This document shows positions 1 to 64,000 of a stretch of 64,000 nucleotides of DNA, piece by piece. The position numbers were made by a program, and so were the translations under genes. Where the stretch lies: contig NZ_JACHHW010000004.1 of assembly GCF_014202945.1 (NCBI RefSeq), positions 124,001-188,000 of the forward strand, written 5' to 3'. Every line of letters begins with the position of its first letter. Within the stretch, counting starts at the first letter, position 1. The notes under the pieces were generated by a model. That model was given only the letters and a program-made list of their open reading frames with translations, was not told the origin of the DNA and did no database searches. Origin of the DNA: Zhongshania antarctica (GTDB lineage Bacteria > Pseudomonadota > Gammaproteobacteria > Pseudomonadales > Spongiibacteraceae).

Positions 1-1921
1 TGTAAACCTGCTCATTCAATTGCTGGCGCCAGCGCACATTGCCCAGGGTGTGCCCTTCGTAACGATGCAGATTGTCGCCATCCAAGAAGTAATCGCCCTG
101 ATACTGCACTTCAAATTCAAAGGTGCTGCTAATAAATGGCTGCCAACGCAGACGGGTGCTCGCTAATTGGCGGGGCGCGGTGTCTAGTTCATTGCCTTCT
201 GGCGCCAGTGCGTCATTGCCGTACTGGTGCTTGCTATAGCTGGCCTGTAGCTGCCACTGGAGAGTCTGGCTGAGCTGCCAATTAAAATCAGCTTCAATGC
301 CACGGTCTAGGGTTTTGCCGCCGTTGATATTGCGGCGGGTACTGTCTTGAATAATGACATCGTCTTTTTGCATCCAATACAGGGCTACCCGGTAGTTCAG
401 TGCTGGCCAAGTTCCCCGAAAACCAAATTCCACGCTATTTAGTGACTCTTCGTCGAGATCGGCATTGAGTTGCTGTGCCTGTAGACGATATAGCTCTGCT
501 GCTTGGGGGGCGCGAAAGCCGTGGCTGGCGTTGGCAATGAGGTCGGTATTGGCGCTAAGACTTTGAATAATGCCAGCGTTAAAGGAGCTGTTTTTAAAAT
601 GCTCTTTGTCATCGGTTGGGCGAGCATAGCGGCAGCCGCTCGGGAGGCAAGGACTGCCATCAGCCGCGGTATTGCCGCTAATCATATTATTTTGGTAATC
701 GTAAAATTGCAGGTCGTAGCGCGCGCCAAAATTAATTTTGGTGTTTTTTGCCGCCTGCCAATCACCACCCACAAACCACGCGGCATAGAATGCATCGACA
801 TCGTAGTCGTAGTGTTGGCCGGTCGGGAAGGGGCCGACGCCAGGGAGCGCTTGGCTTTGCTCTAAATAAGCGCTAGTAAGCTCCATGTCGAAGCCATTGT
901 AGAGGGTGACGTTTTCACTGTAGTTTTGGTAAAAAGCGGTTTGTACGCCAACACTGCGTTCGCCATTTTCCTCAAGGGGCGTACCTGGAAGAAAGTGTTG
1001 TAGAAAGGCCATTTCGGTAAAGCGTGCATAGGGGGTGACGACAAATCGTGAATCCTTGTCGCCTTCACGTTCAAAGCGGCTATAAAAACGGACACTCTGA
1101 CTGTTGCGGAAGGCCTCAGGATTGGGGTTTTCACGCTTACGGCTGGCATCTTTATAGGCGTCTTTACCGATCAGGTAGCCCGCTGTTTCTTGATTTAAAT
1201 TACTGGCAGACAACAGGGATTGAATTGTCCATATATCACCGTGGAAATCATGGCGAAAATTGAGCTTCTGTTGATCGAAGCCAGAATCGTCTTTATAGCC
1301 GCCATCGTGGTTGCCTTGAGCACTCAGGCGGTAGCCATGCTTGCCTTTAGTATCGCTGTGGCTGAATTTTACGCGGCCATAGTCATCTGGGCCACCTTCC
1401 AGTGAAAGATGCGTCTCAGCTTCCTCGGAGGGCGCGGCGCTAATGATATTTATTACGCCGTTTAAGGCATTTGAGCCGTGAACGGCGGTACCTGGGCCAC
1501 GAATGACTTCGATGCGCTCGGCTTGCTCAGCATTGACGTCAAATAAGGCGTTCACATTACAAAAGCCGGGTGCACGCAGGGGAATACCATCTTCAGCAAA
1601 ATAAAATGCACCGCAACTGCCTGCGCCAGTAAGGACCGCCGAGCGAATGGCGGTGAGGTGCTCTTGCCCGTTGCCGCGACTGATCCATACGCCGGGAGTT
1701 TGGCTGAGAATTTCACTGATGTGAGTGTGGCCGATATTATCGATATCTTGCTTGTCGATAATACTGATGGCCAGGCTCTGCTCCTTAATTTGTTTTTCGA
1801 TACGATTCGCGGTTACGGAGACGACTTCTTGGGTCGATTCAGTGTTGGACTCGTCGGCAAAGCCCGTATTGGGTAGCAGGCAGAATGCCAGCGCAAGTGG
1901 GCTTAATTGTTTTGTTATCAT
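1..1921 (-). CDS. TonB-dependent outer membrane receptor (3' end missing)
   Basis: The reverse strand is open from an ATG at 1919-1921 to the window edge, giving about 640 residues without the C-terminal end. The protein starts with a signal peptide of about 21 residues. A plug domain follows, with TonB-box-like EVVSVTANR near residue 33 and the conserved plug end EVIRGPGTAVHGSNALNGVINI near residues 140-160. The rest resembles a beta-barrel, including HGFRAPQAAELYRL typical of these receptors. An AAGGA-like ribosome site precedes the ATG. It probably imports a siderophore, cobalamin or another large ligand with TonB energy; the substrate cannot be read. The hotdog thioesterase gene ends 33 bases upstream on the same strand, so co-transcription is possible. 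Confidence 0.92.
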   Translation of the reverse strand, partial: MITKQLSPLALAFCLLPNTGFADESNTESTQEVVSVTANRIEKQIKEQSLAISIIDKQDIDNIGHTHISEILSQTPGVWISRGNGQEHLTAIRSAVLTGAGSCGAFYFAEDGIPLRAPGFCNVNALFDVNAEQAERIEVIRGPGTAVHGSNALNGVINIISAAPSEEAETHLSLEGGPDDYGRVKFSHSDTKGKHGYRLSAQGNHDGGYKDDSGFDQQKLNFRHDFHGDIWTIQSLLSASNLNQETAGYLIGKDAYKDASRKRENPNPEAFRNSQSVRFYSRFEREGDKDSRFVVTPYARFTEMAFLQHFLPGTPLEENGERSVGVQTAFYQNYSENVTLYNGFDMELTSAYLEQSQALPGVGPFPTGQHYDYDVDAFYAAWFVGGDWQAAKNTKINFGARYDLQFYDYQNNMISGNTAADGSPCLPSGCRYARPTDDKEHFKNSSFNAGIIQSLSANTDLIANASHGFRAPQAAELYRLQAQQLNADLDEESLNSVEFGFRGTWPALNYRVALYWMQKDDVIIQDSTRRNINGGKTLDRGIEADFNWQLSQTLQWQLQASYSKHQYGNDALAPEGNELDTAPRQLASTRLRWQPFISSTFEFEVQYQGDYFLDGDNLHRYEGHTLGNVRWRQQLNEQVY

Positions 1922-1954
1922 TGCTGAGACTGTCCTTTAATTGAATCTGCTGAG

Positions 1955-2560
1955 CTAGGGATTGTCGCGTTTTTCATAATGAATAAATAGGCCTTCGGCG
2001 GTACTTAGTAGCTCTTCTACGCAATAGCATTTACCTTCGATGTGAATTTGCCGCTCATCGATCTTAATAATTTGGCAGCTAAAGTGCAGGGGTTTGAAGA
2101 GTGGGGTGGGCTTGAGGTAGTTAACTCGTAGGCTCGCAGTAAAGCCGGGGGTGCCGTTGGCAATACCACAATACGCTAGTACTTGGTCGTATACCCCGCT
2201 GATAATGCCGCCATGCACGCAATTGGGTGGGCCTTGATGAATAAGGCCAAATTCGCCCTCGGCGACCACCGTATCGTCGACGCTATAAATGTTAAGCTTG
2301 GCCGCCATCGGGTTGAAGTAACCGCTAAACGGGCTACACGGCAGAATTTTACGTAGATCATTACCGTAATCGGGGTCGTAGAATTCTAACATTTTGCGAT
2401 TGCTGAGCTTCATCATTTTTTGATTTAGCTGCCGTAATGTCGATTCAATCTCGGCCAGTTCACTGCTGGTGCCGCCCAGGGTTTGGCTCGCTTCTATGCT
2501 TATGCTGAGCTGCTCGATGATCCCTTTTAATTGTTGGCGCTGTGATTCGCTTACCGGCAT
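1955..2560 (-). CDS. PaaI-type hotdog-fold thioesterase
   Basis: A 201-residue protein from ATG 2560; an in-frame TTG six bases earlier is a weaker alternative. The N-terminal 60 residues look helical. The C-terminal half carries a hotdog domain with VHGGIISGVYDQ near residue 118, the HGG signature of the PaaI/4HBT family, which usually hydrolyses acyl-CoA thioesters in the cytoplasm. The N-terminal extension is longer than in compact PaaI proteins of about 140 residues. It lies upstream of the TonB receptor gene in the same direction. The substrate is unknown; the family call is fairly firm and a catabolic role is only an inference. Confidence 0.75.
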   Translation of the reverse strand: MPVSESQRQQLKGIIEQLSISIEASQTLGGTSSELAEIESTLRQLNQKMMKLSNRKMLEFYDPDYGNDLRKILPCSPFSGYFNPMAAKLNIYSVDDTVVAEGEFGLIHQGPPNCVHGGIISGVYDQVLAYCGIANGTPGFTASLRVNYLKPTPLFKPLHFSCQIIKIDERQIHIEGKCYCVEELLSTAEGLFIHYEKRDNP

Positions 2561-2796
2561 CGACAAATTTGCTCGCGAGTGAATTATTAAGCGCCTGAGT
2601 GTAATAGCCCTTAAGGCGATTGGAAAGCGCAGGGCCGTCGCAAGGGCTAAAAAATCGGGATTACCGCTGTCGTCAGCGTCAAAGGTCGCTCACTTCTCAT
2701 ACCTAAGCAGGAAAGCGCTGATTGGGATATCCTAACAAGCTTGGATGTGATTGATATCTGTTTGATCATTAATGTTGTTTTAGCGAAATTGGCAAT

Positions 2797-4269
2797 ATGT
2801 GTACAAAGTGTCCGTCTACTCTATTACTGCTTTTTTTCTTGGTTGCGGCAACCGAGAGCCAGGCTCATTCCTTTGGTGTTGTTTATACCTTGCCATTACC
2901 GTTCTGGCTGTATGCCTGGGGCGCGGTGGCCGCCTTAGTCACGTCTTTTTTGGTTTTAATTTTTGTTGACCGAGATCGGCTGCTAACTCGCGAGGGGCGC
3001 GTTTGCGATATCAGCGACACGACCATTATCAAGCTCGTTAAGCGCTGGCAATTGCTGAAATTGTTGAAACTACTTAGTCTTGGCAGTTTGCTATTTTGTA
3101 TTGCAACGGGCTTTTGGGGCGTTCGCAATCCCTATGGCAATTTCAATATGACGTTTTTTTGGATTGTTTTTGTTTTGGGCTTTAGCTACGTAACGGTAGT
3201 GTTTGGCAATCTTTACGCAGTAATAAATCCTTGGCAATTCATGATCGACATTCTCGCTCGGGTCAGGCCCAGCTTGCTGCGCGGCTGCGTGCGCTATCCG
3301 AGTTTCTTGGCGTTTTGGCCCGCACTGATTCTCTATATTGGGTTTATTTGGTTTGAGTTGTTTGCTCAAAGTGGGCCATCTGCGCTGGCGGTGCTATTAA
3401 CAGGCTATACCGCACTAAATATTCTTGGGGTGGCCTTAATCGGCCGTCACAATTGGTTTGAGTATTGTGAGTTTTTTGGCGTGTTCTTTAGGCTGCTTGC
3501 GGTCATGGCGCCAATTGATTACAAGCCGAGTGATACGCACGGCGGGGGCGGGCATTTACGTCTGCGGATGCCCTTTAGTGGCGTGCTAGCGGAGCCACCA
3601 CAGCAGCTAAGTTTATTGGTTTTTGTTTTGTTTATGTTGTCTTCAACAGCCTTTGACGGCCTTCACGAAACAGTGGTGTGGAAAAAATTATTCTGGCTGG
3701 ATTTTTACCACGGCTTTTTACAATACTGGACTGACACTAATCCATTTGTCGCTTTTGCAGCAATGTCGCGTCTCTACAGCTATTGGCAAGGTTTGTGTTT
3801 GCTGTTGTCACCATTTTTATATTTATTGGTGTTTGCCAGTTTTATTGCAGCGGGCAAGTTCATTACTAAATCGCCGGTGCCAGTCAAGGTCCTGCTGCTT
3901 AGGTTTAGCTATTCTTTGCTGCCCATAGCACTGGTCTACCATGTCGCCCATTACTACACCTTGATTCAAACTCAGGGCATTAAAATTGTTAGTTTGGTGT
4001 CGGACCCCTTTGGCTGGGGTAGTAATTGGTTTGGCACCGCAAACTGGCTGCAGCGCGTTTTTATTCCCGATACTTCCACAACATGGCATGTCCAGCTGGC
4101 GTTAATTATTGCGGGGCATATTGTCAGTGTTTACGTTTCGCATGTGCTTGCATTGCGCAGCTTTGTAACCTCGCGTAATGCGACGCTGAGTCAGTTGCCT
4201 TTACTGGTGCTGATGCTCGTGTTTACGGTCAGTGGTTTGTGGATATTGTCCCAGCCGATTGGTAGCTAA
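2797..4269 (+). CDS. Polytopic inner membrane protein with AHSFG N-terminal motif
   Basis: A 490-residue, strongly hydrophobic protein. An N-terminal signal-like segment ends at about residue 23, followed by AHSFGVVYTLPLPFWLYAW and about ten further membrane spans. A short loop with many Gly and His residues (THGGGGH near residue 250) could bind metal. I recognise the overall pattern (an AH-FG-Y-LPLP-LY start followed by many spans) from a family of uncharacterised bacterial membrane proteins, some of which carry the database name fenitrothion hydrolase; that name could not be checked here and should not be taken as function. The start at ATG 2797 has no clear ribosome site. It converges on the lipoprotein gene at 4333. 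Confidence 0.7.
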   Translation: MCTKCPSTLLLLFFLVAATESQAHSFGVVYTLPLPFWLYAWGAVAALVTSFLVLIFVDRDRLLTREGRVCDISDTTIIKLVKRWQLLKLLKLLSLGSLLFCIATGFWGVRNPYGNFNMTFFWIVFVLGFSYVTVVFGNLYAVINPWQFMIDILARVRPSLLRGCVRYPSFLAFWPALILYIGFIWFELFAQSGPSALAVLLTGYTALNILGVALIGRHNWFEYCEFFGVFFRLLAVMAPIDYKPSDTHGGGGHLRLRMPFSGVLAEPPQQLSLLVFVLFMLSSTAFDGLHETVVWKKLFWLDFYHGFLQYWTDTNPFVAFAAMSRLYSYWQGLCLLLSPFLYLLVFASFIAAGKFITKSPVPVKVLLLRFSYSLLPIALVYHVAHYYTLIQTQGIKIVSLVSDPFGWGSNWFGTANWLQRVFIPDTSTTWHVQLALIIAGHIVSVYVSHVLALRSFVTSRNATLSQLPLLVLMLVFTVSGLWILSQPIGS

Positions 4270-4284
4270 GTTTTGCACTCGTCA

Positions 4285-4308
4285 TAAAAAAGCCCGCAAT
4301 TGCGGGCT
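4285..4308 (-). terminator. Rho-independent terminator of the M19-like lipoprotein gene
   Basis: An 8-bp stem (AGCCCGCA/TGCGGGCT) with a two-base loop is followed on the reverse strand by six T residues. It lies 25 bases past the end of the minus-strand lipoprotein gene. On the plus strand there is no T run, so termination is mainly for the minus strand. Confidence 0.75.
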
Positions 4309-4332
4309 GGATAAAGCGCTACATTAAGGGGT

Positions 4333-7023
4333 TTACGGTGCGTAGGCACCTATTGGCGGAGCGGGGCGCAATATGGCTGGCGCCGTGGCTGGGATGTCCT
4401 TTAAGCCATTGGCTTGGATTGCTGCGCTGGCCAATTCGGTGCGCTTCCACGTTTGCAAAAACACTTCAGCTGAGTTGAATAAATGCCGCACTTGGCTGGC
4501 GGCATTGGGGCTGTCGAGGACGATTTCTTTCACAAAGTCACTGAGCATGCCGTAGTGGGCATTGCCGTCAAGATCTTCATGCCACGTACGGCTAACATTG
4601 CCGTCAGCATCGACGCTATTGGGCTGCTCAAAGCTAACGACTGAGGCATTGTCGAATTCAGTCATGGTATTGAACGGTGCGCCGCTAAACAGTGTGAAGG
4701 GGTATTCAATGGGGTTTGCCGGGTTGTTGCGCGGCCCCGTTTGGGCTGATAGGCCATTGGTGTCGGTACCGTAGCCAAAGCCAAACAGCAGCGAAGGCTT
4801 GCCCGCCGTGGCGCGTTTAGTCATTGCGTTGGCGTAAATGCCCACCGTTTCGTTCATGTCTTCCCTAAAGCCCTTGCTGGAGCCATTGCTGGGGTACAGT
4901 ATGCCGCCATTCGCGATGAGGCGAGTGGCTTGATCAATAGTGGTGCCGCCAAACGTGCCGTGAGTAGACACGAATGGGTAAACGGGGTTTTGTGCTTCCG
5001 CTAATTCTAGGGCTTGGGTTTTCATTCCCATTTCCATGTGATCCCAGTCAAAGATAAAGCCCATTTCCATCATTTTACCGTAGGTGTATAAGCCCGCAGG
5101 CGTCATCCAGCGGGCATTACATTGGCGAACATCGGCGGGGTAGCAGGGCGTTGTTCCACCAGAGCGGCCATCTTGCCCAGTTGGTATGCAGGCGGGCTGA
5201 GGCAGGTAGCTTTGGGTGCTACCGCCAGTGCTGCCCCAGAGATAGCCAGTAAACCCAGCTGTTTTGCCTTCTTCTGGGCAATTGTAGGTCGTCCACCATT
5301 CGCCAGTAGCCAGCTCGGTAGTGGGTAGATTGCTGACTAATTCGGTGAACTGCGCTTCATTTGGTTGGCCACTAAATAAACTGGTGAGTCCTGCGAGGTC
5401 TCCAGACGGTATGCCGCCGCTGTTTTCACGAGTGCCTAGGTTTAAAATTAAGCCGTCAAATATGCCGTTGCCGCCAAAGGCATTGTCAAATTCGTGAATG
5501 GAAATAATTTGCCGTACGCCCCAGTCGTGAACCCGCTGCATTTGCGTAACGATGGAGTTGGGCTTGCCTTCTTCCACGGTGCATTCATAGCTGTTTTCTG
5601 GAAAGCCGCTGCCGTCTTCTTCATGGGGCCGCTGCTGGCGGAGGGGGTTAAATTTAAGTTTACAGTCGAATAAATTAGAAATTTCTATGCCGAGGACCAC
5701 GGCAATTTTACCGTCTTCAATGACCGCGCGAGCTTCATCGGACGTATGCACGATTTGGAAAAAGCCTTTGCCGGGACCACCGTATTGGGCGTCGATATAA
5801 TTTTCCATGGCGTACATGGTGCCAGCTTGGCGGCCAGCGTTATTCATTGAATTGCAATCTTGAGTGAGGTCGCCAGAGACATTGCGCTGTAATTCACAGA
5901 GGGTTTCATTGTCGACTAAATCATTGACGATAACGCGCAAACCGCCGGCCCAAGCGCGCTCCAACCATTTCCAGTAAATCGCCTCGTGAATTAAATTGTC
6001 GCGCTTTGGCCATTCGCTAAACGTTGGCCAGCCATCAGTAGCGTGACCATTGGGATTCATGCTGAATAGCCCGCCGACGACGTCGCGGCGGCCATCGTCA
6101 CCGTGGTCTACAGCGCAATTGCCCAGTGCTTGTTCTACACCAAATTTATGGAAGGGTTTGCCCCAGTGAGCGCCGCCCAGAAATTCAGTGGCACTAATAT
6201 GTACGTGAACATCGGCGTGGCCGAGTACCGTACCGTCGGGCTGGGTGCCTTTAAATGGTTGGCCGCTGAAATTGCTCTGTGCTTCGGGGAACGTTTCGCA
6301 ATTTGCTGCCGCTTCAAAAATGAAGGCTTCGTTGGCGGGCGCGCTACCGGGGGCGACGGTTTGCACATTGCCGGTGTCGTCAATCGCCAAGTTCCGATTT
6401 AGTGTGGTGGCGCTGATTGTAAAGGTGTCGGCCTTGATCGCGGGGTCGACAAAGCCGTGCCAATTTGTCACTTGTTCTGGGCTGGGTTCTACATGGTAAG
6501 CAGGTGTTTCTGGGTAGCTAGTGGTATCGCCGCTGGCCAAAATCCGCCATTCGGCACTGTCATTTGCACTGGCGCTAGGCAGATTGGTTAAGCCCGGCGC
6601 GCTGCCTGCCGCCATTAGCTGCCGACTGCTGTTATAGAACATATAGCTGCCCAGCGCGGTCGGTTTTAGGTAAAACCCTTCAGCGCTAGCGCTGTCGGTA
6701 GCCGTGGCGCTGTAATTACTTCCGTCAGCGACTAAATATTTGCCGTTGCCGGCGGCTTTTACTACCCAGCAGGCGTTGCTCATTTGATATCGGCTTAACC
6801 GCGGGTCAAGTGGTGGGTCAGTTTCGTCGTTGTCTTGGTCGTTACTGCAGCCGGGGTCAGCGCTGTCAATGAGGGTGTCTTGGTCATTGTCTAGGCCGTC
6901 GCTGCATTGAGGGCTGGGCGTTGTCGGCGTGGAAGGCCGGCTGCTACTCGAGGAGCTTCCACCGCAAGCTGCAAGGGAGCTAATTATAATGGCTGCAAGC
7001 AGCGCCTTAGGTAATTGATGCAT
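4333..7023 (-). CDS. Secreted lipoprotein, membrane-dipeptidase/amidohydrolase-like
   Basis: An 896-residue protein from ATG 7023 with GGAG eight bases upstream. The lipobox SLAAC puts the acylated Cys near residue 20, followed by a Gly/Ser linker and an acidic motif CSDGLDNDQDTLIDSADPGC (residues about 40-59) of calcium-binding style. Residues 75-240 form a beta-rich domain. From about residue 268 a metal-hydrolase TIM-barrel seems likely: HADVHVH (first two metal His), VLGIEISN (Glu), SIHEFDNAFGG and VSTHGTFGG (later His), a layout resembling M19 membrane dipeptidases. The family is therefore divergent M19 or amidohydrolase; the substrate is unknown. It is exported and probably anchored to the outer membrane. 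A perfect palindrome lies 40 bases upstream. Confidence 0.72.
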   Translation of the reverse strand: MHQLPKALLAAIIISSLAACGGSSSSSSRPSTPTTPSPQCSDGLDNDQDTLIDSADPGCSNDQDNDETDPPLDPRLSRYQMSNACWVVKAAGNGKYLVADGSNYSATATDSASAEGFYLKPTALGSYMFYNSSRQLMAAGSAPGLTNLPSASANDSAEWRILASGDTTSYPETPAYHVEPSPEQVTNWHGFVDPAIKADTFTISATTLNRNLAIDDTGNVQTVAPGSAPANEAFIFEAAANCETFPEAQSNFSGQPFKGTQPDGTVLGHADVHVHISATEFLGGAHWGKPFHKFGVEQALGNCAVDHGDDGRRDVVGGLFSMNPNGHATDGWPTFSEWPKRDNLIHEAIYWKWLERAWAGGLRVIVNDLVDNETLCELQRNVSGDLTQDCNSMNNAGRQAGTMYAMENYIDAQYGGPGKGFFQIVHTSDEARAVIEDGKIAVVLGIEISNLFDCKLKFNPLRQQRPHEEDGSGFPENSYECTVEEGKPNSIVTQMQRVHDWGVRQIISIHEFDNAFGGNGIFDGLILNLGTRENSGGIPSGDLAGLTSLFSGQPNEAQFTELVSNLPTTELATGEWWTTYNCPEEGKTAGFTGYLWGSTGGSTQSYLPQPACIPTGQDGRSGGTTPCYPADVRQCNARWMTPAGLYTYGKMMEMGFIFDWDHMEMGMKTQALELAEAQNPVYPFVSTHGTFGGTTIDQATRLIANGGILYPSNGSSKGFREDMNETVGIYANAMTKRATAGKPSLLFGFGYGTDTNGLSAQTGPRNNPANPIEYPFTLFSGAPFNTMTEFDNASVVSFEQPNSVDADGNVSRTWHEDLDGNAHYGMLSDFVKEIVLDSPNAASQVRHLFNSAEVFLQTWKRTELASAAIQANGLKDIPATAPAILRPAPPIGAYAP

Positions 7024-7062
7024 TGCAAAACTCCGGTAAAAGCTGCGATTTTGGCTAACTCT

Positions 7063-7086
7063 CGATGTTACAGTACTGTAACATCG
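7063..7086. promoter_or_regulatory. Perfect 24-bp palindrome, probable operator
   Basis: The 12-base arm CGATGTTACAGT is followed immediately by its exact reverse complement, centred on 7074/7075 with core TTACAGTACTGTAA. It lies 40-63 bases upstream of the start codon of the secreted M19-like lipoprotein. Size, perfect symmetry and place fit the binding site of a dimeric repressor such as a TetR-family protein. No regulator gene lies next to it in the window. It has no T tail, so a terminator is unlikely. Confidence 0.55.
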
Positions 7087-7223
7087 AATGCGATGAAGGA
7101 ATCTGACTGCTTGATACAGAGCAATGTGTCATCGTGAGAAAAGGGTGGCGATTTGTCTACTCGGTTTTTCCGTAATTGACAGTGCTGGATTGCGGTAGTG
7201 GGAGAGTGCTGATTTGGAGGAAT

Positions 7224-7254
7224 AAAAAAACCGCCAAAAGGAGGCGGTTTTTTT
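7224..7254. terminator. Bidirectional terminator downstream of the split tRNA-Leu
   Basis: A 12-bp stem (AAAAAAACCGCC/GGCGGTTTTTTT) around a seven-base loop. On the minus strand it follows the tRNA-Leu 3' half that ends at 7311, so it probably was the terminator of that tRNA gene before it was interrupted. Confidence 0.75.
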
Positions 7255-7310
7255 ATTGCAGAGATACATGCTCTCCGCTAGCTGCAAGTAATTGATACCG
7301 CAGCGTATTT

Positions 7311-7375
7311 TGGTACCAGTGGGCGGACTCGAACCGCCACTCCCGAGGGAACCAGATTTTGAATCTAGCGCGTCT
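7311..7375 (-). pseudogene. 3' half of a split tRNA-Leu(CAA) gene
   Basis: Read on the minus strand, this holds the anticodon arm with CAA, the variable arm (stem CCC/GGG), the T arm with GGTTCGAGTCC, the acceptor 3' strand CACTGGT and an encoded ACCA end at 7311. The part beyond the lower D stem is missing: above 7375 the sequence no longer matches a tRNA. The matching 5' half lies at 12866-12904. Joined at position 7356/12866, the two give an 85-nt tRNA with all stems paired, the same length as the intact tRNA-Leu at 12664-12748. Confidence 0.85.
7357..7375. repeat. Left direct repeat (att-like core) of the tRNA-Leu island
   Basis: The 19 bases cover the anticodon loop, the 5' anticodon stem and part of the D stem of tRNA-Leu on the minus strand. 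18 of 19 bases match the copy at 12866-12884; the mismatch is C at 7371 against T at 12880. Confidence 0.75.
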
Positions 7376-7609
7376 TTCAGTGTAATTGTAAGTTGTTGAA
7401 ATATAAGTGTTTTTATCTGTTTTAGTTGTTTGATAATTGCTCTATGACAAATGCGACTATTGTCCGTCACGAGTTTGCGATGGAAAGGGAGTGCAAAACT
7501 TGGCGTTGTTAGATTGCTGTTATGAACACGGAGAGCTCCCTAGCTCTATAGATAATGAGCAACGCAACAAGTAGTCTATTTGCCATAACATATTTGAAAC
7601 GGTGCTTTT

Positions 7610-8043
7610 TTGCTCGACCCCGGGCGAGAATGGCAAAGAGGTTATGTTCACGGAATGTGTCTGGCTCTAGTGTCACAAAAGCGGTCATACCGATCTGTCA
7701 CCGAGGACGAGGCAGTATTGGCGCTGAATCAATTTGCCGAGCGTTGGGATGACCAGTATCCGCAGATCAGTAAATCGTGGCGCGCGCACTGGCAGAACCT
7801 AATTACCCTGCTGACATTAGGAAAGTCATCTATACAACCAACGCCATCGAGTCGTTGAACAGCGTTATCCGCAAGGCGATCAAAAAGCGCAAGTTGTTTC
7901 CTACGGACGACGCGGCGAAGAAAGTTATTTATCTGGCGATCCAGAATGCTTCAAAAAAGTGGACAATGCCGATCAGAAATTGGACGCCAGCACTCAATCG
8001 ATTTATAATTGATATTGCAGACCGCTTAGCGGATTATATTTAA
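7610..8043 (+). pseudogene. IS256-family (mutator-type) transposase, C-terminal remnant
   Basis: Two reading frames make up the conserved C-terminus of an IS256-type DDE transposase. The first (7610 to about 7805) carries AERWDDQYPQISKSWRAHW, the second (about 7800-8043) YPADIRKVIYTTNAIESLNS, then KKWTMPIRNW and ALNRF. TTNAIES is the strong family signature. A frameshift near 7800 separates them, and the N-terminal two thirds with the first catalytic residues are missing. It cannot encode an active enzyme. It is a scar of a past insertion inside the tRNA-Leu island. No terminal inverted repeats were recognised. Confidence 0.8.
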
Positions 8044-8094
8044 CCTTGGCAGTTTAACAGAATTATTTACAGACTCCAATAAAGAGGTTTAGGG

Positions 8095-9141
8095 ATGTAT
8101 AGAGGCATTGGTCTTACTGTTTTATTTTTGTTTGTTAGCATGATTAGCTTTGTCTCAGTCCCCGCATTAGCCGCTGATGAGCAATATCCGCACATTTATG
8201 CCTTGGGAACCATGACCAATACCGACTCTGATCGGAATGTTGAGTCTACAAGTAACGGTTGGCAATTAGGGTTTGGTTTTCCATTAACCCAGCGCCTCTA
8301 TATCGAGGGTTTATATTTTGATAACATCTTTGAAACTGGCGACAACAACGGCAGTGATTTTTATCAGGCTGGCGGTGGTGTAGACCTTCAATACGGTTTT
8401 GGCGATAGAGAGCAATTCACTCCGTTTATTTTAGCGGGGATTGGCGGTGCCGAGAACGACGTCATTCCAGATTCACTTGATGAAAACTCGTTTTATTGGA
8501 ATGTAGGTGTTGGCTTTGTTGGACGCATCTTTAATTTGCAATGGCTTCGGTATCGCGGCGAAGCGCGCTATTTTCAAGATGATTATCTTGATGGACGTAC
8601 CGATATACGTTTTGGCTTGGGTCTAGAGGTTGCGTTGGGCACCTTTCAGCAGATAAAAGAAGTTGTTGTAGAGAAGGTGGTTTACACGCAGGTTCAACCA
8701 AAGGATTCTGACGGTGATCATGTTGTTGATCAATATGACGAATGCCCAAATACGCTGCCCGGTGTGCGTGTAGATGGGCGTGGTTGCGTTATTGAACAAC
8801 AAATCATCAATATCGCAAACATCACTTTCGAAACTGGCTCTGCTCAGTTAACGCAGGTTGGCGAGAATACGTTGATGTCGTCTGTGTCATTTTTAAAGAG
8901 TCAACGTAACGTCAATGTTGAAATAGCCGGGCATACGGATAGCGTCGGCTCGGATAGCCTTAATTTAAATTTATCACAACAGCGTGCTATGGCTGTGAAA
9001 CGATTTTTAAGTGTAAATGGAATAGAGTCTGATCGTTTAGTCGCACGGGGGTATGGTGAATCTTCGCCTCTAGCGAGTAATGATACGCCTACTGGGCGGG
9101 CAACAAATCGACGAGTTGAGTTTCGTTTAACTACTCGGTAA
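8095..9141 (+). CDS. OmpA-family outer membrane protein with TSP3 linker
   Basis: A 348-residue protein with AGAGG-like ribosome site before ATG 8095. A signal peptide ends near residue 27 (ALAA). Residues 28-185 look like an eight-stranded outer-membrane barrel (alternating aromatic strands, LYIEGLYFDN, GVGFVGR). A thrombospondin type 3 calcium motif DSDGDHVVDQYDECP follows near residues 204-218. The C-terminal OmpA domain (about 240-348) has the peptidoglycan-binding motif AGHTDSVGSDSLNLNLSQQRA and ends in NRRVEF. It likely links the outer membrane to the cell wall. It sits 28 bases before the TSP3 lipoprotein gene, which suggests one operon and a shared surface role. Confidence 0.85.
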   Translation: MYRGIGLTVLFLFVSMISFVSVPALAADEQYPHIYALGTMTNTDSDRNVESTSNGWQLGFGFPLTQRLYIEGLYFDNIFETGDNNGSDFYQAGGGVDLQYGFGDREQFTPFILAGIGGAENDVIPDSLDENSFYWNVGVGFVGRIFNLQWLRYRGEARYFQDDYLDGRTDIRFGLGLEVALGTFQQIKEVVVEKVVYTQVQPKDSDGDHVVDQYDECPNTLPGVRVDGRGCVIEQQIINIANITFETGSAQLTQVGENTLMSSVSFLKSQRNVNVEIAGHTDSVGSDSLNLNLSQQRAMAVKRFLSVNGIESDRLVARGYGESSPLASNDTPTGRATNRRVEFRLTTR

Positions 9142-9169
9142 TAAATAATATTGTTTGAAGGGGCAGGGC

Positions 9170-11647
9170 ATGCAAATGCAGAAATTGGCTATAGCATTAC
9201 TAATAGTAATGGCCGCATCGTTCCAGTTGACTGGGTGTAAGTCAGCTAATGATGGTAATGCTGGTGCTGGGGAAGCAGATGCTCCTAGCACTTTGGTAGA
9301 TACCGATGGCGACGGCGTTTTGGACTCTGTCGATAATTGTATTGATGTAGCCAATGTCGATCAGCGCAATACAGATGGCGATGCACAGGGCGATGTTTGT
9401 GATGCCGATAACGACAATGACGGCTTCTTAGATGCAGTGGATAATTGCCCAATAGTGGCTAATCCCGGGCAAGCGGACTCTGACGATGATGGTGTTGGGG
9501 ATGTCTGCGAAGACAGCGATAACGACTCTATCATTGATGCAAACGATAACTGTATTGCCGTATCAAATATTGATCAGCGCGACACTGACTCAGATGGTAT
9601 TGGTGATGCCTGTGACGTTGATGATGACGGCGACGGTATAAACGATGGTGCAGACAATTGCCGATTAGTTACTAACGTTGGACAAGAAGATGCTGATGCC
9701 GATGGTGTTGGTGATGCTTGTGAAGACGATACTGACGGTGACACAGTCTTAAACAACGTTGATAACTGCCCGTTAATTCCAAATAGCGATCAAGCAGATG
9801 CCAATAATAACGGTACTGGTGATGTTTGCGAAGATGGCGACTCTGATGGTGTCGTTGATCCAATTGATAACTGCCCCACAATTTCAAACGCTAGCCAAGT
9901 AGACACTGATGGCGATGGTCTAGGCGATGCCTGTGATAGCGACGACGATAATGACACGGTGCTAGATGGTGCAGATAACTGCCCGTTAGTGGGCAACCAA
10001 AACCAGCTGGACTCAGATGGTGACGGTACCGGTGACGCATGTGAGTCAGATGGCGATAACGATGGCGTATTAAATGGCCTAGATAACTGTCCGTTTGTGG
10101 CAAACACAAACCAAGCTGACGTAGATGGCGATGGTATTGGTGATGCTTGTGATGATTCTGACGCTGATGGTGTTCTAGACACTGTTGATAACTGCCGTGT
10201 TACTGCAAACTCTGGTCAAGAAGATCTAGATGCCGATCGTATGGGTGATGTTTGTGACGCTGATACTGATGGTGATGGCGTTGAAGATAAAAATGCTGCT
10301 GGAGACCCACTAGATAATTGCCCATTGGTTGTAAATACCGACCAAACCGATTCCGACCTTGATGGTATTGGTGATGCTTGTCAGGATGATGCTGATGGCG
10401 ACTTAATTGCGGATACAAACGATAACTGCCCTAATACGCCTAATTTTGATCAAGCAGATACCGTTAGTGTTAATGGTATTGGCGATGCTTGTGATGATTC
10501 GGATACCGATGGTCTAGTTGATAATGCTGATAACTGTCCATTAGTTGCTAATCCAAGCCAGGTAGACACTGATGGTGATGGAGATGGTGATGCATGTGAT
10601 ACCGACGATGATGGAGATGGTGTTTTAGACGGGCCAGATAACTGTCCTTTAGTGGCTAACGCGGATCAAAATGACGCCGGTAATAATGGTGTAGGTGATG
10701 CTTGTGAAGCTGATTTCGATAACGACAACGTTTTAGACGATGTTGATAATTGCCCAGCTCTTGCAAATACGGATCAAGCTGATTTCGATGGCGACGGTAT
10801 TGGTGACGTTTGTGACGACGACATCGACGGTGACACTGTACCTAACGATACTGATAACTGCCCACTACCTAACCCTGGTCAGGAAACTGACGATAGCGGA
10901 AATGCGGTAGCGTGTAACACGACAGTGATTGCTGAAAACTACGAATGTACTGCTGGTGCGCCTGCAGGCTCAACGGTCGCAGCTCTCGAAACTGGCTTGG
11001 TTTGTACTATTACTGACTTGACTGCGCCGCTGTTAGACGGTTGTTCGGTAGTGTCAGCAGATAATGCGATTGATTTAGATTTAGCCTCATTTGCGATCGT
11101 CAATTACGACGTTGGTATACTTGATGCGATACTACTTGGTGATGACCTTTTGGGGGTGACAGGTTCTCAAACCTTGCAAGTTACCATGCCGGAAGCCATT
11201 CCTGCTGGTCGGGTCGCAGGTTTCATTATAAGCATACCAAACGGATCTGTTGACTTAAGTATTGCGCGTCGGATTAGCGTTAAAACTTATTTGGGTGACG
11301 AGTTTGTTGGTGGCGCCGGTGTTGGTGAAAACACCGAGATTTCACTGCTCGGTCAGGGCGTTATTCGTACTAATGACGCCTTGTTTCCAGCGTTTGATCC
11401 ACAAGATCCTGCGTCTTCTTTTAACCCTGATGCGTTTAGCTTCCCTGACCCTGCAGCGTCAAATAGCGAAGTTAAGTATTTACTTGGGTTCTTCTCTCAA
11501 AATGCGTTTGATCGTATTGAGTTAGTGATAGATGCTGGGTTGCTTACAGTTGATTTAACTGAAGCGGTGAAAGTATATGAAACCTGTGTAGATGCAGCGC
11601 CTACTGGTGCGATTGATCCGGCTCTGCCAGGAAGCGGTGGCGGTTGA
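9170..11647 (+). CDS. Thrombospondin type 3 repeat lipoprotein (15 repeats)
   Basis: An 825-residue protein. The start is set at ATG 9170 because GAAGGGG stands just upstream; an in-frame TTG at 9155 is less likely. The lipobox QLTGC puts the lipidated Cys at residue 23. Residues of about 45-590 hold fifteen units of the DxDxDGxxDxxDNCPxxxNxxQ type, the acidic calcium-binding TSP3 repeat. The remaining 235 residues form a globular domain I do not recognise, with four Cys and a Gly-rich tail (GSGGG). It likely makes a rigid, calcium-dependent rod on the cell surface. The gene follows the OmpA-family gene and ends at a terminator. Repeat number may vary between strains. Confidence 0.85.
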   Translation: MQMQKLAIALLIVMAASFQLTGCKSANDGNAGAGEADAPSTLVDTDGDGVLDSVDNCIDVANVDQRNTDGDAQGDVCDADNDNDGFLDAVDNCPIVANPGQADSDDDGVGDVCEDSDNDSIIDANDNCIAVSNIDQRDTDSDGIGDACDVDDDGDGINDGADNCRLVTNVGQEDADADGVGDACEDDTDGDTVLNNVDNCPLIPNSDQADANNNGTGDVCEDGDSDGVVDPIDNCPTISNASQVDTDGDGLGDACDSDDDNDTVLDGADNCPLVGNQNQLDSDGDGTGDACESDGDNDGVLNGLDNCPFVANTNQADVDGDGIGDACDDSDADGVLDTVDNCRVTANSGQEDLDADRMGDVCDADTDGDGVEDKNAAGDPLDNCPLVVNTDQTDSDLDGIGDACQDDADGDLIADTNDNCPNTPNFDQADTVSVNGIGDACDDSDTDGLVDNADNCPLVANPSQVDTDGDGDGDACDTDDDGDGVLDGPDNCPLVANADQNDAGNNGVGDACEADFDNDNVLDDVDNCPALANTDQADFDGDGIGDVCDDDIDGDTVPNDTDNCPLPNPGQETDDSGNAVACNTTVIAENYECTAGAPAGSTVAALETGLVCTITDLTAPLLDGCSVVSADNAIDLDLASFAIVNYDVGILDAILLGDDLLGVTGSQTLQVTMPEAIPAGRVAGFIISIPNGSVDLSIARRISVKTYLGDEFVGGAGVGENTEISLLGQGVIRTNDALFPAFDPQDPASSFNPDAFSFPDPAASNSEVKYLLGFFSQNAFDRIELVIDAGLLTVDLTEAVKVYETCVDAAPTGAIDPALPGSGGG

Positions 11648-11678
11648 GTGCGGACTGCGATGAGTAATCACTGATTGT

Positions 11679-11706
11679 AAAACCCCGGTTTTCCGGGGTT
11701 TTTTTT
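11679..11706 (+). terminator. Rho-independent terminator after the TSP3 lipoprotein gene
   Basis: An 8-bp stem AACCCCGG/CCGGGGTT with a four-base loop and a run of eight T residues, 32 bases past the stop codon. Confidence 0.85.
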
Positions 11707-11890
11707 GCCTAAAATTCCTAATAGTTTGATTTTATTGGCTTTATAATGTTGAGCGTTAAACAGCCTTAGATGTTTTGAGATTTGCTTAATCTAAAAACAC
11801 GTGCAAGACGTAATAAAATCTCTATAGTTGTCACCGTCAACATTGCCCGGCAGGCACTGCCGCGGCCATCATGCACATGAGGTCTCTACC

Positions 11891-11980
11891 ATGCCGCAAT
11901 ATACAGCCCCGCTCCGCGATATTAATTTCGTGTTAAAAGATGTACTTAAGAGCGATCTGTTGATTTGCACTGAAATTTAA
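11891..11980 (+). pseudogene. N-terminal fragment of an acyl-CoA dehydrogenase gene
   Basis: A 29-codon frame begins MPQYTAPLRDINFVLKDVL and then ends. This start is characteristic of a large acyl-CoA dehydrogenase group (MPxYxAPLRDxxFVLxE). A GAGGT ribosome site stands 8 bases upstream of ATG 11891, so translation signals remain, but the homology breaks off after about 20 residues. The remainder of the gene is not in the window. It looks like a truncated gene at an old recombination junction inside the island. Confidence 0.6.
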
Positions 11981-12067
11981 ACCAATTATCGCCACAAATT
12001 GCAGAATGATATAACCCACTTCAACTCTCAGAAGGGACGGGGTGTTCAATGACTTAAGGTTATAACA

Positions 12068-12379
12068 GTGGGTCACCTTTCCGTACAACTGGTGGGGCAA
12101 TTTGGGATGCAAATCTACAGGGATCACGGTAACCTGTCCGATCTCGAAGCTGCTGCGGCTGAAGTTGACGCGGTTCTTTATTGGGCCTATGCAGAAATTA
12201 CCTTCGAGCATCATAGGGAGGGGCTTGTCAGTGATGCGGCTTGGGAAGAGTTTAGAGTTGAGATTCCTTTGTTCTACAGTATGCCCGCTTTGAGAGCCGT
12301 ATATGAGGCGTGGTATCTACAGGCTCCCAGCGAGTTTACTCTAGCGATAGACGAAATCGTGGATACGCTTGATAAATGA
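12068..12379 (+). CDS. Small protein of unknown function
   Basis: A 103-residue frame from GTG 12068, with AAGG 8 bases upstream. Its sequence has an alpha-helical look, acidic, with LYWAYAEITFEHH and FYSMPALRAVYEAWYLQAP. No domain was recognised and no signal or membrane span is evident. The beginning (VQLVGQFGMQIYRDHGNLSDLEAAAAEVDAVLYWAYAEI) has a coherent amphipathic pattern, which supports coding. The N-terminus may have been lost with the neighbouring recombination, because a stop codon stands in frame at 12050. Confidence 0.45.
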   Translation: MGHLSVQLVGQFGMQIYRDHGNLSDLEAAAAEVDAVLYWAYAEITFEHHREGLVSDAAWEEFRVEIPLFYSMPALRAVYEAWYLQAPSEFTLAIDEIVDTLDK

Positions 12380-12624
12380 GCACGTCATATAACTAGTCAA
12401 GGCATCCGGACGTTAAAACCGCTGCGCGTGCTTGAAGAGTTAAGGCTTTAGATAAAACTACCGGCTTCCATCCGATTGGGAATTTTTGACTGTCTGCTTT
12501 TTACCAAAAGTAGCCTTCGGGCGTAAGTGACATTCACTGGTGTGTGTTTTAGGTAGGCTTGAGCGTTGTGCGCAGGTTTTAATACAAGGCTGCTGTTTCG
12601 GGCTTATTTCAGCGTGCTGGAAAC

Positions 12625-12656
12625 AAAAAAGCCCCGCTCACTGAGCAGGGCTTTTT
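12625..12656 (-). terminator. Terminator of the intact tRNA-Leu
   Basis: A stem of A/T and GC pairs (AAAAAGCCC... GGGCTTTTT) with one internal mismatch lies 8 bases beyond the 3' end of tRNA-Leu on the minus strand. Its T run is on both strands. Confidence 0.7.
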
Positions 12657-12663
12657 AAATTAG

Positions 12664-12748
12664 TGGTACCGATGGGCGGACTCGAACCGCCACGCTGTTA
12701 GGCACCTGATTTTGAATCAGGCGTGTCTACCAATTCCACCACACCGGC
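12664..12748 (-). tRNA. tRNA-Leu (CAA anticodon)
   Basis: 85 nt on the minus strand from G1 at 12748 to the encoded CCA end at 12664. The acceptor stem GCCGGTG pairs with CATCGGT, the D arm holds AATTGGTAGAC, the anticodon loop is TTCAAAA (CAA, reads UUG), a long variable arm and the T loop GGTTCGAGTCC are present. It lies inside the split-tRNA island and may replace the interrupted tRNA-Leu(CAA) whose halves flank the island. Confidence 0.95.
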
Positions 12749-12840
12749 ACTGCAAGAACATACTACAAACTATGACAACCTATGACAAGCATAAAATGGG
12801 TTGTGGGAAAGTTTAATCCCTTATCAATCAATAGCTTACA

Positions 12841-12861
12841 TGGTTTAATTGGTACACGCTA
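12841..12861 (+). repeat. Degenerate inverted copy of the tRNA-Leu 5' region
   Basis: The plus strand reads TGGTTTAATTGGTACACGCTA, which matches the D-arm region of the adjacent tRNA-Leu half (TGGTGAAATTGGTAGACACGCTA, read on the minus strand at 12875-12897) with two changes and a two-base gap. The two copies form an imperfect hairpin around the break in the tRNA. Confidence 0.5.
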
Positions 12862-12865
12862 CCGC

Positions 12866-12884
12866 TTTTGAATCTAGCGTGTCT
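12866..12884. repeat. Right direct repeat (att-like core) of the tRNA-Leu island
   Basis: Partner of the repeat at 7357-7375, 18 of 19 bases identical, again covering the anticodon loop and D-stem side of tRNA-Leu. Confidence 0.75.
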
Positions 12885-12904
12885 ACCAATTTCACCACAC
12901 TGGC
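12866..12904 (-). pseudogene. 5' half of the split tRNA-Leu(CAA) gene
   Basis: On the minus strand this reads the acceptor 5' strand GCCAGTG, the D arm with AATTGGTAGAC and the anticodon stem-loop up to TTCAAAA. After 12866 the expected 3' anticodon stem TCTGG is replaced by GCGGT. GCCAGTG pairs fully (one G-T) with CACTGGT of the 3' half at 7311-7356, not with the intact tRNA nearby, so the two halves belong together. Confidence 0.85.
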
Positions 12905-13073
12905 ATGTGATTGGGGCGCGATTATAGCAAGCTTTTCTCTGGGGTCAATCGACCATGACAGTTTTCTTAATATATCTGCAATTTAAGCGCTAAAACTCGG
13001 GAATTGCTTGCCTCAGTGGAGTCTTTTGACAAATTCCGCTAATCTTGCGCCCTTCCAAATGAAAGCAGACATT

Positions 13074-15614
<2,541 letters not shown>

Positions 15615-15681
15615 CCATGGTTTTATGGCATTCTTAGTAATGTCGGAAGGCAGTGTTGTTGGCGCAAATTGAGGAATTCTT

Positions 15682-16218
15682 ATGTTGTATGAACTGGGTG
15701 ATCGACGCGTCACCCTTGAGGGCGGCGAGCATTTTATTGCCGATAACGCGACGGTTATAGGTTCGGTCACGGTGGGTGATCGGGCGAGTATTTGGTTTAA
15801 CGTGGTTATTCGCGGTGATGTAGACGATATCGTGATTGGTGCGCGCAGCAATATTCAAGACGCATCCGTGCTGCATACCGATGCGGGTATCCCTATGCAT
15901 ATCGGTGAGGATGTCACTGTGGGGCATAAGGTGATGCTGCACGGCTGCACCATTGGCGCAGGTAGTTTGATCGGTATTAATTCAGTGGTGCTCAACGGTG
16001 CCAAGATTGGTCGGGGCTGTTTAATCGGCGCCAACTCACTGGTAACTGAAGGTATGGAGATTCCTGATGGTGCTCTGGTAATGGGTGCTCCAGCAAAAAT
16101 TAAGCGCATGCTTAGCCCTGAAGAACAGGCGGCACTGCTGATGTCTGCGGCGCATTACGTGGAAAATGGTCAGCGCTTTATTGCTGAGCTTCGTCCCCAG
16201 GTGATGCCAGAGAAATGA
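15682..16218 (+). CDS. Gamma-class carbonic anhydrase-like protein (YrdA type)
   Basis: A 178-residue left-handed beta-helix protein of hexapeptide repeats. VIRGDVDDIVIGARSNIQDASVLHTD and VGHKVMLHGCTIG hold the three His ligands expected of the gamma carbonic anhydrase family, and VMGAPAKIKR ends the helix. The YrdA group binds metal, but its carbonic anhydrase activity is usually weak or unproven. GAGGAATTCTT precedes ATG 15682. Its stop overlaps the start of the DUF1289 gene by four bases. Confidence 0.9.
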   Translation: MLYELGDRRVTLEGGEHFIADNATVIGSVTVGDRASIWFNVVIRGDVDDIVIGARSNIQDASVLHTDAGIPMHIGEDVTVGHKVMLHGCTIGAGSLIGINSVVLNGAKIGRGCLIGANSLVTEGMEIPDGALVMGAPAKIKRMLSPEEQAALLMSAAHYVENGQRFIAELRPQVMPEK

Positions 16219-16409
16219 GCGTAGAGATAAAAGAGAAGCCGGTGGCGTCGCCGTGTGTGTCGGTCTGCGCCTTGGATGAGTACGATATCTGCACAGGCTG
16301 CTATCGCAGCCTGAATGAGATTAGTGATTGGTCTGCGTTAAGCAATATGGCGAAGCGCGAGGTGATTTTTCTTGCTAATCAGCGCTGCCGCAGCAAATAT
16401 GACCTTTAA
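16215..16409 (+). CDS. DUF1289 protein
   Basis: A 64-residue protein with SPCVSVCALDEYDICTGCYRS, the four-Cys pattern (C-x3-C, C-x2-C) of DUF1289, and the following ISDW segment. The Cys cluster suggests a metal or iron-sulfur site, not proven. It is translationally coupled to the carbonic anhydrase-like gene (ATGA overlap). Confidence 0.88.
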   Translation: MSVEIKEKPVASPCVSVCALDEYDICTGCYRSLNEISDWSALSNMAKREVIFLANQRCRSKYDL

Positions 16410-17674
16410 TGGCGTGTTTTGGGCTTAATATACGCGCGGACTGACTGAATAAGATTGCCTTTCATTTCGATAATTTCAAAGCGGTAGCGGCCTATTGATA
16501 CGCCGACTGAGGCTTCTGGAAATGACTCCAGTTTTTCGAGTAAAAGGCCATTGAGGGTCTTGGGGCCGTCGGTGGGCAATTCCCATTTCATAATCTTGTT
16601 AATGTCGCGAACGGTGGTGGTGCCATCAACTAAATAGCTGCCGTCGGCCTGATGAATTATGTCTTCAGTATCGGTGCTTAAATTAGAGGTAAACTCGCCA
16701 ACAATCTCTTCCAGCAAGTCTTCAAGGGTGACTATGCCCTGCATCACGCCATATTCATCGACCACAATACCTAGCCGGCGCTTTTGTTTCTGGAAGTTAA
16801 ATAGCTGGGTGTTGAGCGGTGTGCCTTCAGGAATAAAATAGGGGTCGCGTATGGCCTGCAGGAGTGCGTCGCGCTGCACGCGGCCCTGTTCATCGACGCT
16901 ATTGATAATGTCGCGCTGATGGAGAATGCCAACAATATTGTCGATGTCGTTTTGGTAAACGGGAATGCGGGTGAACTCGGCGTCGCGCAATTTGCGGATG
17001 ATGGTGTCGGTGTTGGCGTCGATATCAATGCCGAACACTTCATTGCGCGGAATCATAATATCGTCGACGGTGATCTGCTCAAGATCGAGGATATTCATCA
17101 GCATCCCCTTGTGGTGTTTGGGGATCAAGTGCCCGGCTTCACCGACGATGGTGCGCAATTCCTCTAAGCCAATATGTTCTGAACCGTCGTTTTTCTCGAT
17201 GCGCGTTAGCCGCAAGACAAAATGGGTAACGTGGCTAACCATCCAAATGACCGGAAATAGCAGCGATTTTAGCGGTAGCAAGACATGGCTGACCGTGTAG
17301 GCAACGGCTTCTGATTTATAGGCGGCAATGGTTTTGGGGATAATTTCAGCAAATATTAAAAATACCAGGGTCAGCAATATTGATGCTGGCACCACCGCGT
17401 TGTCGCCATACATGCGAATGGCAAGAATGGTGGCGATCGACGCAGCTAAATTATTAACCAGATTATTGCCGATCAAGATCGTGCTAATAAGGCTATCGGG
17501 TTCTTCCAGTAGTTTGGATGCGCGCTTTGCGCCGCGATGGCCTGATTTGGCACGATGCCGCAGGCGATATCTGTTGAGGGACATCATTCCGGTTTCGGAG
17601 CCGGAAAAAAATCCGGACAGAATGATAAGTGCAGCTAATATGCCAAAGAGAAGACCCAGCGGTGCCTCGTTCAA
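16406..17674 (-). CDS. CorC/HlyC-type membrane protein with CBS domains (CorB/YfjD)
   Basis: A 422-residue protein with an N-terminal DUF21 membrane region (residues 1-185, about four spans), a CBS pair (about 195-320, with IPRNEVFGIDIDANTD and TRIPVYQNDIDNIVG) and a CorC_HlyC domain at the end. Members export Mg2+ or Co2+ or influence their transport. It converges on the DUF1289 gene with a 4-base overlap at the stop codons. The neighbouring ypjD and ffh are the usual partners. Confidence 0.92.
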   Translation of the reverse strand: MNEAPLGLLFGILAALIILSGFFSGSETGMMSLNRYRLRHRAKSGHRGAKRASKLLEEPDSLISTILIGNNLVNNLAASIATILAIRMYGDNAVVPASILLTLVFLIFAEIIPKTIAAYKSEAVAYTVSHVLLPLKSLLFPVIWMVSHVTHFVLRLTRIEKNDGSEHIGLEELRTIVGEAGHLIPKHHKGMLMNILDLEQITVDDIMIPRNEVFGIDIDANTDTIIRKLRDAEFTRIPVYQNDIDNIVGILHQRDIINSVDEQGRVQRDALLQAIRDPYFIPEGTPLNTQLFNFQKQKRRLGIVVDEYGVMQGIVTLEDLLEEIVGEFTSNLSTDTEDIIHQADGSYLVDGTTTVRDINKIMKWELPTDGPKTLNGLLLEKLESFPEASVGVSIGRYRFEIIEMKGNLIQSVRAYIKPKTRH

Positions 17675-17758
17675 AAAGCCCAGAACCCCTTAATATGAAA
17701 TGAGTGCCAATCTTGAAGAAAAATGTGGGGCACGACAAGCGTAATCTCGGCTTCGGTA

Positions 17759-18544
17759 TTAATGAATAATTAATGATAGGGCAATTTTGGTGCCAAGGTA
17801 GCCCAGTAATAAACAGGCAAAGGCCCACAGCGTCCAGCGTATGGCGATATTGCCTCGCCAGCCTAAGGCCGCTCGGCCGCATAATAAAATTGCTAGCAGC
17901 ACCCAAGATAATACTGAAAACACGGTTTTGTGGAGCAGGTGCTGAGCGAGAATGTCGTCTACATAGACGGCGCCAGTCGTAATCGCCAAACTCAGCAGAA
18001 CGAATCCAGCCCAGATTAACTCAAAAAGCATCGCCTCCATGGTTTGAAGTGGCGGCAAAATACTCGGCAGGCCCTTGAGTTGGTGGTCGCGCAGCATGCG
18101 GTTTTGCAAAGCGAGAACAATGGCCTGCACCGCGGCAATCGTGAGCATGCTGTAGGCGAGTATAGAAAGCAGGATATGGCTTAACACGCCGGGGCTTTGG
18201 TGTTGTAAAAACTGCTGTTTACCTGGAATGAGGAGTTCGGCAGCCAAACTAATGGCAGCGAGCGGATATAGGGCAATTAATAAATTGTGCAGTGGGCGGC
18301 GCAAACTGGCGCTGAGCGTGATGACACAGATTAGCCACGTAATAAGGGATAAAACCTGAATAACGCCGAGGTCCATGCCCGCAGAGGTGGAAATAGCAGT
18401 GAAGGCCGCGAGCGCGTGACAGGCGGTGGCCAGTAAGCCGGGCGCTAGGCTGCGGTAGCTTATGGGGGTGTTAATTAAGCGGTATTGGATGCCCGCGGCA
18501 ACAAGATAGAGCGTGATTGCTGCGATGCTGCTGTATAGATTCAT
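17759..18544 (-). CDS. ypjD: Cytochrome c assembly-like membrane protein YpjD
   Basis: A 261-residue protein of about eight membrane spans, typical of the CcsA/YpjD family that is related to cytochrome c assembly proteins. It lies between ffh (divergent) and the CorB-type gene downstream, the standard neighbourhood of YpjD in gammaproteobacteria. The biochemical role of YpjD is unclear. Confidence 0.88.
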   Translation of the reverse strand: MNLYSSIAAITLYLVAAGIQYRLINTPISYRSLAPGLLATACHALAAFTAISTSAGMDLGVIQVLSLITWLICVITLSASLRRPLHNLLIALYPLAAISLAAELLIPGKQQFLQHQSPGVLSHILLSILAYSMLTIAAVQAIVLALQNRMLRDHQLKGLPSILPPLQTMEAMLFELIWAGFVLLSLAITTGAVYVDDILAQHLLHKTVFSVLSWVLLAILLCGRAALGWRGNIAIRWTLWAFACLLLGYLGTKIALSLIIH

Positions 18545-18747
18545 AGGTTCAGTATGGCCAATATGTCGTTGATGTGTGTACTGAGCGTTGGGTCTGTCTT
18601 GAGACTCGGTTATACTGCTGCGCTATCGTGTAAGCCGGAAGTACACAAGTGGGTAAGATTGTAAGCGGGTTCGCGCAATAATGTCGACTTGAACCACGTT
18701 TTCCCTGAAACCTTCTGCAGAATCAAAGATATTAAGAGAGTTTACGC

Positions 18748-20121
18748 ATGTTTGAGAGCTTAACGGAACGTCTATCGCAGACCCTGCGCCATGTTACTGG
18801 TCAGGCGCGTTTGACCGAAGACAATATTAGCGATGCTATGCGCGATGTACGCATGGCCTTGCTTGAGGCCGATGTCGCGCTGCCAGTAGTAAAAGACTTT
18901 GTTGACGCGGTGCGCGGTCGCGCGGTTGGGCAGGAGGTGAGTAAAAGTCTTAGCCCTGGTCAGATGTTCATTAAAATCGTCCAGCAGGAGCTGGAGCAAA
19001 TTATGGGGCTTAAAAATGAAGCCCTGAATTTGGCGACCCAGCCGCCAGCCGTCATCTTGATGGCGGGCTTGCAGGGTGCAGGTAAAACCACCTCGGTTGC
19101 CAAGCTCGCTAAATTCTTGCAAGAAAAGCACAAGAAAAAAGTGCTTGTGGTTAGTGCGGACATCTACCGGCCTGCGGCAATCAAGCAGCTTGAAACCCTC
19201 GCGGCGGATGTGGGCGCGGGATTCTTCCCCAGTAATCTCGAGCAAAAGCCAGTCGATATTGCTAAAGCGGCTATAGCCGAAGCGAAGCTGCGTTTTTATG
19301 ATGTGCTGATTGTTGATACCGCGGGTCGCCTTCATATCGATACCGATATGATGACTGAAATTAAAGACCTGCATGCGGCGATTAACCCAGTTGAGACCTT
19401 GTTCGTGGTAGATGCCATGACCGGTCAGGATGCGGCCAATACCGCTAAGGCCTTTGGCGAGGCGTTGCCTCTGACGGGTGTGATTCTAACCAAGGCCGAT
19501 GCCGATAGCCGTGGTGGTGCAGCCTTGTCAGTGCGTCATATTACCGGTAAGCCGATTAAGTTTATGGGTGTTGGTGAAAAGACGGATGCACTTGATCCCT
19601 TTTATCCAGACCGTATCGCGTCGCGCATTCTCGGTATGGGCGATATGTTGTCGCTTATTGATGAGGCCGAGTCCAAACTTGATAAAGACAAAGCTGAAAA
19701 ACTCGCCAAAAAGCTTAAAAAGGGTAAAAAATTCGATCTAGAGGATCTGCGTGATCAGCTTCAGCAGATGCAGAACATGGGTGGCATGAAGAGTTTGCTG
19801 GATAAACTGCCGGGCATGGGCAATATGGCGCAAATGGCCCAAAGCCAGATCGACAATAAAATGTTTACCCGCATGGAGGCGCTTATCAACTCCATGACAC
19901 CGGCCGAGCGTCGCAATCCAGATTTGCTCAATGGCTCCCGTAAGCGCCGTATTACTATGGGTTCAGGTACTGAGATTCAGGATTTGAACCGTCTGCTCAA
20001 GCAGCACAAGCAGATGGCTAAAATGATGAAGAAGATGGGGCAAAAGGGCGGAATGACCAATATGATGCGTGGCATGGGTGGAATGATGCCGCCCGGTGGT
20101 GGTCGTTTTCCCGGTATGTGA
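18748..20121 (+). CDS. ffh: Signal recognition particle protein Ffh
   Basis: The SRP GTPase that binds signal sequences on ribosomes and delivers them to FtsY. 457 residues. The N domain, the G domain with GLQGAGKTTSVAKLA, VDTAGRLHID and TKADADSRGGAAL, and a Met-rich M domain (from about residue 325, ending in MMRGMGGMMPPGGG) are all present. AAGAGAG stands upstream of ATG 18748. It is transcribed away from ypjD. Confidence 0.98.
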   Translation: MFESLTERLSQTLRHVTGQARLTEDNISDAMRDVRMALLEADVALPVVKDFVDAVRGRAVGQEVSKSLSPGQMFIKIVQQELEQIMGLKNEALNLATQPPAVILMAGLQGAGKTTSVAKLAKFLQEKHKKKVLVVSADIYRPAAIKQLETLAADVGAGFFPSNLEQKPVDIAKAAIAEAKLRFYDVLIVDTAGRLHIDTDMMTEIKDLHAAINPVETLFVVDAMTGQDAANTAKAFGEALPLTGVILTKADADSRGGAALSVRHITGKPIKFMGVGEKTDALDPFYPDRIASRILGMGDMLSLIDEAESKLDKDKAEKLAKKLKKGKKFDLEDLRDQLQQMQNMGGMKSLLDKLPGMGNMAQMAQSQIDNKMFTRMEALINSMTPAERRNPDLLNGSRKRRITMGSGTEIQDLNRLLKQHKQMAKMMKKMGQKGGMTNMMRGMGGMMPPGGGRFPGM

Positions 20122-20325
20122 TGTCTTGGCTTAGTTGGACGCGTCTGAGGGCCGTTAATTCCCAGGTGGAGTTAGCGGTGTGCTACTGCTAGATTTAATC
20201 TTCTGATTAATGTTTAAGATGCTGATAATTAAGATTTTAATGTTTTAAGTGCGTGATTTTTTCTCGATATTTTCGCGATGATATTACCTGGGGCGGTGGC
20301 CGTGGAAGAAAAACCGCGCTAAGTG

Positions 20326-20354
20326 TTTCATATATCACTTAATTCCCTTATAAT
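20326..20354 (+). promoter_or_regulatory. Probable sigma-70 promoter of the rpsP operon
   Basis: TATAAT at 20349-20354 is a perfect -10 box; the -35 at 20326-20331 (TTTCAT) is weak with 17-base spacing. It lies 94 bases upstream of the rpsP start, leaving a leader of about 85 bases. Confidence 0.5.
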
Positions 20355-20403
20355 TCCGCGCCTTTATGGCTTCGGCCAGTAAATGCTTCGAATTTTTCGA
20401 TAA

Positions 20404-20422
20404 GCAGGCGTTTTTTGCCTGC
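20404..20422 (+). promoter_or_regulatory. Leader hairpin before rpsP
   Basis: GCAGGC (20404-20409) and GCCTGC (20417-20422) form a six-base stem around a T-rich loop, 25 bases upstream of the rpsP start. It could act in leader control, but it is short and the function is only a guess. Confidence 0.3.
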
Positions 20423-20447
20423 CCAAATGCTAGGAAATGGAACAAGA

Positions 20448-20696
20448 ATGGTCATTATTCGTTTGGCACGTGGTGGTTCTAAAAAACGCCCATTTTATCA
20501 TCTGACAGTTACTGACAGCCGCACTTCACGCGACGGCCGTTTTATTGAACGTGTTGGTTTCTTCAACCCAGTTGCTCGTGGCAATGAAGAGCGCCTACGT
20601 GTTGATAATGCACGCGTTGAGCATTGGGTGTCTAAAGGCGCGCAAGTGTCAGATCGCGTTGCAAAGTTGCTGAAAGACGCATCTGCTGCCGCTTAA
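20448..20696 (+). CDS. rpsP: 30S ribosomal protein S16
   Basis: 82 residues starting [19 protein letters not shown] at ATG 20448, the conserved S16 start; an in-frame upstream start at 20415 would add eleven non-family residues and is rejected. Binds 16S rRNA early in 30S assembly. It is the first gene of rpsP-rimM-trmD-rplS, and its stop codon is followed directly by the rimM start. Confidence 0.98.
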
Positions 20697-21242
20697 ATGT
20701 CAGCGCTTGCCCCGCAAGGCCGGGTGATAATCGCTAAGATTACAGCGGTTTATGGGGTGAAAGGGTGGGTGAAGATACATTCCTTCACTGACCCGCTAAG
20801 TAATTTTTTTGGCTACAGCGATGTTTACTTTTGCAAGTCTGGAAAGTGGCAGCGCGCCGAGTTTGACGAGTGTCGGCCTCACGGCAAAGGCATAGTCGGT
20901 CACTTGGTGGGCGTAGATGATCGCGATGCAGCAGCTGCATATTGTGGTTTAGAGCTTGCTGTAGCTGATGACGCCTTGCCGGTGCTGGAAGGTGATGAGT
21001 ATTATTGGCATCAGTTGATTGGCCTGAAGGTCAATACACTGCTGCCTTCCGGTGACAGCTGTTTATTGGGTGAGGTGGATCACCTCCTTGAAACAGGTGC
21101 CAACGATGTGCTGGTAGTGCGAAAGTGCGCTGGCAGCATTGATGATAAGGAACGTTTGATTCCTTACGTGCCGGGGCAGTTTGTAAAGGATATCGATCTT
21201 GACGCCAAGATCATGTCAGTGGACTGGGATCCTGAGTTCTAG
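20697..21242 (+). CDS. rimM: 16S rRNA processing protein RimM
   Basis: 181 residues with an N-terminal RimM domain (VIIAKITAVYGVKGWVKIHSFTDP) and a C-terminal PRC-barrel (YYWHQLIGLKV near residue 101). RimM binds S19 and helps mature the 30S head. It begins at the base after the rpsP stop codon, so it depends on coupled translation. Confidence 0.97.
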   Translation: MSALAPQGRVIIAKITAVYGVKGWVKIHSFTDPLSNFFGYSDVYFCKSGKWQRAEFDECRPHGKGIVGHLVGVDDRDAAAAYCGLELAVADDALPVLEGDEYYWHQLIGLKVNTLLPSGDSCLLGEVDHLLETGANDVLVVRKCAGSIDDKERLIPYVPGQFVKDIDLDAKIMSVDWDPEF

Positions 21243-21296
21243 TTAGACAGGGCAAAGGTGCTAGGCCAACGAGGCTGGGCCATAGGGGACAGTGTC

Positions 21297-22037
21297 GTGG
21301 AAATATCGGTGGTTAGCCTGTTTCCCGAGATGTTTGCCGCAGTGCGTGATTACGGCGTTACGGGGCGAGCAGTTCAGAACAGATTGCTAAGTATAACGTG
21401 TTGTAATCCGAGGGATTACACCACGGATCGTCATCAGACTGTGGATGATCGGCCCTATGGGGGCGGCCCAGGTATGGTGATGAAGACCGAGCCGCTGCAG
21501 CGTGCAATCGCGGTTGCAAAGGCATCGGTAGCGCCCGGGGCGACAGTGATTTATCTGTCACCTCAGGGGCGGCCATTGACTCAAGCCGGATTGGCAGAGT
21601 TGGCGGCAAAGCCTTCGCTGGTGTTGTTGGCGGGGCGTTATGAAGGTGTGGATGAGCGCCTGATTGACAGCGAAGTCGACGAAGAATGGTCGATTGGCGA
21701 TTATGTATTAAGTGGTGGTGAGTTAGCGGCCATGGTAATGATTGACGGATTAAGTCGTTTATTGCCGGGTGTGTTGGGTCATCATTTGTCGGCAGAGCAA
21801 GATTCTTTCGCCGATGGTTTGCTGGATTGTCCGCACTACACGCGGCCTGAGCACTACCGAGACATGGCGGTGCCAGACGTGCTGTTAAGTGGTAATCATG
21901 AAGCGATACGACGCTGGCGGCTGAAGCAGTCACTGGGTCGGACATGGTTGCGGCGCAGAGATTTACTTGAACAGGTAGAGCTGAGCGACGAACAAAATAA
22001 ACTGCTGGCGGAATTTGTCCGCGAGCTTGACGATTAA
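21297..22037 (+). CDS. trmD: tRNA (guanine-37-N1)-methyltransferase TrmD
   Basis: 246 residues when started at GTG 21297, which has AGGGGAC six bases upstream and begins the family sequence [15 protein letters not shown] 39 bases earlier would add thirteen unlike residues. The SPOUT trefoil knot is visible in [15 protein letters not shown] and [11 protein letters not shown], and [11 protein letters not shown] binds the methyl donor side. It methylates G37 of tRNAs reading CUN, CCN and CGG, which prevents frameshifts. Confidence 0.97.
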
Positions 22038-22085
22038 TTGACATCTAGCTGCGAAGCTACAAACCTTTGAATTTAGGAGCATGCC

Positions 22086-22448
22086 ATGAGCACCAACAAA
22101 ATTATTGCCGCACTGGAAGCAGAGCAGTCCACCAAAGAGCTGCCAGATTTCAGCCCCGGTGACACCGTTGTTGTCCAAGTGAAAGTTAAGGAAGGTGCAC
22201 GTGAGCGTCTGCAGGCTTTCGAAGGTGTTGTCATTGGCATTCGTAGCCGTGCCCTGAACTCGGCTTTCACCGTACGTAAAATCTCCCACGGCGTTGGTGT
22301 AGAGCGTACTTTCCAGACTTACAGCCCGCTGATTGAAAGCATTCAAGTCAAGCGTCGCGGCGACGTTCGTCAAGCCAAACTGTACTACTTGCGTGAGCTG
22401 AGCGGTCGTGCGGCACGTATCAAAGAAAAGCTTGGCGCTAAAGCGTAA
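22086..22448 (+). CDS. rplS: 50S ribosomal protein L19
   Basis: 120 residues with the L19 signature [21 protein letters not shown] and [18 protein letters not shown]. It sits at the 30S-50S interface. Last gene of the rpsP operon, followed 16 bases later by a strong terminator. Confidence 0.98.
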
Positions 22449-22464
22449 ACTTTCTTTTGCGATT

Positions 22465-22498
22465 CAAAAAAGGCAGCCATTGGCTGCCTTTTTTGTTT
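22465..22498 (+). terminator. Rho-independent terminator of the rpsP-rplS operon
   Basis: A nine-base stem AGGCAGCCA/TGGCTGCCT with a run of T residues and an A run before it, 17 bases past the rplS stop. Confidence 0.9.
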
Positions 22499-22552
22499 TA
22501 GGATGAGCGAAAACTCCGAGTTTACTTTTGCAAAGCCGAGGTTGCTGGCGGT

Positions 22553-23458
22553 ATGGACCCCAGAATGCAGGACACCCATATTATTGAGCTCTATGCAGAC
22601 AGCTTGTGGCTAGAAAAGGGCTTGAGTGCAAATACAATTTCGGCCTACCGCCAGGACTTGCAGGCCTTTAGTGACTGGCTGGCTTCTCGCGGTCAGAGCT
22701 TGCTGTCTATAAGCAAGGCTGATGTCTTGAGTTACCTCGGGGCTCAGCGGGCTGGGAAGCTCTCGGCCCGCAGTGCAGCGCGGATGCTATCCTGCTTACG
22801 CGGTTTTTATCGGCTGCAGTGCCGAGAGCAGCGTATAGCGGCAGATCCAACGTTGGACATCGACTCGCCCAAGCTGGGACGGCCCTTGCCAAAATCGTTG
22901 AGCGAGCAAGATGTTGAAGCCTTGCTGGCGGCGCCAAATACCGATGATCCCCTAGAGTTGCGCGACAAAGCCATGCTGGAGCTACTTTATGCATCGGGCT
23001 TGCGCATTACTGAGCTGGTTGGTTTAAAGTTTGCTCAACTCAGCCTATCTCAGGGTTTAGTGAGGGTTGTCGGTAAGGGTAATAAAGAGCGTTTGGTCCC
23101 CATCGGCGAAGAGGCGAGTCTCTGGATACAGCGGTTTATGAGCGCGGGACGGCCGAGTTTACTGGCGGCTGGCACGGCGCCAGATGTTGTGTTTCCTAGC
23201 CGTCGCGGGCAGATGATGACGCGGCAGACTTTCTGGCATCGCGTTAAGTATCATGCTTTGAATGCAGGGCTGAGTAGTGAGATTTCTCCGCACACTTTGC
23301 GGCATGCTTTCGCAACACATTTGATAAATCATGGCGCTGACTTGCGGGTCGTGCAATTATTGCTGGGTCACAGTGATTTGAGTACGACACAGATTTATAC
23401 TCATGTTGCGAGGGAGCGGATGAAGTCATTGCACAGCATGCATCATCCACGTGGTTAA
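22553..23458 (+). CDS. xerD: Site-specific tyrosine recombinase XerD
   Basis: 301 residues. Resolves chromosome dimers at dif with XerC. The N-terminal SAM-like core-binding domain is followed by the catalytic residues: Arg in ASGLRITELVG (about residue 148), His and Arg in HTLRHAFATHL, His in LLGHSDLSTTQIYTHV and the Tyr in the last motif. Its neighbour dsbC is the usual partner, which identifies it as housekeeping XerD and not an island integrase. Start ATG 22553 has GCCGAGG upstream; ATG 22565 is an alternative. Confidence 0.95.
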   Translation: MDPRMQDTHIIELYADSLWLEKGLSANTISAYRQDLQAFSDWLASRGQSLLSISKADVLSYLGAQRAGKLSARSAARMLSCLRGFYRLQCREQRIAADPTLDIDSPKLGRPLPKSLSEQDVEALLAAPNTDDPLELRDKAMLELLYASGLRITELVGLKFAQLSLSQGLVRVVGKGNKERLVPIGEEASLWIQRFMSAGRPSLLAAGTAPDVVFPSRRGQMMTRQTFWHRVKYHALNAGLSSEISPHTLRHAFATHLINHGADLRVVQLLLGHSDLSTTQIYTHVARERMKSLHSMHHPRG

Positions 23459-23548
23459 CGCTGCTTGGGGGTGACTGAACTTGTTGTCTCGAACGGTTTC
23501 TTAAAATACTGGTTTGGCAGTATTACGATTATTTTTTGGAGAAATTAT

Positions 23549-24319
23549 TTGAATATTTTAAAGAAGCACATTGCCGGTCGGGCTTTGTGGGCGATTGTTT
23601 TAGCCGGGCTCATGCTGCCTGCGATGCAAGTCAATGCTGGCAGTGTAGTGGTAGACAAGGCGGCGGAAGCCGCCATCAAGGCTTCTTTTAAAGCCACTCG
23701 TCCTGATATTGTGATTAGTAAAGTTGTCGCCAGCGAAGAGTTGCCGGGTCTTTATTTGGTGACCATGCAAAACGGCCCGGTGGTTTATGCCAGTGCAAAC
23801 GGTAAATATTTTATCGTCGGTGATATGTTTGAAATTAGCGCGGCGGGAATCGAGAGCGTTGCCGAAAAAAAGCTCGCGCCTCAGCGTAAAGAGTGGCTGA
23901 GCGAGGTTAAACGGGAAGATATGATTATCTTTAGCCCTAAGGGAGAGGCTAAGGGCGCGATTTACGTCTTTACCGATGTGGATTGCGGTTTCTGCCAGAA
24001 ATTGCATCAGGAAGTTCCGCAGCTGAATGCAGCGGGAATTGAGGTTCGCTATCTGGCCTACCCCCGCGCAGGTTTAGGGACCCCAACCTATGACAAGATG
24101 GCATCGGCGTGGTGTGCTGATGACCGCAATGCCGCAATGGATGCTTTGAAAAGTGGCGGTTTTGTTACGCCAAAGAAATGTGATAACCCAATCGCAGCTC
24201 AGTATCAATTGGGTGCCGCTATGGGTGTGACAGGTACGCCTGCCATTGTGCTAGAGAATGGCAGCTTGATTCCTGGCTACAAGCCTGCAGCTCAGCTGAT
24301 ACCGATGGCACTTCGCTAG
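23549..24319 (+). CDS. dsbC: Thiol:disulfide interchange protein DsbC
   Basis: 256 residues from TTG 23549, chosen because GGAG stands seven bases upstream and because this start gives a proper signal peptide (KKHIAGRALW, then a hydrophobic stretch ending at VNAG). The frame extends upstream without a suitable start. The mature protein has the dimerisation domain, the thioredoxin-like CGFC active site (DVDCGFCQKLH) and a cis-Pro loop TGTPAIVLENG. It isomerises disulfides in the periplasm. Homoserine dehydrogenase, which often follows, is absent here. Confidence 0.95.
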   Translation: MNILKKHIAGRALWAIVLAGLMLPAMQVNAGSVVVDKAAEAAIKASFKATRPDIVISKVVASEELPGLYLVTMQNGPVVYASANGKYFIVGDMFEISAAGIESVAEKKLAPQRKEWLSEVKREDMIIFSPKGEAKGAIYVFTDVDCGFCQKLHQEVPQLNAAGIEVRYLAYPRAGLGTPTYDKMASAWCADDRNAAMDALKSGGFVTPKKCDNPIAAQYQLGAAMGVTGTPAIVLENGSLIPGYKPAAQLIPMALR

Positions 24320-24335
24320 TTTTTACTGTTCTTGG

Positions 24336-24364
24336 GCAGCTTTCGCGCGCGAGAGCTGCTTTTT
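24336..24364 (+). terminator. Terminator after dsbC
   Basis: GCAGCT and AGCTGC form a stem, extended by an inner TCGCG/CGCGA, with five T residues after it. It lies between the convergent dsbC and mltF genes. Confidence 0.65.
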
Positions 24365-24400
24365 GCCGGACTACTCAGTTCAGGTATTTGCTTTGTCAGT

Positions 24401-25852
24401 CTACATGGCGTCGAAACCACGATTAAATTCTGCCGGTAAATAGTCTGCGGCTATGCGTGGTGGCGGCACGCGATAACGATTCAGTTCATCCCAGGTTAGC
24501 AGTGAATAATAATCGCGAATGTTGCGGACATAGCGAGCGGCTTCGTCACCGCGCGCATAGCCATAGCGCGTGGGTTTAAACCACTTTTTCTGTCGGAGTA
24601 AGGGTAGGTTTTCGCGCACGTCATTCCACAGATTGGGGTTGCCGCCTAATTGTTCGGTGATAACTCGTGCGTCTTCAACATGGCCAAGGCCAATATTGTA
24701 GGCGGCGAGGGCAAACCAGCTGCGATCTGGGCTCTCTATTGAGCTGGGCAGTCGACTAAGCATTTTTTTGTAATAGCGTGCACCGCCCCGCAGGCTTTGC
24801 ATGGGGTCTCTGCGGTCTTCAATGTTCAGTTCTTCTGCGGTGGCGCGGGTGAGCATCATCATGCCCCTTACCCCGGTGGGCGATCTTGCATCAGCATCCC
24901 AGTGTGACTCCTGGTAGCTAATGGCGGCCAACAGGCGCCAGTCTAAATCAAACTCAATGGCGACTTGTTCGATCATACCCTTCACATTCGGGAGGCGTTC
25001 CTCTTTAAGTCGTAAAAAAGCGTGTGTGTTGATAAAAGTGCGGCGCTCATTGAAGGTAAAGTTGCGCTCAATTAAACGCGGCAATTTACCATTGCCAGTC
25101 ATGATTTTAAAAAACTCAGCAATAGCCTTGGTCAGTCCCGCATTGCCCGGCGTCGCTTGCATAGCCCAAGCCAGTTTGCGGGGTTTGCCGGCGCTAAAAC
25201 CGATACGGAAGCTGGGATAAAAGGCGCGATTGGCGTAAAACTCATTGGAATTGATAATGGTTGCGTCGATTTGGCCATCGGCGAGCTGTTCAAGGAGGTC
25301 AATAGTTTCAAAATCTCTGCTTTCAGCCCATGTTAGTTCAGGGTGAGTTTGTTTTAGCTCGTTCAATAAATTGACGTGGGCAGTATTTCCTAATACGCGG
25401 ATTTGCTTGCCAATTAAGTCTTTTGCGCTCTTTATGGGGGCATTTACATCGCGGTTGTAGATAAAAAATTGCTTGACGCTTAAGTAGCTTGGGCCAAAAA
25501 CAAGCGTGTCTTGGCGCTCGGCGGTAATGCTTAGGCCAGCTGCAGCGATATCGGCGTTGCCATTGGCGAGGCTATCAAACACCTCGTCGAAGCCAACCAC
25601 CGGAATTATTTGTAGTTTTACCCCTAAATGCTCGGCAAAGGCATGGGCCAATTGATACTCAAAACCGGCTGGTGCGCCTTGGCTCTCATAATAAGTGGTG
25701 GCGCCATTGCGGGTTACTACCCGTAAAACGCCGTCTTCACGAATTTTTTGGAGCTTGTCGTTATTTTCACTGCAGTGCGTAAAAAGGCCAATAAAAAGCA
25801 CTGGCAGCAGGGCGCGCAATAGAAATCGTCGTGTTTTGGGGCAATCTGGCAA
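24401..25852 (-). CDS. mltF: Membrane-bound lytic murein transglycosylase F
   Basis: 483 residues from TTG 25852, which has GGAG eight bases upstream and is followed by a basic then hydrophobic stretch (TRRFLLRALLPVLFIGLF). An ATG at 25966 would add a non-family segment. The first half is a solute-binding-protein domain (residues 50-270, GFEYQLAHAFAEHLGVKL), the second a lysozyme-like SLT domain with the catalytic Glu in YQESHWDADARSPTGVRGMM. It cleaves peptidoglycan with 1,6-anhydro products. The site THC at residue 27 is not a good lipobox, so anchoring may be by the hydrophobic segment. Divergent from purL. Confidence 0.9.
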   Translation of the reverse strand: MPDCPKTRRFLLRALLPVLFIGLFTHCSENNDKLQKIREDGVLRVVTRNGATTYYESQGAPAGFEYQLAHAFAEHLGVKLQIIPVVGFDEVFDSLANGNADIAAAGLSITAERQDTLVFGPSYLSVKQFFIYNRDVNAPIKSAKDLIGKQIRVLGNTAHVNLLNELKQTHPELTWAESRDFETIDLLEQLADGQIDATIINSNEFYANRAFYPSFRIGFSAGKPRKLAWAMQATPGNAGLTKAIAEFFKIMTGNGKLPRLIERNFTFNERRTFINTHAFLRLKEERLPNVKGMIEQVAIEFDLDWRLLAAISYQESHWDADARSPTGVRGMMMLTRATAEELNIEDRRDPMQSLRGGARYYKKMLSRLPSSIESPDRSWFALAAYNIGLGHVEDARVITEQLGGNPNLWNDVRENLPLLRQKKWFKPTRYGYARGDEAARYVRNIRDYYSLLTWDELNRYRVPPPRIAADYLPAEFNRGFDAM

Positions 25853-25993
25853 GTGTGACGCTCCGAGAATCTGGGCCTCGATTGTATCGCTTAGCGATTG
25901 ATCGCACCATAAAGAGTATTTGGGATAAAATTTCCCGCGTATTTCCTTTACAATGGCCGGCTTCAATCCATTCGATCAAGGTTGTCGCCCCGA

Positions 25994-28900
25994 ATGCTCA
26001 TTATTCCAGGTGCTCCGGCGCTTTCAGATTTTCGCATAGCTAAATTAGTGGCCAGTTTGACAGGTGATATTCCCAGCCTGCGCGGACTGAGCGCTCAATA
26101 TATTCACTTGGTAGATACCGCGGTGGCGCTCGATAGTGAGCGCACAGCAGTATTAAGCCAACTCTTGCAATATGGGCCGCGCGCCGCATTTGCCGAGAGT
26201 GATGGCCTGAGCTTCTTTGTGGTACCGCGGCCTGGCACTATTTCGCCTTGGTCGAGTAAGGCCAGTGATATTGCCCGCAATTGCGGGCTTGATATGATCG
26301 CCCGTATTGAACGTGGGGTTTTGTATCGCGTTGATCTTGCCGCGCCTTTGGAAGAGGGCGAGCGCAGCGCCTTGTTGGCGGCGATTCACGACCGCATGGT
26401 CGAGACGGTTTTGACCAGCCCTGAGGGCGCCGAGGTTTTGTTTAGCCGCCAAACTCCCAAGCCGATGCAGGCGGTGGATGTGCTGGTCGGTGGCCGTGAC
26501 GCCTTAGTTGCAGCCAATAGTGAGTTGGGTTTGGCATTAGCTGAGGACGAAATTGACTATTTGCTGGAAAGCTTCCAGCAATTGGGTCGTAATCCCAGTG
26601 ATGTCGAATTAATGATGTTCGCGCAGGCGAACTCTGAGCACTGCCGTCACAAAATATTTAATGCCAGCTGGACAATCGATGGTGAGGCTCAGTCTCACTC
26701 CCTGTTTGGCATGATTAAAAACACCTACCAGTTAGGTGGCGAAGACGTGTTAAGCGCTTATTCCGATAATGCGGCCGTGGTTAAAGGGCATCGTGCAGGG
26801 CGTTTTTACCCTGAGCCGGGTACGGCCGAGTACACTTACCACGAAGAAGATATTCATCTTCTTATGAAGGTCGAAACCCATAATCACCCCACAGCGATTT
26901 CACCCTTTTCAGGTGCGGGTACCGGTTCTGGTGGCGAAATTCGCGATGAGGGCGCGGTGGGGCGCGGCTCCAAGCCCAAGGTTGGGCTTTCTGGCTTTAG
27001 CGTCTCCAATTTGCGGGTGCCCGGTTATGAACAGCCCTGGGAAGCCGACTACGGTAAACCGGGTCGCATTGTGTCTGCATTAGATATTATGTTGGAAGGC
27101 CCAATTGGTGGCGCCGCTTTTAATAATGAATTTGGCCGACCTAATCTTTGTGGTTACTTCCGCAGCTTTGAAGAAAATGCCTTTGGCGCCAATGGCGAAG
27201 AGCGGCGTGGTTATCACAAGCCCATTATGATTGCTGGCGGCTACGGCAATGTAAAAGCCGAACATGTGCTTAAGACTGAATTTCCCGCCGGTTATAAATT
27301 AATCGCCTTGGGTGGCCCGGCAATGTTGATCGGCTTGGGCGGGGGCGCGGCTTCATCTATGAGCAGTGGCGCATCCACTGAAGACCTCGATTTCGCTTCG
27401 GTACAGCGCCAAAACCCAGAAATGGAGCGCCGTTGCCAAGAGGTGATTGATCGCTGCTGGGCTATGGGTGAAAACAACCCCATTGCCTTTATCCACGATG
27501 TTGGCGCCGGCGGCTTGTCTAACGCCTTTCCTGAGCTGGTGAAAGACGGCGGCTGTGGCGGTGATTTTGATCTGCGCAAAGTGCCTAATGACGAGCCGGG
27601 TATGTCGCCACTGGAAATCTGGTGTAACGAATCCCAAGAACGTTATGTTATGGCGATTGCGCCGAAAGACTTAGCGGTGTTCGAAGAAATTTGCGCGCGG
27701 GAGCGGGCGGCCTACGCTGTTGTAGGCGAGTCGACTAGTGATAAGCGTCTGCGCCTTGGCGATACCCACTTTGACAATAATCCCGTCGATCTGCCGATGT
27801 CGATTTTGTTTGGCAAGCCACCTAAGATGAATCGTGAGTTTAACCGTCAAAAATTAAGCTTGCCGAGCTTTGAGCCCGCGGCTATTAAAGTGGATGAAGC
27901 CTTAGAACGCTTGCTTGCGCTGCCAACCATCGCGAGCAAAAGCTTTTTAATTACCATTGGTGACCGATCTATTACGGGGCAAGTGCACCGTGACCAGATG
28001 GTTGGCCCATGGCAGGTACCAGTGGCCGATTGCGCGGTAACGACCGTGAGCTATGATTCCTACGCCGGTGAAGCGATGGCCATGGGTGAGCGCACGCCGT
28101 TAGCCTTGATTAATGGCCCGGCCTCGGGTCGGATGGCGGTGGCCGAAGCCATTACCAATATCTCAGCAACACGCATTGAAAAGCTCTCAGATATAAAACT
28201 GTCGGCTAACTGGATGTGCGCCGCGGGTTACGGCGGCGAAGACGAAGTCTTGTTTGATACCGTGAAAGCCGTCGGCATGGAGTTTTGCCCGGCGCTAGGT
28301 ATTACTATCCCTGTTGGCAAAGACTCGATGTCAATGCGCACCACTTGGCGTGACGATGAAGCAGATAAAGCCATCACCGCACCGATGTCCTTAATTATCA
28401 CCGCATTTAGTCCGGTAAGTGATGTGCGTAAGACGGTTACCCCGCAATTGCGTACTGATTTGGGCGATACCGCCTTGCTGCTGATTGATCTCGGTGCAGG
28501 TAAGCAACGCCTCGGCGGTTCTTGCTTGGCGCAGGTTTATCAGCAGATTGGTGATACCGCGCCGGACATTGATGACCCCAAATTACTGCCGGGCTTCTTT
28601 AATGCCGTTCAGCAATTGCTAGAAGACGAGAAAATAATTGCCTACCACGACCGCTCTGACGGCGGCACCGCAATAACATTGCTGGAAATGGCCTTTGCGG
28701 GCCATTGCGGTTTAGATATAGATCTTGGCTCCGGTGGTACGGTTCATGGTGCCCTGTTTGCGGAAGAGGCCGGTGCGGTACTCCAAGTTAAGGCGAGTGA
28801 TCTTAGCGGTGTAATGGCGGTATTTGCGGAGCATGATTTAAGTGATCTTGTTCAAAATATCGGTAGCGCGACGGCGGGTAATGATGTGCAGATGCGTTTT

Positions 28901-29881
28901 GCCGGTAGCACCGTGTTGCGGGGCCAGCGCCTAGATTTTCACCGCAAGTGGCAGGAATTGAGCTACCGCATGCAGGCGCTGCGGGATAATTCTGAGTGCG
29001 CGCAGCAAGAGTTCGACGGCTTGGTTGAGGCCGATCCCGGCTTGAGCAGCAAACTCAGTTTTGATGCCCAGCTGGATGTTGCCGCGCCTTACATTAAAAC
29101 GGGTGTGCGGCCTCGGGTCGCGATACTGCGCGAACAGGGCGTTAACGGCCAAATGGAAATGGCTGCAGCCTTTGATCGCGCTGGTTTTAGCGCGGTTGAC
29201 GTGCATATGAGCGACATCCTCAGTGGCCGCGTGAGTCTGGCTGACTTTAAGGGGCTGGCTGCGTGTGGTGGCTTCTCTTACGGCGACGTACTTGGCGCCG
29301 GTGAGGGCTGGGCAAAAACCATTTTGTTCAATGCCAGAGCAAGAGATGAGTTTGCCGCGTATTTTCAGCGGGGAGATACGTTCTCTCTCGGTGTTTGCAA
29401 TGGTTGCCAGATGATGTCGAATTTACATTCGCTGATTCCTGGCGCGGAATTTTGGCCGCGTTTTGTGCGCAACCGCTCAGAACAGTTCGAGGCGCGGGTA
29501 GCCCAGCTTGAAATTCCAGAATCACCCTCCATATTACTTGCTGGCATGGCAGGTTCTCACTTGCCGGTGGCAATTGCGCATGGAGAAGGGCGTGCGGAGT
29601 TTGCAGATGCGAGTCAGCTCGGTAATTTGCAGCGGTCTGGTAAAGTGGCGCTACAATTTATTGATAATCATTTGGCGGTGACCGAACAGTATCCGGCCAA
29701 TCCGAATGGTTCCCCGGCAGGTATTGCTGGCGCCAGTAGCGCCGATGGTCGGGTAACCATCATGATGCCTCACCCCGAACGGGTTTTCCGCACCGTGCAG
29801 AACTCTTGGATCGCGGATAACTCGGTAGAGGACAGCGGCTGGATGCGCTTATTCCGCAATGCTAGGGTTTGGGTGGGATAA
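25994..29881 (+). CDS. purL: Phosphoribosylformylglycinamidine synthase PurL
   Basis: 1295 residues, equal to the E. coli large-type enzyme. Start ATG 25994 begins [13 protein letters not shown]; a TTG 12 bases earlier lacks family similarity. The N-terminal domain, the two AIRS-type synthase halves ([50 protein letters not shown]) and a C-terminal glutaminase with GVCNGCQMM (Cys nucleophile), AHGEGRAEF and PHPERVFR are complete. It makes FGAM in purine synthesis using glutamine ammonia. Confidence 0.98.
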
Positions 29882-29886
29882 GTTTA

Positions 29887-29923
29887 ATATTAAGAGGCCG
29901 GTTTTTTACCGGCCTCTTAATAT
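29887..29923 (+). terminator. Long hairpin after purL (probable terminator)
   Basis: A perfect 15-base stem (ATATTAAGAGGCCGG and its complement) with a seven-base loop containing TTTTTT, six bases past the purL stop. No classic T run follows, so it may work as a terminator or simply as a stabilising hairpin. Confidence 0.6.
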
Positions 29924-29930
29924 ATATGTA

Positions 29931-30071
29931 GAGACCTTCACACATACGCCGAGATTTTGTTCTCTGGCAAGGAAAAAGCGCACGGAAAGAGGGAGTTTAT
30001 AAGTATAAATGACCGATTGAGTACGATTTTGACGTAGCCAGAGGGCAAAATAGTTAGCGTGTGAAGGTCTC
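29931..30071. mobile_element. MITE-like palindromic element (141 bp)
   Basis: Ends in perfect 13-base terminal inverted repeats, GAGACCTTCACAC at 29931-29943 and GTGTGAAGGTCTC at 30059-30071. Further in, GATTTTGTTCTCTGGC (29953-29968) has a near-complement GCCAGAGGGCAAAAT (30037-30051), so the element folds into a long hairpin. Both ends touch the trinucleotide GTA (29928-29930 and 30072-30074), a likely 3-base target duplication. No reading frame is inside. Terminal GAGACCTT resembles ends of some IS5-family elements; the link to a family is an inference. It lies between purL and secD. Confidence 0.65.
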
Positions 30072-30147
30072 GTAGTGTGGGTGTTAGGGGTGTCTCGCCC
30101 AGTGTTAAACGGACACCGTCGCAACAGGCGGTTTTGGTGGAAATAGA

Positions 30148-32022
30148 ATGTTAAATAAATATCCGCTCTGGAAAAACCTGCTGATTTTGGCGGTTCTGGG
30201 CTTAGGTTTACTGTACGCGGTTCCCAATTTGTACCGGCCAGACCCGGCTTTGCAGATTTCTGGGGAGAGCAGTGGTGTCATCATTGACCAAGCCCAGATG
30301 GAACGCTTGTCAGCGGCATTGGAAGCCAGTGGTATTAAGCACTTTGGCGAAAAGGCCAATGAGACTGGTAAAAGTGGCTTGATTCGTTTGTACGATGCCG
30401 ACGTGCAGCTCCGCGCTCAGCGGGTAGTGCAGCGCAGTTTAGGTGACGGCTTTATTGTGGCCTTGAATTTGGCGTCGAACACGCCGCAATGGCTCAGTAA
30501 TCTTGGTGCGCAAGCGATGAAGCTTGGTCTCGACCTGAGTGGAGGGGTGCACTTCTTACTTGAAGTCGATACCGATTCAGCCATTGCGACTCGCCTTGAA
30601 CACTATAATTCCGGAATTAAAAAGAAACTGCGTGAAGACGGTGTGCGTGGTTTAGTAAGTTTGGGCGACGAGGGTGTTATCACCGGTAAGTTTACGTCGG
30701 CGGAATTGCGCGACTCAGCATTGAGTATCATCAAGAAAGAGTTTACTGAGTTAACCGCACAGCGCGTGGATTCAACGGTTGGAGACAGCGCTTTTTATCT
30801 CAGCGCCTTAATCAGTGAAGCCAAACGCAAAGAGATTGAAGATTACGCTGTTGGTCAAAACTTAACGACTTTGCGCAACCGCGTGAACGAGCTGGGTGTG
30901 TCTGAGCCCTTGGTGCAGCGCCAAGGCCGCAATCGGATTGTGGTTGAGTTGCCCGGTATTCAAGATACTGCCGAAGCTAAGCGGATCTTGGGTAAAACCG
31001 CGAACCTCGACTTTAGATTAGAGGCTCGTTATGACGCGCCTACTTCTGATCGTGAGCAATTTGAATTTCGCAACCCAGGTCAAGGCGAGCCGAGTGCTTG
31101 GTTAGAGCGCGACGTGGTGATAACTGGCGAGCGGGTCGCTAATGCCCAGGCCAGTTTTGACCAAAACGGCATGCCCCAGGTCAGTATTACGCTCGATAGT
31201 GAGGGCGGTACGCTGATGCACCGCATGACTCGACACAATATCAATCGCCGTTTAGGGGTGTTGTTTATTGAGCGGAAAAGTCGCACTTATTATGAAGTGG
31301 ATGCGCAAGGCAAAGAGCAGATTGTCAAAGTGCCGTATGACGAGAAAAAAATTATCAGTTTGGCCACTATTAAAGATGCGCTTGGTGTTCAGTTCCGGAT
31401 TACCGGTTTAGACGCGCCAGGGGAAGCAGCTGAGCTGTCATTGTTACTGCGGGCTGGTGCACTTGCCGCGCCAATCGACTTTGTTGAAGAGCGCACGGTC
31501 GGGCCGTCGCTGGGCGCTGAAAATATTGCTCAGGGTTTCAATGCAGTAAAAATCGGACTTGGTTTGGTTGCGGTGTTTATGGTGGTGTACTACCGCGTGT
31601 TTGGCGTCATCGCCGTTGCCGCGCTGGGTTTTAATATTGTTTTGCTCACTGCCTGTATGTCGATGCTAGGTGCCACGCTCACACTACCGGGTATTGCGGG
31701 TATCGTTTTGACCGTGGGTATGGCGGTCGACGCCAATGTGCTGATTTTCTCGCGAATACGAGAAGAGCTAAAAGCGGGCTTATCGGTACAGCACGCAATT
31801 GAGGCGGGTTACGGTCGCGCCTTTGTCACCATTATGGACTCAAATATTACGACCTTGCTGGTGGCAGTAATTCTGTATGCAGTAGGAACGGGGCCGGTAC
31901 GCGGCTTTGCGGTCACCTTATCGCTGGGGATAATCACCTCAATGTTTACTGCGATTATGGGTACACGGGCAATTGTGAATATGCTTTACGGCGGTCGTCG
32001 CGTCACTAAGCTGGCGATCTAG
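30148..32022 (+). CDS. secD: Protein translocase subunit SecD
   Basis: 624 residues. SecD assists SecYEG export with a proton-motive-force step. An N-terminal span is followed by a large periplasmic region (GLDLSGGVHFLLEVD, NRVNELGVSEPLVQRQGRNRIVVELPG) and five C-terminal spans with GMAVDANVLIFSRIREEL. TGGTGGAAATAGA precedes ATG 30148. SecF follows 9 bases after the stop. YajC, usually encoded directly upstream, is missing; a MITE-like element is found there. Confidence 0.97.
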   Translation: MLNKYPLWKNLLILAVLGLGLLYAVPNLYRPDPALQISGESSGVIIDQAQMERLSAALEASGIKHFGEKANETGKSGLIRLYDADVQLRAQRVVQRSLGDGFIVALNLASNTPQWLSNLGAQAMKLGLDLSGGVHFLLEVDTDSAIATRLEHYNSGIKKKLREDGVRGLVSLGDEGVITGKFTSAELRDSALSIIKKEFTELTAQRVDSTVGDSAFYLSALISEAKRKEIEDYAVGQNLTTLRNRVNELGVSEPLVQRQGRNRIVVELPGIQDTAEAKRILGKTANLDFRLEARYDAPTSDREQFEFRNPGQGEPSAWLERDVVITGERVANAQASFDQNGMPQVSITLDSEGGTLMHRMTRHNINRRLGVLFIERKSRTYYEVDAQGKEQIVKVPYDEKKIISLATIKDALGVQFRITGLDAPGEAAELSLLLRAGALAAPIDFVEERTVGPSLGAENIAQGFNAVKIGLGLVAVFMVVYYRVFGVIAVAALGFNIVLLTACMSMLGATLTLPGIAGIVLTVGMAVDANVLIFSRIREELKAGLSVQHAIEAGYGRAFVTIMDSNITTLLVAVILYAVGTGPVRGFAVTLSLGIITSMFTAIMGTRAIVNMLYGGRRVTKLAI

Positions 32023-32031
32023 GGGAAACAT

Positions 32032-32955
32032 ATGTCTGAGAATACAAAAATTATCGATTTTATGGGCTTGCGTAAGCTCGCCACCGTGCTTTCTACCTGT
32101 TTAGTTGTGGTTGCAATTGGCTTGCTTGCCTTTAAAGGCCTGAATTTTGGCTTGGATTTTACCGGTGGCACCTTAATTGAGGTCATTTACGAAGAGCCTG
32201 TCGCCCTACCAGAGGTGAGGGATCAGCTTAAAACTGCTGGCTACGATAACGCGGTGGTGGTGAATTTTGGTTCTGATACTGATGTGTTGGTGCGTTTACC
32301 ACAGGGTATGAGCCCGACTCTCGGTGAAGAGGTACTGAAAGTCCTGAAAAACGGCGCGGCGGGTGAAATCGATTTGCGCCGCATTGAATTTGTCGGTCCG
32401 CAGGTAGGCGAAGAGTTGCGCGAGCAGGGTGGTTTGGCTGTGTTGCTGGCGCTTGTCGTTGTCCTTATTTACGTTGCGATGCGCTTCCAAATTAAGTTTT
32501 CTCTCGGTGCGGTAGCGGCGTTGGGCCATGATGTCATCATAACCTTGGGTGTTTTCGCCCTAGTGGGCTGGGATTTCGATCTCACCGTATTGGCGGCCGT
32601 TCTGGCGGTAATCGGTTACTCGCTTAACGATTCTATCGTCGTTGCGGACCGAATTCGTGAAAACCTGCGTAAATTACGTAAGCACGACGCGGTTGAAGTG
32701 ATCAATATCTCGCTGACTGAAACCCTCGACCGTACTTTGGTTACTTCCGGCACCACCTTATTGGTATTGATTGCCTTGGCGGTAGTCGGTGGCGAAATGA
32801 TCCACAGCTTCGCTCTCGCGCTACTTGTTGGTATTGGTGTGGGTACGTACTCGTCGATCTACATCGTCGCGAGCTTACTGGTAACAATGAATATCAGCCA
32901 AGATGACTTGATCGTGCAGGAGAAGGAAGGGGCAGAGGTAGATGATTTGCCTTAA
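32032..32955 (+). CDS. secF: Protein translocase subunit SecF
   Basis: 307 residues with six membrane spans, the conserved GLDFTGGTLIEV at residue about 43 and GYSLNDSIVVADRIRENL in the C-terminal half. Partner of SecD in the accessory translocase complex, encoded 9 bases after it. Confidence 0.97.
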   Translation: MSENTKIIDFMGLRKLATVLSTCLVVVAIGLLAFKGLNFGLDFTGGTLIEVIYEEPVALPEVRDQLKTAGYDNAVVVNFGSDTDVLVRLPQGMSPTLGEEVLKVLKNGAAGEIDLRRIEFVGPQVGEELREQGGLAVLLALVVVLIYVAMRFQIKFSLGAVAALGHDVIITLGVFALVGWDFDLTVLAAVLAVIGYSLNDSIVVADRIRENLRKLRKHDAVEVINISLTETLDRTLVTSGTTLLVLIALAVVGGEMIHSFALALLVGIGVGTYSSIYIVASLLVTMNISQDDLIVQEKEGAEVDDLP

Positions 32956-32960
32956 GTTGA

Positions 32961-33113
32961 GTCTGACGTCTGGGGTCTGACGTTGGAAGAGGAGGCAGTC
33001 GGGCGTCTGCGGTCGGACGTAAAAAAAGCGCATTTGATGCGCTTTTTTTGCAACAGACACATCGTGTCTATGTTTTTGACCTTACGTCAGACATCCGACT
33101 CCAGACGTCCGAC
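32961..33113. repeat. Imperfect inverted repeat flanking the secF terminator
   Basis: GTCTGACGTCTGGGGTCTGACGT occurs at 32961 and its near-complement at 33091-33113 (19 of 23 bases match). The arm is itself a double copy of the word GTCTGACGT; a related word GTCGGACGT lies at 33012. Both arms surround the secF/suhB terminator. It may be a genome-wide intergenic repeat. Confidence 0.55.
33021..33049. terminator. Bidirectional terminator between secF and suhB
   Basis: A perfect 13-base stem (AAAAAAAGCGCAT/ATGCGCTTTTTTT) with a three-base loop serves both convergent genes. Confidence 0.88.
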
Positions 33114-33119
33114 TAATCC

Positions 33120-33923
33120 CTATCGCAATTTCTCTAAATGCGGGCGCACTGCCTGCAGTAATCCCTTCAAGCACTTGGGATTGGCTGCAACGATATTGCC
33201 GCTTTCAAAATAATTGCCACCGCCACTGAAATCACTGACCAAACCACCGGCTTCGCGCACGAGCAGGATGCCTGCCGCGATGTCCCATTTGCTCAGGCCA
33301 ATTTCCCAGAATCCGTCGAGACGTCCGGCCGCAACATAGGCTAAGTCGAGTGAGGCGGCACCAGCACGGCGGACACCCGCTGTTTCCGCGGCCACGGCTT
33401 CTAGGCTGCGCATATAAGCTGGCAGGTGTTGAGCGTTATGGGCTTTAAACGGAATGCCGGTGCCGATTAAGGCGCCTTCTAAGCTCGGGTTCATAGTAAC
33501 CCGCACTCTGCGGCCATTTACCTGCGCACCGCGACCACGGCTGGCGGTAAATTCTTCGCGCCGAATCGGGTCGAGAATCACTGCGTGTTCGATTTGACCC
33601 TGAAATACACAGGCAATCGAAATGGCAAAGTGGGGAATGCCGCGCACAAAGTTGGTTGTGCCGTCGATGGGGTCGATAATCCACTGGTAATCGCTGTCGG
33701 CATTGCCGGACGCGCCGGACTCTTCGCCCAGAAAACCGTGATCAGGATAAGCTTTTTGCAGGTGATAAATGATCTCCTGCTCGGCTTTGCGGTCGATTTC
33801 GGTCACAAAATCGTTCTCGCCTTTGGACTCGATTTGAACGCGATCCAGTTGTTCAGATGCGCGAGCGATAATGTCTCCCGCCTTACGGGCGGCGCGCAAT
33901 GCGATATTCAGCATGGGTTGCAT
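33120..33923 (-). CDS. suhB: Inositol-1-monophosphatase SuhB
   Basis: 267 residues from ATG 33923 (MQPMLNIALRAARKAG, like the family start); a TTG 24 bases upstream is less likely. Metal-binding motifs are complete: GEESGASG, DPIDGTTNFVRGIPHF and WDIAAGILLVREAGG. It dephosphorylates inositol monophosphate; in E. coli SuhB also joins the rRNA antitermination complex, which is likely the main role here. Confidence 0.95.
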   Translation of the reverse strand: MQPMLNIALRAARKAGDIIARASEQLDRVQIESKGENDFVTEIDRKAEQEIIYHLQKAYPDHGFLGEESGASGNADSDYQWIIDPIDGTTNFVRGIPHFAISIACVFQGQIEHAVILDPIRREEFTASRGRGAQVNGRRVRVTMNPSLEGALIGTGIPFKAHNAQHLPAYMRSLEAVAAETAGVRRAGAASLDLAYVAAGRLDGFWEIGLSKWDIAAGILLVREAGGLVSDFSGGGNYFESGNIVAANPKCLKGLLQAVRPHLEKLR

Positions 33924-34033
33924 AGTACTAAGGCCTTGAATGTGCAAGCAATTGGAGGCGCATTATAACAGAGACTCGGCGTCCGACGGAGGCCTAATTT
34001 CATTGTTTCGTTAGGGCCTTCCTGTTAGACTGA

Positions 34034-35734
<1,701 letters not shown>

Positions 35735-35761
35735 TAAACCACTGTGCAGTGCATAGGCTAG

Positions 35762-37960
<2,199 letters not shown>

Positions 37961-37963
37961 GTT

Positions 37964-37991
37964 TTAAGGGGCAGCAAAAGCTGCCCCTTAA
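37964..37991 (+). terminator. Hairpin after eno (possible attenuating terminator)
   Basis: An 11-base perfect stem TTAAGGGGCAG/CTGCCCCTTAA with a six-base loop directly past the eno stop, without a T run. It may stabilise the eno message or reduce readthrough into ftsB. Confidence 0.5.
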
Positions 37992-38045
37992 ATGACGTTG
38001 CGGGGTATTGAGGATCAGTATGGGTATGAGTGAGATGGCAGCACT

Positions 38046-38324
38046 ATGACGCGCCGGCGATTGCTTTTATTACTGCTGGTCATTTTGACGATGCTGCAGT
38101 TTAGGCTGTGGACGGGTACGGGTAGTTGGGAGCAAATTACCAGTTTACGTCGGGATATCGTTCAACAGAAAAAAGTTAACGACGATTTAAATCAGCGTAA
38201 TGAACGCCTATATGGCGAAGTACGCAGTTTAAAAAACGATCTCGATAGTATTGAAGAGCGCGCCCGCAATGATATGGGCCTGATTAAGAGCGACGAGACC
38301 TTCTATCTCATCGTTGAAGAATAG
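38046..38324 (+). CDS. ftsB: Cell division protein FtsB
   Basis: 92 residues: one N-terminal membrane span (LLLLLLVILTMLQFRLW), then a periplasmic coiled coil (QQKKVNDDLNQRNERLYGEVRSLK) and a conserved ARNDMGLIKSDETFY end. It connects FtsQ and FtsL in the divisome. Its place between eno and ispD is the standard one. Confidence 0.94.
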   Translation: MTRRRLLLLLLVILTMLQFRLWTGTGSWEQITSLRRDIVQQKKVNDDLNQRNERLYGEVRSLKNDLDSIEERARNDMGLIKSDETFYLIVEE

Positions 38325-38367
38325 TTGGAACAGAATAATAGCTTGAAACGAAACAGGCAGTGCGAAC

Positions 38368-39084
38368 ATGATTGACGATAAGGCAGTTGTATCTCGCCTT
38401 TGGGCGGTAGTGCCCGCCGCAGGTCGAGGCAGCCGCTTTGGCGCAGCCCTTCCTAAACAATATTTGCCCTTAGCCGGCAAAACGGTCATTGAGCACAGCA
38501 TCGCTGCATTGTTGCGTTGTCCTGAGATCAATGAGGTGCTTGTCGCGCTGCATGCGGATGACAAGACCTTTATCGAACTCGCCTGTGCTAAGCATCCAAA
38601 AGTAAAATCTGTCACTGGTGGTCTAGAGCGCGCGGAGTCTGTAGAACTGGCGCTTGCGGCGCTTACCGGTGCTGCGGCGACGGATTGGGTGCTGGTGCAT
38701 GACGCTGCGAGGCCTTGTCTTAGTGACGCCGACGTTCAAGCTTTATTGCTAAAGGGTCGTGAGCATCCGCTAGGAGCAATATTGGCGGCGCGGGTGGTTG
38801 ATACTGTTAAACGAGGCAACGCCCTCCGAGAAGCGGTCGAAACAGTTGATAGAAATGCATTGTGGAGGGCGTTAACACCGCAGCTATTTCGTTACGGTGA
38901 GCTTCGTGCTGCGCTCAAACACTGTCGTGAGCACGCTTTGCCGGTAACCGACGAGGCCTCGGCAATGGAGCAATTTGGCGGGCGGCCCCTCTTGGTTGAA
39001 GGCAGTCACCGTAATATTAAGATTACCTATCCTGATGACCTCACTATAGCGACGGCTTTTTTGGCTGGAGGCGTGAATGACTAG
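38368..39084 (+). CDS. ispD: 2-C-methyl-D-erythritol 4-phosphate cytidylyltransferase IspD
   Basis: 238 residues. The nucleotide-binding loop [21 protein letters not shown] is present, as are [12 protein letters not shown] and a conserved TPQLF segment. It makes CDP-methylerythritol in the non-mevalonate isoprenoid pathway. The stop overlaps the ispF start by eight bases. Confidence 0.97.
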
Positions 39085-39568
39085 AATTCGTATTGGCCAT
39101 GGCTATGATGTCCATCGCCTAGATGAGGGCGATGGCATTCATTTGTGCGGGGTTTGGGTGCCGTGTGCGTACCGACTCATTGCGCATTCAGATGGTGATG
39201 TTGCCCTTCATGCGCTCTGTGACGCATTGCTTGGGGCTTTGGCATTGGGTGATATTGGCAAGCACTTCCCAGATACCGATCCGCGCTATAAAGGCGCTGA
39301 CAGTGCGCAGTTATTGACGCATTGCTATCAATTAATCCAGCGTGAGGGCTATGCGCTGGGCAATGCGGATCTCACCATTGCAGCGCAAACGCCTAAACTC
39401 GCGAGTTTTATTCCCGCCATGCGCGAGTCCATTGCCAAGGCCTTGAACCTAGAAATTGGCCAGATTAGCGTAAAAGCAACCACCACCGAAAAATTAGGTT
39501 TTGTCGGCCGCAGCGAAGGTATTGCGGTAGACGCCGTGGTGTTGTTGGAGCGTGGCGATGTTGCCTGA
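39077..39568 (+). CDS. ispF: 2-C-methyl-D-erythritol 2,4-cyclodiphosphate synthase IspF
   Basis: 163 residues with [12 protein letters not shown] (zinc Asp and His), [18 protein letters not shown] and [17 protein letters not shown]. Next step of the same isoprenoid route as IspD. Confidence 0.97.
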
Positions 39569-40580
39569 TTGGCCTCGTGCACTCGGTACTCCGCAGCTTA
39601 GTGGTGTATTAAAAGCCCAACCTGAAGATTTTGTGGTGGAAGAGGTTTTCCCCGTCGAATTTAGCGACGATGGCGAGTTTGACTGGCTGTGGATAGAAAA
39701 GCGCGGTGATAATACGGAGTATGTCGCTAGGCAATTGGCGCGCTTAGCGGGTGTGCAGCCCAAAGCCGTCACGTATTCGGGTCAGAAAGATCGCCATGCC
39801 ATCACTCGTCAGTGGTTTTGCGTGCATCTGCCAGGTAAAAACTTTCCCGCGTGGGATGCGCCGGAAACGGAAACCTGGAAAATACTGCGCAAGGGCCGCC
39901 ACCGTCAAAAGCTGCGTTTGGGCAGCCATCGCTATAACCGATTCACCTTGTGCTTAAGTGCCCTAGAGGGTGATCTTGACGATCTTGGCCACCGAGTGGC
40001 GCAGCTATCTCAGGGCGTGCCGAATTACTTTGGTGAGCAGCGCTTTGGCCACCAAGGCGGCAATATTAGCGCTTGCCAACAGTGGTTTGCGGGTACGTTA
40101 ACGCCGGGCCGTTTTGAGCGCAGCATGTATCTTTCTGCGGCCAGGTCTTACCTGTTTAATACCGTATTGGCGAATCGGGTGCTTGATGGCAGTTGGAACA
40201 CAGGTTTAGACGGCGAGATTTACGCGCTGCGAGACAGCGGTAGCGTGTTTAGCGCTGAACGCAACGAGGAGACGTTGGCCCGATTAGCCAGTGGCGATAT
40301 TCAACCCACCGGACCGCTGTTCGGTAAGGCTGGGCGTCTCGTGGTGAGTGCTGCCGCGGCCAGTGCGGAAGAGGCGGTGTATAGCCTGCAGGAAGACTTA
40401 TGCGTGGGTTTGCTTAAACATGGTTTGAGTATGGAGAGACGGGCGCTGCGCCTGATACCTCAAGATCTCCAGTGGCAGTTTACGGGTAATAAGTCGCTGG
40501 AGCTGAGCTTTTCCTTGCCTAGGGGCTGTTTCGCCACAGCGCTTGTGCGAGAATTAATTCGCTACCCGCTGGCGAGTTAG
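39558..40580 (+). CDS. truD: tRNA pseudouridine-13 synthase TruD
   Basis: 340 residues from ATG 39558, seven bases after GGAG; GTG 39552 is an alternative. The catalytic Asp is in [14 protein letters not shown] near residue 78, followed by the TruD insertion domain and NYFGEQRFG. It overlaps the 3' end of ispF by 11 bases. surE, the usual next gene, is missing. Confidence 0.95.
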
Positions 40581-40657
40581 GGGCGGCAATAGCGTCGTTG
40601 TTTATTAGTGTTAATAGAGATAACTGGGTGACAATCTTAAATTTGCAAGGCATTGGG

Positions 40658-41296
40658 ATGACATCCCAGCGAACCCGGGACCGTTTAATAGAGCGCTTGA
40701 GTGAACGCGGGATCACTGATAACACGGTTCTCAATGTCATTCGCGGCACGCCGCGCCATATCTTTCTCGATGAAGCTCTGTCGCATCGCGCCTACGAAGA
40801 TAGCTCGCTACCCATTGGTTTTCAGCAAACCTTGTCGCAGCCTTATATTGTTGCTCGTATGACGGAGTTACTGCTGGCAAATGGGCCACGAGAACGGGTT
40901 TTGGAGGTAGGGACCGGCTCGGGCTATCAAACCGCGATATTGGCTCAGCTAGTAGGGCGGGTGTTTAGTGTTGAGCGAATTCGGCCCCTGCAAGAAAAAG
41001 CCCGTCAGCGTCTGCGTCAGCTGGGCCTGACCAATGTTCAGTTACGCCATGCTGACGGCGGCATGGGCTGGAAAGATCGGGGACCTTTTGACGCGATCTT
41101 ATCGGCAGCGGCACCTGCTGAAGTCCCTCAAGAGCTGCTGGCGCAGTTGGCGATGGGCGGTCGATTAGTGATACCAATTGGTCCGCAAGGCAAGCAGCAG
41201 GCCCTCTATGTTTATGATAAGACAGAAGAGGGTATTCAAGAGCAAATCATTGAGCCTGTATTATTTGTACCCTTGCTCGCGGGCTTATTGTCTTAG
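40658..41296 (+). CDS. pcm: Protein-L-isoaspartate O-methyltransferase Pcm
   Basis: 212 residues starting [14 protein letters not shown] at ATG 40658, with CAAGG upstream; this start is like that in Pseudomonas, and the in-frame TTG at 40598 is not needed. [15 protein letters not shown] binds S-adenosylmethionine. It repairs isoaspartyl residues. Located after truD without the surE gene that usually precedes it. Confidence 0.94.
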
Positions 41297-41335
41297 TGAG
41301 ATAACGACGTCAATTATGGCTACGAAGGAAGTTTA

Positions 41336-42241
41336 ATGAAGGGATTTTATCCTGCGGTTTTTATTCGCGGATTGGCCATGGGCGCTGCCGATGTGGTGCC
41401 TGGTGTGTCGGGTGGTACGATTGCCTTTATCACGGGCATTTATGATGAGCTCATCGAAAGTCTGAAATCGTGTAATATTCAGGCCCTTCAGTTGTTGTTC
41501 CAATCGGGCCCTACTGCTTTTTGGCAGCACATCAACGGCGGCTTTTTAATGAGCTTGCTGCTGGGTATTGCGACGAGTGTTTTGTCCTTGGCGCGCTTTA
41601 TTTCCTATGCATTACACCATCACCCAGTGCCCTTGGCGGCCTTGTTTTTCGGCTTGATACTGGCATCTGCGGTATTGGTGTACCGGCAGATTCCTGGCGC
41701 TGGCCGACAAATCGGATGGCTATTGTTCGGTATTGGCTTCGCCCTGTTGATAGGCGAATTTCGTCCTGCTGACATTGCCAGTACACCGCTCAATTTATTC
41801 CTATCTGGTGCCTTAGCGATTTGTGCCATGATTTTACCGGGCATATCGGGGAGCTTTATTTTGCTCCTTCTGGGTATGTATCAGCCGGTGATTGAGGCTG
41901 TAAAAAGTATGGATATACTTGCCCTGCTGAGCTTTATGGCCGGCTGCGGGGTGGGGTTAATGCTGTTTGTGCGTTTATTGTCTTGGCTTATGCATCATTT
42001 TCGCGCCCAGCTTTTAGCGGGCTTAAGTGGCCTGTTAATAGGCTCGTTAAGTATTATTTGGCCTTGGAAGTTAGATGCCGCCGGCGGTATCCTCGCTGAA
42101 TCCTTGGCGCCGGGCTGGCAAAATGTCTTGCCATGGCAATATGCTGTAAAAGGCGATCCCCAATTGCTATTTTCATTGGCGTTGGCATTGGTTGGTGGTG
42201 TTTTGGTACTCTTGATAGAGCGATTTGCCAAAAAAGCCTAA
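41336..42241 (+). CDS. popT: DUF368 undecaprenyl-phosphate translocase (PopT type)
   Basis: 301 residues, about eight spans. GAADVVPGVSGGTIAFITG near residue 15 and the second half LPGISGSFILLLLGMY are the inverted-topology repeats of DUF368. This family has been shown to return undecaprenyl phosphate across the membrane; that is from the published family, not from this sequence. It lies between pcm and nlpD. Confidence 0.85.
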   Translation: MKGFYPAVFIRGLAMGAADVVPGVSGGTIAFITGIYDELIESLKSCNIQALQLLFQSGPTAFWQHINGGFLMSLLLGIATSVLSLARFISYALHHHPVPLAALFFGLILASAVLVYRQIPGAGRQIGWLLFGIGFALLIGEFRPADIASTPLNLFLSGALAICAMILPGISGSFILLLLGMYQPVIEAVKSMDILALLSFMAGCGVGLMLFVRLLSWLMHHFRAQLLAGLSGLLIGSLSIIWPWKLDAAGGILAESLAPGWQNVLPWQYAVKGDPQLLFSLALALVGGVLVLLIERFAKKA

Positions 42242-42409
42242 TTTTCTTAAGAATATTTATTTCTAATAGAATCAGTTGAAAGGTCAAATAGTACTCAAAA
42301 CCGAGACATAAACGCTTTGATAGGATTAAGTTGCCACGAATATTTTTGAAATTAAATTGTCATCTACCAAAAAAAGGTTTTTTCATGCGGTTTATCGGTC
42401 CTTAATGTG

Positions 42410-43177
42410 ATGAGTAAATTGCAACAAATTATTGGTATTTGCAGTGTAATTTGTGTCTTGGCGTCTTGTACTACCAGTGGCAGTTTCGCCCCTGTTTCTG
42501 ATCGTTATAATCCAGCAGAACGCACCCCTCCGTATTATATTGTGAGCTCCGGCGACACCTTGTTCTCTATCGCTTGGCGCTATGGTTTCGAGCTTCAAGG
42601 GTTAGCGTCTGCTAACAGTCTCAGGCCGCCATACACCATTTATCCTGGCCAGGCGATATTGCTAGAAGAGCGTAATAAACCGCTGGCATCGACAAGTTCG
42701 CCAAAAAATGTCGTCGCTACGTCCGCGATACCGAAATCAAACAATATTAAAAATGAGCGGGTAGCCAGGCTTAACCCCAAACCAACAGTGCAGTTAAAGT
42801 CTGTAAATGAGGCTTGGCAGTGGCCGGTGAACGGCCCGGTAGTGAGACCATTTGTCGCGAGTGGGCAAGAACACAAGGGTATTGATATAAAAGGTAAAAT
42901 GGGTGAGCCTGTATATGCATCACGAAGCGGTGAAGTAGTGTATGCAGGCAGTGGTTTGGTTGGTTACGGCAATCTACTGATACTGAAACACTCAGATCGT
43001 TTTTTAAGTGCTTATGGACATAATCGGCGTATTAAGGTTAGGGAGGGGGATAAGGTTAAAGCGGGACAGCTTATTGCCGAAGTTGGTGATAGCGGTACTG
43101 ATTCAGTGAAATTACATTTTGAAGTTCGTATGGACGGAAAACCGGTTGATCCTTTAAGGCTGTTACCACGGCGTTGA
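42410..43177 (+). CDS. nlpD: Murein hydrolase activator NlpD (LysM and M23 domains)
   Basis: 255 residues, ATG 42410. Lipobox VLASC near residue 20. A LysM domain (YYIVSSGDTLFSIAWRYGF) is followed by a linker and an M23 domain with EHKGIDI. The last zinc motif reads KLHFEVR rather than HLHFEVR, so a His is missing and the protein is likely an activator of amidases, as in NlpD of E. coli, not an enzyme. Upstream of rpoS as usual; the rpoS promoter commonly lies within nlpD. Confidence 0.93.
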   Translation: MSKLQQIIGICSVICVLASCTTSGSFAPVSDRYNPAERTPPYYIVSSGDTLFSIAWRYGFELQGLASANSLRPPYTIYPGQAILLEERNKPLASTSSPKNVVATSAIPKSNNIKNERVARLNPKPTVQLKSVNEAWQWPVNGPVVRPFVASGQEHKGIDIKGKMGEPVYASRSGEVVYAGSGLVGYGNLLILKHSDRFLSAYGHNRRIKVREGDKVKAGQLIAEVGDSGTDSVKLHFEVRMDGKPVDPLRLLPRR

Positions 43178-43250
43178 CGTCATAAATGCCAGTAAGACGC
43201 CTTAAGTATCACTTAGTCGAGCAATAAAAAACGTATAAAAGGATTCGACG

Positions 43251-44252
43251 ATGCGGGTATATGAAAAAGATGGACATCGTTCAAGTGTCAACGATGTACT
43301 AGCAAGCACAGATATTCAGGAAGGTTCAGAAGCGCGGGATGATGAAGATTCTGCACCAGAGAAACCCAGTAAAATAGCCGCTAAGCCCGGCCGTGGTCGC
43401 CGCCAGTCGAGCGATTTAGACGCCACCCAACTCTATCTCAGTGAAATTGGCTTTTCTCCTTTGTTAAGTGCTGAGGAGGAAGTGTATTTCTCTCGCCTCG
43501 CAAGAAAAGGTGATGAGTCTGGACGCAAGCGCATGATCGAAAGCAATTTGCGCCTAGTCGTGAAAATTTCTCGACGTTATCTTAATCGCGGTCTAAGTCT
43601 GTTAGATTTGGTTGAAGAGGGTAATCTCGGCTTAATTCGCGCGGTAGAAAAGTTTGATCCAGAGCGCGGATTTCGTTTTTCAACCTACGCCACGTGGTGG
43701 ATTCGTCAAACGATTGAGCGGGCGATAATGAATCAAACTCGCACCATTCGATTGCCAATCCATGTTGTGAAGGAGCTAAACAGCTATTTGCGCGCCGAGC
43801 GCGAATTAACGCAAAAGCTCGATCATATGCCCTCGCCAGAGGAAATGGCGGTAGCCCTAGACAGGCCTGTCGCTGAAGCGAAGCGCTTGTGCGGTTTAAA
43901 GGACCGTGTCGGCTCTGTTGATGTCCCCGTGGGGCAAGATTCAGATCAGGTTTTACTCGATACCCTTGCCGATACGCAGGCGCTGAATCCCAGCGATATT
44001 CTGCAGGGCGAAGATCTGTCGAACAGTATCGATTTGTGGTTGGGCGATTTGAGCTCAAAACAGCGTGAAGTTGTGGTGCGTCGTTTTGGCTTGCGTGGCC
44101 ATGAGCCAGCCACCCTTGAAGAGGTTGGCCGCGAGATCGGGCTAACACGGGAGCGGGTGAGACAAATACAAGTAGAAGCGCTGAAAAGTATGCGAGTGCT
44201 GTTTGAGGCGAATGGTTTAAACGCAGCGTCGTTGTTTGCTGAAAATCATTAA
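43251..44252 (+). CDS. rpoS: RNA polymerase sigma factor RpoS
   Basis: 333 residues. Region 1.2/2 ([57 protein letters not shown]) and region 4 ([21 protein letters not shown]) are complete. Stationary-phase and general stress sigma factor. Follows nlpD; ends at a bidirectional terminator. Confidence 0.98.
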
Positions 44253-44275
44253 GCTGAGTTAGCGCCATAGCTAGA

Positions 44276-44313
44276 ACCATAAAAAAACCCGCGTTTGCGG
44301 GTTTTTTTATGGT
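44276..44313. terminator. Bidirectional terminator between rpoS and fdxA
   Basis: A perfect 17-base stem (ACCATAAAAAAACCCGC and its complement) with a four-base loop and T runs on both strands. Confidence 0.92.
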
Positions 44314-44345
44314 TCAGAAAGCAAACTACGCAGTTAGCGAATAGC

Positions 44346-44669
44346 CTAGCGTTCCAGGTACTGAAGTTTGTTGGGTTTGTTGGCCCAGTCTTCAGCGTCT
44401 GCTGGCGGTGCTTTCATCTCAGTTATATTAGGCCAAACCTCAGCCAATTCCGCATTCAATTCTAAGAATACTTGCTGGTCTTCGGGCAGCTCGTCTTCAG
44501 AGAAAATCGCGTTGACTGGGCATTCTGGTTCACACAGCGCGCAGTCAATACATTCGTCAGGGTGTATGACGAGGAAATTCGGGCCTTCGTAAAAACAATC
44601 TACCGGACATACTTCAACACAATCAGTGTGTTTGCACTTAATGCAATCTTCGCCTACAACAAAAGTCAT
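44346..44669 (-). CDS. fdxA: Seven-iron ferredoxin FdxA
   Basis: 107 residues with the two cluster motifs: C-x7-C-x3-CP near the start ([18 protein letters not shown]) and [12 protein letters not shown]. This is the 3Fe-4S/4Fe-4S type often found near mutS. Electron carrier whose partner is unclear. Converges with rpoS. Confidence 0.96.
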
Positions 44670-44820
44670 TTTTGGTCAGCCCCTTTTAAATCCTGACTGT
44701 GGGTTGAGTAACTCGCAGAGCGCGGTATTGTAACACCAGTGAAAAATATGGGTATAGCTTTAGCCTTAACAATAATTTAACTGTGCATTATCGTTTTTAC
44801 GCATTAGCCCGTTTAAAGGC

Positions 44821-47403
44821 TTATTTCAATAAGTCCTTTAGCCGATATAGTAATTCATGGGCTTGGCGAGGACTGAGGTCGTCGGGTTTAATGTCTTCAA
44901 GCTCAGTGACCACTGGATGATCTGCCGCCGCTTGCGCGGCAAATAAATCGGTTTGGGGTCCTGCCGTATTAAGTTGACCGTGTTTAATGGCCTGGGATTC
45001 CAATTGTTGGAGTTTGATTTTAGCCGCACTGACAACTTTTGCTGGAATTCCGGCTAATTTGGCGACCTGCAGTCCGTAGCTGCGGTTAGCCGGACCTTCT
45101 TCAACTCGGTGTAAAAATACAATATGGTCGTTGTGCTCAGTTACTCCAAGGTGCACGTTGGCGGCTTTGGGGTAGGTTTCCGGTAGCACAGTTAATTCAA
45201 AGTAGTGGGTTGCAAACAAGGTGAAGCCATGAACGCGGTCGGCGAGATCGATGGCACAGGCCCAGGCCAGTGATAAGCCGTCGAAGGTGCTGGTGCCACG
45301 GCCTATTTCATCCATTAAAATTAAGCTCTTTGCGGTGGCGTTGTGCAGAATATTGGCCGTTTCGGTCATTTCTACCATAAAGGTCGAGCGTCCACCGGCA
45401 AGGTCGTCTGAGGAGCCTATGCGAGTGAATATTTGATCCACCAAACTGAGCTTTACGGACTTGGCTGGTACAAAACTACCAATGTGGGCCAAGAGTACAA
45501 TGAGCGCGGTTTGGCGCATATACGTCGATTTACCGCCCATGTTTGGGCCGGTAATAATGAGGGTGCGACGGTCGTCGGCAAGCTTGAGATCGTTGGCAAT
45601 AAAGGGTTCGTCAAGCACGCTTTCAACGACTGGGTGACGACCTTGCTCGATATCCAGTAATGGCTTGTCACTGAACTCAGGTTGGCAGAGATCGAGCTGA
45701 ACCGCGCGCTCGGCCAAGTTGGCGATAACATCGAGTTCACACAAACCTTGCGCGCTGGTTTGCAGCGCGGCTAGCTCTTTATTCAAGGCGTCGAGCAAGC
45801 TTTCGTAGAGGAATTTTTCTCGCGCCAAGGCCCGACTTTTACTGCTTAGGGCTTTGTCTTCAAACGTTTTTAGTTCGGGGGTGATAAACCGCTCGGCATT
45901 TTTTAGGGTTTGCCTGCGGATATATTCAACCGGGGCTTGATGCGCCTGCAGTTTGCTGATTTCAATGTAATAGCCGTGGACACGGTTGTAGCCGACCTTT
46001 AGCGTGCTTAATCCGGTTTTCTCGCGTTCGCGGCGCTCCATGGCCAACAGGTATTCACCCGCATCGGTGCTAAGGCTCCGTAACTCGTCTAACTCGGGGT
46101 CAAAGCCTTCGGCGATGACACCGCCATCGCGCAGTACCATTGGCGGATTTTCGGCCACGGCACGGCTCAGTAAGTCAGCCAGACTTGGGAATTCGCTGAT
46201 CTGCTCCGCTAAGTCTTTTAAATACGGGATATCAAATGGTTTTAATTGGCTTTGTAACTCGGGCAGAGTTGCCAGTGAGCGCTGTAGGCGTGACAAGTCT
46301 CTTGGCCGGGCCGAGCGCAGCCCAACGCGGGACAGAATACGTTCTAAATCACCGATTTGTTTAAGCGTAGCGCGCAGGGTTTCAAACTGATAATTGTCAA
46401 TCAGCCCAACCACGCCACTTTGGCGGGCGCTGAGAACTGCTTGATTACGCAATGGTCGGTGCAGCCAGCGGCGCAGAAGTCGCGAGCCCATGGCGGTTTG
46501 GCAGCGATCAAACACCGATGCCAGGGTGTTTTCGGTGCCGCCACTCAGGTTTAGATCCAGTTCTAAGTTGCGCCGGGTGGCGGCGTCCATGGCTACGGCG
46601 TCATCGCGAGATTCATGTTTGAGCTGGCGAATATGGGGCAGGGCGCTGCGCTGAGTGTCTTTAACATAGTGCAGCAGACAACCGGCGGCGGCGACGCCAT
46701 GATGAAGCTGCTCGCAGCCGAAACCGGCCAGATCTTGCACGCCAAAATGTTGGCAGAGCCCGCGTGTGGCGGCATCAAAATCAAATTCCCAAGGAGCGAG
46801 TTTGCGCAGACCGCCAAATTTGGGCATGTCTTCGATGTGGAGGTCGTCCGCAATAAGGAGTTCCGCCGGGCGCAGGCGCTGTAATTCGCCAATAAGTGCA
46901 GCCTGGCCTTTAACCTCAAGTACTTGGAAACGGCCGCTGCTCATGTCTAAGACGGCAATACCGAATACACCTGAATCGCCACAGGCTGCGACAAGAAGTG
47001 CATCGCGGCGCTCATCGAGTAGCGCCTCGTCGCTGATGGTGCCGGGCGTCACAATGCGTGCGACGGCGCGTTCAACGGGGCCTTTGCTGGTCGCCGGATC
47101 GCCGATTTGTTCGCAAATTGCCACCGATTCACCGGCTTTGACTAATTTGGCTAAATAACCTTCAACGGCGTGGTAGGGCACGCCACACATGGGAATTGGG
47201 TTGCCGCCGGTTTTGCCGCGCGCGGTGAGGGTAATATCCAGTAGCTCCGACGCCTTTTTTGCGTCTTCAAAAAACAGCTCGTAAAAGTCGCCCATGCGGT
47301 AAAAAACCACTTCATTGGGGTGTTCCGCTTTTATCTTTAAATACTGAACCATCATCGGCGTGTGAGATACTTCGGCGCTGCTGGTATTGGCGTCTTTAGT
47401 CAT
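44821..47403 (-). CDS. mutS: DNA mismatch repair protein MutS
   Basis: 860 residues. The mismatch-reading FYE motif ([12 protein letters not shown]) is near residue 38; Walker [15 protein letters not shown] and the [12 protein letters not shown] and signature STFMVEMTE motifs mark the ATPase. It recognises mispairs and starts repair with MutL. Typical place after fdxA. Confidence 0.98.
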
Positions 47404-47543
47404 TGCTAGATATTGGCCTTATTCGTTAGGCGAAAGTGTGTGTTGTACAGGCTTTAAGCTGAAAATTGCGATGAAATTACACAATAAATATAAGCAGGCA
47501 AGAATAGCAAATTGCATTAAAAACCACTAATTCTCTGCCGTTG

Positions 47544-48263
47544 TTAACGACCTTGATCCGTTGCTTGCCAAGGCTTTTGGGCAAGAAATATCGTGTGGCG
47601 ACTGCCCTTACCGGGGCGGGCGCGCACAGTGTGGATAGTGACCTTGAAACGCGCTTTCTTTAAGCGGATAGCAAACATCGAGTCGGCGCCGGCAGACCAA
47701 ATTGCCAATACACCTTCGGGCCGCAAGGTGGTAAAAAGGTCTTCGAGCCCCGCTTGAGAATACAGCCAATTGTTGTTGTTTTGAGTCAGGCCTTCTGGGC
47801 CGTTGTCGACATCCAATAAAATAGCGTCATAGGCTTTGGGGTTGTCGCGTAATAGTTCGGCCACATCGCCAATGTGAACCTTTGTTCTGGGGTCGTTCAA
47901 GGGCTGGCCAGCACAATCGCCTAATGGCCCTTGATTCCATTCAACAACGGCCGGAATAAGTTCCGCGACAGTGACCTGGCTCGTGCTGCCCACCGCGCGC
48001 AGTGCCGCTGCTAGCGTGTAGCCCATGCCGAGGCCGCCAACTAAAATCTCAGCGCCTGAGACTTCCTCGCTATTGTCGCGGGCTTTAAGCTGTTTGCACG
48101 CCAAATCGGCCAGTGCTTCTTCTGAATTAAAGAGGCGGCTGTTCATCAGTTCGCCACGGACCCCGGATAAACGAATAGAGAACTCCTCTCCGCGTCGGCT
48201 TAGTTTCAGCTCGCCGCCGTTATTGGGTATTTGTGCTGTGCCAAGGTGTTGCCAGGGAATCAT
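47544..48263 (-). CDS. Spermidine synthase-like class I methyltransferase-fold protein
   Basis: 239 residues from ATG 48263 (AGAGG five bases upstream); a GTG at 48299 is an alternative. ILVGGLGMGYTLAAALRA is the glycine-rich nucleotide loop, AYDAILLDVDNGPEGLT the acidic motif of the SpeE fold, and MIPWQHLGTAQ the usual start. Members similar to this are often called spermidine synthase-like or SAM-dependent proteins; whether it makes polyamines cannot be told. It occupies the place where cinA often lies between mutS and recA. Confidence 0.72.
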   Translation of the reverse strand: MIPWQHLGTAQIPNNGGELKLSRRGEEFSIRLSGVRGELMNSRLFNSEEALADLACKQLKARDNSEEVSGAEILVGGLGMGYTLAAALRAVGSTSQVTVAELIPAVVEWNQGPLGDCAGQPLNDPRTKVHIGDVAELLRDNPKAYDAILLDVDNGPEGLTQNNNNWLYSQAGLEDLFTTLRPEGVLAIWSAGADSMFAIRLKKARFKVTIHTVRARPGKGSRHTIFLAQKPWQATDQGR

Positions 48264-48414
48264 GTGGCCTCTGGGAGCTAAGCTAAAGTTGGGCTGCACT
48301 TTAACACAGGCTGTTTTAGGCTTAACAGCAATGAAATGTTTGCGATAGGCAAGTGGGCCTAAGTTTATCCCCTAGAGCGGATTTGATGAGTTCTAAAGAA
48401 TTTAGCTTCTGGCA

Positions 48415-48443
48415 TTGACAATAGCGCGAATAATACTGATTAT
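48415..48443 (+). promoter_or_regulatory. recA promoter
   Basis: A perfect -35 TTGACA at 48415-48420 is followed after 17 bases by GATTAT (48438-48443). The -10 box lies inside the LexA operator, which explains repression before DNA damage. Confidence 0.7.
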
Positions 48444-48451
48444 ACATACAG
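48436..48451. promoter_or_regulatory. LexA operator (SOS box) of recA
   Basis: CTGATTATACATACAG fits the gammaproteobacterial SOS box CTG-N10-CAG, and it overlaps the recA promoter 70 bases before the start codon. Confidence 0.85.
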
Positions 48452-48520
48452 TTGTTTGGCCAGTAGTTTAGTCAGCCATTATTCATTTTAATATCAGTAT
48501 TCACAAAAGGTAGAGAACAT

Positions 48521-49555
48521 ATGGATCCCAATAAGCAAAAAGCACTGGAATCGGCACTTAGCCAGATTGAGCGCCAGTTTGGTAAGGGTTCAATCATGAA
48601 AATGGGCGATAGCTCACGGGAAGTGATGCCATCTGTCTCTACTGGCTCGCTGGGACTGGATATTGCCCTAGGCATTGGCGGCCTACCTTATGGACGAATA
48701 GTTGAAATCTACGGGCCAGAGTCCTCTGGTAAAACCACGCTGTGTTTACAGGTTATGGCCGAAGCCCAGAAAGCGGGTAAAACCGTTGCGATTGTGGACG
48801 CTGAGCACGCTCTAGACCCTCAGTACGCGGAAAAGTTGGGGGTAAATCTTGAAGATTTGCTGGTTTCCCAGCCAGATACGGGTGAGCAGGCATTGGAAAT
48901 TACCGATATGCTGGTTCGCTCAGGCTCGGTTGATGTCATTGTTATCGACTCGGTAGCCGCGTTGGTGCCCAAGGCCGAAATTGAAGGTGAAATGGGCGAC
49001 ACCCATGTTGGTCTGCAAGCGCGCTTAATGTCACAGGCGCTACGTAAATTAACGGGTAATATTAAAAACGCTAACTGCCTCGTTATTTTTATTAACCAAA
49101 TTCGTATGAAAATCGGGGTAATGTTTGGTAACCCTGAAACCACATCTGGTGGTAATTCACTAAAATTCTATGCGTCAGTACGTCTTGATATTCGCCGCAC
49201 CGGCGCGGTCAAAGACGGTGAAGAAGTGATTGGTAACGAAACGCGAGTTAAAGTTGTTAAAAACAAGGTTTCGCCACCCTTTAAACAAGCGGAATTTCAG
49301 ATCCTTTACGGACAGGGTATTTACCGTCTTGGCGAAGTCATCGACTTGGGCGTCAAACAGGGCTTGGTCGACAAAGCCGGTGCTTGGTATGCCTATAAAG
49401 GTGATAAAATTGGCCAGGGTAAGGCGAATGCGGCTAAATATTTGGCCGAACACCCTGAGATAGCCGCTGAAATTGAAAGCCAAGTTCGCGAAGCCTTGCT
49501 GCCTAAGCCAACAGCGAAGAAAGTGGTTGATGAGTCCGTTGTTGCTGAGAAATAG
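48521..49555 (+). CDS. recA: Recombinase RecA
   Basis: 344 residues. Walker [33 protein letters not shown] and the acidic/variable C-terminus are present. Strand exchange and LexA cleavage co-activator. SOS-controlled through the operator upstream. The usual follower recX is found 11.5 kb later, after the pilus genes. Confidence 0.99.
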
Positions 49556-49581
49556 TCGGCATTAAGCAATAAATAACCATA

Positions 49582-49617
49582 AGATTGCAGCCGCCAAGTG
49601 GCTGCAATCTTCGTTTT
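49582..49617 (+). terminator. Terminator after recA
   Basis: An 11-base stem AGATTGCAGCC/GGCTGCAATCT with a seven-base loop and a T-rich tail, 26 bases after the recA stop. Confidence 0.85.
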
Positions 49618-49634
49618 AGTGCATGTCCCGCCGC

Positions 49635-50807
49635 TTACTCAGGCAGCCCCTCTTCATCATTATCCATTTCTAAACTTAAACTCATTGCCGATATGGACTT
49701 TTTCTCGTCGATATTGGTGTCTTCTGCCGCGTCTGCCGGAATGCCACGTTTGCTGTGCAGTTTTATCCGTAGGCGGAGGTTGTTCGCTGAATCCGCATTT
49801 TTTAAGGTTTCTGCAAATGATATTTTACCTGCCTCGTAAAGATTGAAGAGGGCGAGGTCAAAGGTTTGCATGCCCACGTTTTCAGACTTGTGCATGATTT
49901 CTTTGATGGTTTCAATTTCACCTTTATGAATCGCTTGAGCGACAGTGGGTGTGCCGAGAAGTATCTCAATGGCCGCGGCTCGTTTGCCGTCTTCAGTGGG
50001 GACTAAGCGTTGTGATACAAAGCACTTTAAGTTCATCGACAGGTCTTGCAGTAACTGATTGCGGCGCTCTTCTGGGAAAAAATTGATAATACGGTCTAAA
50101 GCTTGGTTGGCATTATTCGCGTGCAGCGTTGAAATACAGAGATGGCCGGTTTCTGCGAAGGCGAGGGCGTGCTCCATGGTTTCGCGGTCGCGAATCTCAC
50201 CAATAAGAATAACGTCGGGCGCCTGGCGAAGGGTGTTTTTTAGGGCTTGGTGAAAGCTCCTAGTATCCATACCGATTTCACGTTGGTTGACGATACTGCG
50301 CTTGTGGCGATGAATAAACTCTATTGGGTCTTCAATGGTGATGATGTGACCGCTGCTATTGGTGTTGCGATGATCGATAAGTGCAGCTAGGGAGGTTGAT
50401 TTACCTGAGCCGGTGGCACCTACGAATAGTACCAGACCACGCTTGGTCATTATTACGTCTTTTAGTATAGGCGGTAGACCTAGGGCATCGACATTGGGGA
50501 TGTCGGTAACGATATTCCTGGCTACCATCGATATTTCATTGCGTTGCTTAAATATATTTACTCTGAAGCGACCCACGCCAGGAATGTGATAGGCGAGATT
50601 CATTTCTAACTCTTGTTCAAATTCTTCGACCTGGCCCGCGTCCATAATTGAATAGGCAATTTTTTTAATGTCGCCTGGCGAAAAGCTTTCTTTATCTAGG
50701 GGTTTTAATTTGCCATGGAATTTCGCGCAGGGGGGCGCCCCTGTGCTGAGGAATAGATCGGAGCCGTCATTTTTGGCAAGTACAGTGAGGTAGTCATTAA
50801 ACGTCAT
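49635..50807 (-). CDS. pilU: Twitching motility ATPase PilU
   Basis: 390 residues. The PilT/PilU N-terminal domain (SDLFLSTGAPP) is followed by FVGATGSGKSTSLAALIDHRN (Walker A), IITIEDPIEFIHRHK (Asp box) and LRQAPDVILIGEIRDRETM (Walker B), then TLHANNANQALDRIINFFPEERR. Length and internal sequence resemble PilU more than PilT. In type IVa systems PilU assists PilT in retraction. A pilT gene is not in the window. It lies between recA and the Tad locus. Confidence 0.9.
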   Translation of the reverse strand: MTFNDYLTVLAKNDGSDLFLSTGAPPCAKFHGKLKPLDKESFSPGDIKKIAYSIMDAGQVEEFEQELEMNLAYHIPGVGRFRVNIFKQRNEISMVARNIVTDIPNVDALGLPPILKDVIMTKRGLVLFVGATGSGKSTSLAALIDHRNTNSSGHIITIEDPIEFIHRHKRSIVNQREIGMDTRSFHQALKNTLRQAPDVILIGEIRDRETMEHALAFAETGHLCISTLHANNANQALDRIINFFPEERRNQLLQDLSMNLKCFVSQRLVPTEDGKRAAAIEILLGTPTVAQAIHKGEIETIKEIMHKSENVGMQTFDLALFNLYEAGKISFAETLKNADSANNLRLRIKLHSKRGIPADAAEDTNIDEKKSISAMSLSLEMDNDEEGLPE

Positions 50808-51449
50808 GGCTGGCTCTCATAAGCAGGCAGTGTGTTGGCAGTGATGTAATAAATAAGGTGCAAGTGACGAATGTTTCGGTGTAAGCAATGCTGGCCGTGA
50901 TGAACAGCGAGGTGCTATTTCATAGGGCGATACTGCTCGGTGCTTACGTAGTCATTGGAAGCAAGCCCCCTGTGCGTCGAGTCTGCGAAGCATTGTATTA
51001 TGTTAGCAATCGCGAATGGAGACAATATTAGCACTCCTTTTCCAAACCAGCGCGTGTGAAGTAATCCATAAACACCCGTCAAGGGCCGAATGTCTGCCTA
51101 GCTGGACCGAAAGCAATAGAGTCAATAGTAGAAATATAGCCCCAAATAGCGGGAACGCAACACGATTGTGTGCGGCCACGGTAAAAGAATCAGTAGGTAT
51201 GGGACAGCAAGTCTGGTATTTAGGGCACCGTCCTCGCCTGCACTGAGCCCTGCGCGATGAGCTTGCTATTCAAGTATTGATATTTAAATACTGTATAAAC
51301 CCGATAGTGAACTTTATAAGTCTTAACGCAGAGTTGGAATAGCCTTTGGCGCGCGTATGCACTTTTAATTTTCGTGTCTGACAAGTATGTGGTGCGGAGT
51401 TGGAGGGTGTGTTGGCTCACCCTCATTTACTAGAGGGTGAGCAGAGGGC
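50808..51449. other. 642-bp gap between pilU and the last Tad gene
   Basis: No convincing reading frame, RNA gene or repeat was seen. It should hold the pilU promoter on the minus strand and at its right end a hairpin after the tadG-like gene (separate entry). Confidence 0.5.
51415..51442 (-). terminator. Hairpin after the tadG-like gene
   Basis: A 10-base perfect stem GCTCACCCTC/GAGGGTGAGC with an eight-base loop lies 8 bases past the stop of the tadG-like gene on the minus strand. No T run follows, so it is a weak terminator candidate or a message 3' end. Confidence 0.5.
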
Positions 51450-53168
51450 TTAATTTACCAGTCTGACTTTATCATTTTCACAGGTCAGGGCAGCGCCAAC
51501 ATTGGCACCAGCTAAGCTAGTTCCAACGCTGTTTAGCAACGGGTTTATGATTGGGATTAACAGAGCGGAAAGGACGCCATCTAATACCGCAGTTACCGAA
51601 TTAAGAATCGGGTTCAATACAAATCCTAATGGGATTATACCTATTAATACAGGATTAAGGTCGATCTGTAAGCCGAGCACGTTGCCAAGATTTGTGCCGG
51701 TAGGAGAGTAGGCGTTTTCGCCAATTCCGTCTTTAATTTCTGGCAGGTATTCTTCGGACGGTGACTGTTCGTGGTTTATGAATGTTGTTCCACTAGCCAC
51801 TGTCAATGTTGCCTTCATTTCAAGTCGGAAGATTGGAATGCCTAATACGGTAATGTTTGCGATAGGTGTACGGTTAAGTGTGTAGCCACCAGCCGCAAAA
51901 TTAGCCCGTGATGCAGCGGGGGTATTACCGATTCTGCCTATTTGGATCGTCGCAGCACTGGTATTAGTATTGCTATTTATACTGCTTGGCCCACCGTCGC
52001 AATTTTGGCTTTCATTTACGATGCTGGCATTTGCGGTTGCCGCTTTAACAATGACGTCTATTTGAGCTGGTAGTGGTGAGATACTTGCCAAACCGAGACC
52101 ATTGAGCAAACTAGACCTTAGCGAAATAAAAATATCAGCCTGAGAAGTTCTTGCGGTAATGTCGTCAAAGTCTGGGTTACCGATGGCCGAAAATTGTGCG
52201 GCTTCGATGATATTTATCCCCATTTCTCCATTGAGGAGACCAAACACGTTCACCGCTTGGTTAAGTGCTACAAAGCTGTTCTCATTTGCAAGTTGGAGCC
52301 CACCTTGTACTAGATTGAGTACGTTTATAGGAACGTCAAGTGCGGCTGCGGGCAGGTCGTCGCCGATCTTTAACAGATCTCCGAGCGCAATGCTGTCAAA
52401 GTCGCCTGGCACAAGGCTGCTGATGTCTTCAACGCTAGTTGCTACGGTAGTCGCGCCAGAGTTGTCTAAAACAGTCGCGGTTAAGTCTAGCAAGGTACCA
52501 ACCGATAGCGCGGTTGTTAGAACGCTATCGTAGTCTCCAGCCGAGATTCCTAGGCTAATAGATAATGCATCGAGTAAGTCTAGTAGATTGACATTAGTAT
52601 TCAGTAGGCCTTGCCAAGCGGCAATATTTAAATTGAGTGTTCCGCCAAGTATATCGCCTAGCACGGCATTCAGCAGGCTGCTTTGTTGACTGTTTATGGA
52701 AATAAGGTTGCTGCGTATAGCAATTTGCGCGGTTGGTTCACAAGCCTTTGCTGTCGCCGTTGCGCTGAGGCTGATCTCATTATCTTCAGAGGGAAGTAAC
52801 TGAGAAAATAGTGAGGCGGGCACGGTATGAACAAGATTGACGGTAACGGCATTTCCGGTGCGACTGATTGCGATGCTGCTATTGGTGTCGTTGCCTTTAA
52901 AATCATTCCGGCTTGCCGACAATACGTACATATCTGCCATGCTCATGGCTTCTACGTCAAGGCTTTGATCACGACAGTAGATTAATGCCGTCTCCATCGC
53001 TGCTAAGTCGGCATTTTTTTGCAGGCTGCGCTTTTCTAAATAAAGTCGACCAGTATCAGCAACCACCGCGACAAAGGTAAATAAACTCAGCATCATCAGC
53101 ACAGCCAAAATTGTGATGACACCGGCCTGCTTAGTAGGGTGGTGATTAAATTTTTGCTGTGCTCGCAT
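51450..53168 (-). CDS. TadG-like pilus assembly protein
   Basis: 572 residues. An N-terminal membrane segment (GVITILAVLMMLSLFTFVAVVAD) and the following DLAAMETAL segment match TadE/TadG-type proteins, which sit in the inner membrane with a large periplasmic part. The body is rich in Leu, Asn, Val and small residues and contains many hydrophobic stretches (NLLDLLDALSISLGIS). The C-terminus has two Cys. The gene closes the Tad operon. It is named by position and N-terminus; the central part is not recognised. Confidence 0.7.
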   Translation of the reverse strand: MRAQQKFNHHPTKQAGVITILAVLMMLSLFTFVAVVADTGRLYLEKRSLQKNADLAAMETALIYCRDQSLDVEAMSMADMYVLSASRNDFKGNDTNSSIAISRTGNAVTVNLVHTVPASLFSQLLPSEDNEISLSATATAKACEPTAQIAIRSNLISINSQQSSLLNAVLGDILGGTLNLNIAAWQGLLNTNVNLLDLLDALSISLGISAGDYDSVLTTALSVGTLLDLTATVLDNSGATTVATSVEDISSLVPGDFDSIALGDLLKIGDDLPAAALDVPINVLNLVQGGLQLANENSFVALNQAVNVFGLLNGEMGINIIEAAQFSAIGNPDFDDITARTSQADIFISLRSSLLNGLGLASISPLPAQIDVIVKAATANASIVNESQNCDGGPSSINSNTNTSAATIQIGRIGNTPAASRANFAAGGYTLNRTPIANITVLGIPIFRLEMKATLTVASGTTFINHEQSPSEEYLPEIKDGIGENAYSPTGTNLGNVLGLQIDLNPVLIGIIPLGFVLNPILNSVTAVLDGVLSALLIPIINPLLNSVGTSLAGANVGAALTCENDKVRLVN

Positions 53169-53173
53169 GCTGA

Positions 53174-53443
53174 TTACTCTGTTTTAAATGAGTCTTTGCT
53201 GAAGCGCTCAGGAATAGGGTGCGAAAAACTTTTAATATAACGCTCATACACCTCGGTGCTGACCTTGCCGCTTAGATGCTGCTCTTGCGTGCTGGCATTT
53301 TGGCCCGAGCTTTGTTGTGCTAATAAACGACTGGTTACGGTTTCAAACTTAGCGTTTGGGGTGTACACAATCTCCGGTTCAGCGAAGCTTGGAATAGCGG
53401 TGGCGATGGCGCTTAGTGCTAGGGCAAGTATTACGGGCTTCAT
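53174..53443 (-). CDS. Small exported protein of the Tad locus (DUF3613-like)
   Basis: 89 residues with a signal peptide ending at SFAE. The end EVYERYIKSFSHPIPERFSKDSF resembles the small DUF3613 proteins coded in Tad loci of pseudomonads and burkholderias; this family assignment is from memory. Its stop is five bases before the tadG-like start. Confidence 0.6.
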   Translation of the reverse strand: MKPVILALALSAIATAIPSFAEPEIVYTPNAKFETVTSRLLAQQSSGQNASTQEQHLSGKVSTEVYERYIKSFSHPIPERFSKDSFKTE

Positions 53444-54141
53444 AGTGGTGCTCCATGATAGATATTGTTGCTGCCTGCCAGAGCAGGTTGTTTAAACGCA
53501 TTGGCTTGACTCAATAGGAATTTAAACTCCGATGAGTCGATGCCATTATTTTTTGCCATGCGCACCGCCGTACGGCTGTCGCCGTCTAATATGAGGCTTA
53601 TGACCATATTCCTTATGGCGACAGGGTGGCCTGGCTGCAGCTGCAGGGCAGTCATAAATTCGCGCTGGGCTTCTTTGAAGTTTTTATGCGCGAGTAATAT
53701 AAAACCGTAATCGTTGCGGATATCCGCATTGCTTGGCGCCAGTCGTCGGGCTTTCAGCATTTGCTGGTGGGCTTGTGGTAAATCACCGCGGGTGGCGAGG
53801 ATTTTTGCCATACCGGCGTGGCCGTAGGCGGTCAGGCAGGTCAGGCTGAGATCTCGGTAGCTGGCGTAGGCCTCACTGAGCATGCCGGTGTTGCGTTGCG
53901 CCTCGGCGCGTAGCCGCAATACTCTTGGATTGGTATCTGAGGCTTTTTCTAAGTACGCCAATGCCGAGTAGTACTGTTTTTCTAGCACCTGCTGCTCAAT
54001 TAACGCCAAGCTAATGCTCTCTTCCTTGCTGGTTGGCACATCACAGTTGCTCGCGCTCGTTTGTCGAGTAGCGGATGTACTTGCACAACCAGCCAGCAAT
54101 GCAAGCAGTACCACGGTTGTCGACAGGGTCAGTTTTTTCAT
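53440..54141 (-). CDS. tadD: Tad pilus lipoprotein TadD (TPR repeats)
   Basis: 233 residues from ATG 54141 (GGAG upstream); the ATG at 54162 overlaps the tadC stop and would add seven residues. Lipobox LLAGC near residue 18 from this start. TPR-like helices (YYSALAYLEKASDTNP, AYASYRDLSLT, ARRLAPSNADIRNDYGFILLAH) follow. TadD is a pilotin/assembly lipoprotein in the Tad system. The gene overlaps the downstream small ORF by four bases. Confidence 0.82.
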   Translation of the reverse strand: MKKLTLSTTVVLLALLAGCASTSATRQTSASNCDVPTSKEESISLALIEQQVLEKQYYSALAYLEKASDTNPRVLRLRAEAQRNTGMLSEAYASYRDLSLTCLTAYGHAGMAKILATRGDLPQAHQQMLKARRLAPSNADIRNDYGFILLAHKNFKEAQREFMTALQLQPGHPVAIRNMVISLILDGDSRTAVRMAKNNGIDSSEFKFLLSQANAFKQPALAGSNNIYHGAPL

Positions 54142-54161
54142 GCTTTTGCGCTCCTGCGTCA

Positions 54162-55028
54162 TTAGCCTAGATTACTCAGCGCTTTTGAAATCGACATAAG
54201 TGCTGGGCCAGCAACAACGATCAATAGGGCGGGAAATAAGAATAGCATCATGACTAAGGACATCTTTCCCGACATCTTGTTAACTTCCTCTTGTAAATCC
54301 AATTTGCGGCGGTTCTGTAATAGTCGATATAATTCGTCGAGTGCTTTGTCGATGCTGCCACCGGTTATGGCTTGTTGGCGAACAACGATAAGGTATTCTT
54401 TGAAACCTTCCGCATTGGTGCAGCCAATAAGCTCATAGAGCGACTCCTCTTGGCTTTGTCCAGATTCAATTTTGTTTACGGCGAGCTGAAGCTCCTGAGA
54501 GCAGGTGGGCGCGAGATTGCGCAATTGATCGCAAATAATCGCCAGTGTTCTTGGTAGTGAAAGTCCCACTCGCCAAAGCATCCTTGTGGTTTGAACTAAA
54601 ATCAGAGTTTCTTGATTTAATTTTTCTTGACGTTGCTGGGCTATCTTCTTTAAAAATAAATAGGCTAGATAAGTCAGTAACACAATGCCAAGTGTAATGA
54701 TGAACAGTATGGTTGTTGGTGGGCTCCCATTGAAATATGTATATATACCAAGACATATAGCGGTAGCGCTAATTGCAATCAACGTGATTGAAATTGTGTT
54801 GACCTGCTGCTCAGTATTTAATAATCCTGCACGGCGAAGCAGTTGAGATAGTGAGGCGATATGCGTGTTTTCCTCACGTAATTGCCGCCACATATCCTTT
54901 GAACTAAATTCAAACTCCTTGCTTTTAGTCGATTCTGCCGTTTCTAGGTGGGCAATAGCCAGCAGTATGACCGGTGCGGTGCAGAGTATGATGGCGCCGA
55001 TAATATAATAGAGGTGATGCACTTCCAT
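54162..55028 (-). CDS. tadC: Tad pilus inner membrane protein TadC
   Basis: 288 residues from ATG 55028 with GAGGAA upstream; a longer start at 55049 overlaps tadB and is rejected. GspF-like fold: QLRNLAPTCSQELQLAVNKIESG, then ALDELYRLLQNRRKLDLQEEVNKMSGKMSLVMM and C-terminal spans. With TadB it forms the membrane platform for the TadA motor. Confidence 0.88.
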   Translation of the reverse strand: MEVHHLYYIIGAIILCTAPVILLAIAHLETAESTKSKEFEFSSKDMWRQLREENTHIASLSQLLRRAGLLNTEQQVNTISITLIAISATAICLGIYTYFNGSPPTTILFIITLGIVLLTYLAYLFLKKIAQQRQEKLNQETLILVQTTRMLWRVGLSLPRTLAIICDQLRNLAPTCSQELQLAVNKIESGQSQEESLYELIGCTNAEGFKEYLIVVRQQAITGGSIDKALDELYRLLQNRRKLDLQEEVNKMSGKMSLVMMLFLFPALLIVVAGPALMSISKALSNLG

Positions 55029-55038
55029 GACGTATTCC

Positions 55039-55899
55039 TCAGCTGCCAATCGATTTAATCATGCGCCACAGAACGATGACGCCGAGTATTTGCATAGTGA
55101 CAGCGACCATAAGCGTTTGTTGACCGCCTGCGTTTTGCCACATGTCGGTCAAAAATTTTGGGTTATTGTAAAAGGTATAAGCGGCGATGCCCGGTGGTAG
55201 TGCCGCTAGAATCACCGCCGTCACTCTGGTTTCCCCTGTCATTGCACGCAGTTCACGTTTACCTGAATCCTGCATTCTGAGGATGTCGACAATATCGTCC
55301 AGAATCGAGCGTATGCTGCCGCCATATTGTTCGTTTATACGCAATGCCGTTGCCAAGACGTCGAATTCATTTAACTTGTTAACTCGGGCTTCTCGCTCAA
55401 AGGCTTGGTGCAGGTCGTAACCAAAGTGAACGCGACGAACAATGCGACGCATTACAGTGCCTAGCGGCCGTTCTAAAGTTTCGACAGAGTCTGCAAAAGC
55501 GTTTTCAACAGAAACGCCGGCAGACAAACGTCGGGTGACTTGATTGATAAAGGAGGGGAGCTGAGCGAGCATTTTGGCGCGGCGTTGCGCACCGATAATT
55601 TTAACCAGTGAAAACGCAACGAGCAAAAATGTAACGGCAGAGATGACGTTTATCTTAGCCGGTAAAATCAACAGGCTTAAGGCGATTCCGGTCGCGGTAA
55701 TGGCGATGCCCGCGTACACAATACTGGGGGGTAATTCGACGCCGTTACTGCCCAAATAGTTTTCTATAAATGGCGGAAGCCTGGCGCCGACTTCGGCGAC
55801 GATCTCATCTTCCGGAACCGGATCAGTAGACTCGCTGCTGATCATTAGCACGACAAAGGCCAGTCCAGCCAAGAGCAGAGCTAGTGCAATCCATAACAT
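55039..55899 (-). CDS. tadB: Tad pilus inner membrane protein TadB
   Basis: 286 residues, GspF-family type with QLPSFINQVTRRLSAGVSVENAF and AFEREARVNKLNEFDVLATALRINEQYGGS. Spans at both ends. Encoded just before tadC; ten bases separate them. Confidence 0.9.
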   Translation of the reverse strand: MLWIALALLLAGLAFVVLMISSESTDPVPEDEIVAEVGARLPPFIENYLGSNGVELPPSIVYAGIAITATGIALSLLILPAKINVISAVTFLLVAFSLVKIIGAQRRAKMLAQLPSFINQVTRRLSAGVSVENAFADSVETLERPLGTVMRRIVRRVHFGYDLHQAFEREARVNKLNEFDVLATALRINEQYGGSIRSILDDIVDILRMQDSGKRELRAMTGETRVTAVILAALPPGIAAYTFYNNPKFLTDMWQNAGGQQTLMVAVTMQILGVIVLWRMIKSIGS

Positions 55900-55917
55900 A
55901 GCGTTTACTCCTTTGGC

Positions 55918-57171
55918 TTAGATGTGGGCTAGGTCTGGAGACCGTGCTGAGTTTTTCGCGCCATCAACGCGCAACACCTTTCTGGTGGCGTCGTCGTAGA
56001 TGAAAATATCTTTAAGGCTTAGTTCATTATTAATAACGTGCAGCTCTGCTATTTGGAGTACACAGCGGCGGCCGTCTGCTTTACGACCAATATGAACAAC
56101 TAAATCCAGGGCGCTGCCAATCATTTTGAGGATCAAGTCGCCGCTACCTTTGAAACCAGAAATGCCGACCATCATCTCTAAACGGGTGATTGCATCACGG
56201 GCGGAGTTGGCGTGAACGGTACTCATAGAACCGTTGTGGCCAGTATTCATTGCCTGCAAAACATCGAGAATCTCACCGCCGCGACTCTCACCGACAATAA
56301 TGCGGTCTGGCCGCATACGCAGTGCGTTCTTAACGAGTTCGCGGGCGGTGACTTCCCCGACACCTTCATTATTTTCCGGGCGCGTTTCTAGGCGTACTAC
56401 ATGGCCGTTGCGCAGCTGTAATTCGGCGGCATCTTCAATAGTGACGATGCGCTCAGTGGTGGGAATAAACTGACTCAAAATATTGAGTAATGTGGTTTTA
56501 CCCGAGCCAGTTGCACCGCTGATGAGAATATTGGTTCTGGTGGCAACGGCATTGGTTAAATATTCGAGTACGTCTTCGCTAATAGAGCCGCTTGCCAATA
56601 ATTCCTGAGCGGTGAGTGGGTCTTTTCTAAATTTACGAATAGACAGGCATGGCCCGTCTAAGGCAAGTGGTGGCACGATCGCATTGATACGGCTACCGTC
56701 CTCAAGACGGCCGTCGACAATTGGGCTGGATTCATCTATACGACGTCCAAGTGGCGAGATCATGCGGCGTATAACGCGCAAAACATGGCGGTTGTCTAAA
56801 AAGCGCATATCAGCTTTTTCTAGCACCCCAGCACGCTCGATGTAGATATTTCGCGGCCCGTTAATGAGTATGTCGTTGATGGTGGGGTCATCTAATAGTA
56901 CCTGCAGGGGCCCATAGCCGACGATTTCATTTAACATATGTTTTTCTAGGGCGATGAACGTATCTCGGTCAATGACCGCTTCATAAATTCGGCAGTACTG
57001 ACGAATATACGCGGAAATGGCTTCTTCGAGTTTCTTTTGATTGTCGTCGTAGATGACCTTGTCATCTTCAATACGATCAATCACGAATTTATGCAGCTCA
57101 GATTTCAGCTTTTCGTAGTCGTCACTGTGTTCCGCTTTATTCGGTGATGTTCTGCGTTCAATTAATCTCAT
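55918..57171 (-). CDS. tadA: Tad pilus ATPase TadA/CpaF
   Basis: 417 residues, of the GspE/VirB11-like secretion ATPase family. N-terminal region, then LISGATGSGKTTLLNIL (Walker A, about residue 220), RMRPDRIIVGE (Walker B) and HNGSMSTVHANSARDAI. Powers pilus extension and, in other Tad systems, retraction. It directly follows the secretin gene, 21 bases after it. The partner tadZ/cpaE, which normally lies between them, is absent. Confidence 0.95.
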   Translation of the reverse strand: MRLIERRTSPNKAEHSDDYEKLKSELHKFVIDRIEDDKVIYDDNQKKLEEAISAYIRQYCRIYEAVIDRDTFIALEKHMLNEIVGYGPLQVLLDDPTINDILINGPRNIYIERAGVLEKADMRFLDNRHVLRVIRRMISPLGRRIDESSPIVDGRLEDGSRINAIVPPLALDGPCLSIRKFRKDPLTAQELLASGSISEDVLEYLTNAVATRTNILISGATGSGKTTLLNILSQFIPTTERIVTIEDAAELQLRNGHVVRLETRPENNEGVGEVTARELVKNALRMRPDRIIVGESRGGEILDVLQAMNTGHNGSMSTVHANSARDAITRLEMMVGISGFKGSGDLILKMIGSALDLVVHIGRKADGRRCVLQIAELHVINNELSLKDIFIYDDATRKVLRVDGAKNSARSPDLAHI

Positions 57172-57192
57172 GGCGATATACCTGCCTGGTCA

Positions 57193-58503
57193 TTAGTTAG
57201 CGAAGCCGACACCGGCGCTGGTAGGCCGAGTACTTGGTGTTTTAGTACCCTTTTGGGGGTCGCCGAATAGCATTGACGTGAAAGTGGGGGTGTAGTCTTG
57301 GTAAGTTTCCCCAGGTAGTTCTCTAAGTTCGGTGTTTTTTGCCATGGGTTTAACTAGGTGCGGTGTTACAACCATCACGAGTTCTTTGTCATCTTGCTCA
57401 AAGCGGGTTGAGCGGAAGAGGGCACCGAGAATGGGGATGTCGCCAAGGCCGGGGATCTTGTCGGCGTTGTTGTAGGTGTTACGGGTGACCAGGCCGCTGA
57501 TAATAAAACTTTCGCCGGGAGCAAGCTGAATAGTGGTGTCAGTTCGGCGGACTCGCAGTGCGGGCACCGATACCCCACTGGTTTGTACACCGCTGCTGAA
57601 GTCTAAATCACTGACTTCAGGCGCGACTTTTAGCATAATACTATTTTCACTTAGTATGGTTGGTGTCAAGCGAAGCCGCACGCCGAATTCTTTAAATTCG
57701 ATTTGCACTTGTCCGTCTTGGCCCGATACTGGGTAGGGAAATTCACCCCCCGCTAAGAAACTTGCGGTTTGCCCAGACAGGCTCACCAACGACGGTTCCG
57801 CCAAAGTGTAAGCATAGCCATTTTGCTGAAGTGCATTGACCGCCGCGCTAAAGTTTTTGCCGGCGTGACCAATGAGAATAGACGAGCTGTTTCCCGAGGT
57901 AACCAAGCCGCCCATCAATGATGCGATCTCGCTCATACCAGAAATGGTGGGCAGTAAGTTGGCGGCGCCCATCGCCAATGCTGTGTCGCCACCAGAGTAG
58001 GCTAGCGCGGTGCCTATTTGCTTCAACTGTGAACGGCTGTATTCAATGATTCGTATATCCGTTTGAACTTGGATGGCACCCTGCTGAACAGTGTTATCTA
58101 CGACATTCTCACCCGCGGCGGCTAATAGCTGAGCGTGTTGGCTAAGGGAGTGAGTTTTGCCGTGAAGGACGGTTTTATCACCGGCAACATCGACGGCCAC
58201 GCCGCTGGTGCTTGAGCTGGCAATATTGGGTATCACGTCAATTTTAAAAGTGGTTGGTTCGCCGCCACCTTGCCACAACAATAGCTGAGTAGAGCCAATT
58301 TGCTTTGCAGTAATTAAAAACTGCTTAGAGTTAAGCACTCGCAAGCTGGCGACATCTGGGTTGCCAATCGCGCTGCGCTTTACACTGTGCTGAGTTGTTA
58401 AAGCCTGTTGTTCCCCCAGCGTCATGCGCAAGGTCTTGTAGGGGGCTGCCTGCGCCACACTAATGAGCGTGAGAAGCAAGCCGAAAATAATTCCGTTTTT
58501 CAT
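57193..58503 (-). CDS. rcpA: Tad pilus secretin RcpA/CpaC
   Basis: 436 residues from ATG 58503 with GGAG eight bases upstream; a longer start at 58542 overlaps the cpaB stop codon and lacks a signal peptide. Signal peptide to VAQA, an N-terminal pilus BON-like segment, and the secretin core with VPALRVRRTDTTIQLAPGESFIISGL and KIPGLGDIPILGALFRS. Forms the outer membrane channel. Confidence 0.9.
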   Translation of the reverse strand: MKNGIIFGLLLTLISVAQAAPYKTLRMTLGEQQALTTQHSVKRSAIGNPDVASLRVLNSKQFLITAKQIGSTQLLLWQGGGEPTTFKIDVIPNIASSSTSGVAVDVAGDKTVLHGKTHSLSQHAQLLAAAGENVVDNTVQQGAIQVQTDIRIIEYSRSQLKQIGTALAYSGGDTALAMGAANLLPTISGMSEIASLMGGLVTSGNSSSILIGHAGKNFSAAVNALQQNGYAYTLAEPSLVSLSGQTASFLAGGEFPYPVSGQDGQVQIEFKEFGVRLRLTPTILSENSIMLKVAPEVSDLDFSSGVQTSGVSVPALRVRRTDTTIQLAPGESFIISGLVTRNTYNNADKIPGLGDIPILGALFRSTRFEQDDKELVMVVTPHLVKPMAKNTELRELPGETYQDYTPTFTSMLFGDPQKGTKTPSTRPTSAGVGFAN

Positions 58504-58541
58504 TATGGATACTCCTTTGCCTGAGGTTTCGCTCGCGTTCA

Positions 58542-59471
58542 TTAGTTTCTCACCTTAATGGTTTCGACAGAGTCGCCGCTATAGACATAGACGGACTTCG
58601 GGGCTGGTGGCGGCTTTAGGCCGGTAACATCGCGAATAAAAGCGGTTTTATCGGCATCACTGATGTGTTTTTTTGCCGCAATACTGGGATCCATTGTGCT
58701 GGGCTGGGTATCGTCCGCTAGGCTCTCGTCGAGCATGTCACTTTCACCGATGGCAACTAAGCGCAATTCACCGCTTTCCTCCGCCAAGCTGAGTACGGCG
58801 ATATCGTCCAAGGCAATTTCAAGCACCGCTGAGCGACTGCTTTTTCCAGACACTTTGTCTTCTTTCGACTGGGAGGGTTTTTTACCGTTGGCAACGACGA
58901 CGGCTTTGTCATCACGTTCAAGATCGGTACCAAAGGCAAGTAGACGGATATTCTGTAATAAGCGCCGAGACATACTTTTGTTGTAGGTATCTTTCGAGGC
59001 TCTGGCAGTGAAGATAACGTCAACGCGGTCACCGGGTTGTAAAAAACCGCCAGCACTAGAAGTTTCATTTACCTTGATGGCGAGTGCGCGGTAGCCAGGG
59101 TTAATATGTGGCGAGAGCATGCTTTGCTTGTCAAAGTGACTTTGGCGGATGACCGCCCCCACGGGAATTTTGGATTCGAGTTTTTGGTTGAGAATATCTG
59201 CTGTCTTACTGAAACTATCTTCAATCAACAGGGGGTAGGGGATGAGTTGCACATCCTCTTCGGTGATAATTTCGCCCTTTGCCATGCTGCGATTAACAAT
59301 AAGGAGCTTTTGCGCATAGGTGAAGTCACTAGGCTCGGATGCCGGACTCGCTTTAGCGAGTGCACGACTTTTTGACGTGTCTTCCTGGCTTATTTTGTAG
59401 CCGATTACCCCCATAAACACCGCACTAATAATAAGCAGTGCCGCGATAATCTTTAAAGTCCTTGCTTGCAT
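58542..59471 (-). CDS. cpaB: Tad pilus assembly protein CpaB/RcpC
   Basis: 309 residues. One N-terminal membrane span, then a SAF domain (LLIVNRSMAKGEIITEEDVQLIPYP) and a long disordered/coil part with GGFLQPGDRVDVIFTAR. CpaB/RcpC proteins link secretin and inner membrane parts and may bind peptidoglycan. Confidence 0.9.
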   Translation of the reverse strand: MQARTLKIIAALLIISAVFMGVIGYKISQEDTSKSRALAKASPASEPSDFTYAQKLLIVNRSMAKGEIITEEDVQLIPYPLLIEDSFSKTADILNQKLESKIPVGAVIRQSHFDKQSMLSPHINPGYRALAIKVNETSSAGGFLQPGDRVDVIFTARASKDTYNKSMSRRLLQNIRLLAFGTDLERDDKAVVVANGKKPSQSKEDKVSGKSSRSAVLEIALDDIAVLSLAEESGELRLVAIGESDMLDESLADDTQPSTMDPSIAAKKHISDADKTAFIRDVTGLKPPPAPKSVYVYSGDSVETIKVRN

Positions 59472-59658
59472 AGTCGTGTCCCTGAAAGGTGTCGATAACG
59501 GTTTTCTATTCGTTGTTGCCGTCGTGATTTAATATTAAGTGTTGTGTCATAGTGATGCCATTGTGAGTGCTACGTATACGTCTTGTGGCGAGTACCTCGT
59601 ATTGCGTTGTGAGCATGAAATACCTACTCTTAGCGGCAATTCGATTTGCCAGATGGCG

Positions 59659-60141
59659 TCAAAATAACAGACTGGCTTTCCCGCTCAGCAGGTTAGGCAA
59701 GTCAGGCAATTTGCCGAAACCAGGCATCGTAATTCCGTCTAGCAGTGGTGCGGAACTCACTGTTACTTCGCATATAATGCCGTCTAGGGCAGGTTGGCCG
59801 GCGGCGGGTGTTGCGGCGTCGCGGCAGTCGCTTGCCCAACTTAAGGAGTCGGGTGAGTAAATGAGTAAGCCGTCGGCGTCATTTTTTTTGAGGCGCACAC
59901 TGGCGATATTGTTAATTTGGGTTTCCCATTCCTCTACGCTTGAACAGTCTTCGCAAGCGAGGGCGGCGCGCAGGACTTCTTCGCTCGCATAGGTAAAGTT
60001 TTGCACGAGCATGAACGCGAGGCCATAGACAATAATGGCGTAGCAGATAATGAAAAATACGGGGAAGATGAAAACAAATTCGATGGCGACAGCGCCTTTT
60101 TGCCGCTGCTGAATAGCGCGAGAAAAATTAGGTCTTGCCAT
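59659..60141 (-). CDS. TadE-like pseudopilin
   Basis: 160 residues from ATG 60141 with GGAG six bases upstream. The typical start QKGAVAIEFVFIFPVFFIICYAIIVYG is the TadE membrane segment, with the processing motif G-AVAIEF. Four Cys lie in the periplasmic part (ACEDC, ASDC, IICE). TadE-type minor pilins are processed by the prepilin peptidase and support pilus formation. Only one such gene is seen between tadV and cpaB; tadF is not separate. Confidence 0.8.
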   Translation of the reverse strand: MARPNFSRAIQQRQKGAVAIEFVFIFPVFFIICYAIIVYGLAFMLVQNFTYASEEVLRAALACEDCSSVEEWETQINNIASVRLKKNDADGLLIYSPDSLSWASDCRDAATPAAGQPALDGIICEVTVSSAPLLDGITMPGFGKLPDLPNLLSGKASLLF

Positions 60142-60197
60142 TGCGGTGCTCCATGCTGTGCTCAATATTACAAAGGTATAACCGAGGTGGTGCTACC

Positions 60198-60653
60198 TTA
60201 AAAACTGCTTTGGAAATGTAAGGTTAGTGCTCCTAAAACGACTGCGGTGCCCAGCGGTAAGCCCCGCCGAAAGGGACTTTGCTGAAATGCCATATTCGGG
60301 CAATACGCTTTTGTTAATGGCATCCGCTGCGCAATATGGAGGAATGTCATTAACAACAGTAAACTGCCTATACCAATAGAAAACACCAGTAACAATTGCA
60401 GCGGCGCATATAGCGGCGTTATTGCTAGCATTAATTTAACATCGCCGCCGCCAAGCACGCCCTTGATATAACCGGGTAGCGTCAGTGCTAGTGCAATGAT
60501 GATATTAATGATTACTGCCGTTAAATCGCCGCCTACCAATACAATATTTGAGTAAATACCTAGCCCTAATAGACCTAACAAATAACTATTGGGTATTCGA
60601 CGATACTGCCAGTCAATATACCCAATAATAATTAACAGAGGTAATGACCACAT
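60198..60653 (-). CDS. tadV: Prepilin peptidase TadV/CpaA
   Basis: 151 residues with about five spans; DWQYRRIPN near residue 14 and LGGGDVKLM near residue 67 hold the two catalytic Asp of A24 peptidases. It cuts Flp pilin and pseudopilin precursors. It lacks the N-methyltransferase half of PilD, as usual in Tad loci. Confidence 0.92.
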   Translation of the reverse strand: MWSLPLLIIIGYIDWQYRRIPNSYLLGLLGLGIYSNIVLVGGDLTAVIINIIIALALTLPGYIKGVLGGGDVKLMLAITPLYAPLQLLLVFSIGIGSLLLLMTFLHIAQRMPLTKAYCPNMAFQQSPFRRGLPLGTAVVLGALTLHFQSSF

Positions 60654-60670
60654 AGGAGCTAGTGTGCAGC

Positions 60671-60877
60671 TTATGGGGTCGCAGTTGCTTCTAGCTTGTC
60701 ACCGATGTTACCAAGCGCTTTGCCTATACCTGCATTTTCGTCGCCGGCACCGAGTAAACTAATACCAAACACGATAATCACAACGAGTAAGGCAGCCATA
60801 ACGGCGTATTCAATTGCACTGGCGCCACTTTCGTCATTTTTCAGTGCAGCCAGTTTGCTAGTAATTTTGTTTAACAT
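60671..60877 (-). CDS. flp: Flp-type major pilin
   Basis: 68 residues. The Flp motif GASAIEYAVMAALLVVIIVFGISLLG shows the Gly cleavage site, the conserved Glu-Tyr and the long hydrophobic helix. GGAGAATGA stands before ATG 60877. First gene of the Tad operon; the 177 bases upstream should hold its promoter. Confidence 0.93.
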   Translation of the reverse strand: MLNKITSKLAALKNDESGASAIEYAVMAALLVVIIVFGISLLGAGDENAGIGKALGNIGDKLEATATP

Positions 60878-61054
60878 GGGTCATTCTCCGTGAGTAAAAG
60901 GGTGGGTCGAATAGCGCAGTTTTTTCCCTCTCGACCTTGCTACCTACTTTGGGCGTTACACAGAATGAAAGAAATAAGTAGTTGCCGAAGTTAGCTTAGG
61001 GAATTTCGACACTTTTATAGCTGATTGGCTGAATTTTGAGGTGAAACGGGTATT

Positions 61055-61495
61055 TTGAAGCAGATTGACACCAAAACGGTGCGTTTAAAGGCAATGGATT
61101 ATCTGGCACGGCGTGAGCATTCCCGCCGCGAATTGGCGCTTAAGCTGGCGCGTAAATTTCCTGATAGCGATGAGCTTGACCGTGTTTTGGATACGCTGGC
61201 GGCAGACGGCCTGCAGTCAGACCGGCGGTTCACGGGCTCGTTTATTCGCCTGCGGGTACAGGGCGGCTATGGGCCCCAGCGGATTCGCGCCGAGCTTAGA
61301 CAGCGTGGCATCAGTGATGCGCTAATTGTTGAACAATTTAGTGAGCAGGATGTCGATTGGTTCGCAGTTGCCGAGGCGGTATTCCTGAAAAAATACGCCG
61401 GTGTTAATTTGGATGATCCCCGAGAGCGGGCTAAATGCATGCGCTATTTACAGTATAAAGGTTATGACTTAGAGCATATTAACGCTTTGCTCTAA
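61055..61495 (+). CDS. recX: Regulatory protein RecX
   Basis: 146 residues from TTG 61055, the only suitable in-frame start; GAGGTG lies about 12 bases upstream. The three-helix RecX repeats are visible: YLARREHSRRELALKLARK, GGYGPQRIRAELRQRGI and KCMRYLQYKGYDLEHI. RecX limits RecA filaments. It is separated from recA by pilU and the Tad operon, unlike the usual recA-recX pair. Confidence 0.9.
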   Translation: MKQIDTKTVRLKAMDYLARREHSRRELALKLARKFPDSDELDRVLDTLAADGLQSDRRFTGSFIRLRVQGGYGPQRIRAELRQRGISDALIVEQFSEQDVDWFAVAEAVFLKKYAGVNLDDPRERAKCMRYLQYKGYDLEHINALL

Positions 61496-61556
61496 AGCGC
61501 CTTACACAGCAGTTTGTGATTTATGTATACGTTTATTGCTATTAGGACTTATTGAA

Positions 61557-61982
61557 ATGAAAAAATTGAACGCCTTAGTGTTAGCGCTTGCGCTAAGTAG
61601 CAGTGGAGCTCCGGTCGTTGCGCAAGTTGGGGGCGTAGACGCGGCGCGATTTGACGAGCTAACGACAAAGTTAAATTTGTCAGACCCTCAGCAGCAAAAA
61701 GTAAAGGTTTTAATGGCGGGGTTCGCGGAAGATGCGGCGAAGGTTCGGGCGGGCTTGATTGCGGTACAGCAAAATATTCGCACGGCCAATTTGGCGCGGC
61801 TCGACAACGCGGCTATTCTGCGTATGAGCAGCGAAGCGGGGCGCTTATCTGCTGCTCATACCGAAAGTTTACTAAAAACACAGCGCGATTTTTACGCCTT
61901 GCTCAGTGCCAAGCAAAAGCGCGAATACAATAAAATGCGCTCCGAAGCCTTGGCTCAACAGGCGACGCTTCCAAACAAGTGA
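61557..61982 (+). CDS. Spy/CpxP-like periplasmic protein
   Basis: 141 residues from ATG 61557. Signal peptide to VVAQ. The mature part is helical and basic, with KLNLSDPQQQKVKVLM and LLKTQRDFYALLSAKQKREYNKM, where the second resembles the LTxxQ repeat of Spy/CpxP envelope-stress chaperones. The motif match is partial, so the family is uncertain. Confidence 0.6.
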   Translation: MKKLNALVLALALSSSGAPVVAQVGGVDAARFDELTTKLNLSDPQQQKVKVLMAGFAEDAAKVRAGLIAVQQNIRTANLARLDNAAILRMSSEAGRLSAAHTESLLKTQRDFYALLSAKQKREYNKMRSEALAQQATLPNK

Positions 61983-61985
61983 GCA

Positions 61986-64000
61986 TTACAATTGCTCAAT
62001 ACTGAAATGTTCCGCCGCTAACCAGTCGCTGAGTTCTGCGGCCTTGGCGGCGTTACTCAGCACCGCGACGCTGGCGCCACCCTTGTTAAGATAGCAATCA
62101 CAGACTCGTTGTAAATCTGCGGCAGTGACCGCGAGCACGCGCTGCCGAAAAAGTCTGCGCTGCGCTAAGGTGCGGCCAAAGACATTGCTGTGGTGATCTT
62201 GTTTGGCTTCACCAGCCGGAGAGCCGGGCTTATCAATACTGCTGACCACGCCTAAAACCGCCTCTTCAAGCCCCTGAGCCGATACCGCGGTGTTGAGCAT
62301 CCAGTCTATGGATTTATCGAAATCAGCCAGTGTGTCCTGAAGGCGCGGGTCTCGGTAAGAGTAAAAACGGAAGGCGGCGATGTTTGAGTCTTGTGATGCA
62401 CCGCCGCCGTAGGCGCCGCCTTGCTCGCGAATGACACGGTGTAAAAAACCGTTTTTCATATAGGTGGCAAGTACCGTTAATACTGGTGCGTCAGGATGGT
62501 CTGAGGGCACGGTAGGATAGGCCTTGGCACAGAAGTTCACCTGCGAGTTAGCCACCCAAAATGCTTTTTTAACTTCTCGCACTGCCGGGTAACTAAAATT
62601 GCTTTTGGCTTGCGCATTAAAATCGTGCCAAAGTGGCGCGATTTCATCACACAAAGAGGCGAGACGGTCAGCTTCGGCAATAATCAATAGCTGGCGTTCA
62701 GCCTTGAGCATTTTGCTGTGAATGGCAGCGAGTTGGCTCATGAGTTTGCTTAATTCCGCAGGGGCGTCAATGCGCTCGCTCAGGCTTTTGAGCTGGCGAA
62801 TACCGCTTAAACCACCCAAAGCCTCACTGATTTTAGCGATGGGGCTCATGCCTGCGCTGGCGGCAGTCATGGCGAGGCTGTGGCCATTGCCGGTGATGCT
62901 GGACTCGCGGCGGGCTTTGAGCTGAGCAACTAAGTCTTGAACCCGATCAGACTCATCAAAACGTAGGGTTTCTAAGGTGTCACGCATAAGCTGGGTTTGC
63001 GCGCTAGCGTTGCGCAACAGGGCTTTAGACGACAATACTAAATAGGCTTTTAGTTGCTGTTCGTCAGTAATGTCACCGCGCATGCTGGTATAGGCGCTGA
63101 TGCCACCACAGACTTGCGCTTGGCGCGCTTGAATCTGCAAGTAGTCTTGGTCGCCGAGACCAAGCTCGGTCAATACTTGGGTATAGAGCGACAGCAGCGA
63201 TAATTCTTCGTCGTCTAGTTCGGGCAGGGCGATCAATAGTTGTTGGTATACCAGGCCATTGGTGCCTCGGCCATAACGGGTATACGGTAGGCTACCGAAC
63301 ATAGCGTGCTCACTATGCAGGGCCGGCATGTCTAAAGGCACGTCCGCCAAGGTGACTTTGGGCAGTATGCTGTCATCTTCTTCAAGGGCTTGACGTTCAA
63401 TTAAGGCGCTCGCCTGGTCGATAATGGCCTGTTTTTCTTCAGCACTTAAATTGGCCTTAATGTCAGCTAAGCGCTGCTTCTCAGCCTGTTCAATGCGCTG
63501 CTGAATATTTTCGTCGGGGCTCATCACCAGGGTGACGCGATGGGGGTTGTCTATTAGCGATTGCGCTAATTGTTTAATGTAGTCGGGCTTTGCCGCTCGT
63601 TCGCGCAAAGCTTGTAATGCAGGGTCTAAATTCAGCAGCTCAATGGGCTTGCCACGGTGGGTAGCACTGCCCAGTGCCGTTAAAATAAGTTGCAGGCCAT
63701 AGGGATAGCCGTCGCCGCCGATTTCCCGCTGCTGCAGTTCTAATTGATGCAAAACCGCATCAACATCCTCTTTGGCAATGCCGTTTTTAGCAACATCGCG
63801 TAGGGTGTCTAAAATCAAGGCTTCGACTTCTTCAACTTTGGCGGCGCTGCTGCCTTCGAGTCCACAGGCAAACACCATTTCTCGCATGGAGTCTTCTAGC
63901 CCGCACATGGGGGAGGGCGAACTCCCTAAGGTGCTGGTCTCTAGGGCGTGGAGCAAAGGGCTGGCGCTATTGTCGAGTAAAACCCCGGCTAGCAGCTGGG
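61986..64000 (-). CDS. M16C peptidase (PreP-like), N-terminal part missing
   Basis: The reverse-strand frame runs from the stop at 61986 to the window edge without a start codon that makes sense; about 671 residues are visible. LLDNSASPLLHALETSTLG, SPSPMCGLEDS and HRVIREQGGAYGGGA with FYSYRDPRL are typical of presequence-protease-like M16C members. The visible part lacks the HxxEH zinc motif, which belongs to the N-terminal half outside the window. It degrades peptides in the cell or periplasm. Confidence 0.88.
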   Translation of the reverse strand, partial: QLLAGVLLDNSASPLLHALETSTLGSSPSPMCGLEDSMREMVFACGLEGSSAAKVEEVEALILDTLRDVAKNGIAKEDVDAVLHQLELQQREIGGDGYPYGLQLILTALGSATHRGKPIELLNLDPALQALRERAAKPDYIKQLAQSLIDNPHRVTLVMSPDENIQQRIEQAEKQRLADIKANLSAEEKQAIIDQASALIERQALEEDDSILPKVTLADVPLDMPALHSEHAMFGSLPYTRYGRGTNGLVYQQLLIALPELDDEELSLLSLYTQVLTELGLGDQDYLQIQARQAQVCGGISAYTSMRGDITDEQQLKAYLVLSSKALLRNASAQTQLMRDTLETLRFDESDRVQDLVAQLKARRESSITGNGHSLAMTAASAGMSPIAKISEALGGLSGIRQLKSLSERIDAPAELSKLMSQLAAIHSKMLKAERQLLIIAEADRLASLCDEIAPLWHDFNAQAKSNFSYPAVREVKKAFWVANSQVNFCAKAYPTVPSDHPDAPVLTVLATYMKNGFLHRVIREQGGAYGGGASQDSNIAAFRFYSYRDPRLQDTLADFDKSIDWMLNTAVSAQGLEEAVLGVVSSIDKPGSPAGEAKQDHHSNVFGRTLAQRRLFRQRVLAVTAADLQRVCDCYLNKGGASVAVLSNAAKAAELSDWLAAEHFSIEQL

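Follow-up and report, generated by a model that had tools for sequence, protein, structure and literature searches.

How can a tRNA-Leu(CAA) gene be cut in two by a 5.5-kb segment that restores it at neither end, and which tRNA would the cell then use? To answer this we analyzed a stretch of 64,000 nucleotides (the window), which is part of a 3.85-Mb assembly of 26 contigs. The original prediction was largely right. It had described the split gene, the absence of an integrase and an inner tRNA-Leu(CAA), all of which held, and had kept a rearrangement between neighbouring tRNA-Leu copies as the alternative, which was not supported; the attP-like ends, a tandem second case, the promoter arrangement and the phage precedent (PMC10865867) had been missing from it. 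We consider it very probable that positions 7376–12865 are a small integrative element, which inserted into the anticodon loop by tyrosine-recombinase chemistry and replaced the tRNA instead of rebuilding it.

Results and Discussion

The split gene and its empty site

The broken gene lies on the minus strand with its 3' part, from the 3' side of the anticodon stem to the CCA end, at 7311–7356 and its 5' part at 12866–12904. As predicted, a 19-bp direct repeat is found at both breaks, with the copies 7357–7375 (TTTTGAATCTAGCGCGTCT) and 12866–12884 (TTTTGAATCTAGCGTGTCT) being identical at 18 positions and the second copy belonging to the 5' part. The flanks 7311–7375 and 12866–12904 join through either repeat copy into an 85-nt tRNA-Leu(CAA), and all stems were present in the one of the two joins that we drew. 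ARAGORN detects a single tRNA in the window, the inner tRNA-Leu(CAA) at 12664–12748 (minus strand), confirming that neither junction restores the tRNA.

The relative G001 possesses an uninterrupted tRNA-Leu(CAA) gene in flanks that are about 94% identical to the window, with alignments (locus L034) covering window positions 620–7202 (92.8% identity), 7207–7375 (95.9%) and 12866–20827 (94.2%). The last two overlap by exactly 19 bp, which is the repeat, and G001 thus shows the empty site; together with its uninterrupted gene this overlap means that the split tRNA is not due to chance. As the window tRNA joined through the right repeat copy equals the G001 tRNA letter for letter, the right copy belongs to the native gene and the left one was brought by the element. 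From these alignments the segment of 5,490 bp between the repeats was either gained in the window lineage or lost precisely in G001. An uninterrupted gene with the acceptor strands GCCAGTG and CACTGGT, for which a search in close relatives had been suggested, was thus found in G001, and a single intact tRNA-Leu(CAA) is present at the fetched locus in all 16 relatives of the same genus other than Spongiibacter pelagi. About 1.3 kb of G001 (L034, 6574–7890), on the immediate left side of the tRNA, have no counterpart in the window, where they would fall between 7202 and 7207.

A second case and the ends of the element

Spongiibacter pelagi KMU-158, a species of the same genus, provides a second case. 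Its native 3' half ends a region of contig C12, whose left flank aligns next to the tRNA locus in 13 of 16 relatives' loci, and its 5' half adjoins queA on contig C6 (NZ_JACXLD010000014.1). Both halves join into an 87-nt tRNA-Leu(CAA) identical to the intact tRNA of another relative (G016), and the gene is broken at the same anticodon-loop bases as in the window. On contig C25 (NZ_JACXLD010000031.1) a right end, a bare core and a left end follow each other in a row, which is a unit-to-unit junction showing that at least two tandem units exist in S. pelagi; a bare core is what repeated site-specific insertion would leave. Number and order of the units are our reconstruction from contigs that are unjoined.

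In the window the left junction (7357–7375) holds the element's repeat copy, consisting of the common core TTTTGAATC and further homology, with the differing base being non-native. A putative left arm-type recombinase site CTATGACAA is located at 7442–7450 (plus strand), 85 nt from the core start, and the same distance of 85 nt was found at both S. pelagi left ends. The right end carries two putative arm-type sites, CTATGACAA twice (CTATGACAACCTATGACAA, 12770–12788, plus strand), which are identical in two S. pelagi right ends, and the copy nearer to the core is 86 nt away from it in the window and 85 nt in both S. pelagi ends. Four copies of CTATGACAA are present in the window compared to 0.43 expected, three of them being the arm sites and the fourth lying at 24088. 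The arm pair CTATGACAACCTATGACAAG does not differ between window and S. pelagi, and neither does the border of the element, where CCGC (12862–12865, plus strand; TACCGC from 12860) abuts the core, as TACCGC directly followed by TTTTGAATC is common to the unit ends of both. Outside core and CTATGACAA the left ends are poorly conserved. Between right arm and core we also noted a candidate IHF-like site, AATCAATAGCTTA (12826–12838, plus strand), which fits WATCAANNNNTTR, a pattern that we take to be the IHF consensus and that has four exact matches on both strands of the window; the aligned place in S. pelagi has one mismatch. Judged from sequence, the core, the flanking repeats on both sides and the possible IHF site appear to form a lambda-type attP layout.

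At the one position where the repeat copies differ, the right copy has the native base and the left copy a foreign one; if left flank and element were exchanged at the left junction, the switch lies left of this base, in TTTTGAATCTAGCG. The two S. pelagi junctions have only TTTTGAATCC in common, and within the common part lies TTTTGAA, which is complementary to the seven bases of the anticodon loop. As described in the Islander work (PMC4383910), the anticodon loop is an established crossover site of tyrosine integrases. A circular form of the element would read CTACCGC-TTTTGAA-TCTAGCGCG. The site of the element shares the core with the host gene and lacks the rest of the tRNA, leaving the host gene broken at both ends, and the element would compensate for this with its own complete tRNA-Leu(CAA). 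The last bases of the element also resemble the 5' half of a tRNA-Leu on the opposite strand (about 12840–12904, AATTGGTACACGCTACC compared to GGTAGACACGCT), making an imperfect palindrome around the core that is not clearly seen in S. pelagi.

These data bear on two other origins of the segment. A homologous rearrangement between neighbouring tRNA-Leu(CAA) copies would account for two tRNA-Leu of the same anticodon lying close together, but the fetched locus of each of the 16 relatives apart from S. pelagi has just one tRNA-Leu(CAA), replacement and native tRNA are only about 84% alike and the same ends are found again in S. pelagi at fixed spacing, making this origin very improbable. We regard as hardly credible, too, that a transposase inserted the segment with duplication of its target, even if a Mutator/IS256-type remnant (7822–8040) lies inside and a direct repeat is present, as the repeat copies differ and one is non-native, target base and ends are the same in S. 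pelagi, and the units of that species are separated by a bare core.

The replacement tRNA and its promoter

Typing of all 38 tRNA loci of the assembly revealed the inner tRNA (12664–12748, minus strand, complete) as the sole CAA tRNA seen, in line with the original prediction that the cell lives on it, although some tRNAs usual in rRNA operons are absent from this list, so that loci may have been missed owing to the assembly or the E limit (0.01). The other leucine tRNAs are TAG, TAA, CAG and GAG, one each, of which tRNA-Leu(TAA) might also read UUG. The inner tRNA shows 83.5% identity to the tRNA of G001 and 86% to that of another genome, G006, and it keeps TTTTGAATC but has a changed anticodon stem. 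It sits 117 bp inside the right end and has the orientation of the broken gene.

The position of the inner tRNA is the same in window and S. pelagi, as in both it occupies the right end, reads in the direction of the broken gene and lies downstream of that gene's promoter. This promoter, TTGACC-16-TATAAT (12948–12921, minus strand), points towards the replacement tRNA and matches 11 of 12 consensus positions before the 5' stub in both genomes, with 0.7 and 0.9 matches being expected from shuffled sequences at the looser limit of 9 of 12. A scan of the stretch from promoter to inner tRNA gave no terminator, but as it also missed the visible hairpin that follows the inner tRNA in the window (12625–12660), it may have overlooked one. 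The strong promoter of the broken gene would read through the 5' stub into the replacement tRNA, which may then serve as the CAA tRNA of the cell.

The only complete tRNA-Leu(CAA) that we found in S. pelagi, on C6, carries a group I intron (L035, 1918–2173, minus strand; RF00028, 66.1 bits, E 6.5e-15) and was detected by ARAGORN with introns allowed. The intron splits the anticodon loop, which is the recombination core, and might shield the replacement tRNA. On C12 the replacement tRNA runs into the same intron and then off the contig end. On C25 only 26 nt of a tRNA end match, suggesting that the replacement tRNA of this unit is broken. The DNA that follows these 26 nt (L037, 3310–3457 with the tRNA end) is found nowhere else in the S. 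pelagi genome.

The CTATGACAA repeats could also be promoter parts for the replacement tRNA and not recombinase arms. On the other strand CTATGACAA holds TTGTCA, and a second, weaker promoter match overlaps the arm repeats of the window (TTGTCA-17-TAGTAT, 12788–12760, minus strand, 9 of 12 positions). However, each of the three left ends, remote from the tRNA, has the repeat 85 nt from its core as well, and in S. pelagi, where the tRNA lies more than 100 nt beyond the pair, the pair is not the start of any promoter-like match on the minus strand. We therefore consider promoter parts unlikely and go on with CTATGACAA as putative arm-type sites.

Cargo

With 45.6% the GC content of the insert is below that of the flanking 1-kb bins (51–56%). 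It encodes on the plus strand an OmpA-family outer membrane protein of 348 aa (8095–9141; PF00691, 6e-22; PF13505, 6e-8), a TSP_3 (thrombospondin type 3) repeat protein of 830 aa (9155–11647; 15 stretches matching PF02412), which judged by eye is a probable lipoprotein, and a small ORF of 103 aa (12068–12379) without Pfam match. The C-terminus of a Mutator/IS256-type transposase precedes them as a remnant (7822–8043, plus strand; PF00872, E 8.4e-10 on 7822–8040). Of the contents predicted earlier, the transposase remnant was recovered, while the dehydrogenase remnant at 11891–11980 gave no Pfam match at E 0.1; the segment reads MPQYTAPLRDINFVLKDVL.., which we take to be the N-terminus of an acyl-CoA dehydrogenase. 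No conjugation domain was found by Pfam in the three island ORFs (OmpA, TSP_3 and the one without match).

Full-length relatives of the OmpA protein with 52–83% identity are present in nine other genomes of the genus (17 relatives compared), and G001 has partial matches only. Neither a tRNA nor CTATGACAA was found within 1.5 kb of these nine relatives, and the element thus carries genes of a genus pool and not phage genes. DNA matches adjoining the OmpA relatives in loci L180–L188 include the TSP_3 region (window 8095–11647). The S. pelagi units carry small ORFs including TonB_C and Sel1 proteins.

A possibly lost or trans-acting integrase

The predicted lack of an integrase in the segment was borne out by a profile search, as none of the six PF00589 matches of the assembly lies in the island. 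The element has either lost its integrase or never had one, and its insertion may go back to a lost integrase or to one acting in trans. With an even chance in our estimate, the segment entered by the same route but is what is left of an autonomous phage or ICE whose integrase was deleted after insertion, a CIME-like relic that can no longer move or is rescued only through accretion. This is a known fate of tRNA islands as described in PMC7563491 and PMC5704250, the insert contains a transposase remnant and a broken gene fragment, and tandem arrays are typical of accretion. Less easily reconciled with a relic are the conserved ends of two or more units in S. pelagi, the portion of unit A seen on C12, which has two small ORFs (208 and 150 aa) and no integrase, and the ten proteins from three element pieces, among which no phage or conjugation domain was found (nine with Pfam results, one without match).

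Possible, but in our view somewhat doubtful, is that integrase-less cassettes are moved in trans by an integrase encoded elsewhere. The three units combine conserved ends with differing cargo, no unit was seen with an integrase, and S. pelagi has 19 PF00589 matches, but no candidate helper common to both genomes emerged. No integrase was found within 1.5 kb of any site with CTATGACAA plus core. An integrase near 22.9 kb of the window is 67% identical to the S. pelagi protein at the matching place and is presumably an Xer protein; Xer-like proteins aside, a comparison of 23 of 25 loci gave no close integrase pair between the two genomes, with 36% at best. Nor did CTATGACAA turn up in the 3-kb loci of those integrases that are not Xer-like. 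A 406-aa integrase adjoins tRNA-Leu(CAG) on contig C8 of the window genome (L107, 2121–3604), probably as part of another tRNA island.

Using order-wide pattern searches for the element ends, two of 390 genomes were obtained in each search. A sequence model of the right end matched 16 of 293 genomes at E 0.01. Strong matches were confined to the window genome (8.5e-28) and S. pelagi (9.9e-32 twice), and the remaining 14 genomes gave partial matches with E 1.2e-4 or weaker. Scanning genome contigs for the arm pair gave 23 stretches, two from S. pelagi and 21 scattered over many phyla; the stretches outside S. pelagi (L083–L104) are without TTTTGAA at +94, its position in two S. pelagi loci. In IMG/VR neither the exact 20-mer arm pair nor the arm-plus-core pattern was found, and a relaxed 18-mer gave 12 stretches, none with TTTTGAA at +94. 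In BLAST searches of the right end against phages and plasmids all matches listed (the best 20 of 85 and the best 20 of 127) were tRNA-Leu.

G006 was considered as a third case and set aside, as no 3' half and no CTATGACAA on the matching strand were found in the 28 kb read, in which no integrase-like ORF was recognized by eye either; we keep it as a lead. At L038 8730–8958 a complete tRNA-Leu(CAA) is present and after it, next to queA, a decayed 5' half of the usual tRNA, which scored 38 compared to at most 33 in 2000 shuffles, and the left flank is about 23 kb away. This locus is perhaps an old third case.

Implications

Search rules for tRNA islands assume a rebuilt target and an integrase, and as the window element breaks both, such elements are missed by rule-based searches. 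The element extends the whole-gene replacement route of phages to something small that is not a phage, and it provides a testable rule, namely a replacement downstream of the stranded promoter with an altered anticodon arm. It might also be an addiction-like resident, as a cell that lost the tRNA of the element other than by precise excision would have no CAA tRNA. It is tempting to go further and propose a class of integrase-less cassettes in the genus Spongiibacter with attP-like ends, a whole tRNA-Leu(CAA) and altered anticodon arms that form tandems via an integrase in trans, although we rate this as rather unlikely. If true, surface proteins and lipoproteins would be a variable cargo, the carried tRNA would take over under the broken gene's own promoter, units would accumulate at one chromosomal site, somewhat like an integron on a tRNA gene, and the altered anticodon arms (the stem in the window, the group I intron in S. 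pelagi) would protect from the same recombinase.

Comparison with known systems

Whole-tRNA replacement is known from phages, and what is new is its integrase-less, cassette-like, tandem form in this group; in the open-access papers and listings that we searched, which are part of the literature, no integrase-less tRNA-replacing element was found. The closest precedent is the tRNA-dependent lysogeny of actinobacteriophages (Guerrero-Bustamante and Hatfull 2024, PMC10865867), in which, as described there, phage Gaia replaces a whole tRNA at tRNA-Leu-CAA with an 8-bp core. The window element shares with it a short core inside the tRNA gene, a tRNA rebuilt at neither junction and a carried tRNA of the same isotype, and to its arm-type sites would correspond the putative CTATGACAA sites at 85–86 nt on both sides in three units. 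In contrast, the phages of that account are whole and temperate, have their own integrase and infect Actinobacteria, whereas the window element is 5.5 kb in size, non-phage and integrase-less and resides in a gammaproteobacterial host of the order of Spongiibacter. The tandem units of S. pelagi set it further apart from the phages described. With OmpA, TSP_3 and one protein without Pfam match as its three ORFs no temperate phage is recognizable in the island, and having neither phage nor integrase the element is not a member of tRNA-dependent lysogeny as defined.

According to the description in PMC8631192, vTRX32-1-like Rhizobium prophages use a 12-bp motif in tRNA-Leu and carry a whole tRNA-Leu lacking this motif, which is suggested there to prevent super-integration. 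These phages are 42–45 kb in size compared to the 5.5 kb of the window element, and unlike their motif-free tRNA the replacement in the window keeps TTTTGAATC with a changed stem, while that of S. pelagi is split by an intron. The target being a tRNA is also common to Islander-type islands, among which anticodon-centred sites are frequent (2083 of 3919 in PMC4383910). Islander islands as characterized there have an integrase and restore the tRNA by an attP fragment, the window island does neither, and it would fail both Islander filters.

CIMEs as described in PMC7563491 and PMC5704250 are likewise att-flanked, without integrase and subject to tandem accretion. The att sites are retained in the window element and the recombination genes are gone, and the tandem units of S. 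pelagi are compatible with CIME accretion. Different from CIMEs, its three ORFs gave no conjugation domain as a sign of an ICE or IME origin, and replacement of the target gene is outside the definition given in these papers. The element fits the formal description of a CIME except possibly for descent from an ICE or IME.
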